Assembly: GCA_018401705.1 (NCBI GenBank)
Contig: JAGYKL010000006.1
Coordinates: forward strand, 1 to 64,000
Length of the DNA: 64,000 nucleotides
DNA from: Bacteroidia bacterium
Lineage (GTDB): Bacteria > Bacteroidota > Bacteroidia > M30B66
Direction: 5' to 3'
Shown: positions 1 to 64,000 of the stretch, one piece after another
Layout: every line of letters begins with the position of its first letter
Numbering within the stretch: position 1 is the first letter of the stretch
The notes under the pieces: model-generated
What the model saw: the letters and a program-made list of their open reading frames with translations, nothing else
What the model was told of the DNA's origin: nothing
Database searches by the model: none
Position numbers and translations under genes: made by a program

Positions 1-1029
1 GTAAACTATTGGGAAAAGTTCATTTCCGGTTGTATTAACAGTTGGTCCCAGGTTTCTGGGTTCAGACCAAGTGCTGTCTTTGTATAATGACACATAAATA
101 TCACTACCGCCGTAACCGCCGGGACGGTCGCTCGAGAAGTACATTTTTTTGCCATCGGCCGAAAAGGCCGGATGTCCGTTCGAAAATTCAGGGCTGTTGT
201 ACTTGAAAGGAACAACATTCTTAAAATCACGTTTGCCTGGCTCAGCGAAAAAGATGCTAAGTTTATTGATGTGGTCTCCGCTGCGCTTCACCTTTCCTTT
301 GTTGAAGCTGTTTCTGGTAAAAGCTAATTGCTTTCTTTCAGGAGAATATGAAGCTGGACCTTCGTGATACTTTGTATTAATTTTTCGTGAGAGCTTTTTC
401 GCTTTTGGATCGCCCGTCGGGCTTACAAAGAATAAATCCAACCATCGGTTATTATCCCAAGGATATTTTGAAGGAGAATAGCCTTTCTGATTTCCGCCTG
501 AAACCATTATAAAACCCTCGTTGTAAGGCAATAAACTAAAGTCAGAAGAAGCCGTATTGAAAGGAGCTGCTTCAAAACTGTAAGTATCAGATTCATCAAA
601 AAATGATTTGTATGATTCTATTGATTTCGAGAATCGTTTTCCGCGTTGATCGGCCGACATGAGTTCGTCGTATTTTTTGAACCATTTTGCAGCCTCATCT
701 TTATTTCCATTCGATTGAAGAGCAAGGGCATAATGCAAAAAGTCGTCGTTTTTAGCGCTTCCGGCTTCAATAATTTTTTGAAGATATTTTTCGGATCTTA
801 ATTGATCTCCGGTTTTGATACTTGCCAGAGCCAAATTGCGAATGACTTGTTGGTTATTGGGGCTTTTCTCTAAGACGTACTCATACAAATCAATAGCTTC
901 TGAATAAGCATAATTTTCGAAAAGCCTGTTTGCTTTTCTTTCTGCAGGAGTTTGAGCATGAAGCGAGATACTGATAAAGCATCCTAGTAAGCACAAAATG
1001 AAGCTGTTCCTGTTGTTTATTTGAAGCAT
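1..1029 (-). CDS. OmpA/PD40-type T9SS-associated protein, C-terminus beyond window
   Basis: The minus-strand frame from the ATG at 1029 stays open to base 1, giving 343 residues without a stop, so the gene is cut by the window edge. It starts with a signal peptide (about residues 1-26, ending SLHAQ), followed by TPR-like helices (about 28-115) and then WD40-like PD40/TolB-type strands; the segment GGYGGSDIYVS near the edge is a typical PD40 blade. In Bacteroidota such proteins usually end in an OmpA peptidoglycan-binding domain, which would lie outside the window. The start is only 10 bases after the stop of the upstream PorP/SprF gene, so the two are probably co-transcribed. Family inference: a periplasmic partner of the PorP/SprF protein, tying the outer-membrane apparatus to peptidoglycan. 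The OmpA domain itself is not seen. Confidence 0.8.
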   Translation of the reverse strand, partial: MLQINNRNSFILCLLGCFISISLHAQTPAERKANRLFENYAYSEAIDLYEYVLEKSPNNQQVIRNLALASIKTGDQLRSEKYLQKIIEAGSAKNDDFLHYALALQSNGNKDEAAKWFKKYDELMSADQRGKRFSKSIESYKSFFDESDTYSFEAAPFNTASSDFSLLPYNEGFIMVSGGNQKGYSPSKYPWDNNRWLDLFFVSPTGDPKAKKLSRKINTKYHEGPASYSPERKQLAFTRNSFNKGKVKRSGDHINKLSIFFAEPGKRDFKNVVPFKYNSPEFSNGHPAFSADGKKMYFSSDRPGGYGGSDIYVSLYKDSTWSEPRNLGPTVNTTGNELFPIVY

Positions 1030-1039
1030 AATTTCTGAC

Positions 1040-1960
1040 TTAGAAATAGCGAGGTGTCAAGGTTTTATTCTTATTAAATCCGAAGTCGGTACGAAGCATA
1101 ATTTCGTGCGTTCCGCCCACCGTACCAGCGAGTTTAGATACTGTTTGGTCGTATGCGTAACCTATCCTAAGGTTTCGGTTAAGTTGAATTTCAAGCAGAG
1201 TCACAAAAGCATCTCCGCTACGGTATGAAAGTCCCAGTCCAATGATATCAAGCCAATAAAGATTGGCGTTTAAATCAATTTGCATCGGAGCTCCACCCAC
1301 TTGCTTTATCATGAACGAGGGCTTGAGTTTGAATATAGGAGAAAGCTCCTTCACGATACCCGCGCTTAGATTAATATGTGTAGCATATCGTGCAACATAG
1401 GTTGTATTGATTTGCTGAGCACTTAGGATGTTATTCCTCAAATTGGGAATACCTAAACTGATGTACCAATTATCAGAATACCAAAAAGCACCTGCGCCGA
1501 AGTTAAAACTCCACTGACTAATATTTCCTTGAAAAGCAGCATCAAAACCTTGATTTGGACTGAGTTGGATTTCATTCAAATTGAGGTTGAAATTTCGGCC
1601 TCCGGCTTGTAATCCGAGCGATAAGCGACTTCGTTTAAACCTCAGATGATAAGCATAAGCAGCCATGAAAGCATTGGTTTGCATATCACCAACCTGGTCG
1701 TTAATGAAAGAAAAGCCAAGGCCAACCTGGTCGTTCTTCATTGGTGCATGCACTGTTAGATTAGCCGTTCGTGGTGAGCCGGGAAAATCGAGCCACTGCC
1801 GACGAAATAAGCCCACAGCCTGAAGGTGATCTAATGAGCCTGCATAAGCAGGATTTATAGCCATGTGATTGAACATGTACATACTGTACATGGGATCTTG
1901 CTGGGCTTTTGAAACGAGCCCCGAAACAAGTACAATCAGAATGAGAAATATCTTTTTCAT
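1040..1960 (-). CDS. PorP/SprF family type IX secretion outer-membrane protein
   Basis: A 306-residue protein with a signal peptide (MKKIFLILIVLVSGLVSKAQ) followed directly by the family hallmark QDPMYSMYMFNHMAINPAYAG. The rest is a run of amphipathic beta-strands expected of an outer-membrane barrel. The length is normal for PorP/SprF. Members of this family act with T9SS; SprF of Flavobacterium johnsoniae is needed for export of the giant adhesin SprB, whose sorting domain is type B. Here the gene lies directly downstream of a giant type B cargo gene (stop at 1980, 19 bases away) and upstream of the OmpA/PD40 gene, so it is most likely the dedicated partner of that cargo. PorP and SprF paralogues cannot be told apart from sequence inspection, so no symbol is given. 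Confidence 0.93.
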   Translation of the reverse strand: MKKIFLILIVLVSGLVSKAQQDPMYSMYMFNHMAINPAYAGSLDHLQAVGLFRRQWLDFPGSPRTANLTVHAPMKNDQVGLGFSFINDQVGDMQTNAFMAAYAYHLRFKRSRLSLGLQAGGRNFNLNLNEIQLSPNQGFDAAFQGNISQWSFNFGAGAFWYSDNWYISLGIPNLRNNILSAQQINTTYVARYATHINLSAGIVKELSPIFKLKPSFMIKQVGGAPMQIDLNANLYWLDIIGLGLSYRSGDAFVTLLEIQLNRNLRIGYAYDQTVSKLAGTVGGTHEIMLRTDFGFNKNKTLTPRYF

Positions 1961-1979
1961 GTTTTTAGGAGTTCATTCA

Positions 1980-4900
1980 TTAGCGCCAAAGAGTGAGATA
2001 GCCTTTTCGTGTTTCATTTTCTCCTTCAATTTGCACAAGATAGTAATATGTTCCTTCAGGTAGTTGTTCTCCGTAAAGAACTCCTCCGGTTGTGCATATT
2101 CCATCCCAGTTATTTTGATAAGATTCGCTTTCATAAACTAAATTTCCCCATCGGTTAAACACCTTAATATCAACGCGTTTACCATCAATTCCGTAAATCA
2201 CGAATAAATCGTTTGATGCATCACCATTAGGTGAAAATCCTTCAGGAATAAAAATCGTCCCGCACTCAGAATCAGATTCGCTTAGTACAGTAATTTGAAT
2301 ACTATCAGAAACAATGCAAGGACTCGTTCCCGTAGTAAACACCAAAACATTTACCCCGGTTTGTAATCCTGAAACACTTGTTGATGGTTGATTTTCATTT
2401 TCAAAAACAGCAGCTCCCTGAGAAACAGACCAAATACCTTCGCCTTGAGAAATGGTTCCGGTGATTGATACACTTGCATAATCCGGACAAACTGAAGTAT
2501 CCGCTGAAAGCGAAACAATAGCAATAGGTAAGCTATTCACATTAACCGTGTCGGTTGAAGTACACTCTCCCAGTGTAATAGTATAAATTATTTGATTTAA
2601 TCCTTGAGCTAAATCACTAATAAGTATCGAAACTTCGTTTGGATTTGAAATAGTTCCGGCTCCGGTAACAATCTCCCAAAGCACATCGCCATTTTCAGGC
2701 TCGCTACCAGATAAAGTAACTTCGGAGGCACAAACCAATTGATCTTCGCCGGCAAATGCCGGAGCTGCAGCAGGATTTGAAGTGATTATCACGGTATCTG
2801 TTGCTGTTGAATTGCCATTTGTGACTGTCCAAACAAACACATTATCACCTTCTGTAAGCGCACTTACAAAAGTACTCGGATTATTTTCATTTGCGAAGTT
2901 TCCTGAGCCAGAAACTACCGACCAGGTTCCTTCATTAGGAGCTGCATCTTCGGCTGAAAGCGTAGTTGAATTGCCACAAATAATTTGGTCCTGTCCTGCG
3001 TTAGCAGTGATCTCTTCCTCTCCTATTGTTATAAAAATAGTATCAGGATAACACTCTTCCGGCGGAATATCAGGACTTTCACAAATTAGCACAACCACTG
3101 TGTCGGAGCCAATAAATCCTTCATCAGGTGTGTAAACATACGAGCCGTCAGGCTGAATAACAATGGTTCCGCTATTTGGACCTGAAATCGGCTCTGTTGT
3201 TGCCACTAGCTCATCGCCGTCGATATCAGAATTATTGTCATTTAGATTACCTGAAATTTCTGCACCCACTGAACCATTTATCGTATCGTTTACAATTATC
3301 GGAGGGTCATTAATCGGAAGCACATCTATGATGATAGTATCATTCCCACAAAGAATTGGCAAAGGCAGGCCACTATCGCAAACTGCTACAATGAAGGTGT
3401 CTAATCCAAAGTAATTTTCGTCAGGCGTGTAGATAAAAGTACCATCAGGGTTTACGATAACCGTTCCGTTTGAAGGAGGCTGAACCAAGACAGTATCGGC
3501 TGTTAGGCTAGTTCCGTCAGGGTCAACATCATCAGTTATGAATGTTCCACTTAATACAGAATCTTCGTCAACAGTAAAATTGTCATTCGTAATATCAGGA
3601 GGCGTGTTGCAAGAGCGAGTAACTACAACCAAATCGGTTGAATCGGGACAAAAACCTCCAAGAACTGTCCATTGAAAAACATTCTCGCCATTTCCTAAAG
3701 AGTCTACAGTTGTTTCTGCAGAAGTAGAATCGGCGATAATTCCTGAACCGCTCACCAATGACCAAACTCCGGTTAAACCTGCAGGAAGCACTGCTGATAA
3801 TGTAGCAGAGCTATCACAAATGGTCTGGTCTTCACCTGCGTATGCTGTATCTCCTCGTGCAATAGTAATTTCATCAGATTCGGGTGGACAAACACCATTT
3901 GTAATTCTCCACTCGAACACGTTATTACCCGGTTCAAGTCCTGTGGCAGTAGTTGTTGCACTTGAAGGGTCTTGAAGAACGGCATTTCCGCCAATTACTT
4001 CCCACATTCCGGTTCCAACCGCCGGAATATTAGCTGTTAAAGTAATTTCATCATCACAAATCATCATGTCTTCGCCTGCTATCGCGGCGGAAGGAGGCTC
4101 AAGTCGTGTAATTATTACCTCGTCGGATGTTTCGGGGCATTCGCCATTTGCTGGAACAGTCCACAAAAGTGTAACAGACCCAACTTCAAGCCCCGAAATT
4201 TCGGAGTTTGGATTGGATGAATCTGCAATTACAACAGTTCCTTCAACGATGCTCCAAGAGCCGTTAAATGAAGGAGAAGCGGCAAGGCTTGCTGTGTCTG
4301 AACAAGTTGAGAAATCATCTCCTGCGTTAGCAGGTAAAACAGTAGTATCGCGGGTTATGGTAATTGATGAGGAAGATGGTTTGCATGCACCGGAGCTTAC
4401 TGTCCACTGAAACACATTCTCTCCACTCTGTAAACTATTCACATTTGTTGAAGCTTGATCTGAATTTTCGATTGTTCCATTACCGCTTAAAATTGACCAA
4501 GCTCCTGTTCCCACAAGTGGAACTTCTGCATTAAGAACTACTGATTCAGAGCATACAGTAATGTCGTTTCCGGCATTGGAAATGGAAGGTGGTTCAGAAC
4601 GCAGAATTTGCATTTCATCAAAAACTTCGCAATCGCCACTTGAAATGGTCCAACGCAGTACCGCAATTCCCGGAACCAAGCCTGAAACTGTTGAATTAGC
4701 TGAATTAATATCGTTAATTGTGGCGGTTCCTGAAATTAATGTCCAGGTTCCAGTGCCTGATGAAGACTCCGCAGCCGAAAGCGTGGCCGTTTCATCGCAG
4801 ACACTTAAATCGGGACCTGCATTAGGTGTGATTGGCTTTTTAGCCACAGTAAGTGCAATAGAATCTGTTTGAGCCGGGCAAGAGCCATTTGTAACTGTCC

Positions 4901-7900
4901 AGATTAAGATGTTTTCTCCCGGACTCATCATTGAAACCTCAGCATTTGCAGATGCTGGGTCTGAGAAAATGCCTGTTCCGTTGGTTGACCAAGTTCCGTT
5001 TCCTACCGCAGGTAGTTCAGCATTTAAAATATAATTAGTTGAACACAATGCTGAATCTGCACCTGCATTTGCCGGCGACGGTGGCTCTGAATTAATAACC
5101 AAAACAGTATCTGAAGTTTCAGGGCAATTTCCTGTGCTTACAGTCCAAGCCAAAGTAATTATGCCAAAACCATTAGGGGTAATTTCTGCGAAAGGATTTG
5201 TATCATCGCTCAATGTTGCATCACCAGAAATAATGGTCCAAACACCTGTTCCAGGATTAGGCTCTGCGGCTTGAAGTTCGGTTATTTCAGAGTTACAAAT
5301 GCTTAAATCAGGACCTGCGTTTGCTAGCACAGCTGCAGAATCTCTAATTATAATTACCTGGTCAGATGTAGGCGGACAAACTCCGCTGCTCACGGTCCAT
5401 TGCAAAACATTCACGCCTTCGGCCAATGTGCTAACTGGAGTTTGAGGGTTTTGAGCATCATCAAAAACAGCACTGCCGGTAACGACAGACCAAATTCCGG
5501 TTCCACTCGACGGTGTTTCTGCCGCGAGGGTGGTTTCGTCAGAACAAAGTTGCTGATCAGCACCGGCATCAGGCTGCGAAGGCAGGTCATTAACCGTAAT
5601 TACTAATTCGTCTGTTAAATCAGGACAAGCTCCATTTGTAACAGTCCATTGTAAGGTGGTGCTTCCCGGATTTAAATTAAACACTAAAGTTGAAAGACTG
5701 TTGGGGCTAGAAAGCTCTCCGCTCCCGCTAAGAATTTGCCAGGTTCCGATTCCTGAAATAGGGTCGGCTGCTGTTACAGTAACTGTGTCGGCACAAATTT
5801 CTATGTCGGCTCCGGCGTTTGCCACAGCATTATTTTCTGCGACACTCACTTGAAAGCTGTCAACAGAAGGTGGACAAGCGCCGTTGCTGATAGTCCAAAC
5901 AAACGTAACTAGTCCGGTAGATAATCCCGAAACACCAGTTTGACTGTCGGTTGAATCTGCAAATGAAGCCGTTCCGGCAGAAACAGACCAAAGTCCAGTT
6001 CCGATAGTTGGAGTATTTGCGTTAAGTTGAATAGCTGTTCCTTCACAAATTTCCTGGTCTTCGCCAGCTAAAGCGGCTGAAGGATTTTCACTTCGTGTGA
6101 TGGAAACCTGATCAAACACTTCGCAAGCTCCGTTTGTGATGGTCCAGCGAAGCACGGTTGTGCCAACAGCGATATCTGAGATTGTAGATTGAGGATTTGA
6201 AGGGTCATCAATTGTTGCTGAACCACTGATGATGCTCCAGGCGCCTGTTCCAGCTGAAGCAGCTAGTGCATCTAGAACAGAATTATCTTCACAAATTGAT
6301 TGGTCGTTACCTGCATCAGGCGCAATTGGATCTTCGTTTACTGTAATTGAAACTGTGTCTGTTTCAACATCGCAAGCTCCGTTTGAAATAATCCAAAGCA
6401 ATAAATTCTCACCAACCGAAAGTCCTGAAACCTGGTCGGCAGGGTCAGAAGCATTACTAAAAATGGCAGTTCCTGAAATCACTTGCCAGGTTCCTGTGCC
6501 GATAGTTGGGGTTTCTGCATCAAGTATGGTGGTTGTTCCACAGAGTATTTGGTCGACACCCGCCGAAGCTGGTGTTGGATTTTCGCTTCGCGTGATGGAA
6601 ACTTCATCAAATTCTTCGCAGCTTCCGTTTGTGACGGTCCATCGTAAAACTACAGTGCCAATTGCAATTCCGGTTAATGAAGAAGCTTCATCGCTTGGAT
6701 TACCGATTGTTGCAGTTCCACTTACGATGCTCCATTGACCAGTTCCAACCGTAGGTTGTGCGGCAGCTAATAATGTATTGTCTTCACAAATACTTTGGTC
6801 GGCACCTGCATCAACAGGACTAGGATTCTCGAATGATGTTATGGAAACTTCATCCGCCGAAGGCGGGCAAACACCATTTACAACTGTCCATGAAAGAACA
6901 TTTTCTCCAAAAGCGAGGTTGCTTGCAGGTGTTGAAGCTGAGTTTTCATCATCAAAAGTGGCACTTCCCGAAATTACGCTCCAAGAGCCAGAGCCAACAA
7001 GAGGAATTTCAGCATTTAAGCTAAGTGCCGTACCGCATAAACTTGAATCGACACCAGCACTGGCAGCTGTTGGGGGTTCGTCTCTTTGAACATTTAGAAT
7101 AGCTGTTGTTGGTGGACAAGCTCCATTGCTTACCGTCCAGGTGAAAGCTGAATTACCGAAGGGTAAATTACTCACTGTTGAGTTTGCATCAGCCGGGTTT
7201 GAAATATTTGCCCCTACGGGTGATACAGTCCAAAGACCAGAACCAATTGCGGGAACATCAGCCGAAAGGCTTACTTCGTCATTACATATTTGAATGTCTT
7301 CTCCAACAGATGCTTGAGAAGGATTTTCATCCACTTGAATTTGCAAAGTATCAGAAACTGAAGGGCAAGTTCCGTTTGTGACTGTCCAAACCAACTCGGT
7401 AATTCCTATTTGTAAATCGCTCACATCAGATTGAGGATCTGTGGAATTACTTAAAGTTCCTGAGCCCAAAAGGAAAGTCCAGTTTCCAGAGCCTGTTGAA
7501 GGTAAGCTTGCTTCAAGCGAAGTTGAATTAGCGCAAAGCTGTTGATTATCGCCAGCCAGAGCTGATGAAGGTTGTATAAAACGTTCAATAGTAACATCAT
7601 CCACCGAAGGTGTACAAATGCCATTTGAAATTGACCATCTAAAAACATTCGCACCTTCAGAGAGGCCAGTTACTGTTGTTGAAGCTGCATTTTCATCATC
7701 AAAAACACCTGAACCCGAAACCAGAATCCAGGTTCCGCTGCCTACAACAGGAGTGTTTGCACTTAAGTTTGCTTCACTGTCGCACACTTGTTGGTTATCG
7801 CCAGCCAAAGCCGCGTCTGGAGGAGGAATTCTTTCGATGCTTACAGTGTCGCTAGAAATACAATCTGTGCCGTTTGTGATAGTCCAAACAAATTCGGAAA

Positions 7901-10433
7901 TGCCCAATCCAATATCACTTACAGCAGTAGTTGCCGAAGCAGGATTTGTAATTGTTGCCGTTCCGCTAAGCAGAGCCCAAACGCCAGTGCCTACAACGGG
8001 CAAATTACCTTCAAGAGAGGTAAAATCATCGCAAACCTGTTGGTCTGGCCCGGCGGCTGCATCGGTTGGCAGAGGAATCGCGGTTACGTTAACAGATTCA
8101 CTTACAGAGCACTGCGCATCATCTTTTACCGTAATTGTATAAGTTCCGGCATCGCTTACAAGCACCGAGTCATTGTTGATTTGAGAGTTATCGGGGAAGG
8201 TCCAGGTGTATTGAGCGGTAGTTAATCCAACCGAACTACTTGCTGAAACAGTGAAGAGAGCATTTTCGCCTTCGCAAAACTCGGCGGAAGTTGGAGTTAC
8301 CTCATCTATTGCTAAATCGCCAAACGGACAGCAGTCGATATTTGCAATACTAATAACATTATCACCGTAGTTACATTCAGGTAAGGAACCTAAAGGAAAG
8401 TTAAATGGCGGAGCAGTTGTTCCATCATCATTGAGAAGCACGAAAAGTGAAAATGGCTTTTCTGGAGCTGAGATATCGAGTGTATAGCTTAAAGTTTCAG
8501 AATCTCCTGCATCAATAGCATTGCCTGTGGAGTTTGGTCCGCTTATAACCGGGATTTGAACAGCGGCTCCGGTAAATGGGTTACCGGCATAAAAGCGAAT
8601 TGGGTAGCCAGAATCGGAAGGAGCGCCACCAACGTTTGTTACTAGCAAGGATAAATCATAAGATGCCGAGCCGTTGCAGGCAGAAGCATTTAATGAAAGA
8701 GCCACGTCAGAAGCCGGGTAAATTGGGCAGCCTTCTTGAGTTAAGAAAGTTGACTGACTTAAGTATGTATTGAAAGGTCTGTTCTCGCTGCAAGTGTAGA
8801 AAGGGCAAGTAACAGTGCTTAACAAAACCTGATGTTGTTGCTGTTGAATAGGAACGCTTAGGTTATTGTTGATGTTTACATTATAATAACCGTATTGATT
8901 CCAGATGTTTCGACAAGGAGCCCAGGGCTGACCGGCAGATTCAAAGATTTGCAATCGGGCGAGATTTATACCCTCAACTGCGCAGCTAACGCAGATTTCG
9001 GCTTGTCCGTCGCCATCAACATCAGCAACTACGGCCATTTCGGCTCCGGTTCCTGAACCACACACGTTTGTTCCGATTGTTACCGGAGAGTTTCCGCTGC
9101 CATCGATGATTCTGAGGTTAGATTCGTCGCGATAAACCAGCTCCTGAGTTCCATCTTGATTAAAGTCGAACATGGTAATACCGGTAAAACCTGAGGCATC
9201 AGAGGTAACTAAGGTCCACTTTATTGACAGGGCTGCACTTCCATCATAGTCTAAAGCATAGACTCGTCGTGATCGTGTGACACCAATTTCGGGTTGACAA
9301 TCTTTGTCCATATCGCCAATAAAGGGCACGCCAATCCAGTTACCACCTGTATTAGGTAGGTTTATCGAAGCTACTAGAGCTGGAGAACCATTATTGGGGC
9401 TCCAAACATAAATTTCGCCGGTGTTTCCGCTTCTGGCAACAACTACATCCAGATTACCATCTAAATTAATATCTGCCAAAGAAGTAAAGCCGTCGTTTTT
9501 ACCGGGAAGTGTAATCGGAGTGATTGTATTACCGGCAATTCCAGCAGGATTAGTGATACTTATATTATAGACGGTATTTCCGGCAGCTAATTCCAGACCG
9601 GGGCTAGTGGTTAAATCTGCGGCAACTACATTTGAAATATCTCCAAAATTCTCGTTTGACATGATTCCTCTTCCGCCAGTTGGGCTTCCTGCAACAAGCA
9701 AAGCTCCTGTTTGAGCATTAAAGACATTATTATAAAGATATACTTCTGCCTGACCATCGCTGTTAAAGTCGGCAATACCTAAAGATGAGCCAAACCTTGC
9801 GGTTGAAGCATTTCCAAAAGTTGAATCACTCACCCATTTAAGAGCTCCGGTGTGTTCGTAGCAAAACAAGCGGCGGCGATCTGATAAGAGGTTATCGGGG
9901 TTATCCATGGCGGCCACTATGATTTCGCCAAAGCCATCTCCATCAATATCCGCCATTGCAAAGGGTGTTGGCCCAACCCAAGCCATAAAAGGAGTTGTAA
10001 TTGTAAGTTCGGTAACTCCTGTTTGTCCGTTAATTACAAGTATGTCTTTTGCTCTTCGGGGTTCTGATGTTGTGAAAGAGTTGGTTGACATAAAGAGAAC
10101 TTCCGGCACACCGTCGTTGTCTATATCGCCCACTAGAGGACTTTGATAGGCAGGAACAGTATCGGAGCTAGACCATTGCGAAGCAAAATTAAGAGCCCCT
10201 CCGGGAGATACGAATTCGCAGGAAGGTTGACAAAGCAGGGTTTGGTCGTCGCAAGGGCAATCAGGGTCGAATACATCAACCAAATTATCTCCATCGTCGT
10301 CAATGCCATTGTCACAAATCTCTTGAGCATTTAAAGAGAGTCCGGAAAATAGAACTAAAAAAAAGCCGGAAAAAACAACTCTGCTTATAATGGAACTTGC
10401 TGAAGAAGATTGTCCAGGTAATTGTGTGTTCAT
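1980..10433 (-). CDS. giant Ig-repeat surface protein with type B T9SS sorting domain
   Basis: About 2817 residues from the ATG at 10433 (an adjacent ATG at 10436 is equally possible). The open frame extends to 10622, but those extra 63 codons (repeated LSLSK) only translate a palindromic DNA repeat, and a signal peptide begins just after 10433. Order of parts: signal peptide; a short acidic NGIDDDGD motif; FG-GAP/VCBS-like DxDGDG repeats to about residue 510; a CARDB-like and a PKD-like domain to about 787; 18 tandem Ig-like repeats of about 82 residues (each with AGxDQxIC and W(T/S)(V/I)xNGxC motifs) to about 2274; two cadherin/VCBS-like domains (NDPPIIVND, DSYVYTPDE-type); three more Ig-like repeats; and a final ~95-residue type B sorting domain (FSPNGDASNDLFVIYGI, VFNRWGNLVYES). 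The architecture is SprB-like. Likely role: a cell-surface adhesin or structural filament exported by T9SS with the adjacent PorP/SprF protein. The ligand is unknown. Confidence 0.9.
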   Translation of the reverse strand: MNTQLPGQSSSASSIISRVVFSGFFLVLFSGLSLNAQEICDNGIDDDGDNLVDVFDPDCPCDDQTLLCQPSCEFVSPGGALNFASQWSSSDTVPAYQSPLVGDIDNDGVPEVLFMSTNSFTTSEPRRAKDILVINGQTGVTELTITTPFMAWVGPTPFAMADIDGDGFGEIIVAAMDNPDNLLSDRRRLFCYEHTGALKWVSDSTFGNASTARFGSSLGIADFNSDGQAEVYLYNNVFNAQTGALLVAGSPTGGRGIMSNENFGDISNVVAADLTTSPGLELAAGNTVYNISITNPAGIAGNTITPITLPGKNDGFTSLADINLDGNLDVVVARSGNTGEIYVWSPNNGSPALVASINLPNTGGNWIGVPFIGDMDKDCQPEIGVTRSRRVYALDYDGSAALSIKWTLVTSDASGFTGITMFDFNQDGTQELVYRDESNLRIIDGSGNSPVTIGTNVCGSGTGAEMAVVADVDGDGQAEICVSCAVEGINLARLQIFESAGQPWAPCRNIWNQYGYYNVNINNNLSVPIQQQQHQVLLSTVTCPFYTCSENRPFNTYLSQSTFLTQEGCPIYPASDVALSLNASACNGSASYDLSLLVTNVGGAPSDSGYPIRFYAGNPFTGAAVQIPVISGPNSTGNAIDAGDSETLSYTLDISAPEKPFSLFVLLNDDGTTAPPFNFPLGSLPECNYGDNVISIANIDCCPFGDLAIDEVTPTSAEFCEGENALFTVSASSSVGLTTAQYTWTFPDNSQINNDSVLVSDAGTYTITVKDDAQCSVSESVNVTAIPLPTDAAAGPDQQVCDDFTSLEGNLPVVGTGVWALLSGTATITNPASATTAVSDIGLGISEFVWTITNGTDCISSDTVSIERIPPPDAALAGDNQQVCDSEANLSANTPVVGSGTWILVSGSGVFDDENAASTTVTGLSEGANVFRWSISNGICTPSVDDVTIERFIQPSSALAGDNQQLCANSTSLEASLPSTGSGNWTFLLGSGTLSNSTDPQSDVSDLQIGITELVWTVTNGTCPSVSDTLQIQVDENPSQASVGEDIQICNDEVSLSADVPAIGSGLWTVSPVGANISNPADANSTVSNLPFGNSAFTWTVSNGACPPTTAILNVQRDEPPTAASAGVDSSLCGTALSLNAEIPLVGSGSWSVISGSATFDDENSASTPASNLAFGENVLSWTVVNGVCPPSADEVSITSFENPSPVDAGADQSICEDNTLLAAAQPTVGTGQWSIVSGTATIGNPSDEASSLTGIAIGTVVLRWTVTNGSCEEFDEVSITRSENPTPASAGVDQILCGTTTILDAETPTIGTGTWQVISGTAIFSNASDPADQVSGLSVGENLLLWIISNGACDVETDTVSITVNEDPIAPDAGNDQSICEDNSVLDALAASAGTGAWSIISGSATIDDPSNPQSTISDIAVGTTVLRWTITNGACEVFDQVSITRSENPSAALAGEDQEICEGTAIQLNANTPTIGTGLWSVSAGTASFADSTDSQTGVSGLSTGLVTFVWTISNGACPPSVDSFQVSVAENNAVANAGADIEICADTVTVTAADPISGIGTWQILSGSGELSSPNSLSTLVFNLNPGSTTLQWTVTNGACPDLTDELVITVNDLPSQPDAGADQQLCSDETTLAAETPSSGTGIWSVVTGSAVFDDAQNPQTPVSTLAEGVNVLQWTVSSGVCPPTSDQVIIIRDSAAVLANAGPDLSICNSEITELQAAEPNPGTGVWTIISGDATLSDDTNPFAEITPNGFGIITLAWTVSTGNCPETSDTVLVINSEPPSPANAGADSALCSTNYILNAELPAVGNGTWSTNGTGIFSDPASANAEVSMMSPGENILIWTVTNGSCPAQTDSIALTVAKKPITPNAGPDLSVCDETATLSAAESSSGTGTWTLISGTATINDINSANSTVSGLVPGIAVLRWTISSGDCEVFDEMQILRSEPPSISNAGNDITVCSESVVLNAEVPLVGTGAWSILSGNGTIENSDQASTNVNSLQSGENVFQWTVSSGACKPSSSSITITRDTTVLPANAGDDFSTCSDTASLAASPSFNGSWSIVEGTVVIADSSNPNSEISGLEVGSVTLLWTVPANGECPETSDEVIITRLEPPSAAIAGEDMMICDDEITLTANIPAVGTGMWEVIGGNAVLQDPSSATTTATGLEPGNNVFEWRITNGVCPPESDEITIARGDTAYAGEDQTICDSSATLSAVLPAGLTGVWSLVSGSGIIADSTSAETTVDSLGNGENVFQWTVLGGFCPDSTDLVVVTRSCNTPPDITNDNFTVDEDSVLSGTFITDDVDPDGTSLTADTVLVQPPSNGTVIVNPDGTFIYTPDENYFGLDTFIVAVCDSGLPLPILCGNDTIIIDVLPINDPPIIVNDTINGSVGAEISGNLNDNNSDIDGDELVATTEPISGPNSGTIVIQPDGSYVYTPDEGFIGSDTVVVLICESPDIPPEECYPDTIFITIGEEEITANAGQDQIICGNSTTLSAEDAAPNEGTWSVVSGSGNFANENNPSTFVSALTEGDNVFVWTVTNGNSTATDTVIITSNPAAAPAFAGEDQLVCASEVTLSGSEPENGDVLWEIVTGAGTISNPNEVSILISDLAQGLNQIIYTITLGECTSTDTVNVNSLPIAIVSLSADTSVCPDYASVSITGTISQGEGIWSVSQGAAVFENENQPSTSVSGLQTGVNVLVFTTGTSPCIVSDSIQITVLSESDSECGTIFIPEGFSPNGDASNDLFVIYGIDGKRVDIKVFNRWGNLVYESESYQNNWDGICTTGGVLYGEQLPEGTYYYLVQIEGENETRKGYLTLWR

Positions 10434-10562
10434 CATTTTCTGATTTTGTACCGGGTGCTTGAAACTGAGTTTCAATATCAATCGATTCAAAGTTGACAAA
10501 AGATGAAGAAGTACTTTCGATAAGCTTAGAAATGTTGTTAAGTGACCGTTGTTGATAACCTG

Positions 10563-10721
10563 CTTCGACAAGCTCAGCAGGACATTCGACAAGCTCAGCA
10601 GGTATTTCGACAAACTCAGCACCCGTAAAGTAGCAACCTCTAGAAATCTTAATTTTCAGTGGCTTGATGTTTATTAAGTCCTTCTGAGCTTGTCGAAGAA
10701 GGACTTTCGACAAGCTCAGCA
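10563..10721. repeat. cluster of TTCGACAAGCTCAGCA palindromic-type repeats
   Basis: Five copies of a short unit close to TTCGACAAGCTCAGCA lie upstream of the giant surface-protein gene: direct copies near 10563, 10584, 10605 (one mismatch) and 10704, and an inverted copy near 10684. The inverted and last direct copies form a hairpin with a stem of about 14 bp and a short loop (10684-10719). Units of this kind are, to my knowledge, widely scattered in intergenic DNA of Bacteroidota and resemble REP elements. Here they also create a false N-terminal extension of the downstream reading frame. Confidence 0.8.
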
Positions 10722-10835
10722 GGCACTTATGGCAGGCTCAGTGAGACCTTATATCCCAAAATGCTTGTGCATTTAAGAGTCATATCATAAAGCATCTACA
10801 AGCTTTAGTTTTTGAAGAATGGGCATAGTTAATAC

Positions 10836-13800
10836 TTATACCCTAACACCAATTACACAAACGTCATCTATCTGCTCAAGCTTGCCTTTCCAATTCATGA
10901 ATGCCTCTTCGATGAGCTCTTTTTGCTTTTCCATGGTTTCATTCTGAACCGACAAGAATAATTTTTTCATATTGCCTTTCATGAATTTCTTGTCCTGTGG
11001 CCCTCCAAATTGATCGGCAAAACCATCTGAGAATACATAGAACACATCACCTTTTTGAAGCTCTATTCTATGCGTGGTGTATGGTTTAGGCTCATCAAAA
11101 ACTCCTATGGGTTGTTTATCGGCCTTAATTTCAATGAGCTCATTATTTCGGATGAGCCAAAGTGGATTATTAGCTCCTGCAAATTCCAGGATATTATCTT
11201 CAACTGAGCATAAGGCAATGTCCATTCCGTCTTTTACTTCCTCTTCAGACTTTTCAAATTCCCGAATAACAATCTCTCTGGTTTTATCTAAAATCTTTCC
11301 AGGCTCAGTGATGCCGTATTCTCTCACACTTCGGTTTAAGCCATTATTACAGATTACCGATACCATTGCTCCAGGCACACCATGACCTGTGCAATCGGCA
11401 GCAGCAAAAAGAGTTTTTCCATCCTTCTGTTCCATCCAGTAAAAGTCTCCTGCTACAACATCTTTGGGTAGATAAAGTATGAATGAATCAGATAAATACT
11501 CTTTGACAATTTTTGGAGGAGGTAAAATAGCGGTTTGGATGCGTTTGGCGTATTCAATGCTGTCTTTTATTTCCTTGTGAGCAACTTCAATCACTTCTTT
11601 TTGTCGTTGGGTTTCCTTTAAGGATTTTTCTACTTCTTCCTTTTGTTCTTTAATGACAGTTGTTGCATTGTCAACTTCCTCTTCAAGCTCTTTCTGGCGT
11701 TTCTTCAGAGTAGCTGTCCTTAAGCGAACCGTTCCAATTAATAGAAATATTCCGGCACAAGCATAGCCTCCTCTGGCCCACCAGGTATGGTACCATGGTG
11801 GCAAAATAGTAAAACTATATTCAAAAGGCTCACTCCATTCACCACTTTCACCGATAGCGCAGACTTTAAATGTGTGTTCGCCGTAAGGAAGATTGCGATA
11901 ATCAGCTTTTGTTTCTTTAGTTGGTTCGCTCCAGGCCTTATCAATTCTCTCTATCAAATAGGAATATTGAATTTTATGTGGTGCGCTCCAATCGATAGCC
12001 GCATAATGGAAGGTGAGTGAATTCTGTCGGGACGACAGCTCCAAATTAAGAGGGTAATTCTCAAAACGTTGTACACCGCTAAATTCAATCTCTTTGCCAA
12101 GATTATCTGATATGTTCCGGTAATCAATAAAAGCTTCATTGATCAGCAGCTGTTTTAAGAAAATTACTGGTGAATGTTGGTTTATAAAGTGTTGGTTCAA
12201 ATCCAGCATGGTTAGGCTTTTTCCACTGCCCCAGTATATGCGGTTCTTGCTGTCTAAACATACACTGTTAACAAAAAAGTCACGGGCTTTTAAGCCATCA
12301 TTTTTTTCAAAACGAATAATCTGACCTGAAAATTCTGATTTATTAATTTTACCTGCCTCCTGTTCAGTTAGACTGAGAGTTTGTAAAGCAACCCTCTCCT
12401 TTGAAGCGCGTAAGACAGGCTCTAATCTAACAAATTGATTTAGTCCATTATGTGTGCTTAACCAGAGGTTTCTGTTTTTATCCTCTGTAATAGAATAGAC
12501 GATATTGTTACTTAAGCCTTCTTTTTCGGTAAAATGGGTAAAAGAATCTCCGTTGTAGAGGCAGACCCCTCCGCCATCAGTGCCGAACCAGAGATTTCCG
12601 TTCTCATCTTCTAAAATGGACAAAACCCTATTTCTACTTAAGCCTTCTTTTTCAGTAAAATGGATAAATGACTCCCCATTATAGCAGCTGACCCCCCCGC
12701 CATTAGTGCCGAACCAGAGGTTCCCATTTTTATCTTCTAAAATAGACCTAACCCTGTTGTTACTTAAGCCTTCTTTTTCAGTAAAATGGGTGAAGGATTC
12801 TCCATTATATCGACTGACCCCTCCGCCATCAGTGCCAAACCAGAGGTTGCCGGCTTTATCCTCTAGAATCGACAAGACCCAGTTACTACTTAAGCCTTCT
12901 TTTACAGTAAAATGGGTGAAGGATTCTCCGTTATAGCGGCTGACCCCTCCACCATAAGTGCCGAACCAGAGATTTCCACTTTTATCTTCAATACTTGAAA
13001 AGACCCAGTTACTACTTAAGCCTTCTTTTTCGGTAAAGTGGGTAAACGATTGCCCGTCATAGCGGCTGACCCCTTCGCCACCATTGCTAAACCATAAGTT
13101 TCCGGCTTTATCCTCTAAAATGCACAAGACCCAGTTGCTACCTAAACCTTCTTTTTCGGTATAATGGGTGAAGGAGTTGCCGTTGTACTTGCATACTCCT
13201 CCGCCATGAGTGCCGAACCAAAGGTTTCCGGCTATATCTTTCAATATCGAGGTGACATGATTATTGCTTAAGCCTTCTTTCTCAGTAAAATGGGTAAAGA
13301 ATTTTCCGTTGTACTTGCTCACTCCTCCGCCCCAAGTGCTGAACCAGAGGTTACCTATTTTATCCTCGATAATAGAAAAAACACTATTGTTACTTAAGCC
13401 TTCTCTTACAGTAAAATGGGTGAAGGATTCTCCGTTATAGCGGCTGACCCCTCCACCATCAGTACCAAACCAGAGGTTGCCGGCTTTATCCTCTAAGATG
13501 GATAAGACCCTATTGCTACTTAAGCCTTCTTTTTCGGTAAAGTGAGTAAACGACTCCCCATCATATTTGCATACTCCAGCATTAGTACCGAACCAGAGGT
13601 TGCCTATTTTATCCTCTTTAATAGAATAGACGCTATTGTTACTTAAGCCTTCTTTTTCAGTTAAATGAGTGAAGGATTCTCCGTTATAGCGGCTAACCCC
13701 TCCACCATCAGTGCCAAACCAGAGGTTTCCAATTCTATCCTCTATTATTGACCTTACGATATTATTGCTTAAGCCTTCTTTCTCCGTTAAATGGGTAAAC

Positions 13801-14600
13801 GATTCTCCATTATAGCGGCTAACCCCTCCCCCATTTGTGCCAAACCAAATGTTTCCATCTTTATCTTCTAAAATTGACTTAACCCTGTTGTTACTTAATC
13901 CTTCTTTTACAGTAAAATGGGTAAACAATTCCCCGTCATATTTGCTCACTCCGCCATCTGTGCCAAACCAAAGGTTTCCATTTTTATCTTCTAAAATTGA
14001 CTCTACGTTTGAGCTGTTCATACCTTGATCAAGATCTAGGTATTGCAGATTGCTTTTTGCGGCATCTTTAAACATTGGAGGTAATGCTTGAATGGGTTGA
14101 GGCTGGTAGGTGGAAACGGTTTTGCCTTGGACAGTGATAGGCACACCGGTAGGAACCTTGTCGCCTGTACCATTGACAATGTAATGGCCGGTGTCATTTG
14201 GAGATATTTCTTCTAATAATATGATGGTTAGAGAATCCCTGTTTATTGGTACTACCATTAGTTCATCAGGAACGAAATGAACGTTGGGTTGAGCATCTTT
14301 TTTTGTGAGTTGCTCAATTGGCGGCACTATGTAAGTTTGGGGTTGAGCTACATTGTCAACTAGTATTCTATTTCCTTTGGAGGGAATTGGCACACCGGTT
14401 TTTACTGTATCTCCCAATGAGTTAATTATTGGCTCTATACTATCCCCTGTTACTGGATTTATGGCATACCCCTCTTCGGTATTTAAAGCAATGATAGTAG
14501 GTGAAGGAAATATAGGCGGAGGGGTGTTCCCAGTCTCGTCACTTTCTGAACAACTAGCCAAAAACAGTATGGCTATAAGTGATTTTACTAATGTTTTCAA
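10836..14600 (-). CDS. ligand-sensor propeller protein with SpoIIE (PP2C) phosphatase output
   Basis: A 1254-residue membrane sensor. It starts with a lipoprotein-type signal (lipobox LAS-C, Cys17). Residues about 45-165 hold two similar segments with TGVPI. From about 200 to 725 come 12 nearly identical 42-residue blades (GNLWFGTDGGGVSRYNGESF, then EGLSNN and SILED) plus a degenerate thirteenth, the two-component-regulator propeller type. A Y_Y_Y domain follows (about 840-930), then a transmembrane helix (about 940-960), a charged coiled coil (961-1017) and a SpoIIE/PP2C phosphatase domain (1018-1254) with the metal-binding acidic motifs VVAGDF, AADCTGHG, FSDGFAD and IDD. In related sensors the output is usually a histidine kinase; here it is a Ser/Thr phosphatase, expected to act on a phosphorylated anti-sigma-factor-antagonist-like partner. 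Ligand and target are unknown. No neighbour is clearly co-transcribed. Confidence 0.9.
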   Translation of the reverse strand: MKTLVKSLIAILFLASCSESDETGNTPPPIFPSPTIIALNTEEGYAINPVTGDSIEPIINSLGDTVKTGVPIPSKGNRILVDNVAQPQTYIVPPIEQLTKKDAQPNVHFVPDELMVVPINRDSLTIILLEEISPNDTGHYIVNGTGDKVPTGVPITVQGKTVSTYQPQPIQALPPMFKDAAKSNLQYLDLDQGMNSSNVESILEDKNGNLWFGTDGGVSKYDGELFTHFTVKEGLSNNRVKSILEDKDGNIWFGTNGGGVSRYNGESFTHLTEKEGLSNNIVRSIIEDRIGNLWFGTDGGGVSRYNGESFTHLTEKEGLSNNSVYSIKEDKIGNLWFGTNAGVCKYDGESFTHFTEKEGLSSNRVLSILEDKAGNLWFGTDGGGVSRYNGESFTHFTVREGLSNNSVFSIIEDKIGNLWFSTWGGGVSKYNGKFFTHFTEKEGLSNNHVTSILKDIAGNLWFGTHGGGVCKYNGNSFTHYTEKEGLGSNWVLCILEDKAGNLWFSNGGEGVSRYDGQSFTHFTEKEGLSSNWVFSSIEDKSGNLWFGTYGGGVSRYNGESFTHFTVKEGLSSNWVLSILEDKAGNLWFGTDGGGVSRYNGESFTHFTEKEGLSNNRVRSILEDKNGNLWFGTNGGGVSCYNGESFIHFTEKEGLSRNRVLSILEDENGNLWFGTDGGGVCLYNGDSFTHFTEKEGLSNNIVYSITEDKNRNLWLSTHNGLNQFVRLEPVLRASKERVALQTLSLTEQEAGKINKSEFSGQIIRFEKNDGLKARDFFVNSVCLDSKNRIYWGSGKSLTMLDLNQHFINQHSPVIFLKQLLINEAFIDYRNISDNLGKEIEFSGVQRFENYPLNLELSSRQNSLTFHYAAIDWSAPHKIQYSYLIERIDKAWSEPTKETKADYRNLPYGEHTFKVCAIGESGEWSEPFEYSFTILPPWYHTWWARGGYACAGIFLLIGTVRLRTATLKKRQKELEEEVDNATTVIKEQKEEVEKSLKETQRQKEVIEVAHKEIKDSIEYAKRIQTAILPPPKIVKEYLSDSFILYLPKDVVAGDFYWMEQKDGKTLFAAADCTGHGVPGAMVSVICNNGLNRSVREYGITEPGKILDKTREIVIREFEKSEEEVKDGMDIALCSVEDNILEFAGANNPLWLIRNNELIEIKADKQPIGVFDEPKPYTTHRIELQKGDVFYVFSDGFADQFGGPQDKKFMKGNMKKLFLSVQNETMEKQKELIEEAFMNWKGKLEQIDDVCVIGVRV
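12480..13990 (-). repeat. tandem 126-bp coding repeats (propeller blades)
   Basis: Within the sensor gene, about 12 consecutive 126-bp units encode 42-residue blades. Neighbouring units share long stretches of DNA identity, for example the recurring block that encodes RYNGESFTH. Such closely matched direct repeats can expand or contract by recombination, and are easily collapsed in assembly, so the true copy number in the genome may differ. Confidence 0.85.
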
Positions 14601-14839
14601 TACTTATCGTCTTTATAATCTCAGGAGAAAAGCAGATTCTCATTTGCTACTCAACTAATAGATAAAGGACTAATATACTAAAAGAAGAAAAGTGAAGGCT
14701 TATTTGTTAAGCCCATATTGAACCAGATGTTAATGCTATTTGTCCTGTTCAAGTCAGAGAATTGAATTACTTATCGTCACAAGAAACCTGAAGGGCTTCT
14801 TGCGACAGCAGGGAACAGCAGGGCTATTCCAAAAGACAA
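14601..14839. other. intergenic gap with a weak hairpin only
   Basis: No convincing gene is seen on either strand between the sensor gene and the small ORF. An imperfect inverted repeat around 14774-14807 (GTCACAAGAA paired with TTCTTGCGAC, one mismatch) could fold in RNA, but no run of T follows it on either strand, so it is not called a terminator. Confidence 0.4.
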
Positions 14840-14992
14840 TTAATCTGTTGATTCTTGAGAAGACGAATCCGATGAGTTGTGCTTTGGTTTTCTTTTGTAG
14901 GTCTTTTTACTTTCCTGCACTTTTGTGGGAGGAACAGGCCCTAGCTCTTCTCTTGTTTTCTTCTTGAGGTGCTTTAGGACTTCCTTCTTCAT
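14840..14992 (-). CDS. 50-residue basic small protein, translationally coupled
   Basis: A short minus-strand frame starts with ATG at 14992 and ends with TAA at 14840. It encodes 50 residues: a Lys/Arg-rich N-terminal half (MKKEVLKHLKKKTREELG), a PPTK segment, then KKTYKRKPKH and a Ser/Gln-rich tail. Its ATG overlaps the TGA of the preceding gene as ATGA, a classic coupling arrangement, and codon use looks natural. There is no signal peptide or membrane segment, so it should be cytosolic and probably binds nucleic acid or the ribosome because of its charge. The KKTYKRKPKH stretch faintly recalls the basic tail of the ribosome-rescue factor ArfA, but that similarity is too short to rely on. 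Function unknown. Confidence 0.6.
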   Translation of the reverse strand: MKKEVLKHLKKKTREELGPVPPTKVQESKKTYKRKPKHNSSDSSSQESTD

Positions 14993-15513
14993 TTCTCAGT
15001 AACTCTTGTCAGGACAATCTTTTGCGAGGCAGAAATAGGGTATGATTTAACTTCAGGAGAGTCTTCTCCATCAAATTGACGGGAGAATTCTGCCAAGTCA
15101 GTTTTCCCGGATGGGAAAGTGACCCTTAGCTCTTCGTCTTTCATGGAGTATAAACCAATTATAATAGTTCCTTCCACTTCCAGTATGCTCCAGAGTTCAT
15201 TGTCGAAGTATCTGCAAGGAATGATGATTCCGTCTTGTTCATCAATTTCATAAATACCTTTAGAACTATCTCTTTCGCGCAAGAGATAATCTTTAACAGT
15301 ATTAAGCTTGGGTGAAGAATAGCTGGTTTTCCAGGAATAAGTGCCTGGAATATCTGTTTTAGCTATTTCCAAGCTTACCTTAATCGTATCTTGGTGTCGT
15401 TCGGGATAAAAAGTTAGTTCTCCTTGCCAAATGCCCATCCAAGAGCTTGGAAAACTATTCTGCGCTAACAGCGCAAAAGGGAATACTAACAAAAGAAAGA
15501 GAAACTTTTTCAT
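14989..15513 (-). CDS. secreted hypothetical protein
   Basis: A 174-residue protein with a clear signal peptide (MKKFLFLLLVFPFALLAQ). The mature part begins SFPSSWMGIWQGELTFYP and is strand-rich, resembling small lipocalin-like or DUF-type periplasmic proteins in which an N-terminal G-x-W-x-G motif opens a barrel; this fold is a guess. Its ATG shares a base with the stop of the upstream M23 peptidase gene (TAATG), and its own TGA overlaps the start of the 50-residue ORF, so the three form one tightly coupled unit. The pairing suggests an envelope role, but nothing in the sequence identifies a substrate. Confidence 0.75.
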   Translation of the reverse strand: MKKFLFLLLVFPFALLAQNSFPSSWMGIWQGELTFYPERHQDTIKVSLEIAKTDIPGTYSWKTSYSSPKLNTVKDYLLRERDSSKGIYEIDEQDGIIIPCRYFDNELWSILEVEGTIIIGLYSMKDEELRVTFPSGKTDLAEFSRQFDGEDSPEVKSYPISASQKIVLTRVTEK

Positions 15514-16391
15514 TAAAAAACCATGTGTGCCTGAGGATCAATAGGTTTGCCCTCGAACCAAAGTTCAAAATGTAAATGGGGCGAAGTGCTTAATTCTCCT
15601 GAGTTTCCTGTAATAGCAATAGGGTCACCTGCATTTACCTTTTCACCCTCCTTTTTAAGTAATACTGAATTATGCTTATAAACAGATAGCAGATTGTTGC
15701 TATGCTGAATCTGAATAACATGTCCGGTTTCACTGGTCCAGCCTGCAAAAATCACTGTTCCGTCGAGTGTTGATTTTACAGCTTCATTTTTAGGAGCAAC
15801 CACATCAATACCAAAATGTCTTTCAGCAGGATTAAATGTGGTAGTAACCTTCCCTTTCATCGGAGTAAAGAAGTGATAACTTGAAATTTCAGAAAAATTA
15901 TCGCTTCGCGCAGTTTCACTAAGATTATATTGATCTTGTTCTTCCACTTCATTTCTAAAGCGGGCTTCTTCCGCCGAAGGCGTGAGGCTTACAGCATTTA
16001 AATCTGGCTTTTTACCTCTTGAAAGAGTATCACCTTTTTCACCAACTCTGCCATCAATTACATTTTTGATATTGTCGATAAGCAAATCCTTTTGACGGGC
16101 ATTTTCTTCCAAAGAATCAATCACACTGGCAAGCGCAACCAAGTTTCTGCGCGTTTTTAAATCGCCGGCATAGCCGGGAATGTACTCTCGCATTGGTGTG
16201 AAAGCAATTACGAAAGTGGTAATAATTATTAATCCGATTACAGTTAAGCCGGCAAAAGTAAAAAGGTTGAGGCGCGAAAGTTTGAATGAATAACGTTCTT
16301 CAAATGTTTCGTCATTCATTACAACAAGCCTGTATTTATGGCGTAGCTTGCGTACAAGTTTTTGTCTTCGCTTTTCAGGCAACTCTGTCAT
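15513..16391 (-). CDS. M23 family metallopeptidase (LytM-type)
   Basis: A 292-residue inner-membrane-anchored peptidase. A basic cytoplasmic N-terminus is followed by one transmembrane helix (about residues 31-56), a coiled segment, and the C-terminal M23 domain (about 180-285). Zinc-binding motifs are visible: HFGIDVVAP (H-x3-D) and HLHFELW (HxH), with VYKHNS between them. The family cuts peptide bridges in peptidoglycan or acts as a regulator of such enzymes. The start follows a 157-bp gap shared with the divergent sprE/porW gene. It heads the three-gene unit that continues through 14840. Confidence 0.92.
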   Translation of the reverse strand: MTELPEKRRQKLVRKLRHKYRLVVMNDETFEERYSFKLSRLNLFTFAGLTVIGLIIITTFVIAFTPMREYIPGYAGDLKTRRNLVALASVIDSLEENARQKDLLIDNIKNVIDGRVGEKGDTLSRGKKPDLNAVSLTPSAEEARFRNEVEEQDQYNLSETARSDNFSEISSYHFFTPMKGKVTTTFNPAERHFGIDVVAPKNEAVKSTLDGTVIFAGWTSETGHVIQIQHSNNLLSVYKHNSVLLKKEGEKVNAGDPIAITGNSGELSTSPHLHFELWFEGKPIDPQAHMVF

Positions 16392-16505
16392 AAGCGGGCT
16401 AAGTTCTTAAATTTCATTGCTTGTTTAATGACAAAATGAGAAACAGGTAACATTTTGTTGTGAGTAACCTTTGATGATTGAAGAAACAAAATCCAAGAAA
16501 TAAAA

Positions 16506-16513
16506 TAATTTTG
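16506..16513 (+). promoter_or_regulatory. candidate -7 box (TAATTTTG) for sprE/porW
   Basis: TAATTTTG fits the Bacteroidota -7 consensus TAnnTTTG and lies 35 bases before the TTG start of the sprE/porW-like gene. No -33 TTG at the ideal distance is evident, so this is a moderate call. Confidence 0.45.
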
Positions 16514-16548
16514 CGCCTAAACAGTTATTCTCGCAAACCTGTTCATAA

Positions 16549-19192
16549 TTGACAAATAACGTTACAAACCGTAGAATCCTTTATTTGCTGCCTGTTCTAG
16601 GCTTAGCACTGCTATTGCATTCATGTTCTACAAAGAAAAACAAATGGCTTAATCGCACATTTCACAATGTAACATCTCGTTTTAACGGCTATTTTAATGG
16701 CAATGAAACTATAAAAGAGGCCGAAGCGATGTTGAAAACTGCTCATCGCGATAATTACTATAAAATAATTCCTGTTTATCCAACAGGCAGTTTAGAAGAC
16801 TCGAAAACCATTTTACCTCTTTCTGATAAAGCAATCAAAAAAGCATCGGTTGTAATTGCCAAGCACTCAATGATGATTCGAGGAAAAGGAGTATTGCAAG
16901 TAATAGACGATAGTTATTTGCTTATAGGTAAATCGATGTTTTACAAGCGCGACTATTATGCGTCGCTTGATGTTTGCCTATGTGGCGAGAGATCCGGTGA
17001 AGAACAATAAGAAGGATCCTATTCAGCATCTTGCAAATATCTGGCTTTGCAGGGCTTATGGTGAATTAGGTATGTTTAGCGATGCCAGACTCGCTATTGA
17101 TCGTTCTTTGAATGATAAGACAATGCCCGAAAAAATCAAAGGAGCTGTTTTTGAAGCATTTACTGATTATCATTTAAAGCAAAATCACTATACCGAAGCC
17201 TTAGAATCTGTTGATGAAGCTTTAAAGCACATTAAAAAGAAAAGGAACAGAACAAGATTGCTGTTTATAAAGGGTCAATTACTGCAAAAGTTAGGAGAAT
17301 TAAAGAAAGCTTCAGATACCTATGCAAAGGTGTTGAAAAGTAATCCAAGCTATGAAATGTCTTTTTATTCTCAAATCAACATAGCACGTTGCTTTGATTC
17401 AGAATCAAAAAACAGCCAAGAAATCAGAAAGCTTTTGGCTAAAATGCTTGCAGATCCTAAGAACTTCGACTTTAACGACCAGATACATTACGTTTTAGGA
17501 GAGCTCGAATACAAGGAAAACTTTAAGGAGAAGGCTATTGATGAATACAACACTTCGGTGAGGGTTAGCACGAATAACAACAACCAAAAAGGGATGTCTT
17601 ATTTGGCAATTGCTGAAATATATTTTGATGACAGAGAGTACAGACCTTCTGCTGCTTATTATGATAGTGCTATTACAAATTTGAATAAAGATTATCCAAA
17701 CTATAAGCAAATTGAGATAAAGCGAAACAGCTTAGCTGAATTAGTTAAGAAGTATACAATTATTGAGAAATACGATAGCCTCTTGCGCATGTCGAAATTA
17801 AGCGAAGCTGAGTTGGATAAAGCTGTTCTCGAGATCATTAAAAAAGAAGAAGACGCTCGTAACAGAGAGAAAGAGAAGCAAGCATTAGCTATGATACAAG
17901 CTTCTAGTGGAGGTGCAAGTGGCGGAAATTCATTTGGAGGAGGACCCGCAGGGGGAGGTAATGGACTTTGGTATTTCTATAATCCTAGTGCTAAAGGTTT
18001 TGGTTTTACCGAGTTTAGAAAAGTCTGGGGCGAAAGAAAACAGGAGGATAACTGGAGACGGAAAAACAAGGAACCGGTTATACAAGTCCAGGATAAAGTT
18101 GAGCAAGACTCATTGCCTGTTGATGAAAAAGGTGAAGTTAAAGTAATGACTAGAGAAGATAGCATTGCTCAAGCCAGAGAAAGGTTATTAGCCAATTTGC
18201 CCCAAAACGATGAGCAAAAGCAAGCTTTTGCAGATTCTGTTATGGAAGCGTTTTATGATATTGGCTTGATTTACAAAGAAAGACTTAAGGATTTAAGAGC
18301 TGCCTCAGAAACATATGAAGAGTTCCTGAAAAAGTATCCCAGGTCTAAAAACGAGGCAACTATTTTCTATCAGCTTTATAGAATTTACTTGACTATGCCA
18401 GATGCTATTAAAGCAGAAAAGTATAGGAAACTCATTTTAGATAATTATCCTGATTCTGATTACGCTGCAATAATAACAGACCCTGAGTTCTTCAAAAAAG
18501 AAAACCTCTCACAAGCTGCAGCTGAGAAGTATTATTCAGAAACTTATAGAATGTATCAAGCCGGCCAATATGAAGAAGTGTTAAACCGATGCAGAAAGGC
18601 TGAGACTCAATACGAAGGTAATGAGCTAGCTCCAAAGTTTGGATTGTTAAAGGCTATGGCCACAGGGCGTTTGAAAGATGTTGATGCGTTTAGAATGAGT
18701 TTACAGGCTGTTGTTGCAAACTTCCCGATGGACACTGTGAGGGTAAAAGCTGAGCAATTGCTACAAAGCCTCAATAAAGTTCAAGGAATTGTAGACAAAG
18801 ACACTATTAAAACGCTTGAGAAGCCAAGCTTTATTTACAAGGCCGATACTTTGCACTATTTTGTGATTATAGTTGAAAGTGTAACGCTAAATCTCAATAG
18901 TCTCAAAACCAATTTGAGCGACTTTAACAATGAGTTTTATTCTTTAAAGGAACTAAAAACAAACTCTAGGCTACTCGGAACTAATTATCAGGTCTTGATG
19001 ATTGAAAGTTTTGAGAATAAAAAGGAAAGTCTCGACTACCTAAAAACACTCATTGATGATGATTATGTGCTAACTGCAATTGACCAGCAATTGATTGAAA
19101 TGTTTGCCATAACAGCTTCTAATTATAATTTATTGATGAAGGAAGGAAACGTAGATGAATATGTAGACTTTTTTAGACGTGTGTATGAATAA
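16549..19192 (+). pseudogene. sprE: SprE/PorW-like T9SS lipoprotein, reading frame broken once
   Basis: Two overlapping frames together encode one TPR lipoprotein of about 880 residues, the usual size of SprE/PorW. Frame one runs from a TTG start at 16549 (an in-frame TAA lies just before it and no ATG fits) with lipobox LHS-C (Cys26) and the family segment HNVTSRFNGYFNGN. Near 16969 the homology passes to the other frame (ATGTTTGCC at 16970, continuing FAYVARDP) and runs to 19192 with several TPR motifs, a Gly-rich linker and a C-terminal domain. A one-base insertion or two-base loss explains the switch. SprE/PorW is required for T9SS function and gliding. The 2.2-kb downstream frame is intact, so a sequence error is more likely than a dead gene. 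Confidence 0.85.
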
Positions 19193-19228
19193 GTCTAATT
19201 TCATTCTGAGGCGCTCTTCAAAAACATA

Positions 19229-19236
19229 TATCTTTG
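19229..19236 (+). promoter_or_regulatory. candidate -7 box (TATCTTTG) for the bactofilin gene
   Basis: TATCTTTG matches TAnnTTTG and sits 25 bases ahead of the bactofilin ATG, in the short gap after sprE/porW. The matching -33 element is weak. Confidence 0.45.
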
Positions 19237-19261
19237 ATTTTTATCCGAAAAAAACCCGCTG

Positions 19262-19684
19262 ATGTTCAATTCAAAAGAGTCAAAATCAACAGAAACTGGT
19301 ATTTCAGGAACCAACCAAATTATGTCAGGCACAACCCTTACGGGTGATGTTGTTTGCGATGGCAATATTCGCATTGACGGCACTTTAAAAGGAAATCTTG
19401 TTGCTAAAGGCAAGGTGGTAATTGGTGCTAGCGGCATTGTTGATGGAGAAATAAACTGTCAAAATGCCGACATTTCTGGAACAGTTAAAGCAAAAGTTAC
19501 TGTTTCAGAACTGTTAAGTCTAAAGGCAAGTGCTAAACTTTCAGGAGATATAAGCACTAATAAGTTAGCCATTGAACCCGGAGCAAACTTTTCAGGAGCA
19601 TGCAGCATGGGAGGAATAGTTAAAGAATTCTCCAAGCATGGATCAGCCAGCGAAAAATCAGAAGCCAAAGAAAAAACAGCTTAA
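19262..19684 (+). CDS. bactofilin (polymer-forming cytoskeletal protein)
   Basis: A 140-residue protein whose core (about 20-120) is made of short repeating beta-strand segments rich in Gly, Val and Ile (TTLTGDVVCDGNIRIDGTLK, GKVVIGASGIVDGEI), typical of the bactofilin right-handed beta-helix. Bactofilins polymerise without nucleotide into filaments beneath the membrane and help organise cell shape or envelope synthesis. The flanking tails are polar, as usual. It overlaps the next gene (atpZ-like) by 47 bases and has a TAnnTTTG box upstream, so it likely leads an operon that continues into PBP1A, a fitting partner for wall growth. Confidence 0.92.
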   Translation: MFNSKESKSTETGISGTNQIMSGTTLTGDVVCDGNIRIDGTLKGNLVAKGKVVIGASGIVDGEINCQNADISGTVKAKVTVSELLSLKASAKLSGDISTNKLAIEPGANFSGACSMGGIVKEFSKHGSASEKSEAKEKTA

Positions 19685-19868
19685 CGATTTAGGCAGATAT
19701 GCCTCATTAGGATTCCAAATGGCTGCTGCTATTCTGATTCTAACTTGGCTTGGGAATAAAGCCGATGACTTTTTCCAATTGCAGCAACCATATTTAACAA
19801 TGACCGGGGCTATTCTGGGTATCGTTGTAGCGCTTTACTGGATTTTTACAGCAATCCCAAAATCATAA
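19638..19868 (+). CDS. AtpZ/AtpI family small membrane protein
   Basis: A 76-residue protein with a basic N-terminus (QKPKKKQLNDLGRYASLGFQ) and two transmembrane helices (about 25-42 and 51-72). Layout and motifs match the AtpZ/AtpI family (F0F1-ATPase gene 1), assembly or Mg2+/Ca2+ transport accessories of ATP synthase. The ATG lies inside the end of the bactofilin gene; no later start would preserve the N-terminal motif. In many Bacteroidota the next genes are another small membrane protein and then atpB-atpE-atpF; here the small membrane protein is present but atpB is not. Confidence 0.85.
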   Translation: MDQPAKNQKPKKKQLNDLGRYASLGFQMAAAILILTWLGNKADDFFQLQQPYLTMTGAILGIVVALYWIFTAIPKS

Positions 19869-19874
19869 ATCTCA

Positions 19875-20249
19875 ATGAGCCGATATATTATCATAATGTT
19901 AGCAGTGTGTTTGGCTTGTTTGGGAATTTCCTGGGCAGCAAATGACGCTGGATATATTAATCTGCCTTCATCATTTATGGCTATTCCTCCAATATTCTTT
20001 CTGGTCACAAGTGCAATCATTCATTATTTTCTGATGCGCTCAACACAAGGAAGACCTCAGCAATTCGTTAATGTGTTTATTGCTTTACTCAGTTTAAAAA
20101 TGTTTATGCACTTGATAATTCTTGTTGCAGTTGCTTTTAGTTTCCCGCAGTATGCGGTGCATTTTATAATTGTTTACGCATTATACTATCTTGCTTTTAC
20201 CGCTGCAGAAACAGGCACTTTACTTAAAGCATTTTATAAGAAAAAGTAG
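19875..20249 (+). CDS. four-helix membrane protein, ATP-synthase-locus type
   Basis: A 124-residue protein with four predicted transmembrane helices (about 3-22, 33-53, 67-90 and 94-114) and a basic C-terminal tail (KAFYKKK). It starts 6 bases after the AtpZ-like gene. By position and shape it corresponds to the poorly characterised membrane protein that often sits between atpZ and atpB in this phylum, distantly AtpI-like. No catalytic motif is visible. What follows is PBP1A, not atpB. Confidence 0.7.
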   Translation: MSRYIIIMLAVCLACLGISWAANDAGYINLPSSFMAIPPIFFLVTSAIIHYFLMRSTQGRPQQFVNVFIALLSLKMFMHLIILVAVAFSFPQYAVHFIIVYALYYLAFTAAETGTLLKAFYKKK

Positions 20250-20297
20250 TCAGCCCTTAGGCTGTTTTGCTACTTTTACATCATCCTCTAAAGAATA

Positions 20298-22574
20298 ATG
20301 GCTACTAAGAAACCAGTTAAACCGACAAAAAAAAACAAGGAAAGCAATAGCAATTCTTTGATAAAATGGGTTTGGATTTTGGTTCTTACTCCTGTTTTAA
20401 GCCTATTCTTATTGGTATTACTAACATCATTGGGTGTTTTTGGAGCACTTCCAACAATTGAAGACTTAGCTAATCCAAGATCAAACTTGGCTTCTGAAAT
20501 CATCTCTTCCGACCAAGAAGTTATTGGCAAATTCTACATCGAAAATCGCATCAATGTCAGATATGATGAGCTGTCGCCAAAATTGGTAAACGCTCTTATT
20601 TCAACAGAAGATGCTCGATTTCATGATCATTCCGGCATTGACTTAAGAGCATTGTTTCGGGTTTTAGTAAGAACTGTTTTGGGTGGCGATAGCGATTCGG
20701 GAGGAGGTTCAACGCTAACTCAACAGCTTGCTAAGAATATGTTCCCTAGGGAAGATTTATCAAAAATTGAGGTTGTTTTTAGGAAGGTTAAAGAGTGGAT
20801 TATCGCCACAAAACTTGAAAGAAACTACACCAAAGAAGAAATCCTAGCTTTATACCTTAACACCGTCGATTTCGGTAATCAGGCCTTTGGAATAAAGAGT
20901 GCTTCAAAAATATTCTTTGATTCAACAACCGATTCTCTTAAGGTTGAAGAAGCTGCCGTTTTGGTTGGCGTCTTAAAAGGACCCAGCTATTATAACCCAA
21001 ACAGAAATTACGAAAGAAGCTTAAATAGAAGAAATGTGGTTTTGAGTCAAATGCTCAAATACAACAAGCTGAGTCAAAATGAATTCGATTCGCTTAAGGT
21101 TCTGCCTATAGACCTATCCCGTTTTAAAGCCGAGAGTCATAATTCAGGAAGTGCAACTTATTTCAGAGAATTCCTCAGAGATCAAATGAATGCCTGGTGC
21201 AAGAACCATAAAAAGCCTGATGGTAGCACTTACAATCTTTATAAGGATGGCTTAAAAATTTATACTACCATCAATTCCAGAATGCAAAACCACGCTGAAC
21301 AGGCGGTTGAAGAACACTTAAAGGAACTTCAGAAACAGTTCTTTGCACATTGGAAAGGGAAGAATAATGCTCCTTTTTATGGTATAACCGAAGCAAAAGC
21401 CGACTTAATCATAAATCAGGCAGTGAAGCGAAGCGAACGATATCGTAAGTTGAAAAACGCAGGCGCTTCTTCAGATGAAATTGAGAAGTTGTTCGATACG
21501 AAAGTGGAAATGAAAATTTTCACATGGAACGGAGATTCTACCGTTACAATGAGCCCCCGAGATTCTATTCGATACAATAAATACATCCTACAAACGGGTA
21601 TGATGTCTGTTGAACCACAATCTGGATATATCAGAGCTTGGGTAGGTGGAATAAATCAAAAGTATTTTCAATATGACCACGTTTATAGTGGTAAAAGACA
21701 AGTTGGTTCTACATTCAAACCATTTGTTTATGCTATTGCTATGCAGGAAGGCTGGTCACCTTGTAAAGAAGTTCCCAATATCCCTATCTGTATTGAAACG
21801 CCTTCTGGACCATGGTGCCCCGATAATTCCAGTAAAGAAAACGATGGTGAACTAATGCCTTTGAAAAAAGCCTTGGCATACTCAGTTAACAGAGTATCAG
21901 CTTATCTGGTTAAGCAGTTTGGCGTTCAACCTGTACTCCAAATGGTCAAGAGAATGGGAATTCAAAGTCATATCGACGCTGTTCCTTCTATTTGCCTTGG
22001 CACAGCTGACTTATCGGTATATGAAATGGTTGGAGCTATGAGCACTTTTGCTAATAAAGGGGTATTTGTTCAACCAATGTGGATTACGCGTATCGAAGAT
22101 AAAAATGGTAATGTTATTGAGCAATTTATCCCTAAAAGTGAGGAAGCGATGAGTGAGCAGACTGCTTATTTAGTGCTTGAACTGATGAAAGGGGTGGTTG
22201 AAGGTGGTACAGCAACCAGACTTCGCGGAAGGTATAAACTCACGAATCCAATTGCAGGCAAAACGGGAACAACTCAAAACAATTCCGATGGCTGGTTCAT
22301 GGGAATAACGCCTGAACTTGTAACAGGTGTTTGGGTTGGTTGTGAGGACCGAGCAGCACATTTTAGGTCAACCGCTCTTGGGCAAGGAGCTAATATGGCA
22401 CTTCCAATTTGGGGCTTGTATATGCAAAAGGTTTATTCCGATAAAAAGCTCAATGTTTCTAAAGCTGATTTCGAAAGGCCCCCTGCATTAAGTGTAGAAA
22501 TAGACTGCAACAAAAAAAGCAGCGATGAAGAACTTACCAAACCTGGTAATAACGAGAACTTTGATAATCTTTAA
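20298..22574 (+). CDS. class A penicillin-binding protein (PBP1A)
   Basis: A 758-residue bifunctional peptidoglycan synthase. A Lys-rich cytoplasmic tail precedes one transmembrane helix (about 23-48). The GT51 glycosyltransferase domain shows STEDARF with catalytic Glu104 and the GGSTLTQQLAKNMF motif. The transpeptidase domain carries all three active-site motifs: STFK (Ser471, Lys474), SVN (529-531) and KTGT (655-658). It polymerises lipid II and cross-links the stem peptides in the periplasm. The ATG at 20298 gives the expected short tail. It ends two bases before the CoA-transferase gene scoA, so the genes may be co-transcribed despite unrelated roles. Confidence 0.96.
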   Translation: MATKKPVKPTKKNKESNSNSLIKWVWILVLTPVLSLFLLVLLTSLGVFGALPTIEDLANPRSNLASEIISSDQEVIGKFYIENRINVRYDELSPKLVNALISTEDARFHDHSGIDLRALFRVLVRTVLGGDSDSGGGSTLTQQLAKNMFPREDLSKIEVVFRKVKEWIIATKLERNYTKEEILALYLNTVDFGNQAFGIKSASKIFFDSTTDSLKVEEAAVLVGVLKGPSYYNPNRNYERSLNRRNVVLSQMLKYNKLSQNEFDSLKVLPIDLSRFKAESHNSGSATYFREFLRDQMNAWCKNHKKPDGSTYNLYKDGLKIYTTINSRMQNHAEQAVEEHLKELQKQFFAHWKGKNNAPFYGITEAKADLIINQAVKRSERYRKLKNAGASSDEIEKLFDTKVEMKIFTWNGDSTVTMSPRDSIRYNKYILQTGMMSVEPQSGYIRAWVGGINQKYFQYDHVYSGKRQVGSTFKPFVYAIAMQEGWSPCKEVPNIPICIETPSGPWCPDNSSKENDGELMPLKKALAYSVNRVSAYLVKQFGVQPVLQMVKRMGIQSHIDAVPSICLGTADLSVYEMVGAMSTFANKGVFVQPMWITRIEDKNGNVIEQFIPKSEEAMSEQTAYLVLELMKGVVEGGTATRLRGRYKLTNPIAGKTGTTQNNSDGWFMGITPELVTGVWVGCEDRAAHFRSTALGQGANMALPIWGLYMQKVYSDKKLNVSKADFERPPALSVEIDCNKKSSDEELTKPGNNENFDNL

Positions 22575-22576
22575 GG

Positions 22577-23275
22577 ATGAATAAAACTGTTGACTCTCCA
22601 GATGCGGCTATCGCCGGAATAAGTGACAATATGGTTTTGGGCTTAGGCGGTTTTGGCCTTTGCGGAATACCAGAAAACAGCATTTCTGCGCTCATCAGAA
22701 GCGGTGTAAAAGGCTTGACTTGCATTTCAAACAATGCAGGCGTTGATGACTTCGGAATCGGTCTAATGCTTCAATCCAAACAAGTAAAGAAGATGATTTC
22801 TTCTTATGTTGGTGAAAATGCAGAGTTTGAAAGACAGCTGTTAAGTGGGGAGTTAGAGGTAGATTTAATTCCTCAAGGAACACTTGCAACGCGATTAATG
22901 GCTGCTGGTTATGGCATGCCCGCTATTTTCACACCTGCTGGCGTGGGAACAGAAATCGCAAAAGGAAAAGAATCACGCATTTTCGGTGAAAAAGAATACC
23001 TCCTTGAATATGCCTTCGATATCGATTATTCTATTGTAAAAGCCTGGAAAGGCGATGAATACGGCAACCTAATCTTTAGAAAAACATCAAGAAACTTCAA
23101 TCCACTTATTGCCATGGCAGGAAAAATTACCATTGCCGAGGTTGAAGAAATGGTGCCGGCCGGAGAACTAGATCCTGATCATATTCATTTACCCGGAATT
23201 TACGTCCACAGAATCTTTCAGGGTAGTAATTATGAAAAGAGGATTGAACAAAGAACTGTTCGCCAAAGAAACTGA
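22577..23275 (+). CDS. scoA: succinyl-CoA:3-ketoacid CoA-transferase subunit A
   Basis: A 232-residue alpha subunit. The family signature GGFGLCGIPEN occurs near the N-terminus (about 23-33), followed by SNNAGVDDFGIG and the FTPAGVGT motif. The C-terminal end (GIYVHRIFQG, YEKRIEQRT) is typical. With subunit B it moves CoA from succinyl-CoA to 3-oxoacids such as acetoacetate, linking ketone-body or amino-acid breakdown to the TCA cycle. It starts two bases after PBP1A and lies 24 bases before scoB. Length is normal. Confidence 0.93.
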   Translation: MNKTVDSPDAAIAGISDNMVLGLGGFGLCGIPENSISALIRSGVKGLTCISNNAGVDDFGIGLMLQSKQVKKMISSYVGENAEFERQLLSGELEVDLIPQGTLATRLMAAGYGMPAIFTPAGVGTEIAKGKESRIFGEKEYLLEYAFDIDYSIVKAWKGDEYGNLIFRKTSRNFNPLIAMAGKITIAEVEEMVPAGELDPDHIHLPGIYVHRIFQGSNYEKRIEQRTVRQRN

Positions 23276-23299
23276 TTATCAACATAAAAGAGAATTTTC

Positions 23300-23956
23300 A
23301 TGCTAGATAAAAACGGTATAGCTAAGCGTATTGCCAAAGAGGTTAAAGACGGATATTATGTTAATCTCGGCATTGGCATTCCAACTTTGGTAGCGAATTA
23401 TATTCCCGAAGGTTTGAATGTTGTACTTCAAAGTGAGAATGGTTTATTAGGTATTGGTCCCTTTCCTTTCGAAGGAGAAGAAGATGCAGACCTTATCAAT
23501 GCTGGAAAGCAAACTATTACCACACTTCCCGGCTCAGCGTTTTTCGATTCGGCCATGTCTTTTGGAATGATTCGAGCCGGAAAGGTTGATTTAACAATAC
23601 TCGGTGCAATGGAAGTTTCAGAAAACGGAGATATTGCGAACTGGAAAATTCCCGGTAAGATGGTTAAAGGCATGGGCGGCGCCATGGATCTAGTTGCTTC
23701 TGCAAAGAATATCATTGTTGCCATGCAACATGTTAATAAGGCAGGAGAATCTAAATTGCTTCCAACTTGCTCTCTGCCTTTAACAGGAATCAAATGCGTT
23801 AAGAAAATTGTGACCGAATTGGCCGTTTTAAGCGTTCTTCCCGAAGGAGGCTTCCAATTACTTGAGAGAGCTCCCGGGGTTAGTGTAGATCAAATAAAAA
23901 GCGCTACTGCAGGAAAACTTATCATAGAGGGAGAAATCCCCGAAATGACTATTTAA
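23300..23956 (+). CDS. scoB: succinyl-CoA:3-ketoacid CoA-transferase subunit B
   Basis: A 218-residue beta subunit. It contains the catalytic signature SENGLLGIG; the Glu of the SENG motif forms the glutamyl-CoA thioester in this family. Also visible are the N-terminal [15 protein letters not shown] motif and the [11 protein letters not shown] and KGMGGAMDL stretches. It completes the heterodimer with scoA. Its 3' end overlaps the convergent korB gene by 8 bases, with no room for a separate terminator. Confidence 0.95.
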
Positions 23957-24980
23957 CTTCCCAAGTATTATTTCCGCTCAATAATTTATCCAGGTTTCCT
24001 TCGCCTTTCAGGCGGATGCTATCTGCAATCTGCTGATTGAAAACATCTTCATATCTGGCTCTATCTTCAACGTAGAACACTCCAAAAACTCTAGGTAAAT
24101 GTGGTTCTGTGTTAACTTCATCAAAGAACCTTGTAAGTATCCCTGCTTTTACCCTATCGCTTTCGTCGTGAACCCATAAATCATTGACAGAAAGCTCGTT
24201 TAGATCAACAACTTTTGGAGTAAAGCCATCTAGAATTATCCCTTTAGCTTTATCAGCACCAAAAACTAATGGCTTTCCATGCTCAACAAATAAGGTCTCA
24301 TCAGCCTTGGTCTTTTTATCGGTGTAAACCTCAAAAGCTCCGTCGTTAAAAACATTGCAGTTTTGATAGATTTCGACCAAAGAAGAGCCCTTATGCAAGT
24401 TGGCTCTTTTAAGAACTTCTCGCATGTGAATCGGGTCGCGATCCATCGTTCTAGCTACAAATGTTCCATCAGCCCCAAGCACAAGTGCTAAAGGATTAAA
24501 TGGATGGTCAATCGAACCCATCGGGGTTGATTTAGTTACTTTTCCTGCTTCCGAAGTTGGGGAATATTGACCCTTGGTAAGACCGTAAATCTCATTATTG
24601 AAAAGAAGGATATTCACATCGAAATTCCTTCTCAGAAGGTGAATAAAGTGATTTCCTCCAATAGAAAGAGAATCTCCGTCGCCTGTAACAATCCAAACGC
24701 TAAGTTCTGGGCGGGTTGCCTTTAGTCCAGAAGCTATTGCTGTAGCTCTACCGTGAATTGAATGCATTCCATAAGTTTCCATGTAGTATGGAAATCTGGA
24801 AGAACAACCTATACCTGAAATAAAAACTATTTCTTCACGATTCAAGCCCAATTCAGGAACAACCGTTTGTACTTGCTTCAGAATAGAATAATCGCCACAG
24901 CCCGGGCACCATCTAACGTCCTGATCTGTAACCAGGTCTTTAGAAGTAAAAGGAACTTTTTCTAATTGACTTGTGCTCAT
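23949..24980 (-). CDS. korB: 2-oxoacid:ferredoxin oxidoreductase beta subunit
   Basis: A 343-residue thiamine-diphosphate subunit. The N-terminal [14 protein letters not shown] motif and the ThDP/Mg motif ([12 protein letters not shown], then [19 protein letters not shown]) are intact. With KorA it oxidatively decarboxylates 2-oxoglutarate or related 2-oxoacids to the acyl-CoA, reducing ferredoxin. The gene begins three bases after korA. The substrate cannot be fixed by eye; the two-subunit form with a fused gamma-alpha chain is most often the 2-oxoglutarate type in this phylum. Confidence 0.92.
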
Positions 24981-24983
24981 AAC

Positions 24984-26825
24984 TTATGAATGCGAAACAA
25001 TATGTTGAAAAATCTCATCTGCCGTAAACGGAATTCCTTTAATCTTAGAAATCCCCTTCGCATCAATGAGGAACTTATCGCGAATAATCTTCACGAGTTG
25101 ACCATTATTCATTTCGGGAACAATTACCGTATCGTAATTTCTTAAAATGCTTTCCAAATTCTTTGGGAAAGGCATGATATATCTCACATGACAATGTGCA
25201 ACGCTATATCCTTCATCGAGGGCTTTTTTAACAGCCGTTTTTATCGAACCGTAGGTTGAACCCCAGCCAAGAACCAAAACTTTCCCTTTTTCAGGACCAT
25301 TGTCCAGTGTCTGCGAAGGAATCGAATCAGCGACTCTGGCAACTTTTTCGGCCCTGAGCTTAACCATAAATTCATGATTGTCGGGGTCGTATGAAATATT
25401 GCCGGTTTCGTTCTCTTTTTCTAATCCACCGATACGGTGCTCTAAGCCTTTAACTCCGGGCACAGCCCATTTTCTGGCTAATTTCTCATCTCTTTTATAA
25501 GGCAAGAAGGTTTCACCTTCGGGCAGTGGCGTGGCAAAGTTTGGATTGATTGGCTTTAACTCAGAAGATGTTGGGAACTTCCAAGGCTCAGCTCCATTAG
25601 CTAAGTAACCATCGCTTAAGAAAAATACCGGAGTGCTGTGTTCAACGGCAATTCTGCAAGCTTCATAAACTGCAAAAAAGCAATCGGCAGGTGTTTGAGC
25701 TGCTATAACCGGCATTGGAGCTTCTCCGTTTCTTCCGTAAATAGCCTGCATCAAATCAGCTTGCTCAGTTTTAGTAGGCAAACCTGTTGATGGACCTCCT
25801 CTTTGAACATTAATAATTACCAAGGGTAATTCAAGCATTATTGCAAGCCCAATTGCTTCTGTTTTAAGTGCGATTCCAGGTCCAGAAGAAGTGGTAACAG
25901 CCAAAGAACCTCCAAAAGCAGCTCCAATGGCAGAAGTAATTGCAGCAATTTCATCTTCTGCCTGAAAGGTGCGTACACCAAAGTTTTTATGTTTTGATAA
26001 TTCATGAAGAATATCAGATGCGGGTGTAATTGGGTATGAGCCCAAAAACAAAGGAAGTCCGGCCTTTTTTGCTGCTGCAATCAATCCAATTGCCGTAGCT
26101 GGATTACCGGTCATATTTCTGTAAATCCCCGGTTCAATCGTTGCTGGTTTTACCTGAACGCGCTGCATAAACGTTTCGCTGGTTTCACCGAAATGATATC
26201 CCGCTTTAAGCGTTTTAACATTTGCATCAACAATTTCAGGTCGCTTAGCGAACTTCTGCTCAATAAACTTAATAGTATGTTCAGGAGTTCGGTTGTAAAT
26301 CCAGAAAATATAACCAAGCACAAACATGTTTTTCGTGCGATCTATTTCCTTGGTTCCAAGTCCACTTCCTTCAAGCGTAGCTTTAGTCATTTTGGTGACC
26401 TCAAGCTTATACACTTTATAATCGCTCAAAGAACCATCCTCGAGTGGATTCACCCCTTCAGGATACTTAGCCAATCTTAGATTTTTGGGATCAAAGCCTT
26501 CGGTATTAGCAATGATCATCCCTCCTGGCTTAAGCTGGTTAAGATTAGCCTTTAATGCTGCGGCATTCATCACTACGAGTAAATCACAGTGATCGCCGGC
26601 AGTGTAGATTTCTTGTGAACCAAACTTTATTTGAAAGCCCGACACGCCGGCAAGAGTTCCTTGCGGAGCACGAATTTCGGCCGGAAAATTTGGAAACGTA
26701 CTAACGTCGTTTCCGAACAATGCGGTAGTTGTAGTAAATTGATCTCCAGTAAGTTGTATTCCATCGCCTGAGTCACCGGCAAACAAGATGGTTGCTTCGG
26801 TAGCGATGACAGAGTTGTTTTCCAT
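24984..26825 (-). CDS. korA: 2-oxoacid:acceptor oxidoreductase alpha subunit (gamma-alpha fusion)
   Basis: 613 residues from the ATG at 26825. The N-terminal gamma domain opens with [20 protein letters not shown] and is fused to the alpha domain, which shows the [10 protein letters not shown] and [10 protein letters not shown] motifs; the C-terminal part carries GWGSTYG. The frame is open back to a TTG at 26891, but that TTG is the -33 box and the next codons form the -7 box of a good promoter, so the longer start is rejected. The protein works with korB as a ferredoxin-linked 2-oxoacid oxidoreductase in the cytoplasm. The two genes form an operon. Confidence 0.92.
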
Positions 26826-26863
26826 TTCAGTGAAAAGAACAGGCAAACCTGTAAAATGTTGGG

Positions 26864-26891
26864 CAAAGGTAAGCAGTTTTACTAATGACAA
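26864..26891 (-). promoter_or_regulatory. Bacteroidota-type promoter of korAB
   Basis: On the minus strand TTG (26889-26891) and TACCTTTG (26864-26871) are separated by 17 bases, matching TTG-N17-23-TAnnTTTG. It places the transcript start about 25-35 bases before the ATG at 26825 and shows that the longer reading frame cannot be the real gene. Confidence 0.7.
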
Positions 26892-27001
26892 GAATTCTAA
26901 ATAACAAGTGTTTTAATATTTATACCTGTTAGAACAATTCACTTGCTGATGCATTATGCTAACTTTGAATTTTTAAGATTAATTGCAATCACAAAGATAT
27001 T

Positions 27002-27979
27002 ATGGAATATAGAAGACTAGGTAAATCTGGCTTAAAGGTTTCGGCGCTTTCGCTTGGATCGTGGCTCACCTTCGGAAAGCAGATTTCTGATGATGTTGCC
27101 GAAGAATTGATGGTAGCTGCTTATGAAAACGGAATCAACTTTTTCGATAACGCTGAAATTTACGCGCGTGGAAAAAGCGAAATCGTGATGGGAAACATCC
27201 TTGCGAAGCAAAATTGGAGCAGAGATTCCTACATTGTTTCCTCAAAGGTATTCTGGGGTGGCGATTTACCAACACAAACTGGATTATCCAGAAAGCACGT
27301 TTTTGAAGCTTGTCATGCTGCCTTAAAGCGACTTCAAGTAGATTATCTAGACTTATATTTTTGCCACCGCCCCGACCCTGAAACGCCAATTGAAGAAACT
27401 GTTTGGGCAATGAACGACCTCATCAGACAAGGAAAGGTTTTGTACTGGGGAACTTCTGAATGGAGCTCTCAGCAAATTATGGAAGCTTTTAACGTTGCTC
27501 GCAGAGAACATCTTATTCCACCTACAATGGAACAGCCTCAATATAACATGCTGCATCGCCAGCGTTTTGAGGTTGAATATGAGCGTATATTCTCTGAAAT
27601 GGGCTACGGGTCAACCATTTGGTCGCCATTGGCTTCAGGTGTTTTAACAGGAAAATACAACGATGGCTTTCCTGAAGACACAAGACTGGGAATGAAGGGC
27701 TTAGAATGGCTGAAAGAAAAAGTTATCAATGATGAAAATATCCGCATTTCAAGAGAATTAAGCAAGGTTGCAGCTGACTTAGGATGCAAATTGCCTTCTT
27801 TAGCTATAGCATGGTGCCTGAAAAACCCTCATGTTAGCACAGTTATTCTTGGTGGTTCAAAAAAACATCACTTGATTGATAATTTGAAAGCACTTGAAGT
27901 TGCAGAAAAGATAGATGCTTCGGTTTCAGAAAAGATTGAAGAAATATTAAATAATAAGCCCTTTCAGGCTGGATTTTAA
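27002..27979 (+). CDS. aldo/keto reductase (Kv-beta/YghZ-like)
   Basis: A 325-residue (alpha/beta)8 NADPH-dependent reductase. It begins MEYRRLGKSGLKVSALSLGS, and the catalytic set is visible: Asp and Tyr in FFDNAEIYARGKSE, Lys in VSSKVFW and His in YFCHRPDP. The C-terminal GGSKKHHLIDN binds the cofactor phosphate. It resembles the voltage-gated potassium channel beta-subunit group, which reduces aldehydes and ketones; the physiological substrate is unknown. It stands alone: divergent from korAB, with a tandem-repeat array starting one base after its stop. Confidence 0.93.
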   Translation: MEYRRLGKSGLKVSALSLGSWLTFGKQISDDVAEELMVAAYENGINFFDNAEIYARGKSEIVMGNILAKQNWSRDSYIVSSKVFWGGDLPTQTGLSRKHVFEACHAALKRLQVDYLDLYFCHRPDPETPIEETVWAMNDLIRQGKVLYWGTSEWSSQQIMEAFNVARREHLIPPTMEQPQYNMLHRQRFEVEYERIFSEMGYGSTIWSPLASGVLTGKYNDGFPEDTRLGMKGLEWLKEKVINDENIRISRELSKVAADLGCKLPSLAIAWCLKNPHVSTVILGGSKKHHLIDNLKALEVAEKIDASVSEKIEEILNNKPFQAGF

Positions 27980-27980
27980 C

Positions 27981-28744
27981 GACCTCACCCCCTGCCCCCT
28001 CTCCTCTAGGAGAGTGGGAGTTAACTTTTTCTTCCCTTTCCCTTGAGGGGAAGGGTGCCGAGCCCAGCGAGGCGGGATAGGGGTTTAACAACAACGACCT
28101 CACTCTCTGTCCCCCTCCTTGAGGAGAGGGGGAGTTAACTTTTTCTCCTTCCCTTGAGGGAAGGGGTGCCGAGCACCAGCGGGCGGGATAGGGTTTATCA
28201 ACAACGACCTCATTCCCCTGCCCCCTCTCCCCAGGAGAGGGGATAACTTTTCTTCCCTTTCCCTTGAGGGTGCCAAGCGATAGCGAGGCGGGATAGGGGT
28301 TTAACAACACGACCTCCTTGCCCCTCCTCTGGGAAGTGGGGTTAACTTTTTCTCCCTTTCCCTTGGGGAAAGGGTGCCAGCCCAACGACGGGATAGGTTA
28401 ACAGCTACGACCTCACCCCTGCCCCCTCTCCTCTAGGAGAGGGGGAGTTAACTTTTTCTTCCCTTTCCCTTGAGGGGAAAGGTGCCGAGCCCAGCGAGGC
28501 GGGATAGGGGTTTAACAACAACGACCTCAGCCCCCTGCCCCCTCTCCTCTAGGAGAGGGGGAGTTAACTTTTTCTTCCCTTTCCCTTGAGGGGAAAGGGT
28601 GCCAAGCGATAGCGAGGCGGGATAGGGGTTTAACAACAACGACCTCAGCCTGCCCCTCTCTAGGAGAGGGGGAGTTAACTTTTTCTTCCCTTTCCCTTGA
28701 GGGGAAAGGGTGCCGAGCCTAGCGAGAAGGGCGGGATAGGGGTC
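27981..28744. repeat. seven-copy tandem array of a ~98-118 bp hairpin-rich unit
   Basis: Seven head-to-tail copies begin with GACCTC at 27981, 28096, 28206, 28311, 28409, 28523 and 28641. Each holds two nested palindromes, CCCCTCTCCT/AGGAGAGGGG and CCCTTTCCCTTGAGGGGAAAGGG-like, joined by GTTAACTTTTTC and followed by GCGAGGCGGGATAGGGGTTT. Copies differ mainly by small deletions. The array fills most of the gap between the reductase and the lysyl oxidase-like gene. Related GC-rich palindromic intergenic units are known in this phylum; their function is not established. Open frames across it (repeating LNPYPASL) are not genes. Confidence 0.9.
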
Positions 28745-28778
28745 GATTTAAGTTTTAACTGTAGCATGTATTTATTTG

Positions 28779-28786
28779 TAATTTTG
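28779..28786 (+). promoter_or_regulatory. candidate -7 box (TAATTTTG) for the lysyl oxidase-like gene
   Basis: TAATTTTG fits TAnnTTTG and lies 26 bases before the ATG, just downstream of the repeat array, so transcription probably starts after the array. No strong -33 box is seen. Confidence 0.45.
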
Positions 28787-28812
28787 ATAGTTACAGAAAC
28801 CTGCAAGACTAA

Positions 28813-31209
28813 ATGAAGAACTTCTACAAAAAAATTATTGCATTCCTATTCATCACTGCTTTCTCAGGATTATTTGCAAACATATTTGCTCAGTGTCCAG
28901 CTGAACAAAAAGAAGTAGTAATCAGCATTATTCCTGATCAATATCCTCAGGAAATTTCGTGGACTTTAACCTCCGACGCTACAATTATTGCCTCTGGTAC
29001 TTCAACAGGAACAACCCTTTGTGTTGATCCTGATGTTTGCCTAACATTTAGAATCATGGACTCTGCTGGTGATGGTATTTGCTGCCAATACGGAACTGGT
29101 TCCTACACAGTAACTTTAGATGGTACGGTTGTCGCCTCTGGCGGAAATTACACCAATGAACAATCTACATTATTCAATTGTCCTCCGGGCCAGGACTGCA
29201 ATTCTGCTCTTCCCATCGAAGCTGGCAGTCATATAGCTCCAGGTAGAGATTACTGGTACACTTTTACTCCTGATTCCTCTGGGATGTATTTTATTTCAAC
29301 CTGCGGAACAAATACTTGTGATACTAAACTATGGGTTTATGATCACTGTCAAGGTCTTTTAGTTTCTTCTTCAAACGAAGGAACCATTTACTATGACGAT
29401 AATGCCGGTGGTTGCGGCGATCAAGCAAGAATTAATGCTCTTATGGAACAAGGTGTTACCTATTGGATTCGGATAGGAGATGTTAGTCAAAGTTGCGAAG
29501 GAGAAATTAACTGGAACTTGTTTTATAATGGACCGGTGCAAGGTTGCATGGATCCGGTTGCTTGCAATTACAATCCCGTTGCAACAGTTCCTCATGTTTG
29601 TTATTTCGCGGGAGACCCAAATTGTCCCGAAGGAAGGCCTGACTTAATCGTGTTGGAAAACACCATCAAAACATCGATTTATCTTGCTTCAATAAATGCA
29701 ACCGATTGCCAGGTGGTAGAAGGCTGCTTAACAGGATATGGCCAACGTGATATTATTAGATTTACGACACATATAAAGAATATTGGAACTGCCGATTATT
29801 ATATTGGATCTCCTAACAGTCAGCCAAGTCAATTCTCGTGGGGTAATTGCCACGGCCACTGGCATTACGAAGGATATGCCGAATACATCATGTATGATGC
29901 GCAGGGAGAAGCTATTCCTGTTGGATTTAAGAATGGATTCTGTGTACTCGATTTAGAATGCGGAGATGGAGGAGATGCCACTTACGGTTGTTCAAACATG
30001 GGTATTTCCCGCCAATGCGGGGATATTTATGGCTCTGGGCTTGATTGCCAGTGGATGGATATCACCGATATCGATACTGGTTCTTATACGATGGTTGTTA
30101 GGGTGAATTGGGATAATTCTCCAGATGCTCTTGGTAGAGTTGAACTTTCTCATACTAACAACTGGGCTCAGGTATGCGTGCACCTTGGCTTAAATGACCA
30201 GGGCGAAAAAACAATTGAAATAATTGATGATTGTCCGGCTTATATTGATTGTGCGGGTGAGGTTTATGGTCCAAATCAATTAGATTGTTCAGGAAACTGC
30301 GGAGGAACAAGAATTATGGGCGACCTAAATTTATCAGGCACACAAGAAATGTCTGATTCCCACGAATACGTAACTCGAATCTTGGGCGAAGATATTAGTC
30401 CAAGCCCTTGTAATGATATCAACCAAGACGGAAGAATAACAGTTTTTGATGCATCTCTCGTTTCAAGTTGTGTAAACTTTGGAGTGAATCACCCACACGT
30501 TGGAAACGTTCCTCATGATCATTGTAATTTCCCTAATGGGTTGCTAAATCCCAATGATACCGTTACACTTTCTATTTTAAATATTGACTTCTCTGAGAAG
30601 TTCATCGATATTGGAATTCTAAATCCAAACACAAGGGTAAACGCTTATGAGTTTGAACTAGATGGAGTGAAAATCTGGAATGTAGAAAGCCTGGTTAATC
30701 AGTCAGAATACCCTGGAAATCCTGAGTTTTTAATTGGGGGTAATAAGGTAATCGGAATCAGTTACCCCGATTCAATGATTAGAAAATATTATGAGCCAAC
30801 TCCCCTGTGCAGGGTTCATTATTATGAATTAACAACAGATGAAGTTTGCATAAGCAACATCGTTGATATTGTGAGTGCTCAAATTGAACAAACTATTTCA
30901 GAAGTAGGAGGCTCTTGCTGGGAATTTGACCCAACAGGGGTGAAAAACTTCGACAAAGCAAATTATTTTGAGCTATTGCCTAATCCAACCTCTAATAATT
31001 TCAATGTAAACCTTCATATGCAAAAGCCTATTGATGTTACTGTTTCAGTTATAAATGCTCAAGGAAAACTAATCTCACAAGAGTTTATTCAGAATGCAGA
31101 GAATCAGCAATTGGGGTTTAATACCAACGAGTGGGCAAATGGCATTTACCTCGTCAATCTAGTTTCTGATAAAGGAGTTATTACCAAAAAATTAATTGTT
31201 CAACATTAA
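28813..31209 (+). CDS. secreted lysyl oxidase-like protein with T9SS type A sorting domain
   Basis: 798 residues. Signal peptide (about 1-26, ending IFAQ); beta-rich domains to about 240; a GCMDPVACNYNP motif (about 248); a lysyl oxidase domain (about 270-455); a dockerin-like pair of calcium-type loops (GDLNLSGTQE and DINQDGRITVFD, about 500-560); a further strand-rich region; and a C-terminal type A sorting domain (LLPNPTSNNF, NGIYLVNL, KKLIVQH). The catalytic domain keeps the copper site CHGHWH (His347, 349, 351) and counterparts of both residues that form the LTQ cofactor in human LOX: Lys373 in FKNGFC and Tyr406 in DIYG, with Cys402 and Cys412 spaced as Cys351 and Cys361 in LOX. It should oxidise lysine side chains or amines outside the cell; the substrate is unknown. 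A bidirectional terminator follows. Confidence 0.88.
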   Translation: MKNFYKKIIAFLFITAFSGLFANIFAQCPAEQKEVVISIIPDQYPQEISWTLTSDATIIASGTSTGTTLCVDPDVCLTFRIMDSAGDGICCQYGTGSYTVTLDGTVVASGGNYTNEQSTLFNCPPGQDCNSALPIEAGSHIAPGRDYWYTFTPDSSGMYFISTCGTNTCDTKLWVYDHCQGLLVSSSNEGTIYYDDNAGGCGDQARINALMEQGVTYWIRIGDVSQSCEGEINWNLFYNGPVQGCMDPVACNYNPVATVPHVCYFAGDPNCPEGRPDLIVLENTIKTSIYLASINATDCQVVEGCLTGYGQRDIIRFTTHIKNIGTADYYIGSPNSQPSQFSWGNCHGHWHYEGYAEYIMYDAQGEAIPVGFKNGFCVLDLECGDGGDATYGCSNMGISRQCGDIYGSGLDCQWMDITDIDTGSYTMVVRVNWDNSPDALGRVELSHTNNWAQVCVHLGLNDQGEKTIEIIDDCPAYIDCAGEVYGPNQLDCSGNCGGTRIMGDLNLSGTQEMSDSHEYVTRILGEDISPSPCNDINQDGRITVFDASLVSSCVNFGVNHPHVGNVPHDHCNFPNGLLNPNDTVTLSILNIDFSEKFIDIGILNPNTRVNAYEFELDGVKIWNVESLVNQSEYPGNPEFLIGGNKVIGISYPDSMIRKYYEPTPLCRVHYYELTTDEVCISNIVDIVSAQIEQTISEVGGSCWEFDPTGVKNFDKANYFELLPNPTSNNFNVNLHMQKPIDVTVSVINAQGKLISQEFIQNAENQQLGFNTNEWANGIYLVNLVSDKGVITKKLIVQH

Positions 31210-31221
31210 AACTGCAATCAT

Positions 31222-31251
31222 AAAAAAAGCGGCTCTAAGCCGCTTTTTTTA
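31222..31251. terminator. bidirectional rho-independent terminator
   Basis: The stem AAAGCGGC/GCCGCTTT around TCTAA is flanked by A and T runs, so it can serve both the upstream plus-strand lysyl oxidase-like gene and the convergent minus-strand gene whose stop lies at its edge. Confidence 0.9.
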
Positions 31252-31971
31252 TTTCCTTTTCTTAGAAATCACCCGCCCATAGGAAAGAGCGAAAAGCTGA
31301 CTTCTTTGTGGCTCCCAGCCAAATTCATTCCCTTGAACTTTAAATGTCTGTTTCCCTGGAACTAGGAAATCGGCCAAATAATATCTTATTTTAAGATATG
31401 TGCCTTTGCCGAAGCAAAACTCTGCAAAAACCGAAGGATTTAATAGCTCTGTTCTGTCAGAAGCCCATTCGTTAAACTTCTCAACCTTGTCGCCTCTACC
31501 CTCTCCCAAGAAGGTTTTTTGCTTGTAATTGAAAAAGAACTCAAGTTCTGCACCCAAAGACGCATACTTCTTCTTACCCATATCGCCAATTTTAATTGCT
31601 AGAGGTACGCCAAAAGAATAAACTCTTTGCTTCACTTTTATCGTGTCGTTAAGGCGGTTTATCATACCCATATTACGAACACCAAACCCTGTGTAGAAAC
31701 CTAAAGAATTGCTAAAGTTTACATGAATTTGCTCTCCAAGATGAAAGAAAGCTGAAAATCGCGGAATGGGCTTCACAGATTCGGCAGATCCTACGTCTAC
31801 AGGATTTCCGTTTACAGATGTTAGAGACCACCCACCAACGTCGCCTAGAGATAAGATAGACTCGTTAACGAATGCCACATATGACTTTTTGTAGGTAGAT
31901 ACCGTTTCGGGTACTTGAGCTGAAGCAAGAATCGGCAAGCCAAGTGCCGCAAAAAGAAAATATTTTTTCAT
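31249..31971 (-). CDS. secreted outer-membrane beta-barrel-like protein
   Basis: A 240-residue protein with a signal peptide (MKKYFLFAALGLPILASAQ). The mature chain alternates short hydrophobic and aromatic strands (IHVNFSNSLGFYTGFGVRN, YASLGAELEFFFNYK, TYLKIRYYLADFLV), as in small PorT-like eight-to-ten-strand outer-membrane barrels. There is no enzymatic motif. It is 8 bases downstream of kbl on the same strand, so probably shares its transcript, though a functional link is not obvious. Confidence 0.7.
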   Translation of the reverse strand: MKKYFLFAALGLPILASAQVPETVSTYKKSYVAFVNESILSLGDVGGWSLTSVNGNPVDVGSAESVKPIPRFSAFFHLGEQIHVNFSNSLGFYTGFGVRNMGMINRLNDTIKVKQRVYSFGVPLAIKIGDMGKKKYASLGAELEFFFNYKQKTFLGEGRGDKVEKFNEWASDRTELLNPSVFAEFCFGKGTYLKIRYYLADFLVPGKQTFKVQGNEFGWEPQRSQLFALSYGRVISKKRK

Positions 31972-31979
31972 TTAGCTAA

Positions 31980-33185
31980 TTAAATAATTGTTGATTCTGA
32001 TAAAACGCCAAGTTCTTTACCCACTTTAATAAATGCTGCAATAGCTTGGTCGAGGTGATGCTTTTCATGTGCCGCCGAAATCTGGACTCTAATTCTAGCT
32101 TGCTCTTTTGGAACTACAGGATAAAAGAAACCAATTACGTAAATACCTTCTGCAAGAAGTTTTTCAGCAAAAGTCTGACTTAATCGCGCATCATATAACA
32201 TGATTGGGCAAATGGGATGAATACCTTCTTTGATATCAAAACCAGCTTCCTTCATTTTGGCTCTGAAATAAACAGTGTTATCCATCAATTTATCTCTCAA
32301 TTCAGTTGTTGAACTCAACAAGTCCATCACGGCTATGCCGGCACCCACAATAGCAGGGGCTAATGAGTTGGAGAAAAGATAAGGCCTTGATCTTTGTCTT
32401 AATAAATCTATGATTTCCTTCTTTCCTGAAGTAAATCCGCCCATGGCACCACCTAATGCTTTTCCTAAAGTTCCTGTTATGATATCAATTTTCCCTTGCA
32501 CACCGCAATGCTCGGCTGTGCCTCGTCCTGTTTTTCCAAGAAATCCAGTACTGTGACAATCATCTACCATCACAAGTGCATCATATTTCTCAGCTAATTC
32601 AACAATCTTATCAAGCTGAGCAATATATCCATCCATTGAAAAAACCCCATCAGTAACGATTATCCTGAAACGCTGAGCTTGAGCTTCTTTTAAGCGCTCC
32701 TCCAAATCGGCCATATCATTATTAGCATAACGATATCTAACAGCCTTGCAAAGTCTAACGCCGTCAATGATTGATGCATGATTCAAAGAATCTGAAATGA
32801 TAGCATCTTCCGCCCCGAAAAGGGGCTCAAAAACACCTCCATTTGCATCAAATGCCGCAGCATATAAAATGGTGTCTTCAGTTCCTAAGAACTTAGAAAT
32901 CTTTTCTTCTAGCTCTTTATGAATATCCTGCGTACCGCAGATAAACCTCACACTACTCATCCCGAAACCATGAGATTCGAGAGTTTTGTGGGCCGACTCA
33001 ATCACCGTTGGATGAGATGACAAACCCAAATAGTTATTCGCACAGAAATTTATAACTTCCTGACCTCCACTTACCTGAATGTCTGCACCTTGCGGGTTGA
33101 TGATGACCCTCTCCCTTTTATACAAGCCGGCTTGGTCTATCGACTGGAGCTCTTCTTTTAAAAAATCTTGAAATTTCCCGTACAT
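31980..33185 (-). CDS. kbl: glycine C-acetyltransferase (2-amino-3-ketobutyrate CoA ligase)
   Basis: About 401 residues from the ATG at 33185; homologues begin near MYGKFQDFL, so the upstream 12 codons of open frame are left out. It is a fold-type I PLP enzyme of the alpha-oxoamine synthase group: [14 protein letters not shown], the cofactor Asp in [13 protein letters not shown], and the PLP-binding Lys in [14 protein letters not shown]. It cleaves 2-amino-3-oxobutyrate with CoA to glycine and acetyl-CoA, the second step of threonine degradation. The usual partner, threonine dehydrogenase, is not in this window. BioF-like activity cannot be fully excluded, but the fit to KBL is good. Confidence 0.92.
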
Positions 33186-33270
33186 ATTTATTTCCTTTTT
33201 CGTCAAAAATACTCTTGTCAAACATAATAATTAATTAGGCAGAAGTTTAATTTCCTAATAACTTGCCTTC

Positions 33271-33723
33271 ATGGAAAATTTAAACGACGATTATTTCATG
33301 CAGCAAGCTTACGCTGAGGCAGAAGCAGGGTATAATGAATCAGGAATTCCCATTGGCTCTGTTTTGGTGCATAAGGGTCAAATTATAGGTCGAGGTCATA
33401 ATCGCAGAGTGCAAAATGGCTCTGCAATTCTACATGGAGAGATGGATGCACTTGAAAATGCTGGTAGACAAAATGCTTCAGTTTACCGAGAATCTGTCAT
33501 TTACACTACGCTTTCGCCATGCCCTATGTGTTCTGGTGCTATTCTTTTATATGGAATTCCTCGAGTTGTGGTTGGAGAAAACAAAACTTTTTTGGGCGAT
33601 GAAGAACTCCTTCGCTCACGGGGTGTGGAAGTAAATGTGGTTAATCATCCAGCCTGCAAGGCAATTTTGGAAAAGTTTATTAGCGAAAAACCCGGATTGT
33701 GGAATGAAGATATTGGAGTTTAG
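33271..33723 (+). CDS. cytosine deaminase, yeast Fcy1-like
   Basis: A 150-residue zinc deaminase. Zinc ligands and the proton-shuttling Glu are visible: HGEMDALENAG (His55, Glu57) and SPCPMCSGA (Cys84, Cys87). The surroundings match yeast cytosine deaminase more than TadA or guanine deaminase: TTLSPCPMC, YGIPRVVVGEN and the C-terminal FISEKPGLWNEDIGV, which aligns with the yeast tail ending in W-x-EDIG. Expected reaction: cytosine to uracil, for pyrimidine salvage. Its stop overlaps the convergent dps gene by four bases. Confidence 0.85.
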   Translation: MENLNDDYFMQQAYAEAEAGYNESGIPIGSVLVHKGQIIGRGHNRRVQNGSAILHGEMDALENAGRQNASVYRESVIYTTLSPCPMCSGAILLYGIPRVVVGENKTFLGDEELLRSRGVEVNVVNHPACKAILEKFISEKPGLWNEDIGV

Positions 33724-34244
33724 CTTCCCATAAAAGAGCTGTACATCCAAACAAGCTTCTCTTGTTCGCGAATATAATCGCTCATTAATGCATTAGTTCC
33801 TTCGTCGTTCGCTACATCAGATAAATCAAGCAAAATTCTTTGCTTGGTAATTAACACTTTAAAAGTGTCTAGAATTGCAGCAACCGCCTTCTTTCCGTCA
33901 GATACATTCTTTGCTGGCTTAACAACAGCTGTCTTCAAATAATCGTCAAAGCCATGCATTGGAGTGTAACCTAAAGTTAGAATTCGCTCTGCGACTTCAT
34001 CAATTTTAAGAATCAAATCGTTATAAAGTTCTTCGAATTTAAGATGCAATTCAAAAAATTTTTCTCCCTTAATATTCCAATGAAAACCGCGGGTATTCAT
34101 GTAAAATATCTGATAGTTTGCAAGCAAATCATTTAGCTTTTCAGCCAACTCACTGCTTTGTATTTCGTCTAATCCGATAGCACTAGTTTTTCTTGCAGAA
34201 GATTTTGGACTCTTTGAAGAAGAGCTTGATTTTTTAGCTGTCAT
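33720..34244 (-). CDS. dps: Dps family ferritin-like DNA-protection protein
   Basis: About 174 residues from the ATG at 34244. The preceding 10 open codons are omitted because the Lys/Ser-rich tail beginning MTAKKSSSSSK is a natural Dps N-terminus, probably DNA-binding. The four-helix core shows the ferroxidase ligands between subunits: GFHWNIKG, FFELHLKFEELYND and KIDEVAERI. Dps forms a 12-subunit shell that stores iron and protects DNA from hydrogen peroxide. It is monocistronic and divergent from the glutaryl-CoA dehydrogenase gene. Confidence 0.93.
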   Translation of the reverse strand: MTAKKSSSSSKSPKSSARKTSAIGLDEIQSSELAEKLNDLLANYQIFYMNTRGFHWNIKGEKFFELHLKFEELYNDLILKIDEVAERILTLGYTPMHGFDDYLKTAVVKPAKNVSDGKKAVAAILDTFKVLITKQRILLDLSDVANDEGTNALMSDYIREQEKLVWMYSSFMGS

Positions 34245-34388
34245 AATATCTTTTTTAATTGGTTTGACCTTCAAAATTAAACTTCGAAAGGAGGCTCTAA
34301 ATTAGTCAAAGCCTTTGTTCTAAACATTAATTATATATAAAACCCAACAAAGCGAGCTCCATAGTGTTCATTCACAAGCCGATTCTTC

Positions 34389-34396
34389 TACTTTTG
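34389..34396 (+). promoter_or_regulatory. candidate -7 box (TACTTTTG) for glutaryl-CoA dehydrogenase
   Basis: TACTTTTG matches TAnnTTTG and sits 27 bases before the ATG at 34424, in the gap divergent from dps. Confidence 0.5.
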
Positions 34397-34423
34397 CAAA
34401 CTCAAAATTAAATTAATCAATAC

Positions 34424-35599
34424 ATGAGTAAGGACCGTTTTCAGGGGCATGATTATTATTTATTAGATGACCTGCTCACCGACGAACAAAAACTTATCCG
34501 CGACAGCGTTCGTGCTTGGGTAAAACAAGAAGTTAGTCCAATCATTGAGGGCTATGCACAAAGGGCCGAATTTCCAAAGCACCTTTTGAAAGGTCTTGCT
34601 GATATTGGAGCTTTTGGTCCGTATATTCCAACAAAATACGGAGGTCAAGGTCTTGATCAAATCACCTATGGATTAATTATGCAGGAAATTGAACGTGGAG
34701 ATAGCGGAATTCGCTCTACAGCATCTGTTCAAAGTTCTTTGGTTATGTACCCAATCTACAAATATGGTAGTGAGGAACAAAGAATGAAATACCTGCCAAA
34801 ACTAGCAACCGGCGAAATGATGGGCTGTTTTGGTCTTACTGAACCTGATTCTGGTTCTGACCCAAGTAGCATGATTACCAATATCAAAGATAAAGGCGAT
34901 CATTACCTCTTGAATGGAGCTAAAATGTGGATTTCAAATGCCCCGTTTGCTGATATCGCAGTAGTTTGGGCTAAAAATGAAGAGGGCAAAATAAAAGGTA
35001 TCATCGTTGAACGCGGAATGGAGGGTTTCACAACTCCTGAAACTCACGACAAATGGTCGCTTCGCGCTTCTGCTACTGGAGAACTTGTTTTTGACAATGT
35101 AAAAGTTCCTAAAAGAAAATCTTCTTCCTAATGTTGAAGGTCTTAAAGGTCACTAGGCTGCCTTAACTCTGCTCGTTATGGAATTGCCTGGGGTGTGATA
35201 GGCGCTGCTATGGATTGCTACGATTCTGCATTAAGATACTCTAAAGAGAAGAATCCAATTTGGAAAGCCATTAGCAGGATTTCAGCTTCAGCAAAAAAAC
35301 TAGCTGAGATGATTACAGAAATAACCAAAGCCCAACTTGCATGGCGTTTAGGTGTTCTAAGAAACGAAGACCGCGCAACGCCGGCTCAGATTTCTATGGC
35401 AAAACGCAATAATGTAAATATGGCGCTTGAAATAGCTAGAGAAGCTCGTCAGGTTCATGGTGGAATGGGAATAACTGGAGAATATCCAATCATGCGCCAC
35501 ATGATGAACCTAGAATCGGTTATCACCTATGAAGGAACTCATGATATTCATTTGTTAATTACTGGAATGGATATTACAGGCGAAAATGCCTTCAAATAA
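34424..35599 (+). pseudogene. gcdH: glutaryl-CoA dehydrogenase, frame broken by small indels
   Basis: Two fragments (34424-35131 and 35195-35599) are one acyl-CoA dehydrogenase of the glutaryl-CoA type (DYYLLDDLLTDEQKLIRD, FGLTEPDSGSDP, the AKMWISNAP motif, YEGTHDIHLL near the C-terminus). Four indels are visible. An extra A at 35111-35114 and a missing base near 35151 shift and restore the frame; correcting them restores NLLPNVEGLKGPLGCLNSAR. An extra base near 35246-35251 and a missing A in the run at 35293-35299 scramble the conserved QFGKPLAGFQLQQ into KNPIWKAISRISASAKK. The enzyme converts glutaryl-CoA to crotonyl-CoA in lysine and tryptophan breakdown. Because the indels cancel in pairs and two fall in A runs, sequence error is the likeliest cause. 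Confidence 0.9.
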
Positions 35600-35617
35600 A
35601 AGCTTTTAAGTATGTCT

Positions 35618-35646
35618 AAAGCCAGCCTAATAAGCTGGCTTTTTTT
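35618..35646 (+). terminator. rho-independent terminator after gcdH
   Basis: The stem AAAGCCAGC/GCTGGCTTT with loop CTAATAA is followed by a T run, 19 bases after the gcdH stop. Confidence 0.88.
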
Positions 35647-35703
35647 ATTTCATTAACTTACTTAATAGAAATTATGGGGCGTTTATCCTTTAATTTCTTT
35701 GTT

Positions 35704-35711
35704 TACATTTG
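35704..35711 (+). promoter_or_regulatory. candidate -7 box (TACATTTG)
   Basis: TACATTTG matches TAnnTTTG and lies 19 bases before the ATG of the 1283-residue surface protein, just after the gcdH terminator. Confidence 0.45.
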
Positions 35712-35730
35712 ATTGCGAACCTAATCTATC

Positions 35731-38700
35731 ATGCTAAAACACTTAACACTACTAATTACGATTTTGCTCTTTTCAATACCGTTAAACTCTCAAACTGTTT
35801 TTTGGAGCGATAATTTTGATGCTCCTTCTGGAGGAGCTAATAATAATAATGCAGGAGCTGGTTGGTCAGCAAGTACCAATACTCCTGGAGGTGGACAAAA
35901 CACATCATTTCTTGGTTTTAGCAACTCTTGGATTATTGGAAATAACGCGGGAGCGTGTTCGTCTGGAAACAAAGTTTATATAAAGTCTATCGGTAATGGA
36001 AATGCTTATGTATCAGACGTTTTTACCGATAAGCTAATTGCAAGCCCATCTATTTCAACCGTCGGCCAATCACAGCTTTTTCTGAGCTTCATTTGGCGTT
36101 GTGATGGTGTTGCAAATCAAGATTACGGGCAGGTTGGTTTAAGCACTGACAATGGAACCACCTGGAATTGGTTGCCTCAACAATATTCAGGGCAAGAAAC
36201 ATGTACTTCAGCTAACTTGTCTTTGTCTTCTCAATATGAAGGAATTACAAGCTTTAAATTTGCATTTAGGTTTATTTCAAATGCCACTTCATGTTCAACT
36301 TGCGACCCTCCATTTAACATTGATAATATCCAGTTACTTGGTGAAGACTCTAATTGTGATGGACCTGAAGTTGACCCAGGAGAAGACACTCAATTCTGCT
36401 TGGGTTCTTCACCTGTAAGTATTGGTGGTGCACCAACCGCCTTTGGCGGCTCTGGTAATTACTCTTACGCCTGGAGTCCTGCTTCTGGATTAAGTAGCAC
36501 AACCGTTGCTAACCCTCTTGCAAGCCCAAATAATACTACAACTTATACTGTGCTCGTTACCGACCTAGATTCAGGTTGCTCGGCCTCAGAAGAAGTTACC
36601 GTTGATGTAGTAATTCCTCAAAACTTAACAATTTCTCTCAATGGCTCAACTAATATTTGCCCGGGCGAATCTCTAACCTTAACAGCAGCTTCTGGCTTTA
36701 CAAATTATGTTTGGTCAACCCCTGGCGGCAACCAATCTGGCGCCGCAATAAATGCAACAGCTGCTGGTGCATACTCTGTTACTGCAACAAGTTCAAGTGG
36801 CTGTACTTCAGGTTCTTCAGTGATAAACCTCACAATAAGCACTCCTCAGCCTATCAATATATTACCTTTAGGATCTACAACAATCTGTCAAGGCAGTTCA
36901 GTAACTCTAAATGTAACATCCGGTTTCACAAATTACACTTGGACAACTCCAGACGGAAATCAATCTGGAGCCTCGGTAAATGCATCCACCGCAGGTGTAT
37001 ATTCTGTAACAGCAACAGGTTCAAACGGTTGCATTTCAACTTCTTCTGAAGTAAATATCTCGGTAAATACCCCTCAACAGTTAACCACAAACCCGGCAGG
37101 CGCAATTAACACTTGCTCTCAAAATCCGGTTACAATAACCGCAGCCCCGGGTTTTACAGGATACAGCTGGTCTACTCCATCAGGAATACAAACAGGCTCT
37201 TCAGTTGACGCAATTAATACTGGCTCTTATACGGTTTCAGCTTTTGATGCAAATGGATGTTTGTCCTCCTCAGGAGCAGTAAATCTCAGTGTTTTTAACC
37301 CTATTACTTTAAGCACTAACCCTTCAGGCAGCCTTGCAATTTGCGAAGGGTCTCAAATTAATCTTACTGCATCACCCGGCTTTACAGGCTTGATTTGGTC
37401 TACTCCTACAGGTACGCTTTCTGGAAATTCAATAAACGCTTCAGCTGCAGGATCTTATTCTGTAAGTGGAAATGACGCTAATGGTTGTGCTACGAGCTCT
37501 AATAATGTCATTCTTAACGTAAATACACCTCAGCAATTAAGCATTTCCCCTTCAGGAAACATCACCATTTGTGAGGGTGAAACAACCAACTTAACCGCTA
37601 CTTCTGGTTTCACTAACTATGTTTGGACAACTCCAACTGGAAATTCAAATGGAGCAGCCATAACCGCTTCCGCCGAAGGCGAATATAGCGTCACCGCCAC
37701 CGACAATAATTCATGCACTTCTACTTCAGAAATCATCAATCTTAGTATCCAATCTACTGTTTCTCTTCCTGTTACCCCTTCAGGACCTTTGTCTTTTTGT
37801 GAGGGCGAATCTGTCATCTTAAACGCGGCGGCTGGTTTTACAAATTATAATTGGAATGGCAGCCCAGGAACAGCCTTCTTTGAAGTTTTGGTTGCTGGAG
37901 ATTATACAGCTACAGCTATTTCTGCTTCTGGCTGTCAGGCTATTTCAGAAGCAATTTCGGTTACTGAAAATCAAGCTCAATCATTGAGCATTTCTCCCCA
38001 AGGAAGTCTTGTGGTTTGCACTGGAGAGTCTATAGAACTAAGTGCCGGCAGTGGCTTCAGTAATTACAACTGGCTTAGTCCAACAGGCAATATTTCAGGT
38101 CAAACAATAAATGCTTCAACCGAAGGTGAATACTCTGTTTCAGCAATAGATAATAATGGTTGCGCTTCTCAATCATTACCTGTATCTATTTCTGTAGTTG
38201 ACCCAATTCCAATGGTTACTTTTCCCGAAGGCACAGTTGCGCTTTGTCCTGGCGAAAGTGTAACGCTTGCAACTGCAACCATTTTTACAGATTATGTTTG
38301 GACTTCGGCCACCTTTACAGGCACTGGTCAAGTTATTGAAGTTGACTTGCCTGGACTGTATTCCGTTACTGCAATAGATGAAAACGGATGCACAACAACA
38401 TCTCAGCCCATTGATGTTCAGGCTGTATCTCTTCCAGCTTTAAATGTTAGTCCGGCCGGACCCATTTTCAGATGTCCCAATCTTTCAATCACACTAACTG
38501 CCAGTCAGGGCTTCACCAACTATGTGTGGACTCCCGGAAATGTAGAAGGAAATTCCTATACAGCAATTGATGCAGGCTCTTATACAGCATCAGCTACAAG
38601 TCCCGAAGGCTGTGTGGTTACATCCAATACTGTACAGTTTAACTTCTATCCCAACCCACCATTCATACCTGTTACTCCAGCGGGTCCACTCACTTTATGC

Positions 38701-39582
38701 CCCGGTGAAAACGTTTTGCTAACTGCAGGTACTGGTTTTACACAATATTTATGGAATACAAATAATACTGGCTTAACTCTAAATGTTCAAACAGCTGGTA
38801 ATTATGTTGTTACCGCAAATGACAGCAACGGTTGTGCGGCAAACTCACAATCTATTCCAATTAGCCTAGACCCCTTAACCCCTATTCAGGTAAATCCTTC
38901 TGGTGATATATTTATCTGCGGTGGTGAGGATATTACACTAACTGCTCAAGCCGGATTTACTAATTATGTGTGGAGTAATAAAAGCAATGCAACTTCAATA
39001 ACCGTTGATGAGCCAAATTCTTATTCTGTAACAGGCATAAATTCAAATGGTTGCGAAGTGTCTTCCGAGTCGGTAAACCTTTTCTTTCAGGAACTTCCAA
39101 CTGCTCAATTTGAGTATTTGCAGCAAAATGGATATAACGTTGATTTTGAAAACACCTCCCAAAATGCCACTTCTTTCTTCTGGGAGTTTAATGGCAGCGA
39201 CACCTCTCTAGAGGAAAATCCCAGCTACGACTTCCTATTCGACAATATGTGGCCAGTAAGTCTAATTGCTTGTAATGACTGTGGTTGCGATACATTAAAC
39301 ACCTTAGTTGATGTAGTAAAAACAGGAATTCTTGAAACTATCAGCTCAAACATTTCCATTTCCCAAGAGGCCAACTCATTGCTAATCCAGAGCCTTTCGG
39401 GCAAAGCTATTCAAGCTACAGTTTACCTGTATAACCTGCTTGGGCAAGAACTGTTAAACGAAAAACTGAGCATTTCGAGCACATCCTTAGTTGATATAAG
39501 TAGCTTATCTAAAGGAGTTTATCTGGTAAAAGTTCAAGAAAAATCTGGATCTGAATTAGTCAGAAAAATCTATCTGCATTAA
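35731..39582 (+). CDS. Ig-repeat secreted protein with T9SS type A sorting domain
   Basis: 1283 residues. Signal peptide (about 1-20, ending LNSQ); an N-terminal jelly-roll-like domain (VFWSDNFD, about 22-215); a PKD/Ig-like domain; then 11 tandem Ig-like repeats of about 78 residues, each with a P-x-G-x-x-x-x-C-x-G-E start, GFTNYxW and YSVTA motifs; a PKD-like domain (FEYLQQNGYNVDFENTS); and a type A sorting domain (VYLYNLLGQELLNE, SKGVYLVKVQE, KIYLH). The design is that of a long surface stalk or adhesin exported by T9SS. It is unlike the giant type B protein in repeat sequence. It is monocistronic. Binding partner unknown. Confidence 0.88.
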   Translation: MLKHLTLLITILLFSIPLNSQTVFWSDNFDAPSGGANNNNAGAGWSASTNTPGGGQNTSFLGFSNSWIIGNNAGACSSGNKVYIKSIGNGNAYVSDVFTDKLIASPSISTVGQSQLFLSFIWRCDGVANQDYGQVGLSTDNGTTWNWLPQQYSGQETCTSANLSLSSQYEGITSFKFAFRFISNATSCSTCDPPFNIDNIQLLGEDSNCDGPEVDPGEDTQFCLGSSPVSIGGAPTAFGGSGNYSYAWSPASGLSSTTVANPLASPNNTTTYTVLVTDLDSGCSASEEVTVDVVIPQNLTISLNGSTNICPGESLTLTAASGFTNYVWSTPGGNQSGAAINATAAGAYSVTATSSSGCTSGSSVINLTISTPQPINILPLGSTTICQGSSVTLNVTSGFTNYTWTTPDGNQSGASVNASTAGVYSVTATGSNGCISTSSEVNISVNTPQQLTTNPAGAINTCSQNPVTITAAPGFTGYSWSTPSGIQTGSSVDAINTGSYTVSAFDANGCLSSSGAVNLSVFNPITLSTNPSGSLAICEGSQINLTASPGFTGLIWSTPTGTLSGNSINASAAGSYSVSGNDANGCATSSNNVILNVNTPQQLSISPSGNITICEGETTNLTATSGFTNYVWTTPTGNSNGAAITASAEGEYSVTATDNNSCTSTSEIINLSIQSTVSLPVTPSGPLSFCEGESVILNAAAGFTNYNWNGSPGTAFFEVLVAGDYTATAISASGCQAISEAISVTENQAQSLSISPQGSLVVCTGESIELSAGSGFSNYNWLSPTGNISGQTINASTEGEYSVSAIDNNGCASQSLPVSISVVDPIPMVTFPEGTVALCPGESVTLATATIFTDYVWTSATFTGTGQVIEVDLPGLYSVTAIDENGCTTTSQPIDVQAVSLPALNVSPAGPIFRCPNLSITLTASQGFTNYVWTPGNVEGNSYTAIDAGSYTASATSPEGCVVTSNTVQFNFYPNPPFIPVTPAGPLTLCPGENVLLTAGTGFTQYLWNTNNTGLTLNVQTAGNYVVTANDSNGCAANSQSIPISLDPLTPIQVNPSGDIFICGGEDITLTAQAGFTNYVWSNKSNATSITVDEPNSYSVTGINSNGCEVSSESVNLFFQELPTAQFEYLQQNGYNVDFENTSQNATSFFWEFNGSDTSLEENPSYDFLFDNMWPVSLIACNDCGCDTLNTLVDVVKTGILETISSNISISQEANSLLIQSLSGKAIQATVYLYNLLGQELLNEKLSISSTSLVDISSLSKGVYLVKVQEKSGSELVRKIYLH

Positions 39583-39925
39583 GATTTTGGGGCCTGCCCC
39601 ATCGCAAGCTCTGGTTCACCGGGCTATACGCATTACTCCTCCCCATGACCGGGTGTGGGGTAATTTGCTGCTATCCCTGGCCCGTGTTTTATAAATCTGT
39701 AAAGGATATACTTTGAACTATCACCAAACACCTTTAAAAAGCTTTTAATAAATAACAATCTTTGTCAAGGAAACTATATCCTTGAACTAAAACCTTCAAA
39801 TCCAGAACAACCAACGAAAAGAGAAATTAATCAACCTATTTTTAATAGACATTAGATAAAAAACTGTCAAGTAAATTTAGGCAAGGTCATTCTTCCTTCC
39901 TCCTATAAACTATCTCCTATCCCCA
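39583..39925. other. intergenic region with a candidate dispersed repeat
   Basis: No gene is seen in these 343 bases. The first part (about 39590-39690) contains GGCCTGCCCC, CGGGCTATACGC and CTGCTATCCCTGGCCC. Blocks of the type GGGCTAT...CTGCTATCCC recur, as I recall, between genes in many Bacteroidota, so this may be a degenerate dispersed element. The remainder is AT-rich and featureless. Confidence 0.35.
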
Positions 39926-40264
39926 ATGAAAATATACGGTATCAAAAACTGCAACACCATGAAAAAAGCCTTCGATTTCCTTGATGGAAAAGGCTTGAAT
40001 TATGATTTCCATGATTATAAAAAGGTCGGAATTTCTGAAGAAAAGATTCAGGAATGGTTCAATATCTCGCCTTGGGAGAAATTCATTAACAAGCAAGGCC
40101 TTACATGGAAAAAGCTAAGTGATGAAGAAAAAGCAGCCATCACTACACCCGCATCAGCCATAAAATTAATGATTGAAAAAACAAGCCTCATTAAGCGACC
40201 TATCCTTGAGCTAAAAGGTAAACTTTACTTAGGTTTTGATGATTCATGGACTACTTTGAAATAA
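39926..40264 (+). CDS. Spx/MgsR/ArsC-like thioredoxin-fold protein (YffB type)
   Basis: A 112-residue thioredoxin-fold protein. The N-terminal motif is KIYGIKNCNTMKKAFDFL, with a single Cys (residue 9) in the ArsC/YffB position, followed by a helical middle with WKKLSDEEK and the cis-Pro-like segment SLIKRPILE. This is the YffB/ArsC-like family. Lacking the other arsenate-reductase cysteines and any arsenic genes nearby, it is more likely a general redox or glutathione-dependent protein than an arsenate reductase. It is monocistronic. Confidence 0.85.
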   Translation: MKIYGIKNCNTMKKAFDFLDGKGLNYDFHDYKKVGISEEKIQEWFNISPWEKFINKQGLTWKKLSDEEKAAITTPASAIKLMIEKTSLIKRPILELKGKLYLGFDDSWTTLK

Positions 40265-40320
40265 TATACCTGTTCCACAGTTATCTTAATAGATGCTCTT
40301 CATTAACCTAAAATATTCCA

Positions 40321-40560
40321 TTAACAATCGAAATCAGCTTCATCGATAAAACCATCATTGTCATTATCAATGCCATCTGAACAATTACATTCCTTCAGAG
40401 TTGTGTTTATACAATCAAAATCACTACAATCAACAAATCCATCACCATCGTCATCAACACCATTATTGCAAATTTCGGTTTTTGGTGATTGTTTTTCATC
40501 CTTTTTGCACCCCTGAAAAGAGAATGCTATTACTAATATTATAGACAAAATGTACTTCAT
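40321..40560 (-). CDS. small lipoprotein with MopE-like acidic repeats
   Basis: A 79-residue lipoprotein: hydrophobic signal with lipobox FQG-C (Cys18), a Lys-rich linker, then two copies of an acidic Cys-containing motif, CNNGVDDDGDGFVDCSDFDC and CSDGIDNDNDGFIDEADFDC. Each carries a DxDxDG loop able to bind calcium, and the pattern is the MopE-type metal-binding motif. The same motif (CDNGIDDDGDNLVD) opens the mature part of the giant surface protein at the left of this window. It stands alone. Function unknown; a surface calcium-binding lipoprotein is the best guess. Confidence 0.7.
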   Translation of the reverse strand: MKYILSIILVIAFSFQGCKKDEKQSPKTEICNNGVDDDGDGFVDCSDFDCINTTLKECNCSDGIDNDNDGFIDEADFDC

Positions 40561-40838
40561 AGCGAATGGTGTTTGGTTTATTTATATTATTTAGTTCTAC
40601 AAAATCTTGACTTAGCTTGAAATAGCATTTTAAACATAAAGTTTTGATATTCAAATATATTGATTATGCTATTCTTGAATAATTATAAATAAATTTCTTT
40701 TTAGGCTGCAGAAAATGTGGATTTTTAACATTATTTAGAAGTAAATAAAGCTATTGACTGCGCTCACACCAATGCCACAAATCCTCACTAATTCAACTAC
40801 TTTTTCCCTACCTTTGCAGCTCCAAAATTGAAATTCTT
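40561..40838. other. AT-rich divergent promoter region
   Basis: The space between the small lipoprotein and aldehyde dehydrogenase genes is AT-rich and holds no ORF worth calling. TACCTTTG at 40809-40816 is a good -7 box for the dehydrogenase. Confidence 0.5.
40809..40816 (+). promoter_or_regulatory. candidate -7 box (TACCTTTG) for the ALDH7 gene
   Basis: TACCTTTG matches TAnnTTTG and is followed by GC, 22 bases before the ATG at 40839. A -33 TTG at 17-23 bases is not obvious. Confidence 0.5.
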
Positions 40839-42392
40839 ATGAGCACTGCAACTTTATCCCAAACTGATATCTCTCCTGTATTAAAAGAACTCGGCATTCA
40901 GCCTGAAAACACAGGTGTTTCAACCGGAGTTCAATGGTTCGAAGGCTCAGGTAAATGGATAGAATCTTATTCTCCAGTCGACGGTAATTTAATTGCTAAA
41001 GTTAAATGTGCAGGAGAGTTCGATTATGAAATGGTTGTTAAGCAATCGCAAGAAGCTTTCAAAACTTGGAGAAAAATGCCTGCTCCTAAAAGAGGGGAAA
41101 TTGTTCGTCAAATGGGCGATGCTCTTCGCGAAAAGAAGGACGCTTTAGGTAAACTTGTTTCATACGAAATGGGTAAAAGTCTTCAGGAAGGGCTCGGTGA
41201 AGTTCAAGAAATGATTGACATCTGCGACTTTGCAGTCGGCTTATCTCGTCAGCTTTATGGTTTAACAATGCATAGTGAAAGACCTAATCACAGAATGTAC
41301 GAACAATATCACCCGCTTGGAATAGTTGGGATTATTTCAGCATTCAACTTCCCTGTTGCAGTTTGGTCTTGGAACTCAATGTTAGCTTGGGTCTGTGGAG
41401 ATGTTTGCATTTGGAAACCATCATCAAAAGTTCCTTTGTGTGCAATTGCTTGTCAAAATATCATTACAGATGTTCTAAAAAGAAACAACGTTCCAGAAGG
41501 TGTTTCAGGGCTTGTTATTGGAAATGCAAGTGGCGACTTATTGAATAATGACAAGCGTATTTCTCTAGTTTCATTCACAGGTTCAACGCGTGTTGGTCGT
41601 CATGTTTCAAAAACCGTTGCTGAGCGTTTTGGGAAAACAATTCTTGAGTTAGGTGGTAACAATGCCATCATCGTAACCCCAGATGCTGACTTAAAAATGG
41701 TTCTCGTTGGTTCTGTTTTCGGAGCTGTAGGAACCGCAGGTCAGCGCTGTACTTCAACAAGAAGACTTATTATTCATGTAAGTATTTATGATAAGGTTTG
41801 TGATGTTCTTAAAAGTGCTTATTCGCAATTGTCAATTGGCAACCCTTTAGATCAGTCAAACCATGTTGGTCCTCTTATCGATAAAAAAGCAGTTGAAGAC
41901 TATTCAAATGCAATAAAGAAAGCTATTTCCGAAGGTGGTAAAGTTCTTGTTGAGGGCGGTGTTCTTGAAGGAGAGGCTTATGAAAGCGGCTGCTATGTTA
42001 AGCCTTGTATCATTGAAGCTGAAAATCATTTCGAAATAGTTCAGGAAGAAACATTTGCTCCAATCCTTTATTTGATAAAGTATAAAACCATAGAAGAAGC
42101 AATTGATTTACAGAACGGTGTGCCTCAAGGACTTTCTTCTTCAATCTTTACCACTAACATGCGCGAAATGGAATTATTCCTTTCAACTGCTGGTTCTGAT
42201 TGCGGTATTGCTAATGTAAATATTGGTACGTCTGGTGCAGAGATTGGTGGTGCTTTCGGTGGTGAAAAAGAAACCGGAGGTGGAAGAGAATCTGGTTCTG
42301 ATGCTTGGAAAGCATACATGCGTCGTCAAACAAACACCATCAATTACGGTTCTGAACTTCCTCTTGCCCAAGGCATCAAGTTCGATTTTTAA
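40839..42392 (+). CDS. ALDH7-type aldehyde dehydrogenase (aminoadipate-semialdehyde type)
   Basis: A 517-residue NAD-dependent dehydrogenase closest in style to ALDH7A1/AmaB, which oxidises L-2-aminoadipate-6-semialdehyde (in equilibrium with piperideine-6-carboxylate) in lysine catabolism. Visible: NFPVAVWSWN, WKPSSKVPL, FTGSTRVGRHV, the general-base Glu in ILELGGNN, the catalytic Cys in GTAGQRCTSTRR, and QEETFAPILY. The C-terminal GGGRESGSDAWKAYMRR is strongly ALDH7-like. The glutaryl-CoA dehydrogenase 5 kb away supports a lysine-degradation role. Its stop overlaps the next gene's ATG (TAATG). Confidence 0.92.
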   Translation: MSTATLSQTDISPVLKELGIQPENTGVSTGVQWFEGSGKWIESYSPVDGNLIAKVKCAGEFDYEMVVKQSQEAFKTWRKMPAPKRGEIVRQMGDALREKKDALGKLVSYEMGKSLQEGLGEVQEMIDICDFAVGLSRQLYGLTMHSERPNHRMYEQYHPLGIVGIISAFNFPVAVWSWNSMLAWVCGDVCIWKPSSKVPLCAIACQNIITDVLKRNNVPEGVSGLVIGNASGDLLNNDKRISLVSFTGSTRVGRHVSKTVAERFGKTILELGGNNAIIVTPDADLKMVLVGSVFGAVGTAGQRCTSTRRLIIHVSIYDKVCDVLKSAYSQLSIGNPLDQSNHVGPLIDKKAVEDYSNAIKKAISEGGKVLVEGGVLEGEAYESGCYVKPCIIEAENHFEIVQEETFAPILYLIKYKTIEEAIDLQNGVPQGLSSSIFTTNMREMELFLSTAGSDCGIANVNIGTSGAEIGGAFGGEKETGGGRESGSDAWKAYMRRQTNTINYGSELPLAQGIKFDF

Positions 42393-42940
42393 TGGTTAAA
42401 AAAGCCGTTTCTTCAATACTTACTAGTTTGATTCTGTTTTTTTGTGCTTGCGCAGAAGCTCCCAAAGACATCAAAACGCTTAAGTATTTTGACATTCCTG
42501 CTTTTTTCAAAGAGCAGGCAGAAAGACTAGATGCTTCAAAACCACAAATAACTAAGGTTTTGCAAACAAATGGAGAAGAAGAAACACTATATTCTAAACC
42601 CGCTTCCTGGAAAGAAGAACTTTCTATTTTCAGCAGTATCAATCTGAATAAGTCATCTTACATAGGTAAATATCTGGTAGATTCTACTTTTGAAGGGAAA
42701 AGCGTAATCATTGAGTACACAACTAATGATAAAAAGCTCCCGGTTAAGAACTGTAAATTCAAAAAAACTGAAGAAAGGCTTGATTGGATAGAAATAAAAA
42801 AACTAGAACATTCTTTAGTTCTTAATTCAGAATTATTTTGGCGCTTCGTTCCCGACAGCGGCTATTTCGTAAGCGGATCTCAACAAATAGCTAAGCTTGA
42901 TCCAAGCATTTATAAGGTTTCAGTTATATTCGCAAACTGA
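42392..42940 (+). CDS. hypothetical lipoprotein downstream of ALDH7
   Basis: A 182-residue protein with a signal ending FFCA-C (lipobox Cys around residue 20). The mature chain is polar with mixed strands and helices (ITKVLQTNGEEETLY, SWKEELSIFSSINLNKS, YIGKYLVDSTFEGKSVIIEY) and has no recognisable motif. Translation is coupled to the dehydrogenase gene by TAATG overlap. It resembles small lipoproteins of unknown function found singly in Bacteroidota genomes. Confidence 0.75.
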   Translation: MVKKAVSSILTSLILFFCACAEAPKDIKTLKYFDIPAFFKEQAERLDASKPQITKVLQTNGEEETLYSKPASWKEELSIFSSINLNKSSYIGKYLVDSTFEGKSVIIEYTTNDKKLPVKNCKFKKTEERLDWIEIKKLEHSLVLNSELFWRFVPDSGYFVSGSQQIAKLDPSIYKVSVIFAN

Positions 42941-42983
42941 AAAAGAGGCTTCGCCTTTCTACTTATAATCGACAAAGATTCCT

Positions 42984-44255
42984 ATGCTTGAACTTATAAT
43001 TGCCATATTCATTATCGGGTATTCTTCAATTGCTTTAGAACACCCCCTAAAAATCAACAAATCAGGTTCCGCAATCTTAATGGGAATCCTTATTTGGACA
43101 ATCTACACCATCGGTTGGCCTCAAAGCGATACAGTTTCAGAAATGGCTCATCACCTAAGCTCAATTTCTGAAATTCTTTTCTTCCTTGTGGGCGCTATGA
43201 CCATTGTTGAAATCATAGATGCTCATGATGGATTTAACCTAATAACCAACAGAATAACAACCCGCAGCAAATTGAGGTTGATGTGGATTCTAGCAATTCT
43301 AACATTCTTCTTCTCTGCAATTTTGGATAATCTAACAACCACGATTGTGATGGTTTCTCTGGTTAGAAAACTCATTGAACGAAGAGATCAGCGTTTGTTT
43401 TTTGCAGGTATGACTGTAATCGCTGCTAATGCAGGAGGAGCGTGGTCGCCCATTGGAGATGTTACCACCACTATGCTTTGGATTGGAGGACAAATTACTA
43501 CTGTCAATATCGTCAAAACACTTATCCTTCCGAGTATAGTTTGCGCTTTGGTTCCGTTAATCTATGTAACGTTATTTCAAGGTAAAAATCTTGAAGGAGA
43601 CTTACCCAAAATGAAGAAGAAAGAGGTTGAGCCAGAAAACAAATTGATTTTCTTCATGGGAGTTGGTGGACTGATGAGCGTTCCTGTATTTAAGCAAATT
43701 ACTCATCTTCCCCCCTATGTGGGAATGATGTTAGTGCTAGGGATTTTATGGATTGTTTCAGACTTGCTTCATAGAAATAAAAAAGATGATGTTAAAGAAA
43801 AGTACAATGCGGCCAATGCGCTCATGCGAATCGATATGCCGAGCTTATTGTTCTTTCTTGGGATTCTTTTAGCCGTAGCAGGTTTAGAGTCGTTACATGT
43901 ACTGGAACACGTTGCAGAATGGATGGACGATACAATTGGAAATAAAGACGCTATAATTATTGGTATTGGACTGCTTTCGGCCATTGTAGACAACGTTCCC
44001 CTGGTAGCTGCATCCATGGGTATGTATGATATGGCCGTCTACCCTGCAGACCACAAAATCTGGGAATTCATCGCATACTGCGCTGGAACCGGCGGTAGTG
44101 TATTAATTATTGGATCTGCTGCGGGTGTTGCTGCGATGGGCTTAGAGAAAATCGATTTTATCTGGTACCTCAGAAAAATGGGCTTCATTGCCTTACTTGG
44201 ATATCTTGCTGGAGCAGCTGTGTATCTTCTTCAATTTGAAATGATGCACCCATAA
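42984..44255 (+). CDS. nhaD: NhaD-type sodium:proton antiporter
   Basis: A 423-residue inner-membrane protein with about 11-12 transmembrane helices. The family signatures are clear: SSIALEHPLKINKSGSAIL near the N-terminus, FFLVGAMTIVEIIDAHDGF, SAILDNLTTTIVMVS, NAGGAWSPIGDVTTTMLWIG, AIVDNVPLVAA and GTGGSVLIIGSAAGVAAMG. The conserved Asp/Asn and Thr residues in the DNLTT and DVTTT motifs are those implicated in ion binding in the IT superfamily. It extrudes Na+ (or Li+) in exchange for protons and fits a saline habitat. Confidence 0.94.
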   Translation: MLELIIAIFIIGYSSIALEHPLKINKSGSAILMGILIWTIYTIGWPQSDTVSEMAHHLSSISEILFFLVGAMTIVEIIDAHDGFNLITNRITTRSKLRLMWILAILTFFFSAILDNLTTTIVMVSLVRKLIERRDQRLFFAGMTVIAANAGGAWSPIGDVTTTMLWIGGQITTVNIVKTLILPSIVCALVPLIYVTLFQGKNLEGDLPKMKKKEVEPENKLIFFMGVGGLMSVPVFKQITHLPPYVGMMLVLGILWIVSDLLHRNKKDDVKEKYNAANALMRIDMPSLLFFLGILLAVAGLESLHVLEHVAEWMDDTIGNKDAIIIGIGLLSAIVDNVPLVAASMGMYDMAVYPADHKIWEFIAYCAGTGGSVLIIGSAAGVAAMGLEKIDFIWYLRKMGFIALLGYLAGAAVYLLQFEMMHP

Positions 44256-44272
44256 TTAAATGTCCTTAATAC

Positions 44273-45154
44273 TTAACTAAGCTTTACTGATGTCATTGAT
44301 AATGATCCTCCAATTGGCTGGTCGTTAAACAATGTTGTCTCATCCTTACTATTCTTAAGAGCCATTGAATAAATTAATGGCAAAAAATGTTCGGGTGTTG
44401 GAATCGCAAGATCAAATGCTTTACCTCGTTTTCTAAAGTCTATTAAACCCTGAATATCGTTGTTTAATATATCTGACTTCATTTTTTCATTGGCTTCAAT
44501 TGCCCAATCATAAGCAAAAGGTTCTCCTGATAATTTATCCCAGGCTACTAACCCCAAGTTATGAACCATGTTTCCACTTCCTACAATAAAAATCCCCTTC
44601 TCCCGAAGGGATGACAACTCCTTTGCTAATTCAAAATGGTATTGTGCCGGTTTGGTATAATCAATACTCAACTGAATAGTTGGAATATCGGCATCAGGAT
44701 ATAAGTGCTTGATTACACTCCAGGAACCATGATCAAGCCCCCAACTATAATCTAAGCCAATTTCTGTCTTCCTAACGATTCTCTTAGTCTCTTCCGCCAA
44801 ATCAGGACTTCCCGCTGCTGGATATTGTACATCATACAGTTCTTTTGGGAATCCACTAAAGTCATGAATCGTTTTAGGCGATTCCATTGCTGTTACATAA
44901 GTTCCTTTTGTTTCCCAATGAGCAGAAATACATAGAATTGCTTTAGGCTTTTGCAATTCTTTACCAACTTGCCTTATCCCACTAACAAAGCTATTCTCTT
45001 CTAAAGCATTCATTGGACTGCCATGTCCAATAAACAAAACAGGCATTCTTGTTGTGTTGGGGAGTTCTGATAATCTATTTAATGCTTTTAAGTTCATTGA
45101 CCTTCCTATTAATGTTAAGAGCGTTACTGATCTAATAAAGTCAATCCTTTTCAT
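44273..45154 (-). CDS. DODA-type extradiol ring-opening dioxygenase (YgiD-like)
   Basis: 293 residues from the ATG at 45154 (a TTG two codons upstream is possible; MNLKALNRL at 45097 would also make a complete domain). The N-terminal ~20 residues (KRIDFIRSVTLLTLIG) look like a remnant export signal. The domain shows zinc-site histidines in FIGHGSPMN, SAHWET and LDHGSWSVIKHLYP, plus PTPEHFLPL. The family contains class III extradiol dioxygenases such as 4,5-DOPA dioxygenase. In bacteria the substrate is usually unknown. It stands alone and convergent with nhaD. Confidence 0.9.
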   Translation of the reverse strand: MKRIDFIRSVTLLTLIGRSMNLKALNRLSELPNTTRMPVLFIGHGSPMNALEENSFVSGIRQVGKELQKPKAILCISAHWETKGTYVTAMESPKTIHDFSGFPKELYDVQYPAAGSPDLAEETKRIVRKTEIGLDYSWGLDHGSWSVIKHLYPDADIPTIQLSIDYTKPAQYHFELAKELSSLREKGIFIVGSGNMVHNLGLVAWDKLSGEPFAYDWAIEANEKMKSDILNNDIQGLIDFRKRGKAFDLAIPTPEHFLPLIYSMALKNSKDETTLFNDQPIGGSLSMTSVKLS

Positions 45155-45261
45155 TCTCAATTCACTTAGCTCTTTGTAAAGTAAATAATACGTTGATAAA
45201 AGTATTCACATCCTATTAGCAGGTGTGTATTTTGCAAAGGATGTATTAAAATATTAATCAT

Positions 45262-45289
45262 AAAAAGGCGGCCAATTGCCGCCTTTTAA
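45262..45289 (-). terminator. rho-independent terminator of the carbohydrate-binding secreted protein
   Basis: AAAAAGGCGGC/GCCGCCTTTT with loop CAATT forms a strong stem; on the minus strand it is followed by a T-rich run just after the stop at 45308. Confidence 0.88.
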
Positions 45290-45307
45290 TAAAATAAAAT
45301 CTATTGC

Positions 45308-47017
45308 TTAGTTGAAAATCAACTTCTGAGCAGCAGAGTTTCCTTTTGCGTCAGTTACCTGAACAACATAAATACCTGCACTCAAATTTCCACGCTGTAC
45401 AATATAGCTTCCACGAACATTATTTACTTGCTCGATTCTTTTGCCCATAATATCACTAATTACAACAGAGTAAGATTCATTCTGAGATGCAAATTGAATC
45501 TTCGTTGAAAGGTCTGCAGGATTAGGATACATTGCAGAAATAGGAGAAACAATCTCATTTATTCCAACGATTTCTGTACAAGTATTATAAATATAAGCCA
45601 AAGTCACAGCCTCTCCAGAAGTACGAGTGTATGTTCTATTGAAACCTCCAATTCCGTTTGGAACAACACAATCGCGGTCCATTTCATCTGGGAATTGCTC
45701 TTCGTTTGCAGGAGTATTAACATCTCCATTCACAAACTTATAATTAATTGTACCTGGACAAATATCTGCAACTGTTGTTTCATAAACACCTGGAGCTACT
45801 GGAGTAAGCTCAATTGCACCACCTTGGAATGGAGGATTGGTAAAGTCTCCGATCAGATAAATATTCGCTGCTGGAGTTTCGGCAGTTAAATCTACCCTGA
45901 AAGTAATAGTAGATGGTGCAGGAATTTCTGAACACTCTCCTAAAACATCTGCACCGAAACATCTTGCGCCCATAACAGTGTCGCTTCCTAACTGGATAAT
46001 TTTATCTCCGCCGCCTTCCCAGCCGCTTCCAAAGTTAGCATTACGAATAATTCTTGCTTTGTATTTAACCTCTCCTTCAGTAATGTTTTCAAGTGTAATA
46101 GTGTAAATACCATCATTGTCATCATCTGACATTAAAAAGTCTGGACCGCCTGCAAAACCATTAAAAGTACCAGCAACATCAACAGAATCATCAACACCAA
46201 CCTGAAAATTACAGTTGTAATTCATATCCACATTTAGTGTAAGTGAGTATGTGTTTAACTCTACGCAAGCGTCATTACAAGTGCCAAAGCAATACTTTTC
46301 CAAAACAGCAGGTCCTGAAATTGCAAGAGCCCTATTGTTATTAGATGCGCATGCACTAGGAACATCTTCAAAAGCAGTTCCATTAACAAACTTATATTCA
46401 AACGGACCTAAAACAGAAGGAATATAAAAGATTCCAGTGTAAACGTCTAGGTTGTCGTTAGGGTCAACATCATATAGTTTGTTTTGACCAGCTACCCAAT
46501 CAGAAATTCCACCTGCAGCAGTTTGCCAGCTTCCTGCTGAAGAAATACCTTCTGAAGCAACTGTTGAACCCGTCATATCTACAGAGAAACGAATCATTGA
46601 TAATTCAACAATTCCATCACTTCCTCCATTTTGACTAAAATAAATTGGCGGAATAAAAACGTCAGCACCGTCAACAACAAAGAATCTGTTAGAGTTTCCA
46701 CTTCCTACTTGACTTTCAACTGGAACATTTTCAGCCATTGGCCAATCATTACCATTGATGAATTTAAATTCATAGGTTCCATCAGGTAAAGTGTTAGTGA
46801 AAGAGTAAATTCCTCCTCCTTCGTCAGTCATTTGTGTTTGATCTGGTTGCCAGTCTTCTGCGACTCCGATTTCGCTTTGGAAGCTTCCCGCAATATGAAC
46901 ACCATTAGGGTCTACAGATTGACCTGTCATGTTCACATAAATTGATACTGAACTTTGCGCTATCAGTCCTAATGAACCTGAAATCATCAAAGCAGCAGTT
47001 AGTAATTGTTTTTTCAT
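45308..47017 (-). CDS. secreted carbohydrate-binding-like protein with T9SS type A domain
   Basis: 569 residues. Signal peptide (MKKQLLTAALMISGSLGLIAQ) and four repeated beta-sandwich domains of about 110-130 residues, each opening with a V-D/N-M/L strand and an A-G-S/T-F/W-like turn (VNMTGQSVDPNGVHIAGSF, VDMTGSTV, VDMNYNCNF with VAGTFNGF, VDLTAETPAANIYLIGDF) and containing YEFKFINGNDW or YKFVNG, typical of starch-binding CBM20/48-like folds. It ends in a type A sorting domain (MYPNPADLSTKIQF, SAGIYVVQVTDAKG, KLIFN). It is divergent from the GH13 gene and likely works with it at the cell surface on alpha-glucans. No catalytic motif is seen. Confidence 0.83.
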   Translation of the reverse strand: MKKQLLTAALMISGSLGLIAQSSVSIYVNMTGQSVDPNGVHIAGSFQSEIGVAEDWQPDQTQMTDEGGGIYSFTNTLPDGTYEFKFINGNDWPMAENVPVESQVGSGNSNRFFVVDGADVFIPPIYFSQNGGSDGIVELSMIRFSVDMTGSTVASEGISSAGSWQTAAGGISDWVAGQNKLYDVDPNDNLDVYTGIFYIPSVLGPFEYKFVNGTAFEDVPSACASNNNRALAISGPAVLEKYCFGTCNDACVELNTYSLTLNVDMNYNCNFQVGVDDSVDVAGTFNGFAGGPDFLMSDDDNDGIYTITLENITEGEVKYKARIIRNANFGSGWEGGGDKIIQLGSDTVMGARCFGADVLGECSEIPAPSTITFRVDLTAETPAANIYLIGDFTNPPFQGGAIELTPVAPGVYETTVADICPGTINYKFVNGDVNTPANEEQFPDEMDRDCVVPNGIGGFNRTYTRTSGEAVTLAYIYNTCTEIVGINEIVSPISAMYPNPADLSTKIQFASQNESYSVVISDIMGKRIEQVNNVRGSYIVQRGNLSAGIYVVQVTDAKGNSAAQKLIFN

Positions 47018-47349
47018 GATATTGGATTTGTTTCAGCTCACGAAGTTAATAAATACAAGCACCTGAATCGTTCATTAAGGTGTCATTCATACGCTAAGAG
47101 CTCCTAAGGAGCTGGTAGTTAGCGTTTTAAATTTGAAATAAGTAATTAACTTAATTTAGTTAATAACGAATCTTAGGTGTTTGGACGACGTAATGTTATT
47201 AACAAAAGTTGCAATGATTTGTTAATTTTATCAATCTGAATATCAGCGACATAAACAAATCAAGCCATAAGACAATCTTTTGAATAGTGTTAAAATTACA
47301 CTTAACTTATTACCTTCGAAGTTCGAATCATGTGAAGTTGCTAATAATT
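47018..47349. other. divergent intergenic region of the alpha-glucan locus
   Basis: The 332 bases between the two outward-facing secreted-protein genes are AT-rich. A small hairpin (AGCTCCTAAGGAGCT, about 47099-47113) is present. TAACTTCG (minus strand, 47041-47048) and TACCTTCG (plus, 47311-47318) deviate from TAnnTTTG by one base and could be -7 boxes; neither has a well-spaced -33 element. No gene is seen. Confidence 0.4.
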
Positions 47350-50229
47350 ATGAAAAAATCACTCTCTCTTTTAATCTTACTTTTTTCCTTAGGATGGACT
47401 TTGGGTTTCTCACAAGCCATAGTTACATTAGACCCTCCATTTCCTACCTCCAACGATGCTGTAACAGTAACATTTAATGCTGACCAAGGAAATGGACAGT
47501 TGGCTAACCTACCAGCTGGAACTGTAGTGTATGCCCATACAGGTATAACCGTAAATGGCACAAATTGGCAATATGTGGTTGGCGCCTGGGGAACTGTTGA
47601 TAGCAGAGTTGCTATGACTAGAATTGGCAATACCAACCAGTATACTTTAAGTATTGGTAACAACTCAATCAGAGACTGGTATCAAACAAATAATGATGCA
47701 GGCGCGACTATTCCCGCAGATGCTGAAATTTCAAAGCTGTGTATGGTTTTCCGAAATGCAGATGGAAGCTTGGAAGGAAAAACGGCAACCAATGGAGACA
47801 TTTTTGTTGACTTAGCTACCAGCGAATTTTCTGCATCAATTACTTCTCATCCGCAAAACAGCCTGCTTTTAGATGCCGGTCAGGATATCACCTTTACTGG
47901 TCAAGCTTCTGCCGATGCTGCTTTGCAATTTAAATTGGATGATGTAGTTGTAGGAAGCGCTAATGCTGCTAATTCATTAGATTATCTAGTAAACACAAAC
48001 GACCTGTCTTCTGGTTTGCATACTCTTATTTTTGAAGCTAGCAGTGGAAGCAGTGTTGTTAGAGATACAATCTTGTTGAACAGACACGCTGCTCCTAATA
48101 TTGCTTCTGTCCCTTCATATGGTGAAGAAGGTATCATTTATCCAAATGAAACTACCGCTTATCTCCAACTTAGAGCTCCATTCAAAAGCTTTGTTTATGT
48201 ATTAGGAGACTTCAACAATTGGTCATTCCTTCCAGAATACAAAATGAACAAAACACCTGATGGTCAATATTATTGGATTGAAATTCCGGGATTAGACCCA
48301 AATACCGAGTATCGATTTCAATACTTCATCGACTGGGAAGGGATTAGAGTTGCCGACCCTTATTGCGAAAAGGTGCTTGACCCTTGGAATGATCCTTGGA
48401 TTAGCGAAAGTACATATCCAAACCTCATTGATTACCCTTCAAATCAAACAGAAGGAATTGTAGGGGTATTACAAACCAGACCCCCTGTATATAATTGGGA
48501 CCAGTCTTATTCATACACAAAGCCACCTAAAGAAGACTTAGTGATTTATGAATTACTTGTTAGAGACTTTACTTTAGAAAGAACATTCGCTTCTGTTATT
48601 GATAAACTCCCTTACATTGCAACTCTTGGAGTAAACGCTATTCAACTTATGCCTGTGGCAGAATTTGATGGAAACGAAAGTTGGGGATATGCACCGTCTT
48701 TCCCAAGTGCTGTAGATAAATATTATGGAACGCGCAATGAACTTAAACGCTTAGTTGACAGCTGTCACGCAAGAGGCATTGCAGTTATTTCGGATGTTGT
48801 ATTTAATCATGTCTGGGGCTCTTCTCCTTTATCTCAAATGTATTTCAATGATGCCCTTGGAAGGCCTGCGGCAAATAACCCTTGGCTTAACGAAACGGCT
48901 CGTCACCCTTTTAATGTTGGATATGATATGAATCATGAAAGCAATGCAACAAAGTACTTTGTTAAAAAGCATTTGAAGCATTGGATTGATGAATACAAAA
49001 TTGATGGGTACCGTTTCGACTTAAGTAAAGGCTTTACTCAAACCAATTCGGGACAAGATGTTGGCGGGTGGAGCAACTATGACCAAGGCCGCGTGAATAT
49101 ACTTCTTGAATATGCCGCATCAATCCGTGAAACCGACCCTACAAATCTGATTATTTTTGAACACTTTGGTGCGTGGGACGAGGAAGTTGTTTATGCAAAC
49201 AACGGAATTATGCTTTGGGGATATGGCGGAACTCCATACAGTGAAGCTGCTATGGGCTGGCCGAGTAATCAAAACCTGTATAATACAACGCCACAATTTA
49301 GGGGCTGGAATAACTACGGCCTTCAAACTTTCATGGAAAGTCATGATGAAGAAAGACTTATGTATAAAAACCTAAATTTTGGTAACGCCTCCGGCGGATA
49401 TGACACCAAGTCTCTTCCAACTGCTTTAGATAGAATGGGAGCTGCGGCTGCTTTCTTAATTCCTCTTCCCGGTCCTAAAATGATGTGGCAATTCGGAGAA
49501 CTTGGCTATGATGTATCCATTAATGATTGTGGTAACGGAACAATAAGTGAAGATTGCAGAACAAGTAACAAACCTGTTAGATGGGAATACTATAACAATC
49601 AAGATAGAAAAGATCTGTTTGATGTATACCGTAAACTAATCTATTTGAAAAAGACTCAGCCTTCCTTAAGAGATTTAGGACACTTTATGGATGTTGGAGG
49701 TTATGAAAAAGTGGTTCGTTTTACAAATAATGACTTCAATTGTGTAATTGTTGGTAATTTTGATGTTGTTGGCCAAGAAATGAATCCTGGATTTCCTTTT
49801 GGAGGTATTTGGTACGACTACCTAAATGACGATTCTCTTGATGTAAGTAATCCTGGAAATGCCTTCAATTACGCTCCGGGTGAATATCATGTTTATACCG
49901 ATAGAAGAATTGTTCCCCCAGCTAATAACTATGTGTTAATATCTACAAACAACGAGAACGACTTAAACAGTGAATCAAACTCAGCGATTCTTGTGTATCC
50001 AAATCCGGTATCGAATAATGTAACATTTAAACTCCCGGTTTCTGCCGATAAGAATGATATTATAACTATTTCAGACATAACAGGTAGGGTTGTTTTACCT
50101 GTTAACTCTCTCAATAATGGAAGTGGAAACAAGTATTCATTTGACACTTCTAATTTAACTCCAGGAATCTACATTTACAGCCTCACTTTAAAAGGCCAAG
50201 TCCACACAGGTAAAATAATCAAGCAATAA
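47350..50229 (+). CDS. secreted GH13 alpha-amylase-family enzyme with T9SS sorting domain
   Basis: 959 residues from the ATG at 47350, which gives a clean signal peptide (MKKSLSLLILLFSLGWTLGFSQ); the open frame begins 21 codons earlier without a plausible signal. Order: a starch-binding-like N-terminal domain, a CBM48/E-set-like domain (KSFVYVLGDFNNWSFLPEYK), the GH13 barrel and a type A sorting domain (VYPNPVSNNVTF, TPGIYIYSL). The four conserved regions are present: DVVFNHVW (482-489), GYRFDLSK with nucleophile Asp557, FEHFG with acid/base Glu604 and ESHDEER with Asp666. It should cut alpha-1,4 or alpha-1,6 glucans outside the cell; the domain layout leans to a branching-enzyme-like or pullulanase-like GH13. 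It heads the susCD operon. Confidence 0.93.
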   Translation: MKKSLSLLILLFSLGWTLGFSQAIVTLDPPFPTSNDAVTVTFNADQGNGQLANLPAGTVVYAHTGITVNGTNWQYVVGAWGTVDSRVAMTRIGNTNQYTLSIGNNSIRDWYQTNNDAGATIPADAEISKLCMVFRNADGSLEGKTATNGDIFVDLATSEFSASITSHPQNSLLLDAGQDITFTGQASADAALQFKLDDVVVGSANAANSLDYLVNTNDLSSGLHTLIFEASSGSSVVRDTILLNRHAAPNIASVPSYGEEGIIYPNETTAYLQLRAPFKSFVYVLGDFNNWSFLPEYKMNKTPDGQYYWIEIPGLDPNTEYRFQYFIDWEGIRVADPYCEKVLDPWNDPWISESTYPNLIDYPSNQTEGIVGVLQTRPPVYNWDQSYSYTKPPKEDLVIYELLVRDFTLERTFASVIDKLPYIATLGVNAIQLMPVAEFDGNESWGYAPSFPSAVDKYYGTRNELKRLVDSCHARGIAVISDVVFNHVWGSSPLSQMYFNDALGRPAANNPWLNETARHPFNVGYDMNHESNATKYFVKKHLKHWIDEYKIDGYRFDLSKGFTQTNSGQDVGGWSNYDQGRVNILLEYAASIRETDPTNLIIFEHFGAWDEEVVYANNGIMLWGYGGTPYSEAAMGWPSNQNLYNTTPQFRGWNNYGLQTFMESHDEERLMYKNLNFGNASGGYDTKSLPTALDRMGAAAAFLIPLPGPKMMWQFGELGYDVSINDCGNGTISEDCRTSNKPVRWEYYNNQDRKDLFDVYRKLIYLKKTQPSLRDLGHFMDVGGYEKVVRFTNNDFNCVIVGNFDVVGQEMNPGFPFGGIWYDYLNDDSLDVSNPGNAFNYAPGEYHVYTDRRIVPPANNYVLISTNNENDLNSESNSAILVYPNPVSNNVTFKLPVSADKNDIITISDITGRVVLPVNSLNNGSGNKYSFDTSNLTPGIYIYSLTLKGQVHTGKIIKQ

Positions 50230-50247
50230 TCCGAAACGATAAACTCC

Positions 50248-53200
50248 ATGAATAAACTTTTAAAATTATCTTTTCTGTTACTCTGCTTTCTTCATTTCGA
50301 AGGAAATGCACAAACCATAAAAGGTGTTGTGCTCGATGAGAACAAAGAGCCAATGATTGGCGCAGCAGTTCGTTTACAAGGAACAACCATTGGAACTACC
50401 ACCAATCTTGATGGACAGTACACATTAAGTAACCTAAATCCCGGTAAATTAACCCTTGAATTTTCTTTCGTTGGATACGAAAAACAATTAAAAACGGTTA
50501 ATCTGGTCGCGGGTCAAACTCTTACTCAAAACATGAACATGGCCGAAAATGCCAATTTAATGAACGAGTTAATCGTTGTTGGTTATGGTGTTCAAAGGAG
50601 AAGAGATGTTTCTGGATCAATCGTGAAACTTGATGGTAAAGAGCTAATGGAAGTACCAACCCCTAGTTTCGAAAACGGACTTCAAGGTAAAGCGTCCGGA
50701 CTTCAGGTAATTACTGGTTCGGGAGCTGCGGGAAGTGCTTCAACTGTTCGTATTAGAGGTGTAGCATCTGTTTCCGCCGGAGGCGATCCATTATATGTTA
50801 TTGATGGTATTCCGATTACCCAGGATTATTTCTTAAATGGCAACAGCCAGGGAATGAACAATAACCCATTAGCTGCAATTAATCCTAATGATATTGAATC
50901 TGTTGAAGTTCTAAAAGATGCAGCAGCAACTGGTATTTATGGTTCAAGAGGTTCTAATGGAGTAATTTTGATTACAACAAAAAGAGGTAAGAAAAACAAA
51001 GGTCTACATGTTGATTTTTCAACCCGTCAGGGTATTTCAACTCCCACTGCTCGTCCAAACATGATGAACTCTAAAGAATATCTTCAGATGTATGAAGAAG
51101 CCTGGGTGAATGATGGCCGCTTAGGAGTTCCTGTTTTACCGGGCAATATTTCCTGGGCAGATGCTCAAAATACAGATACTGACTGGGTTGATGAAGTTAT
51201 TGGCGTAGGGTATCAGCAGAATTATGACCTGGGAATCTCTCATGCAGGTAAGAAGCATAATGTGTATGGAGGGTTTTCACGTCAGAACGATCAGTCATAC
51301 ATGATTGGTAACTCTTACGAAAGAACTTCAGGAAGATTTAACGGCGACTATATGCCTACAAACTGGGCGAAAGTTTCACTTTCGAGTTCACTTTCTCAAG
51401 GTGTAAACAACAGACTTCCACAGGGTTATGCCGGTGGTCTCGGAGCTGCAATGTCTCAGGCGCTTCCTATCTATCCAATTTTTCATCAGGCTGATGTTCT
51501 GGATGATGATGGAAATATTATCAATAAAAAAGGCGATTACTTCTTCCCAAGTAACGATATCAACAGAAACCCGGTTGCTGCAAGAGAGCTTAGAACCATT
51601 CAATCGAATGAGAACAGGTCTATCAACAACCTATCATTAGAGTTAAAGCCAATTAAAGATTTGATTATCACCGGTACCGGCTCTATCGATTACATGTTTT
51701 GGAGAAATAATGAATATCAGAAAAAAGGATACGATCAAAACAATCCGAATTTCAGCAACGCTTACAGACAAAGTCTGGATGTGTTCAATTACAACTTGAA
51801 TGCTGTTGCCAATTACCTGAAGACATTCAAAGAAAATCACAATTTCGCTTTTATGGCTGGAGTTGAGTATCAGGACTCTAAAACAACATTCTTCCCGAAT
51901 CAGAGCTTAAATCAGATTGCTACTGGCTTCCTGGATCAAAACAGCGCTGATGTTATCAATGATGGAAATCAAAGATTTACTGAATGGAATTTCCTTTCTC
52001 ATTTCGGAAGAGTTAACTACAACTTTAAAAATAAATACTATGTTGAATTAGTTGGTCGTCGCGATGGCTCTAGTCGATTTGGGAAAAACAATAAATATGG
52101 ATTCTTTCCATCAGCCTCTGCAGCATGGATAATCTCTGAAGAAGCATTTCTTAAAGACAAAAAGGTTGTTTCTTTCTTAAAAGTTAAATCAAGTCTAGGA
52201 AAGAACGGTAACTCGAATATCGACCCATACGCTCAATACGCGTTTTTTGGCCAAATTAATAACGCCTATAACGGTGAAACCATAATCTTCCCAAATGCTG
52301 ATAGGCCGGCTAATCCAAACTTAAAATGGGAAACTTCAACAACTTTTGATGCAGCTATCGAATATGGTTTGTTTAATGATAAGATAACTGGAGAAATGGC
52401 TTATTACCGTAAGCAAACCAACGACGTGCTTTTAAATGTTGCTACTCAATTTAATTCAGGATTTGGCTCTGCTTGGGCAAATGTTGGAGGTATCTTAAAT
52501 CAAGGTTTTGAGTTTAGCATAAAAGCAAATGTGATTGATCGTGGAAGCAAATTCAATTGGTCTATCGATTTCAACATTGCACGTAATATGAATGAAGTAA
52601 CCAGCTTAGGTAACTACACAGAAGAAGCAATTAGCGGCGGTACAAACGACACTCGTTTAATTATCGGCCAACCTGTCGGAAACAATTATCTGGTAAGATT
52701 CAGTCATGTTGACGCACAAACAGGCCGTCCTGTTTACCTTGACAAACAAGGGAATGAAACATTTGAGTGGAGTGTTGATAATCGTGTATCAACAGGTGCA
52801 ATTTTACCCGATGCAATCGGGGGAATTAGAAACGATTTCCGTTTCGGAAGATTCGATGTTTCTATGTTCTGGGTGTTTGTTTTAGGAGGTGATATTTATG
52901 ACTCCTCCTCTAAGCGCCAACTTGGTACTTTTGATCAGGATGGATGGAATCACAGAACAGACCATTTCGACAGATGGCAACAGCCAGGTGATGATGCTAA
53001 ATATCCAATTTTAACTACAACACCAGAGAATCACGGATCCGGAACGCCATGGATAAACACTGACTTGTGGCTGCATGATGGAACTTATGCTCGTTTGAGA
53101 AACCTTTCACTTGGGTACAATCTACCCGACTCGTTTTTGAAGAAAGTTAAACTTGGAACTGCGAGAATTTCTATCGCCGCAAACAATATTCTTACTCTTA

Positions 53201-53337
53201 CTAAATTCGTTGGTTTAGATCCTGAGATTTCTAGAGATTTTGAGAATGCTACCGACAGAAATATGAGTCCGAACATTACTTATTTAACTGCTCCTCAGCA
53301 AAAGTCTTACACTTTCAGTTTAAATATTGGATTCTAA
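50248..53337 (+). CDS. SusC/RagA family TonB-linked outer-membrane transporter
   Basis: 1029 residues. Signal peptide (ending GNAQ), then a carboxypeptidase-regulatory-like domain (IKGVVLDENKEPMIGAAVRL, about 23-100), a plug domain with the SusC signature (VLKDAAATGIYGSRGSNGVI) and a large 22-strand barrel ending in an aromatic residue (SLNIGF). It imports glycan oligomers in a TonB-dependent way with the SusD lipoprotein encoded next, 12 bases on. Position after a GH13 enzyme indicates alpha-glucan oligosaccharides as cargo. No TonB-box N-terminal extension or sigma-regulator (STN) domain is seen. Confidence 0.96.
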   Translation: MNKLLKLSFLLLCFLHFEGNAQTIKGVVLDENKEPMIGAAVRLQGTTIGTTTNLDGQYTLSNLNPGKLTLEFSFVGYEKQLKTVNLVAGQTLTQNMNMAENANLMNELIVVGYGVQRRRDVSGSIVKLDGKELMEVPTPSFENGLQGKASGLQVITGSGAAGSASTVRIRGVASVSAGGDPLYVIDGIPITQDYFLNGNSQGMNNNPLAAINPNDIESVEVLKDAAATGIYGSRGSNGVILITTKRGKKNKGLHVDFSTRQGISTPTARPNMMNSKEYLQMYEEAWVNDGRLGVPVLPGNISWADAQNTDTDWVDEVIGVGYQQNYDLGISHAGKKHNVYGGFSRQNDQSYMIGNSYERTSGRFNGDYMPTNWAKVSLSSSLSQGVNNRLPQGYAGGLGAAMSQALPIYPIFHQADVLDDDGNIINKKGDYFFPSNDINRNPVAARELRTIQSNENRSINNLSLELKPIKDLIITGTGSIDYMFWRNNEYQKKGYDQNNPNFSNAYRQSLDVFNYNLNAVANYLKTFKENHNFAFMAGVEYQDSKTTFFPNQSLNQIATGFLDQNSADVINDGNQRFTEWNFLSHFGRVNYNFKNKYYVELVGRRDGSSRFGKNNKYGFFPSASAAWIISEEAFLKDKKVVSFLKVKSSLGKNGNSNIDPYAQYAFFGQINNAYNGETIIFPNADRPANPNLKWETSTTFDAAIEYGLFNDKITGEMAYYRKQTNDVLLNVATQFNSGFGSAWANVGGILNQGFEFSIKANVIDRGSKFNWSIDFNIARNMNEVTSLGNYTEEAISGGTNDTRLIIGQPVGNNYLVRFSHVDAQTGRPVYLDKQGNETFEWSVDNRVSTGAILPDAIGGIRNDFRFGRFDVSMFWVFVLGGDIYDSSSKRQLGTFDQDGWNHRTDHFDRWQQPGDDAKYPILTTTPENHGSGTPWINTDLWLHDGTYARLRNLSLGYNLPDSFLKKVKLGTARISIAANNILTLTKFVGLDPEISRDFENATDRNMSPNITYLTAPQQKSYTFSLNIGF

Positions 53338-53349
53338 AAATTGTATATC

Positions 53350-54729
53350 ATGAAATTCAAACTATATATAAGCTTACTTTTTGCCAGCTTCCTGTTGGCA
53401 TCTTGCTCGGAAGATTTTCTGGATAAACAACCAGAACCAACTGGCTCTCAGTTTTTGGCTGATGATGCAGTTAAGAATAAAGAAGATTTGCAAAGACTTC
53501 TTATTTCCAGTTATGATGTTATCGCAAACACCTACGGTGGACAAATCCAGAATCTCTACGAATTACTCGGAGATAATAATGATAGCCCCGTTAGCCAAAA
53601 CGATTATCTACAAGTGTTTTTAAGAAGAACAGATGTATTTAATGGAACTATTGGAGGGGTTTACAAAAACGCCTATATCACAATTTATCGTGCAAATCAG
53701 CTAATTCTTAAAAAAGATGAGATTGCCGATATCACCGAGGCTGAAAAGAATCAGCTGGAAGCTGAATCAAGATTTCTTAGAGCCTTTACACACCACGGAA
53801 TTTTAAGACTTTTTGCTCAACCAGTCGGTTACACACAAGATAACAGCCATTTAGGAATTGTTATGAGAATGTCTGCCTCTGACGAAGTTGGAGTTCGTTC
53901 TACTGTTGCAGAATGTATTGATTTAATTTTGGAGGATTTGGATTTTGCTGAAGCTAATCTTCCTGATGACAATGGTATTTATGCTACAAAGTGGGCTGCT
54001 AAGGCGCTAAAGGCTAAAATTTACCTTGATTTAAACGATTATCAAAATGCTGCTCAATTTGCTGGCGAAGTAATTAACAGCAATAAATTCTCTTTGTTAG
54101 ATAGTTTAAACAGGTTTACATCAGGACCAAATTCTGAGCAAATATTCGCAACAGTGAGTTACAATCAAAATGGAATTTCTGATGATCGCGGAGGTGTTTT
54201 CTATAATTATCGTTCAGATAATAATCAGAATCCGACCATGAGAACTAACGCTAGTCTTTATGCATTGCTCACAGCTGACACTAATGACTTGAGAGGAAAA
54301 GAGTGGGTAAGAGAAATTGTCGTTGGCGGAAACTCTACTTTCGGCGTCGCAAAGTTTGACAGAACTTTTATGTGGATTCCTTTGTTGCATCTAACAGAAA
54401 TGAAACTTACTCGTGCTGAAGCTTTAGCTTCATTGGGTTCAGATATAACAACTGCTCAAAATGATTTAAACGACATAAGAAATAGAGCTGGATTGAGCTC
54501 GATAATCGTGACTGGTCCAGACTTAATTGAAGCTATCAGGGCTGAAAGAAGAAAAGAGCTTTGCTTTGAAGGAGATAGAACTGCTCAAATCAAAAGATTT
54601 GGAGTTCTTGGTCAACCCTCATTCTCAAGAAATGCTCCTTGGGATTGCGCAGGCATGGTACTTCAGTTTCCTGGTCAGGAAAATACCGTAGTTGGCTTTG
54701 AACTTAATCCAACCGGAGGTTGTAATTAA
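53350..54729 (+). CDS. SusD/RagB family nutrient-binding outer-membrane lipoprotein
   Basis: 459 residues from the ATG at 53350 (the open frame begins three codons earlier at a TTG). The lipobox is LLAS-C (about Cys19), followed by SEDFLDKQPEP, a SusD N-terminal hallmark. The TPR-rich fold shows YITIYRANQLI, ESRFLRAFTHHGILRLF and the C-terminal IRAERRKELCFEGDR signature. It caps the SusC barrel and captures glycan, probably maltodextrin-type. It is immediately downstream of susC. Confidence 0.95.
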   Translation: MKFKLYISLLFASFLLASCSEDFLDKQPEPTGSQFLADDAVKNKEDLQRLLISSYDVIANTYGGQIQNLYELLGDNNDSPVSQNDYLQVFLRRTDVFNGTIGGVYKNAYITIYRANQLILKKDEIADITEAEKNQLEAESRFLRAFTHHGILRLFAQPVGYTQDNSHLGIVMRMSASDEVGVRSTVAECIDLILEDLDFAEANLPDDNGIYATKWAAKALKAKIYLDLNDYQNAAQFAGEVINSNKFSLLDSLNRFTSGPNSEQIFATVSYNQNGISDDRGGVFYNYRSDNNQNPTMRTNASLYALLTADTNDLRGKEWVREIVVGGNSTFGVAKFDRTFMWIPLLHLTEMKLTRAEALASLGSDITTAQNDLNDIRNRAGLSSIIVTGPDLIEAIRAERRKELCFEGDRTAQIKRFGVLGQPSFSRNAPWDCAGMVLQFPGQENTVVGFELNPTGGCN

Positions 54730-54754
54730 TAAAACTTAAAAGACAATAAATACA

Positions 54755-55243
54755 ATGAAAAATATATTAGGATTGATTCTGTTTGTTGCTGTTATAGCAA
54801 TTAGCAGCTGTAAGCCGGAACTAGAAGAAATAGGCCCTGCCTACGCTGCCGGTGAAGGTATTTATGGTACCTGGGAGATTGAAACCGTTAAGCAGGTAGA
54901 TTTAACTCAGCCTATTCCTGAATCAAGAGATATCTCTTCTTATTTCAGCTCAGACCCTTCTCGTAAAATGCAAATACGATTTGATAAGGAAAACAACGTG
55001 TATGCAATCGTTCAGGCAGGTGCATTACCCAGAACTTTTGCAACCGGTGGAACCTGGAGATTTGATACTATTCCCTTCCCAACGCAGCTAACTTTTATAA
55101 CAGAAGCTAATGACACAATTGTTTCCCCAATAAAAAATATGCCTCGCGAAATCGACCGTTATTTCGGCTTTGATGTAACACGCACTGATAGTTGTGGAAC
55201 TGCCTACATCAGATATGAATACAACTTTAAAAGACTTAATTAA
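54755..55243 (+). CDS. hypothetical lipoprotein of the sus-like operon
   Basis: 162 residues with lipobox AISS-C (about Cys19) and a short mature domain (GIYGTWEIETVKQVDLTQP, MQIRFDKENNVYAI, GGTWRFDTIPFP) that resembles lipocalin-like or DUF5004-type lipoproteins. It lies 25 bases after susD and two before the next gene, in one operon. Accessory lipoproteins at this place (SusE/SusF positions) usually bind the glycan at the surface; no binding residue can be pointed to here. Confidence 0.75.
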   Translation: MKNILGLILFVAVIAISSCKPELEEIGPAYAAGEGIYGTWEIETVKQVDLTQPIPESRDISSYFSSDPSRKMQIRFDKENNVYAIVQAGALPRTFATGGTWRFDTIPFPTQLTFITEANDTIVSPIKNMPREIDRYFGFDVTRTDSCGTAYIRYEYNFKRLN

Positions 55244-55245
55244 TC

Positions 55246-56121
55246 ATGAAAGCGTTTAAAAATATTGTCTCCGTTTTAGGCTTGGTTCTGATTTCTTTTT
55301 CGATTGCCAAAAGTCAACCGGTAACCTCTGAACCTACAGAATACACAGATCCGAATACTGAAGTAAAAATCATTGTGAATCTGGCATTGCTTGATCAAAC
55401 ACTTGAACATACTCAACTTTTGGTTGAAGCTGCGAATAATGGATTAGATATTTACATCTGGACCTGGAAGCCATTTGAGTTTCCTGCAGGTCATCCAAAA
55501 GCCAATGGAGAAGGTTCTCAAGCCTGGAAAAACAGTAATGAACTGTTAAAAATGACTCAGGAATCTGACCTTGTTTACAGCTATACAATGATTCCTACTG
55601 AATTTTACGAGGTAGATGCTGCTACAGTTTATGAGGAAGATATCTACTTTCTTGTTAAGCCTAAAGACGGCGGTGGCTATGGAGATCCGGATATTAAATC
55701 TGAAGATTTGACTTTCGAAGTTAATCCACCTAACGTGGCAAGAACAGTTGTTTATGGTTTCCCATCTGCTCCACTTCAAGATGATATTTTCAGAATCGTT
55801 TATGATAACTACCGCGAAGAGAAAGTAAGTATGCAAAACTTACTAGCAGATCAGTGTTACGTATTCTTAGAATTAACTTTAACAGACAGTACAGTTATAA
55901 CTCCCAGCACATTTTTTCAGGTAGGAAACAATCCAGACCTTCAGATGAAAAATATTGGGAGCGGAATCTTTGAATTAGTAATGATACCTGAATTGTACTT
56001 TAACTTACAACCCGGTCAAAAAATAGATAAACTAAAAGCTATTGTGATGAAGAAGCAATTCATAAGTGGGGCCGATAGGGTAGATGATGATTACATCATT
56101 GATATGGCTTGCTGGAATTAA
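55246..56121 (+). CDS. secreted sus-locus accessory protein
   Basis: 291 residues with a signal peptide (ending FSIAKSQ; no lipobox Cys). The mature chain contains beta-sandwich features and aromatic stretches (LDIYIWTWKPFEFPAGHPKA, DIYFLVKPKDGGGYGDP) that recall the N-terminal starch-binding-like region of the GH13 protein in the same operon. It lacks a T9SS sorting domain. As the last gene of the operon, followed by a terminator, it most likely helps bind or process alpha-glucan; that role is inferred from position. Confidence 0.75.
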   Translation: MKAFKNIVSVLGLVLISFSIAKSQPVTSEPTEYTDPNTEVKIIVNLALLDQTLEHTQLLVEAANNGLDIYIWTWKPFEFPAGHPKANGEGSQAWKNSNELLKMTQESDLVYSYTMIPTEFYEVDAATVYEEDIYFLVKPKDGGGYGDPDIKSEDLTFEVNPPNVARTVVYGFPSAPLQDDIFRIVYDNYREEKVSMQNLLADQCYVFLELTLTDSTVITPSTFFQVGNNPDLQMKNIGSGIFELVMIPELYFNLQPGQKIDKLKAIVMKKQFISGADRVDDDYIIDMACWN

Positions 56122-56142
56122 TTGTTGATTATTTTTTAGTGG

Positions 56143-56175
56143 AAAAGGCAGTGATAATTATCACTGCCTTTTTTT
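56143..56175. terminator. bidirectional rho-independent terminator
   Basis: AAAAGGCAGTGATAA/TTATCACTGCCTTTT is a perfect inverted repeat followed by T, between the end of the sus-like operon and the convergent hotdog-protein gene, whose stop codon falls inside it. Confidence 0.92.
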
Positions 56176-56631
56176 ATTTTTCAGCTTTAGCGCGACGATT
56201 GTTTCCATAGTTGCACATATCACTCCGAAAGAGTCTTTCATTTCCACAATATGAGTGCATTCATGCCTTTTATTTTCTACAAGATTAATTTTAGCAGCAT
56301 CTACATCGTTTTGAGCAATTTCAAAATGCAAAAACAAAGATGTTTTGGCCGGCTTTAAATAATCAATCCTAGCCGATTTTAGCCAGGCTTCACAAAACAT
56401 TCCTTGATGATTAAAAATTTGCCAATACATTAACGCTATAAATGGGTCAGCGGCGCTAAATATTGTTCCTCCAAAAATTGACCCTTGAATATTCCTGTTA
56501 AATATTGATTTTACAATTTTAACTTTTACTGTTTGGTAATCCTTGCTTACATATTTTACAACAACCCGATTTACCAAAAAAGGCGGGTAAAGATTAATCA
56601 GCATTCTTGAAATAAATGGAGGAGATTTCAT
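56161..56631 (-). CDS. hotdog-fold thioesterase-like protein (DUF4442)
   Basis: 156 residues. The fold is suggested by NIQGSIFGGTIFSAADPFIA, where the G-G-x-I-F-x-A-A-D helix start is the usual thioesterase-like centre, and by the strand pattern KSARIDYLKPAKTSLFLHFE. It matches DUF4442/YiiD-C-like hotdog proteins, thought to act on acyl-CoA. The exact substrate and activity are unknown. The gene is separate from the methyltransferase gene upstream by about 120 bases. Confidence 0.82.
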   Translation of the reverse strand: MKSPPFISRMLINLYPPFLVNRVVVKYVSKDYQTVKVKIVKSIFNRNIQGSIFGGTIFSAADPFIALMYWQIFNHQGMFCEAWLKSARIDYLKPAKTSLFLHFEIAQNDVDAAKINLVENKRHECTHIVEMKDSFGVICATMETIVALKLKNKKRQ

Positions 56632-56751
56632 TCAATAAAGAATTAACCTAAAGTATTGGAATTATACCTCGATATCGCCTCTTTGCCGGGTTTTTTACAG
56701 GAGACTGGGGCAAACTTATATTTAGAGCAATTATCTGTCGCCAAAACGGCT

Positions 56752-57633
56752 CTAATGCGTTTTCTTCTTAAAAATATAGATTAAACTTGATGAATTTTCA
56801 TTCCCGCCAAATAAAAATGTTTTAAGTCCAGTGAAAAAAGCTCTTAATGTACCGAATGCTGAGCCTTTATACTTCTCCGAAAGCATTGACACATAAAATG
56901 CGTCGAAATGCATAGGTAAAACTTGAGTTAAATATAAATTATGCTTTTCAAAAAGAAGCTTAATTGATTGTTTATCAAAATGATACAAGTGCCTTGGAAC
57001 GTCATAGGCAGCCCAAAACTGCTTATAAAACTGAGCATCTAGCGACTGATGATTGGGAACAGCAATTATAATTGTTCCATCATCTTTTGTCAGTCTGAAT
57101 AATTCAGCAACACGATCATTAAGATGCGAAACATGCTCTAAAACGTGCCACATGGTTATGATACTATAAGATTTATCGGGCATGTCTAGCAAATGTTGCT
57201 CTGGAGATAATTCAATATTATAAATCTTTTTAGCCTGCTCTCTTGCATCCGGATCTGGCTCCACACCCATAACATTCAATCCTGCTAACTTTAGATGATT
57301 TACAAATGCTCCTGTTCCAGAACCAATATCCAAAACCTTTCCACCATTGAAACTTTTAATAAGCTTAAGTTTTGAGTTAAGGGTAATTTTGCGAACAAAT
57401 TTATACAGCTTATTAATCAATCCTTCTGAAGTATCTGTGTGAGATATATAATCTTCCGATTTGTAATATCTACCAAGTACTTCATCTGCAGGTCTAGGGT
57501 TAGTAAACAAAAATTTACAAGAATCACAACTCACAATATTGAAGGATTCTCCTGTAACTGTGTAATCAACGGCTGCAAATTTTGATGTGAACGATTGATT
57601 GTTGCAAACCGGACAAGTGTTAATATATATCAT
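56752..57633 (-). CDS. class I SAM-dependent methyltransferase with N-terminal zinc-like motif
   Basis: About 293 residues from the ATG at 57633. Earlier codons to 57663 (NVSRETS) only translate the parS-like palindrome. It starts IYINTCPVCNNQSF with a second pair CDSCKF, a CxxC-CxxC zinc-ribbon-like head, followed by a Rossmann methyltransferase with motif I VLDIGSGTGAFV, motif II GVEPDP and WHVLEHV. It is the methyltransferase_23 type, which acts on small molecules, quinones or sugars; the target is unknown. It follows mnmG after 19 bases that include the palindrome. Confidence 0.85.
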   Translation of the reverse strand: MIYINTCPVCNNQSFTSKFAAVDYTVTGESFNIVSCDSCKFLFTNPRPADEVLGRYYKSEDYISHTDTSEGLINKLYKFVRKITLNSKLKLIKSFNGGKVLDIGSGTGAFVNHLKLAGLNVMGVEPDPDAREQAKKIYNIELSPEQHLLDMPDKSYSIITMWHVLEHVSHLNDRVAELFRLTKDDGTIIIAVPNHQSLDAQFYKQFWAAYDVPRHLYHFDKQSIKLLFEKHNLYLTQVLPMHFDAFYVSMLSEKYKGSAFGTLRAFFTGLKTFLFGGNENSSSLIYIFKKKTH

Positions 57634-57636
57634 ACT

Positions 57637-57652
57637 AGTTTCACGTGAAACA
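57637..57652. promoter_or_regulatory. parS-like centromere site 1
   Basis: AGTTTCACGTGAAACA differs by one base from the bacterial parS consensus TGTTTCACGTGAAACA and is a near-perfect palindrome. It sits directly after the mnmG stop codon. It is expected to load ParB for chromosome segregation. Confidence 0.8.
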
Positions 57653-59521
57653 TTAACGCCCAAGGTAAACCATTAATACAGAAATATCTGAAGGAGAAAC
57701 GCCACTTATCCTAGATGCCTGACCTATAGTTGTAGGTTTTATTTTCTTTAATTTCTCCTTAGCTTCAGATGAAAGTGAGTTAATCACAGAATAATCAAAA
57801 TCATCCTTTAAAATGATGTTTTCTAGTCTCATTAATTTTTCCGCGGTTTCTTTTTCCTTCTGTATATATCCTTCATATTTCAATTGTATTTCAACAGACT
57901 CGATAATTTCATCGGCGTAATTCTGTTCAGCAACAAAATCACCAACAGGATAAACATGTTGGATTATATCAGAAAGGTTGATTTGTGGACGTGATATTAT
58001 ATTTAAGATTTTTCCTTTATGAGGAATAGGAGTAGAGTCTCGCGATTCTAAAAACGGGTTTATTTCATCTTGTTCTACACTTAACTTTTTCAAAAAAGCA
58101 CTAAAAGCATCTACTTCTTCTTTCTTTTTAAGAACTCTATTTAATCTATCTAAACTTGCAAGGCCAAGATCATATGATTTTGGTGTGAGTCTTACATCGG
58201 CATTGTCCTGACGCAACAAAAGTCTATACTCTGCTCTGGATGTGAACATACGGTAGGGCTCTTCAGTTCCTTTGGTAACTAAATCGTCTATCAAAACACC
58301 AATATATGCTTCTGATCTACTCAGGATAAAAGGGTCTTTCTCGTTAATCTTAAGGTGAGCATTTATTCCTGCCATTAATCCTTGTCCGGCGGCTTCTTCA
58401 TATCCTGTGGTGCCATTAATCTGGCCAGCGAAATATAAATTATCAATCCCTTTAGTTTCTAATGTCAACTTAATTTGTTGCGGAGGAAAATAATCATATT
58501 CAATTGCATAACCTGGTCTAAAAACTTTTACGTTTTCAAATCCTTGAATTTGACGCAACGCTCTAAACTGAACGTCTTCTGGCAATGATGTTGAAAAGCC
58601 ATTGACATAAATTTCTACGGTATTCCAACCTTCTGGCTCAATAAAAAGTTGATGCCTATTCTTGTCCGAAAAACGTTCTATTTTATCCTCTATAGAGGGA
58701 CAATATCTTGGACCTAATCCTTGTATTCTTCCATTAAACATAGGAGATCTATCAAATCCCTGTCTTAACGTATCATGAACTTGTTCACTTGTATAAGTCA
58801 TCCAGCAAGGAAGCTGTTTTTCTAAACGAGGAGTTTCAAGAAAAGAAAATTTAAAAGGATTTTCATCTCCAGGCTGAATCTCCATTTTTGAATAATCTAA
58901 AGATCTGCCATCTACTCTTGGAGGTGTTCCGGTTTTCATTCTACCACTTTCAAATCCAAGAGATACTAATTGCTCAGTAATTCCTGTTGCAGCGCGCTCA
59001 GCTGCACGACCACCACCAAAGTTTTTATCGCCAATGTGTATTAATCCGTTAAGAAATGTTCCATTCGTTAGAATTACTGCTTTAGAGAAAAACTCTAATC
59101 CAAGGGCAGTTTTAACACCAATTACTTCATTGTTTTCGATAATGAGCGAGCTCACCATATCTTGAAAAAAATCAATATTCATTGTTTGCTCCAACATAAT
59201 TCGCCATGTTTCAGCAAAGCGCATTCTGTCATTCTGAGATCGGGGGCTCCACATAGCAGGCCCCTTACTTCTGTTAAGCATTTTAAATTGTACGGCAGAT
59301 TTGTCTGATACAATACCACTGTAACCACCTAATGCATCAATTTCACGCACAATCTGACCTTTAGCTATTCCACCCATTGCAGGATTACAAGACATTTGAC
59401 CTATTGTTGCCAAATTCATTGTAACAAGCATAACCTTACTTCCTAGATTAGCCGCAGCAGCAGCGGCCTCACAACCTGCATGTCCTGCTCCTACTACTAT
59501 AACATCGTATTTATACTGCAT
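57653..59521 (-). CDS. mnmG: tRNA uridine-5-carboxymethylaminomethyl modification enzyme MnmG
   Basis: 622 residues from the ATG at 59521. The longer frame (MFHVEQVH from a TTG at 59545) merely reads the parS palindrome. The FAD-binding motif VIVVGAGHAGCEAAAAAA opens the protein, followed by IGQMSCNPAMGGIAKG, LDALGGYSG-like EIDALGGYSG, GTFLNG and GRMKTGTPPR, and the C-terminal GIDNLYFAGQINGTTGYEEA and TSRAEYRLLLRQDNAD. With MnmE it installs the 5-carboxymethylaminomethyl group on wobble uridine of tRNAs. Gene order ybeY-mnmG is typical for this phylum. Confidence 0.97.
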   Translation of the reverse strand: MQYKYDVIVVGAGHAGCEAAAAAANLGSKVMLVTMNLATIGQMSCNPAMGGIAKGQIVREIDALGGYSGIVSDKSAVQFKMLNRSKGPAMWSPRSQNDRMRFAETWRIMLEQTMNIDFFQDMVSSLIIENNEVIGVKTALGLEFFSKAVILTNGTFLNGLIHIGDKNFGGGRAAERAATGITEQLVSLGFESGRMKTGTPPRVDGRSLDYSKMEIQPGDENPFKFSFLETPRLEKQLPCWMTYTSEQVHDTLRQGFDRSPMFNGRIQGLGPRYCPSIEDKIERFSDKNRHQLFIEPEGWNTVEIYVNGFSTSLPEDVQFRALRQIQGFENVKVFRPGYAIEYDYFPPQQIKLTLETKGIDNLYFAGQINGTTGYEEAAGQGLMAGINAHLKINEKDPFILSRSEAYIGVLIDDLVTKGTEEPYRMFTSRAEYRLLLRQDNADVRLTPKSYDLGLASLDRLNRVLKKKEEVDAFSAFLKKLSVEQDEINPFLESRDSTPIPHKGKILNIISRPQINLSDIIQHVYPVGDFVAEQNYADEIIESVEIQLKYEGYIQKEKETAEKLMRLENIILKDDFDYSVINSLSSEAKEKLKKIKPTTIGQASRISGVSPSDISVLMVYLGR

Positions 59522-59528
59522 ATGAACT

Positions 59529-59544
59529 TGTTCCACGTGGAACA
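59529..59544. promoter_or_regulatory. parS-like centromere site 2
   Basis: TGTTCCACGTGGAACA is a perfect 16-base palindrome of the parS type, located 8 bases upstream of the mnmG ATG. With site 1 it brackets mnmG, 1.9 kb apart. Confidence 0.85.
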
Positions 59545-59556
59545 ATTAGTTTTTTG

Positions 59557-59564
59557 CAAAAATA
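59557..59564 (-). promoter_or_regulatory. candidate -7 box (TATTTTTG) of mnmG
   Basis: On the minus strand TATTTTTG fits TAnnTTTG between ybeY and mnmG. Transcription would begin at about the parS palindrome, so ParB binding could affect it. The -33 element is unclear. Confidence 0.35.
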
Positions 59565-59582
59565 ATAAAGAAAAATAAAATC

Positions 59583-60014
59583 TTATTCCTTGATATTCAA
59601 CATCTTAAGTCTTATAAGTGCGTCTTCCTCGGCTTTTCTCATCTTTCTGATATCGCTAGAGCTCTTATCTTTAAAACCTAGAAGGTGCAATACTCCATGA
59701 GCAATAACTCTATCCAATTCTATTAAAAAATCTTGTTCGAATTTGATAGAGTTTTCCGAAACTCTATCTATTGAAATAAATAAATCACCAGAAACAATGT
59801 TATTCTCCGAATAATCAAAAGTGATTATGTCTGTAAAATAATCGTGGTTGAGATAAGTTTTATTCATTTCCAATAAATAGTCATCGGAGCAAGCTACAAT
59901 ATTTAAATCACCACAATTTGACGCAAAAGAAGCGATTAGCTCTTTTAGCCATCGCTTCTTTAACAATTTATCTTTCCAACGGAAATTAGAATCCGCATTT
60001 GAAAATACTATCAA
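59583..60014 (-). CDS. ybeY: rRNA maturation endonuclease YbeY
   Basis: 143 residues. The family features are TYLNHDYFTDIITFDY and the metal site HGVLHLLGFKD. Two zinc ligands (His of HGVLH) are present; the third position, His in E. coli (GxDH), is Asp-Lys here (FKDKS), a variant also usual in Bacteroidota as far as I recall. The enzyme acts in 16S rRNA 3'-end maturation and ribosome quality control. It lies between the RsbW-like gene (9 bases) and mnmG in one likely operon. Confidence 0.93.
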   Translation of the reverse strand: MIVFSNADSNFRWKDKLLKKRWLKELIASFASNCGDLNIVACSDDYLLEMNKTYLNHDYFTDIITFDYSENNIVSGDLFISIDRVSENSIKFEQDFLIELDRVIAHGVLHLLGFKDKSSSDIRKMRKAEEDALIRLKMLNIKE

Positions 60015-60023
60015 GCAAAATAA

Positions 60024-60440
60024 TTATTGATTTACTAATCTGAAATATAACTCAACTCGACGACCATCATCATGGAACTTAATATCATCTGTTAGCTGTC
60101 TCATCAGAAACACCCCTCGTCCGTGAGGGACTTCAATATTCTGGGGGTCGGTAGGGTCTGGGAGAGTATCTGGATTATATCCATTACCTTCATCCTGAAC
60201 TGTAAAACAAAGATTATTCTCTTTGTTTTCATAGAAAAACCTCACAGACTTATCAGGGTTTAACCTATTTCCATGATAAATAGCATTGCTTACGGCTTCC
60301 GTAACAGCTACTAAAATGTTTCCATAGTTTTCATCTCCAATACTATAGTATTGACAGATCTCGTCTACAAATTTCTCAACGAGGTTTACATTTTCTTTCA
60401 CAGATGCAAATGTTACAGATCGAGTATCAGTTATTGTCAT
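60024..60440 (-). CDS. RsbW-like ATP-binding (HATPase) anti-sigma-type protein
   Basis: 138 residues with the GHKL ATPase motifs AVTEAVSNAIYHGN (N box), VQDEGNGYNP (G1) and GRGVFLMRQLTDD (G2). It is the size and form of RsbW/SpoIIAB-type serine kinases that hold sigma factors, but no sigma or antagonist gene is next to it. In Bacteroidota it stands, as here, between DUF4175 and ybeY. Its target is unknown. A SpoIIE-type phosphatase is encoded elsewhere in this window (10.8-14.6 kb); pairing the two is only an idea. Confidence 0.88.
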   Translation of the reverse strand: MTITDTRSVTFASVKENVNLVEKFVDEICQYYSIGDENYGNILVAVTEAVSNAIYHGNRLNPDKSVRFFYENKENNLCFTVQDEGNGYNPDTLPDPTDPQNIEVPHGRGVFLMRQLTDDIKFHDDGRRVELYFRLVNQ

Positions 60441-60452
60441 TCGCTGATGTTT

Positions 60453-63400
60453 TTAGTTGATTGTGTTAAAATATTCTTTTACCATATTCCGATAATACGG
60501 TTTCAATGCAGGTGGCAAAGTCTTTAATAGTTCGGCTTCTTCCTTCATTAAGCGATTATACTCGTTGAAGACAGAAATGTTACGTTTTTGGTTAAAATTA
60601 TTTTCATTAGACTCTCTTTTTTCATCCTGTTCCCTTTCCCTTTCGGCCTTTTCAGCCTCTAAAAGCCTAGTCATAATCTCTTCTTGCCTACGTAGTGTTT
60701 CTGATGTAATATTTTTGTTAACTATGTCGGTTTCGGTTTGCTCCATTTTATTAATAGCGTTACGCAAGTTACCGCTGCTTCCTGATTCGCCTTGTTTAAT
60801 CATATCATTCATCATTCCCTGTAAGGCATTTCTTAACATTTCCTGTTGCGCAGCCATTTTAGCCAATTGCTCGCTACTTTGCTTTCCTGAAGAACCTGGT
60901 TTACCCATACCTTCCTTCATTTGTTTCATTTGCTCATTTAATTGTTGCTGAAGTTGCTTCATTGTAGCCATTGAGGGTTTTCCATTACCCGGTTTTTTAC
61001 TACTTCCTGGTTTAGAGCAGGAACCATCTCCGGGTTTCTGTTGCATTTGCTGAGCCAATTGTTGTTGCATTTGTTGAGATAATTCTCCCAACATCAAAGC
61101 TAAATTATTAATTGAAGTCATTACGAATTGCTGTCTTTCAGCCGCGTTTGGAGTGCGCCGCTCTGCCATGTGAGATATAGCTTTATCCATATTCATATGT
61201 ATAGAGCTAATTTCTTTATTTACAAATGAAGATATCTCAGCTATCCTCTTACTGAGTGCAAATAATGAATCTTCTATCATCTTTGCATCATCACTTAATC
61301 GTTTTTGTTCAGCATTTATTTGAACATACATTGGATTATTAGGCTCTGTCTTAACAAGATTCTTCTTCAATCTCTCTTGATCAAAAGACATTTGCAACAG
61401 ATTTTCTAGTATCTCTCTCAACTTCTTAATATCTTCTTCTAACGATTCCTCAGAATTCTGAGCTTGCATAGACTTCATTTGTCCGCTCATCTGTTTCATT
61501 TTATCAGATGCACTTTTCTGTGATTTAGATGCCTTTCCTTTTTTGTTATCCTGTAATTGATCGGAACTATTATCCATGTCATTTTGAATATCCTGCTCCA
61601 TTTGGTCAGTATCTTCCATTTGCTGTGGACTTTCTAGCTCATCATTCTTCTTTTGAAGATCATCCAAATCTTTTTTTAGGCTTTCAAAATCCTTATTTAA
61701 TTCATCCTGCTTTTTCTTTAATTCATCACTATCCGATTTTTTATCTTCAGATTCTTTACTCAAATCATCTTGCTTTTTTTGAAGTTGATCTAATTTATCA
61801 ATAGTTTCATTCAATTTCTCTTCAAACTCTAATTGCTTAAACAACTCAAGACTCCGATCAAGCTCCTTTTCAAGATCTTTGGTTTCCATTTGCATTTCAT
61901 CAAGCTTGTCTTTCATGGCATTCTTATCCATGTTCTCGAGCATCTTCTCAAGTTCTTCAAGCTTCTTTTTCATTTCATCACTGAGCAATTCATCAAGCAA
62001 TTTCTCTAACTGCTTCTGCTTTTCAAGAATCTTTTCGTCGCTTTTCCTAAACTCTTCATTCTTACTGTTATTCTTTTTGTTTTCTTGCTTAATGTCTTCA
62101 ATCTGAGAACTCAGATTCTCTTGCTTTTTAAGTAAATCTTGTATTTTCTTCTTCTCTTGCCAACCAATTTCCTTTTTCTCAAGAAGTTTCTCATTCAATT
62201 CTTTAAGTTCTTCTTGAAGTTTTTTTGCATCATCTAAGGTCTCCTCTAAATTGGCTTTGATAGCTTTGTTATCTTCTTCCCTTTGCTTAACAATTTCCTC
62301 AAGAGTAGGCACTTTAAAAAACTGCTTTTGTGTTCTTGTACTTTTTGGCCCCTTTACTCCGTCATTATCCCATACTTCAAACCAATATTCTAATTCCTTT
62401 CCAGGGGAAAGCTCAAGACTTGAAAAATCATAAGCCCAGAAAAACATTGTTCTAAGTTCATTCTTGTTAAAAGGAATATCCAATGAATTTTTATTCTTTA
62501 TCTCATCGCCCTCTCGCTCTTGAAAAACAAATTTTAGAGCAGAAAAACCATAATCATCTTCAGTTTGCCCCTTAAAATACAATCTGGAAATAAGCATTGA
62601 ATCTGCCTGCTCTTTTACACCAATTTGAGGGTAGGCATCTTGAATCACTTTTATACCATATTCTACCTGTTCGTTCTCTTTAATAAATTCATTAGAGGTA
62701 GTAACCTTATAGGTGTTATCTGAAAAAAACTTTCTGTCAATTTTATATGTTCCTGCAGATTCTTCAGGAACATTAAACAGTGTATCAGAAAAACTCAAAT
62801 TAAGCGACGTGGTATTAAGAGTATTGAACTCCCAGGTAGCATATGTTCCAGAAGGAATGTTTAAATCGCCTGTATTAGAAATGATTTCATCCTTCCTACC
62901 AGTGTAGGCAGGATAATCAAGAATTATTCTGAAATTTGTTAAAACTGGATTAGGCAGAGCTTTTAGCGTATATGGGTTTGAATAAAAACCATCAGCATAA
63001 AGCTTAAAATCAATATCTCTCTGAACATTCTTAAAACTGTAACTAAAATGCTGCTTGTCTTTTTTTAGCAGTTTAAATCTTGCATCGCCAAAAGAAATGT
63101 AAGAATCGTTCGGTAATTCACTACCATTTACCTCAATTTCTAATTCAAAATCTTTCTGAGTAGGTGTGCTTAAATCCTGATTTAAAATGGTAAACTTAAA
63201 TGGGGCCTGAGGCTCAAATGCTACTTGGTAATTAACTATTCTATTTGAACTATCTTTTAATATTGCCGGAAAAAATATCCATAAACCAAGAAAGACCAGT
63301 AAAGGTATAATTGCCCATTTAAGGAAACGCAAATTCTCTCTTAAATCAATAGCTGCTGAAAACGGGACCGGACGAAGTTCAGTTATTCTTTGATTTATAC

Positions 63401-63806
63401 TTGCCTCAATTAGATCAGTTTGAATATCTTGATTACTACTGAAGGCTTTTTGGAGTTGGAGCGTGTTAATTAGCTTGTCCTTAACTTCTGTAAAGTGTCT
63501 TCCAATAATTTCTGCAGCTTGATCATAAGAGATTATTTTTCCTATTCGAACAAGGTGAAAAACTGGTATAAATATGAATCGAATTAAAATAACAAGTGCG
63601 ATAACGATATACCCATAAAAAAGGATTCCCCGACCTATACTTCCCATTTTGCCTATGTATTCAATACCGGCAGTGAACAGGAAAAAGGCCATTAAGGCCG
63701 CAAAGGAATATATCATCCCTTTAATAAGCTGGTTTGTATAATATTTTCTAATGAACTCATCTAATTTCAGAATGAGCTCGGAATATCCTGATTCTTTCAC
63801 ACGCAA
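60453..63806 (-). CDS. DUF4175 family large membrane protein with long coiled coil
   Basis: 1117 residues. Hydrophobic helices near the N-terminus (about 30-50, 60-80 and 165-185) are followed by beta-rich extracytoplasmic domains (about 200-470), then a very charged coiled coil (about 500-800: EELKELNEKLLEKK, MEQDIQNDMDN) and a Gln/Met/Lys-rich helical tail (QQMQQQLAQQMQQKPGDG). The layout matches the poorly studied DUF4175 group conserved in this phylum and always next to the RsbW-like and YbeY genes. A role in envelope or cell-division structure is often suggested by shape alone; no activity is known. Confidence 0.85.
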   Translation of the reverse strand: MRVKESGYSELILKLDEFIRKYYTNQLIKGMIYSFAALMAFFLFTAGIEYIGKMGSIGRGILFYGYIVIALVILIRFIFIPVFHLVRIGKIISYDQAAEIIGRHFTEVKDKLINTLQLQKAFSSNQDIQTDLIEASINQRITELRPVPFSAAIDLRENLRFLKWAIIPLLVFLGLWIFFPAILKDSSNRIVNYQVAFEPQAPFKFTILNQDLSTPTQKDFELEIEVNGSELPNDSYISFGDARFKLLKKDKQHFSYSFKNVQRDIDFKLYADGFYSNPYTLKALPNPVLTNFRIILDYPAYTGRKDEIISNTGDLNIPSGTYATWEFNTLNTTSLNLSFSDTLFNVPEESAGTYKIDRKFFSDNTYKVTTSNEFIKENEQVEYGIKVIQDAYPQIGVKEQADSMLISRLYFKGQTEDDYGFSALKFVFQEREGDEIKNKNSLDIPFNKNELRTMFFWAYDFSSLELSPGKELEYWFEVWDNDGVKGPKSTRTQKQFFKVPTLEEIVKQREEDNKAIKANLEETLDDAKKLQEELKELNEKLLEKKEIGWQEKKKIQDLLKKQENLSSQIEDIKQENKKNNSKNEEFRKSDEKILEKQKQLEKLLDELLSDEMKKKLEELEKMLENMDKNAMKDKLDEMQMETKDLEKELDRSLELFKQLEFEEKLNETIDKLDQLQKKQDDLSKESEDKKSDSDELKKKQDELNKDFESLKKDLDDLQKKNDELESPQQMEDTDQMEQDIQNDMDNSSDQLQDNKKGKASKSQKSASDKMKQMSGQMKSMQAQNSEESLEEDIKKLREILENLLQMSFDQERLKKNLVKTEPNNPMYVQINAEQKRLSDDAKMIEDSLFALSKRIAEISSFVNKEISSIHMNMDKAISHMAERRTPNAAERQQFVMTSINNLALMLGELSQQMQQQLAQQMQQKPGDGSCSKPGSSKKPGNGKPSMATMKQLQQQLNEQMKQMKEGMGKPGSSGKQSSEQLAKMAAQQEMLRNALQGMMNDMIKQGESGSSGNLRNAINKMEQTETDIVNKNITSETLRRQEEIMTRLLEAEKAEREREQDEKRESNENNFNQKRNISVFNEYNRLMKEEAELLKTLPPALKPYYRNMVKEYFNTIN

Positions 63807-63871
63807 ATACTTCTATAGTTAACGAAAATACAACGATTTTGATACAATAGGACTGTTAAAAAAGAAGAAAT

Positions 63872-64000
63872 CTAACAACTCACCTTATCTACTCTACGTT
63901 GATGTCTACCTCCTTCAAATTTTGCACTTAGAAAGGCCGCTACAATACTATAAGCTTCTGCAGTGCTGATAAATCTTGCAGGTAAACAAAGAATATTAGC
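63872..64000 (-). CDS. rpiB: ribose-5-phosphate isomerase B, C-terminal part
   Basis: The minus-strand frame is open from the right edge to a TAG at 63872-63874 and gives 42 residues: ANILCLPARFIS, then FLSAKFEGGRHQRRVDKVSC. This is the C-terminus of RpiB/LacAB-type isomerase (the motifs NxLCLxxRxxS and FEGGRHxRRVxKI). The enzyme interconverts ribose-5-phosphate and ribulose-5-phosphate. The N-terminus lies outside the window. It is followed by DUF4175 on the same strand. Confidence 0.92.
   Translation of the reverse strand, partial: ANILCLPARFISTAEAYSIVAAFLSAKFEGGRHQRRVDKVSC

Follow-up and report, generated by a model that had tools for sequence, protein, structure and literature searches.

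We believe the window (the whole stretch of DNA that was analysed, 64,000 nucleotides from an aquatic bacterium) encodes a lysyl oxidase (LOX) with a full animal active site, carried by a protein that bears a T9SS tail. The 798-aa open reading frame at 28813-31209 on the plus strand, from ATG to TAA, has exactly the coordinates given in the preliminary description, and we have hardly any doubt that it holds a genuine lysyl oxidase domain with its active site intact. That identity, copper and LTQ residues included, had been claimed before and is now borne out by sequence, by fold, by about 100 relatives and by purifying selection. To judge from its sequence the enzyme is very probably active, and the protein is predicted with the same confidence to be exposed at the cell surface. 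The reading of its function that we favour, at what we judge an even chance, is a surface-anchored Cu/LTQ amine oxidase predicted to act on extracellular proteins. The parts of the gene are as follows.

28813..31209, plus strand: T9SS-borne lysyl oxidase ORF, 798 aa (ORF call, Pfam)
28813..28890, plus strand: putative Sec signal peptide, aa 1-26 (by inspection; model helix 2-24)
28894..29187, plus strand: N-terminal beta domain, aa 28-125 (family consensus DxYPxExSW ... YGDGICC; without a Pfam family)
29188..29538, plus strand: second beta-sandwich, aa 126-242 (model; weak Pfam matches only)
29635..30234, plus strand: lysyl oxidase catalytic domain, aa 275-474, with the C455/C474 pair included (Pfam, PDB searches, alignment, model, fold match)
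29848..29865, plus strand: copper site CHGHWH, C346-H351 (LOXL2 alignment, invariant columns)
29929..29931, plus strand: K373, the LTQ lysine, equal to LOXL2 K653 and LOX K320 (LOXL2 alignment)
30028..30030, plus strand: Y406, the LTQ tyrosine, equal to LOXL2 Y689 and LOX Y355 (LOXL2 alignment)
30262..30492, plus strand: dockerin type I-like region, aa 484-560 (two model helices, 513-524 and 544-556; weak profile match)
30505..30927, plus strand: beta-sandwich, aa 565-705 (model; absent from Pfam; a cohesin-like fold is possible, on a weak match)
30979..31200, plus strand: T9SS type A C-terminal sorting domain, aa 723-796 (PF18962, TIGR04183)
31220..31252, plus strand: terminator-like hairpin of 15 pairs, directly 3' of the LOX gene (hairpin search)

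The catalytic domain is recognised by every method we applied to it. The preliminary description had suggested comparing the region with PF01186, predicting its structure and watching for a profile search that would assign it to an unrelated fold. PF01186 matches aa 307-453 with an E-value of 1.1e-31 (110.5 bits against a cut-off of 20.4), far beyond chance. A phmmer search of the PDB with the ORF protein finds LOXL2 (5ze3) as its sole match, at E 4e-21, and the alignment places K373 under LOXL2 K653 and Y406 under Y689. In the profile search of the PDB, LOXL2 is again the one relevant protein (E 1.6e-34), with K373 and Y406 on the same two residues. The AlphaFold model of the domain, made from 81 homologues, has a mean pLDDT of 88.8, and when Foldseek compares it with 350,542 chains the only significant match is LOXL2 5ze3 (E 2e-15, TM 0.73 as TMq); along the aligned fold the two are about 27% identical. 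Eight cysteines of the window domain align to LOXL2; C455 and C474 correspond by position to the fifth LOX cysteine pair, and the disulfide pairing is a predicted one.

The residues named earlier for the active site prove exact: C346-H347-G-H349-W-H351, K373 four residues before C377, and Y406 between C402 and C412. The three histidines, the Lys/Tyr pair and ten cysteines are the positions that are completely conserved across the LOX family (PMC9180022). The preliminary description took a model with Lys373 and Tyr406 far apart as grounds for giving up the assignment, and this is unsound. LOXL2 is an active enzyme, yet its precursor crystallised (5ze3) with 16.6 A between the Lys and the Tyr (PMC9694262, PMC9180022), so a distant K373-Y406 pair in the model would refute nothing. 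One part of the human site does differ. LOXL2 mutants at His623 and His652 form less than 50% of the LTQ (PMC9694262), and His623, His637 and His652 are all not kept in the window protein. His623 is absent in the clade; the His652 position is Phe in the window protein and in 73/100 clade rows, and His in the paralogue described below. Since these second-shell histidines are replaced and the His652 mutation lowers LTQ in LOXL2, cofactor formation may differ here.

Among GTDB species genomes our scan picked out 402 loci with a gene for a relative. The 80 best of them all lie in Bacteroidota, nearly all in MAGs, and by title they include Flavobacteriales, Crocinitomicaceae, Saprospiraceae, Chitinophagales and others. 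No relative was found on viral contigs or in phages. The architecture of about 800 aa, which is shared by many uncultivated Flavobacteriales, Saprospiraceae and Chitinophagales, holds over a full-length alignment of 47 sequences. In 44 of these the T9SS type A tail passes the threshold we set; some relatives have extra N-terminal length or PKD domains. Across the aligned domains of the clade, the three copper histidines, the LTQ lysine, the LTQ tyrosine and eight cysteines are invariant (100/100), and the alignment of 81 rows shows no change at the other two cysteines, C455 and C474. Selection on the gene is purifying: dN/dS is 0.041 for the pair L034/L035, which is free of saturation, and 0.096 for the window protein with L037, where synonymous change is near saturation.

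LOX is present in 9 of the 10 genomes examined from the window's own family and is rare phylum-wide, where 3 or 4 of 396 genomes besides the window's have it, mostly as weak matches. A further copy lies on contig C12 of the window's genome; it is 38% identical and has the same architecture. The tree assigns the two to different groups, both well supported, and one of these groups also takes in other families, so the split between the copies is old. Tandem LOX genes occur in a Saprospiraceae MAG (L085:2504-4909 and L085:5077-7563). LOXL2 comes out next to the clade, but the support is weak (89/65) and the branches are long, and we do not use this placement as evidence of transfer between animals and bacteria.

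In animals, lysyl oxidase cross-links collagen and elastin. The window protein shares with animal LOX and LOXL2 (PF01186, 5ze3) the fold, the three copper histidines, the LTQ lysine and tyrosine and all ten cysteines of the catalytic domain, but in place of SRCR domains and a propeptide it carries beta-sandwiches of Bacteroidota, a T9SS tail and a dockerin-like region. That bacteria have lysyl oxidases is already known: Grau-Bove et al. 2015 reported the enzyme from archaea and from bacteria, Bacteroidetes among them, and predicted activity (PMC4448552). Their sequences share with ours the domain family and the copper and LTQ residues. In their survey, however, the LOX domain stands alone in all but three prokaryotic sequences (PMC4448552), whereas the group described here is multidomain and T9SS-borne with the full animal set of cysteines. 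It is the survey's description that sets the two apart, and a member of the T9SS-borne group may be among the survey's sequences.

A characterised comparison is the enzyme of Haloterrigena turkmenica (HTU-LOX; Pestov et al. 2019), which was expressed and refolded and oxidises lysine polymers and proteins (PMC6452851). It is a copper-stimulated amine oxidase stopped by the LOX inhibitor 3-aminopropionitrile (BAPN), and it is promiscuous, oxidising taurine, glycine, aminoglycosides and polymyxin as well (PMC6452851). Both it and the window protein are prokaryotic LOX, likened here by description only; HTU-LOX is haloarchaeal and T9SS modules are not expected in it. We sampled other prokaryotic forms as well. 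The LOX family proteins of Streptomyces and of a Gemmatirosa plasmid (L114-L117) share HxHxH, Lys and Tyr with the window protein but are missing most of the animal cysteines and have no T9SS modules. One of these, L114 (NZ_CP007129.1), lies on the 1.1-Mb plasmid of Gemmatirosa kalamazoonensis and has a LOX domain with HxHxH, Lys, Tyr and only some of the animal cysteines. A second Bacteroidota clade, clade B, of about 700 aa, is apart from the window clade on the tree (100/99). It has the Lys and Tyr in 12/12 sequences, but the HxHxH copper site in only 9/12, and several animal cysteines are missing. The remaining three (L016, L020 and L027) keep the LTQ Lys and Tyr and seem in the alignment to have lost HxHxH.

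The rest of the protein bears on where the enzyme works. By inspection the N-terminus reads MKNFYKK-IIAFLFITAFSGLFANIFAQ, and the predicted structure has a helix at residues 2-24. The T9SS sorting domain claimed in the preliminary description is confirmed by both PF18962 (E 2e-13, 50.8 bits against a cut-off of 27) and TIGR04183 (E 1.5e-13, 50.5 bits against 23). The genome scores about 150 type A tails, and its T9SS machinery includes SprA, at 2543 bits, and PorP/SprF. The sprA gene (L148, G000:C31:2804-9811) is near full length apart from a garbled short stretch with three in-frame TGA codons within about 35 bases, which may be an assembly fault or real damage. Elsewhere in the window, 1040-10622, next to a PorP/SprF gene, encodes an FG-GAP/PKD/cadherin-like surface protein of 2880 aa whose T9SS tail is of the CHU_C type, and 45308-54729 is a starch-use locus with a T9SS-tailed CBM48/X25 protein, an alpha-amylase and then SusC-like and SusD-like genes.

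The short cysteine motif GCMDPVACNYNP lies between the two N-terminal beta domains and the lysyl oxidase domain. The dockerin-like loops reported earlier are supported in relatives and are borderline in the window protein itself, where dockerin type I (PF00404) matches at E 0.002 with 18.7 bits, below the cut-off of 22.9. Among the relatives, 7/47 match at E 0.01, and L108 exceeds the cut-off with E 6.6e-9 and 36.3 bits. We rejected a cohesin identity for aa 565-705, which had a single fold match (2w1n) and nil support from Pfam.

From these parts we infer LTQ formation and activity, anchoring, and a protein rather than a small-amine substrate. The putative Sec signal would take the protein across the inner membrane and the T9SS type A tail across the outer membrane, after which it would probably stay anchored at the cell surface. 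The catalytic domain would bind copper through H347, H349 and H351, and K373 and Y406 would be self-processed into LTQ. The enzyme would then turn primary amines into aldehydes, and ammonia and hydrogen peroxide would be set free. Beta-sandwich and dockerin-like modules usually serve protein-protein contact. Because the enzyme is surface-directed and has such modules, its most likely substrates would be lysine side chains in the proteins that surround the cell, whether those that the cell itself secretes or builds into its surface layer or those on which it sits; oxidised to allysine, these lysines would form cross-links spontaneously. We regard the case for proteins as the main substrate as evenly poised.

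No neighbour is conserved generally across the relatives, the maximum being 12/80 loci. The commonest, in those 12, is an S46-type dipeptidyl peptidase, upstream and on the same strand in 11, followed by a lamin-tail-like protein, downstream, in 10/80 (both identified by eye, over L034-L113). In the window's family, LOX is accompanied downstream by an outer-membrane protein gene and by kbl in 4/4 loci. Thus nothing links the enzyme to the large repeat proteins of the window, which the preliminary description had offered as speculative targets. Just upstream of the LOX gene, 27989-28740 holds about six head-to-tail copies of a GC-rich palindromic intergenic repeat, some 111 bp apart. Terminator-like sites number 24 where 4.2 were expected, mostly owing to this array, and the ORF at 27843-28385 on the minus strand is mostly a reading of the array.

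A secreted general amine oxidase that works on free amines (polyamines, taurine, beta-alanine, amino sugars, peptide antibiotics), with cross-linking not its role, is in our opinion unlikely but worth weighing, and the same holds for the purposes it would serve: nitrogen, peroxide as a weapon, or detoxification. HTU-LOX, the sole characterised prokaryotic LOX we found, does have relaxed specificity (PMC6452851), and a lysine-rich partner was not found. However, no amine-metabolism gene, transporter or aldehyde dehydrogenase is conserved beside LOX over the 80 loci, and a conserved 800-aa, multidomain, surface-directed architecture exceeds what a scavenging enzyme needs.

We consider it distinctly improbable that the enzyme acts on foreign lysines, in host, prey or detrital protein matrices, to give covalent adhesion or an altered matrix. 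The T9SS cargo of environmental Bacteroidota is often degradative or adhesive, and the accessory domains are weakly similar in fold to the collagen-binding domain of ColG, but ColG is one of many beta-sandwich matches and its TM-score is low. Specific animal association is also absent from the titles of the best 80 of the 402 loci. That the domain is a catalytically dead relic serving as an adhesin or structural module, as the replaced second-shell His of the human enzyme might suggest, we regard as very improbable, since a relic's Lys and Tyr should drift, yet both residues, like the three His and the ten Cys, never change in about 100 diverged sequences, and the H. turkmenica enzyme is active (PMC6452851).

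Bacterial collagen-like proteins are an obvious candidate substrate for the surface-anchored enzyme we favour, and we reject them despite their enrichment. Proteins matching PF01391 are found in 18/19 LOX-bearing relatives against 18/41 without LOX (P 1e-4), in 11/11 against 16/37 when counted by family (P 6e-4), and in 47/56 genomes with LOX against 58/142 without it in a set of 198; these statistics, like those for the HYR control, come from hand-read lists, and genomes of the same family do not count as independent. For HYR, the control family, we see no link (5/19 with LOX against 16/41 without), and SprB, present in 54/60, is useless as a control. Lys is wholly missing from the Gly-X-Y stretches that we sampled in ten LOX-bearing genomes and in the window's genome, so LOX could not act on these proteins there, whereas Lys occurs in 4/10 samples from genomes without LOX (P 0.035 against the LOX-bearing samples). 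None of the sampled collagen-like proteins has a T9SS-like tail within the stretch read. The co-occurrence may be ecological. Grau-Bove et al. 2015 likewise judged cross-linking of bacterial collagen by prokaryotic LOX unlikely (PMC4448552). We also looked for lysine avoidance in the LOX protein itself, which has 1.3% Lys, but its K/(K+R) is like that of other T9SS cargo and gives no special signal.

In the literature we searched there was no description of a T9SS-borne, multidomain, ten-cysteine LOX group, and the group appears to be undescribed there; the one paper that mentions both lysyl oxidase and type IX secretion is, by its title, a review that deals with oral cancer and P. gingivalis. 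Grau-Bove et al. 2015 call for study of prokaryotic LOX function (PMC4448552), the native role of the haloarchaeal enzyme has been called cryptic, and the LOX structure in the papers cited here is that of the LOXL2 precursor only, without LTQ (PMC9694262, PMC9180022). The group described here, which is conserved, multidomain and directed to the surface, has the animal active site and cysteines in full and is a concrete and testable case for the function of prokaryotic LOX. We put forward, as a tentative and rather doubtful proposal, that a large group of uncultivated aquatic Bacteroidota cross-links proteins of its own extracellular matrix with an animal-type, ten-cysteine lysyl oxidase sent out by the T9SS. 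The ten-cysteine clade could be near the source of the animal enzyme, or its recipient. If the enzyme is active on proteins, bacteria would have covalent, allysine-based cross-linking of their matrix, and the group would bear on the origin of the animal enzyme and offer bacterial LOX domains for work on structure and inhibitors.
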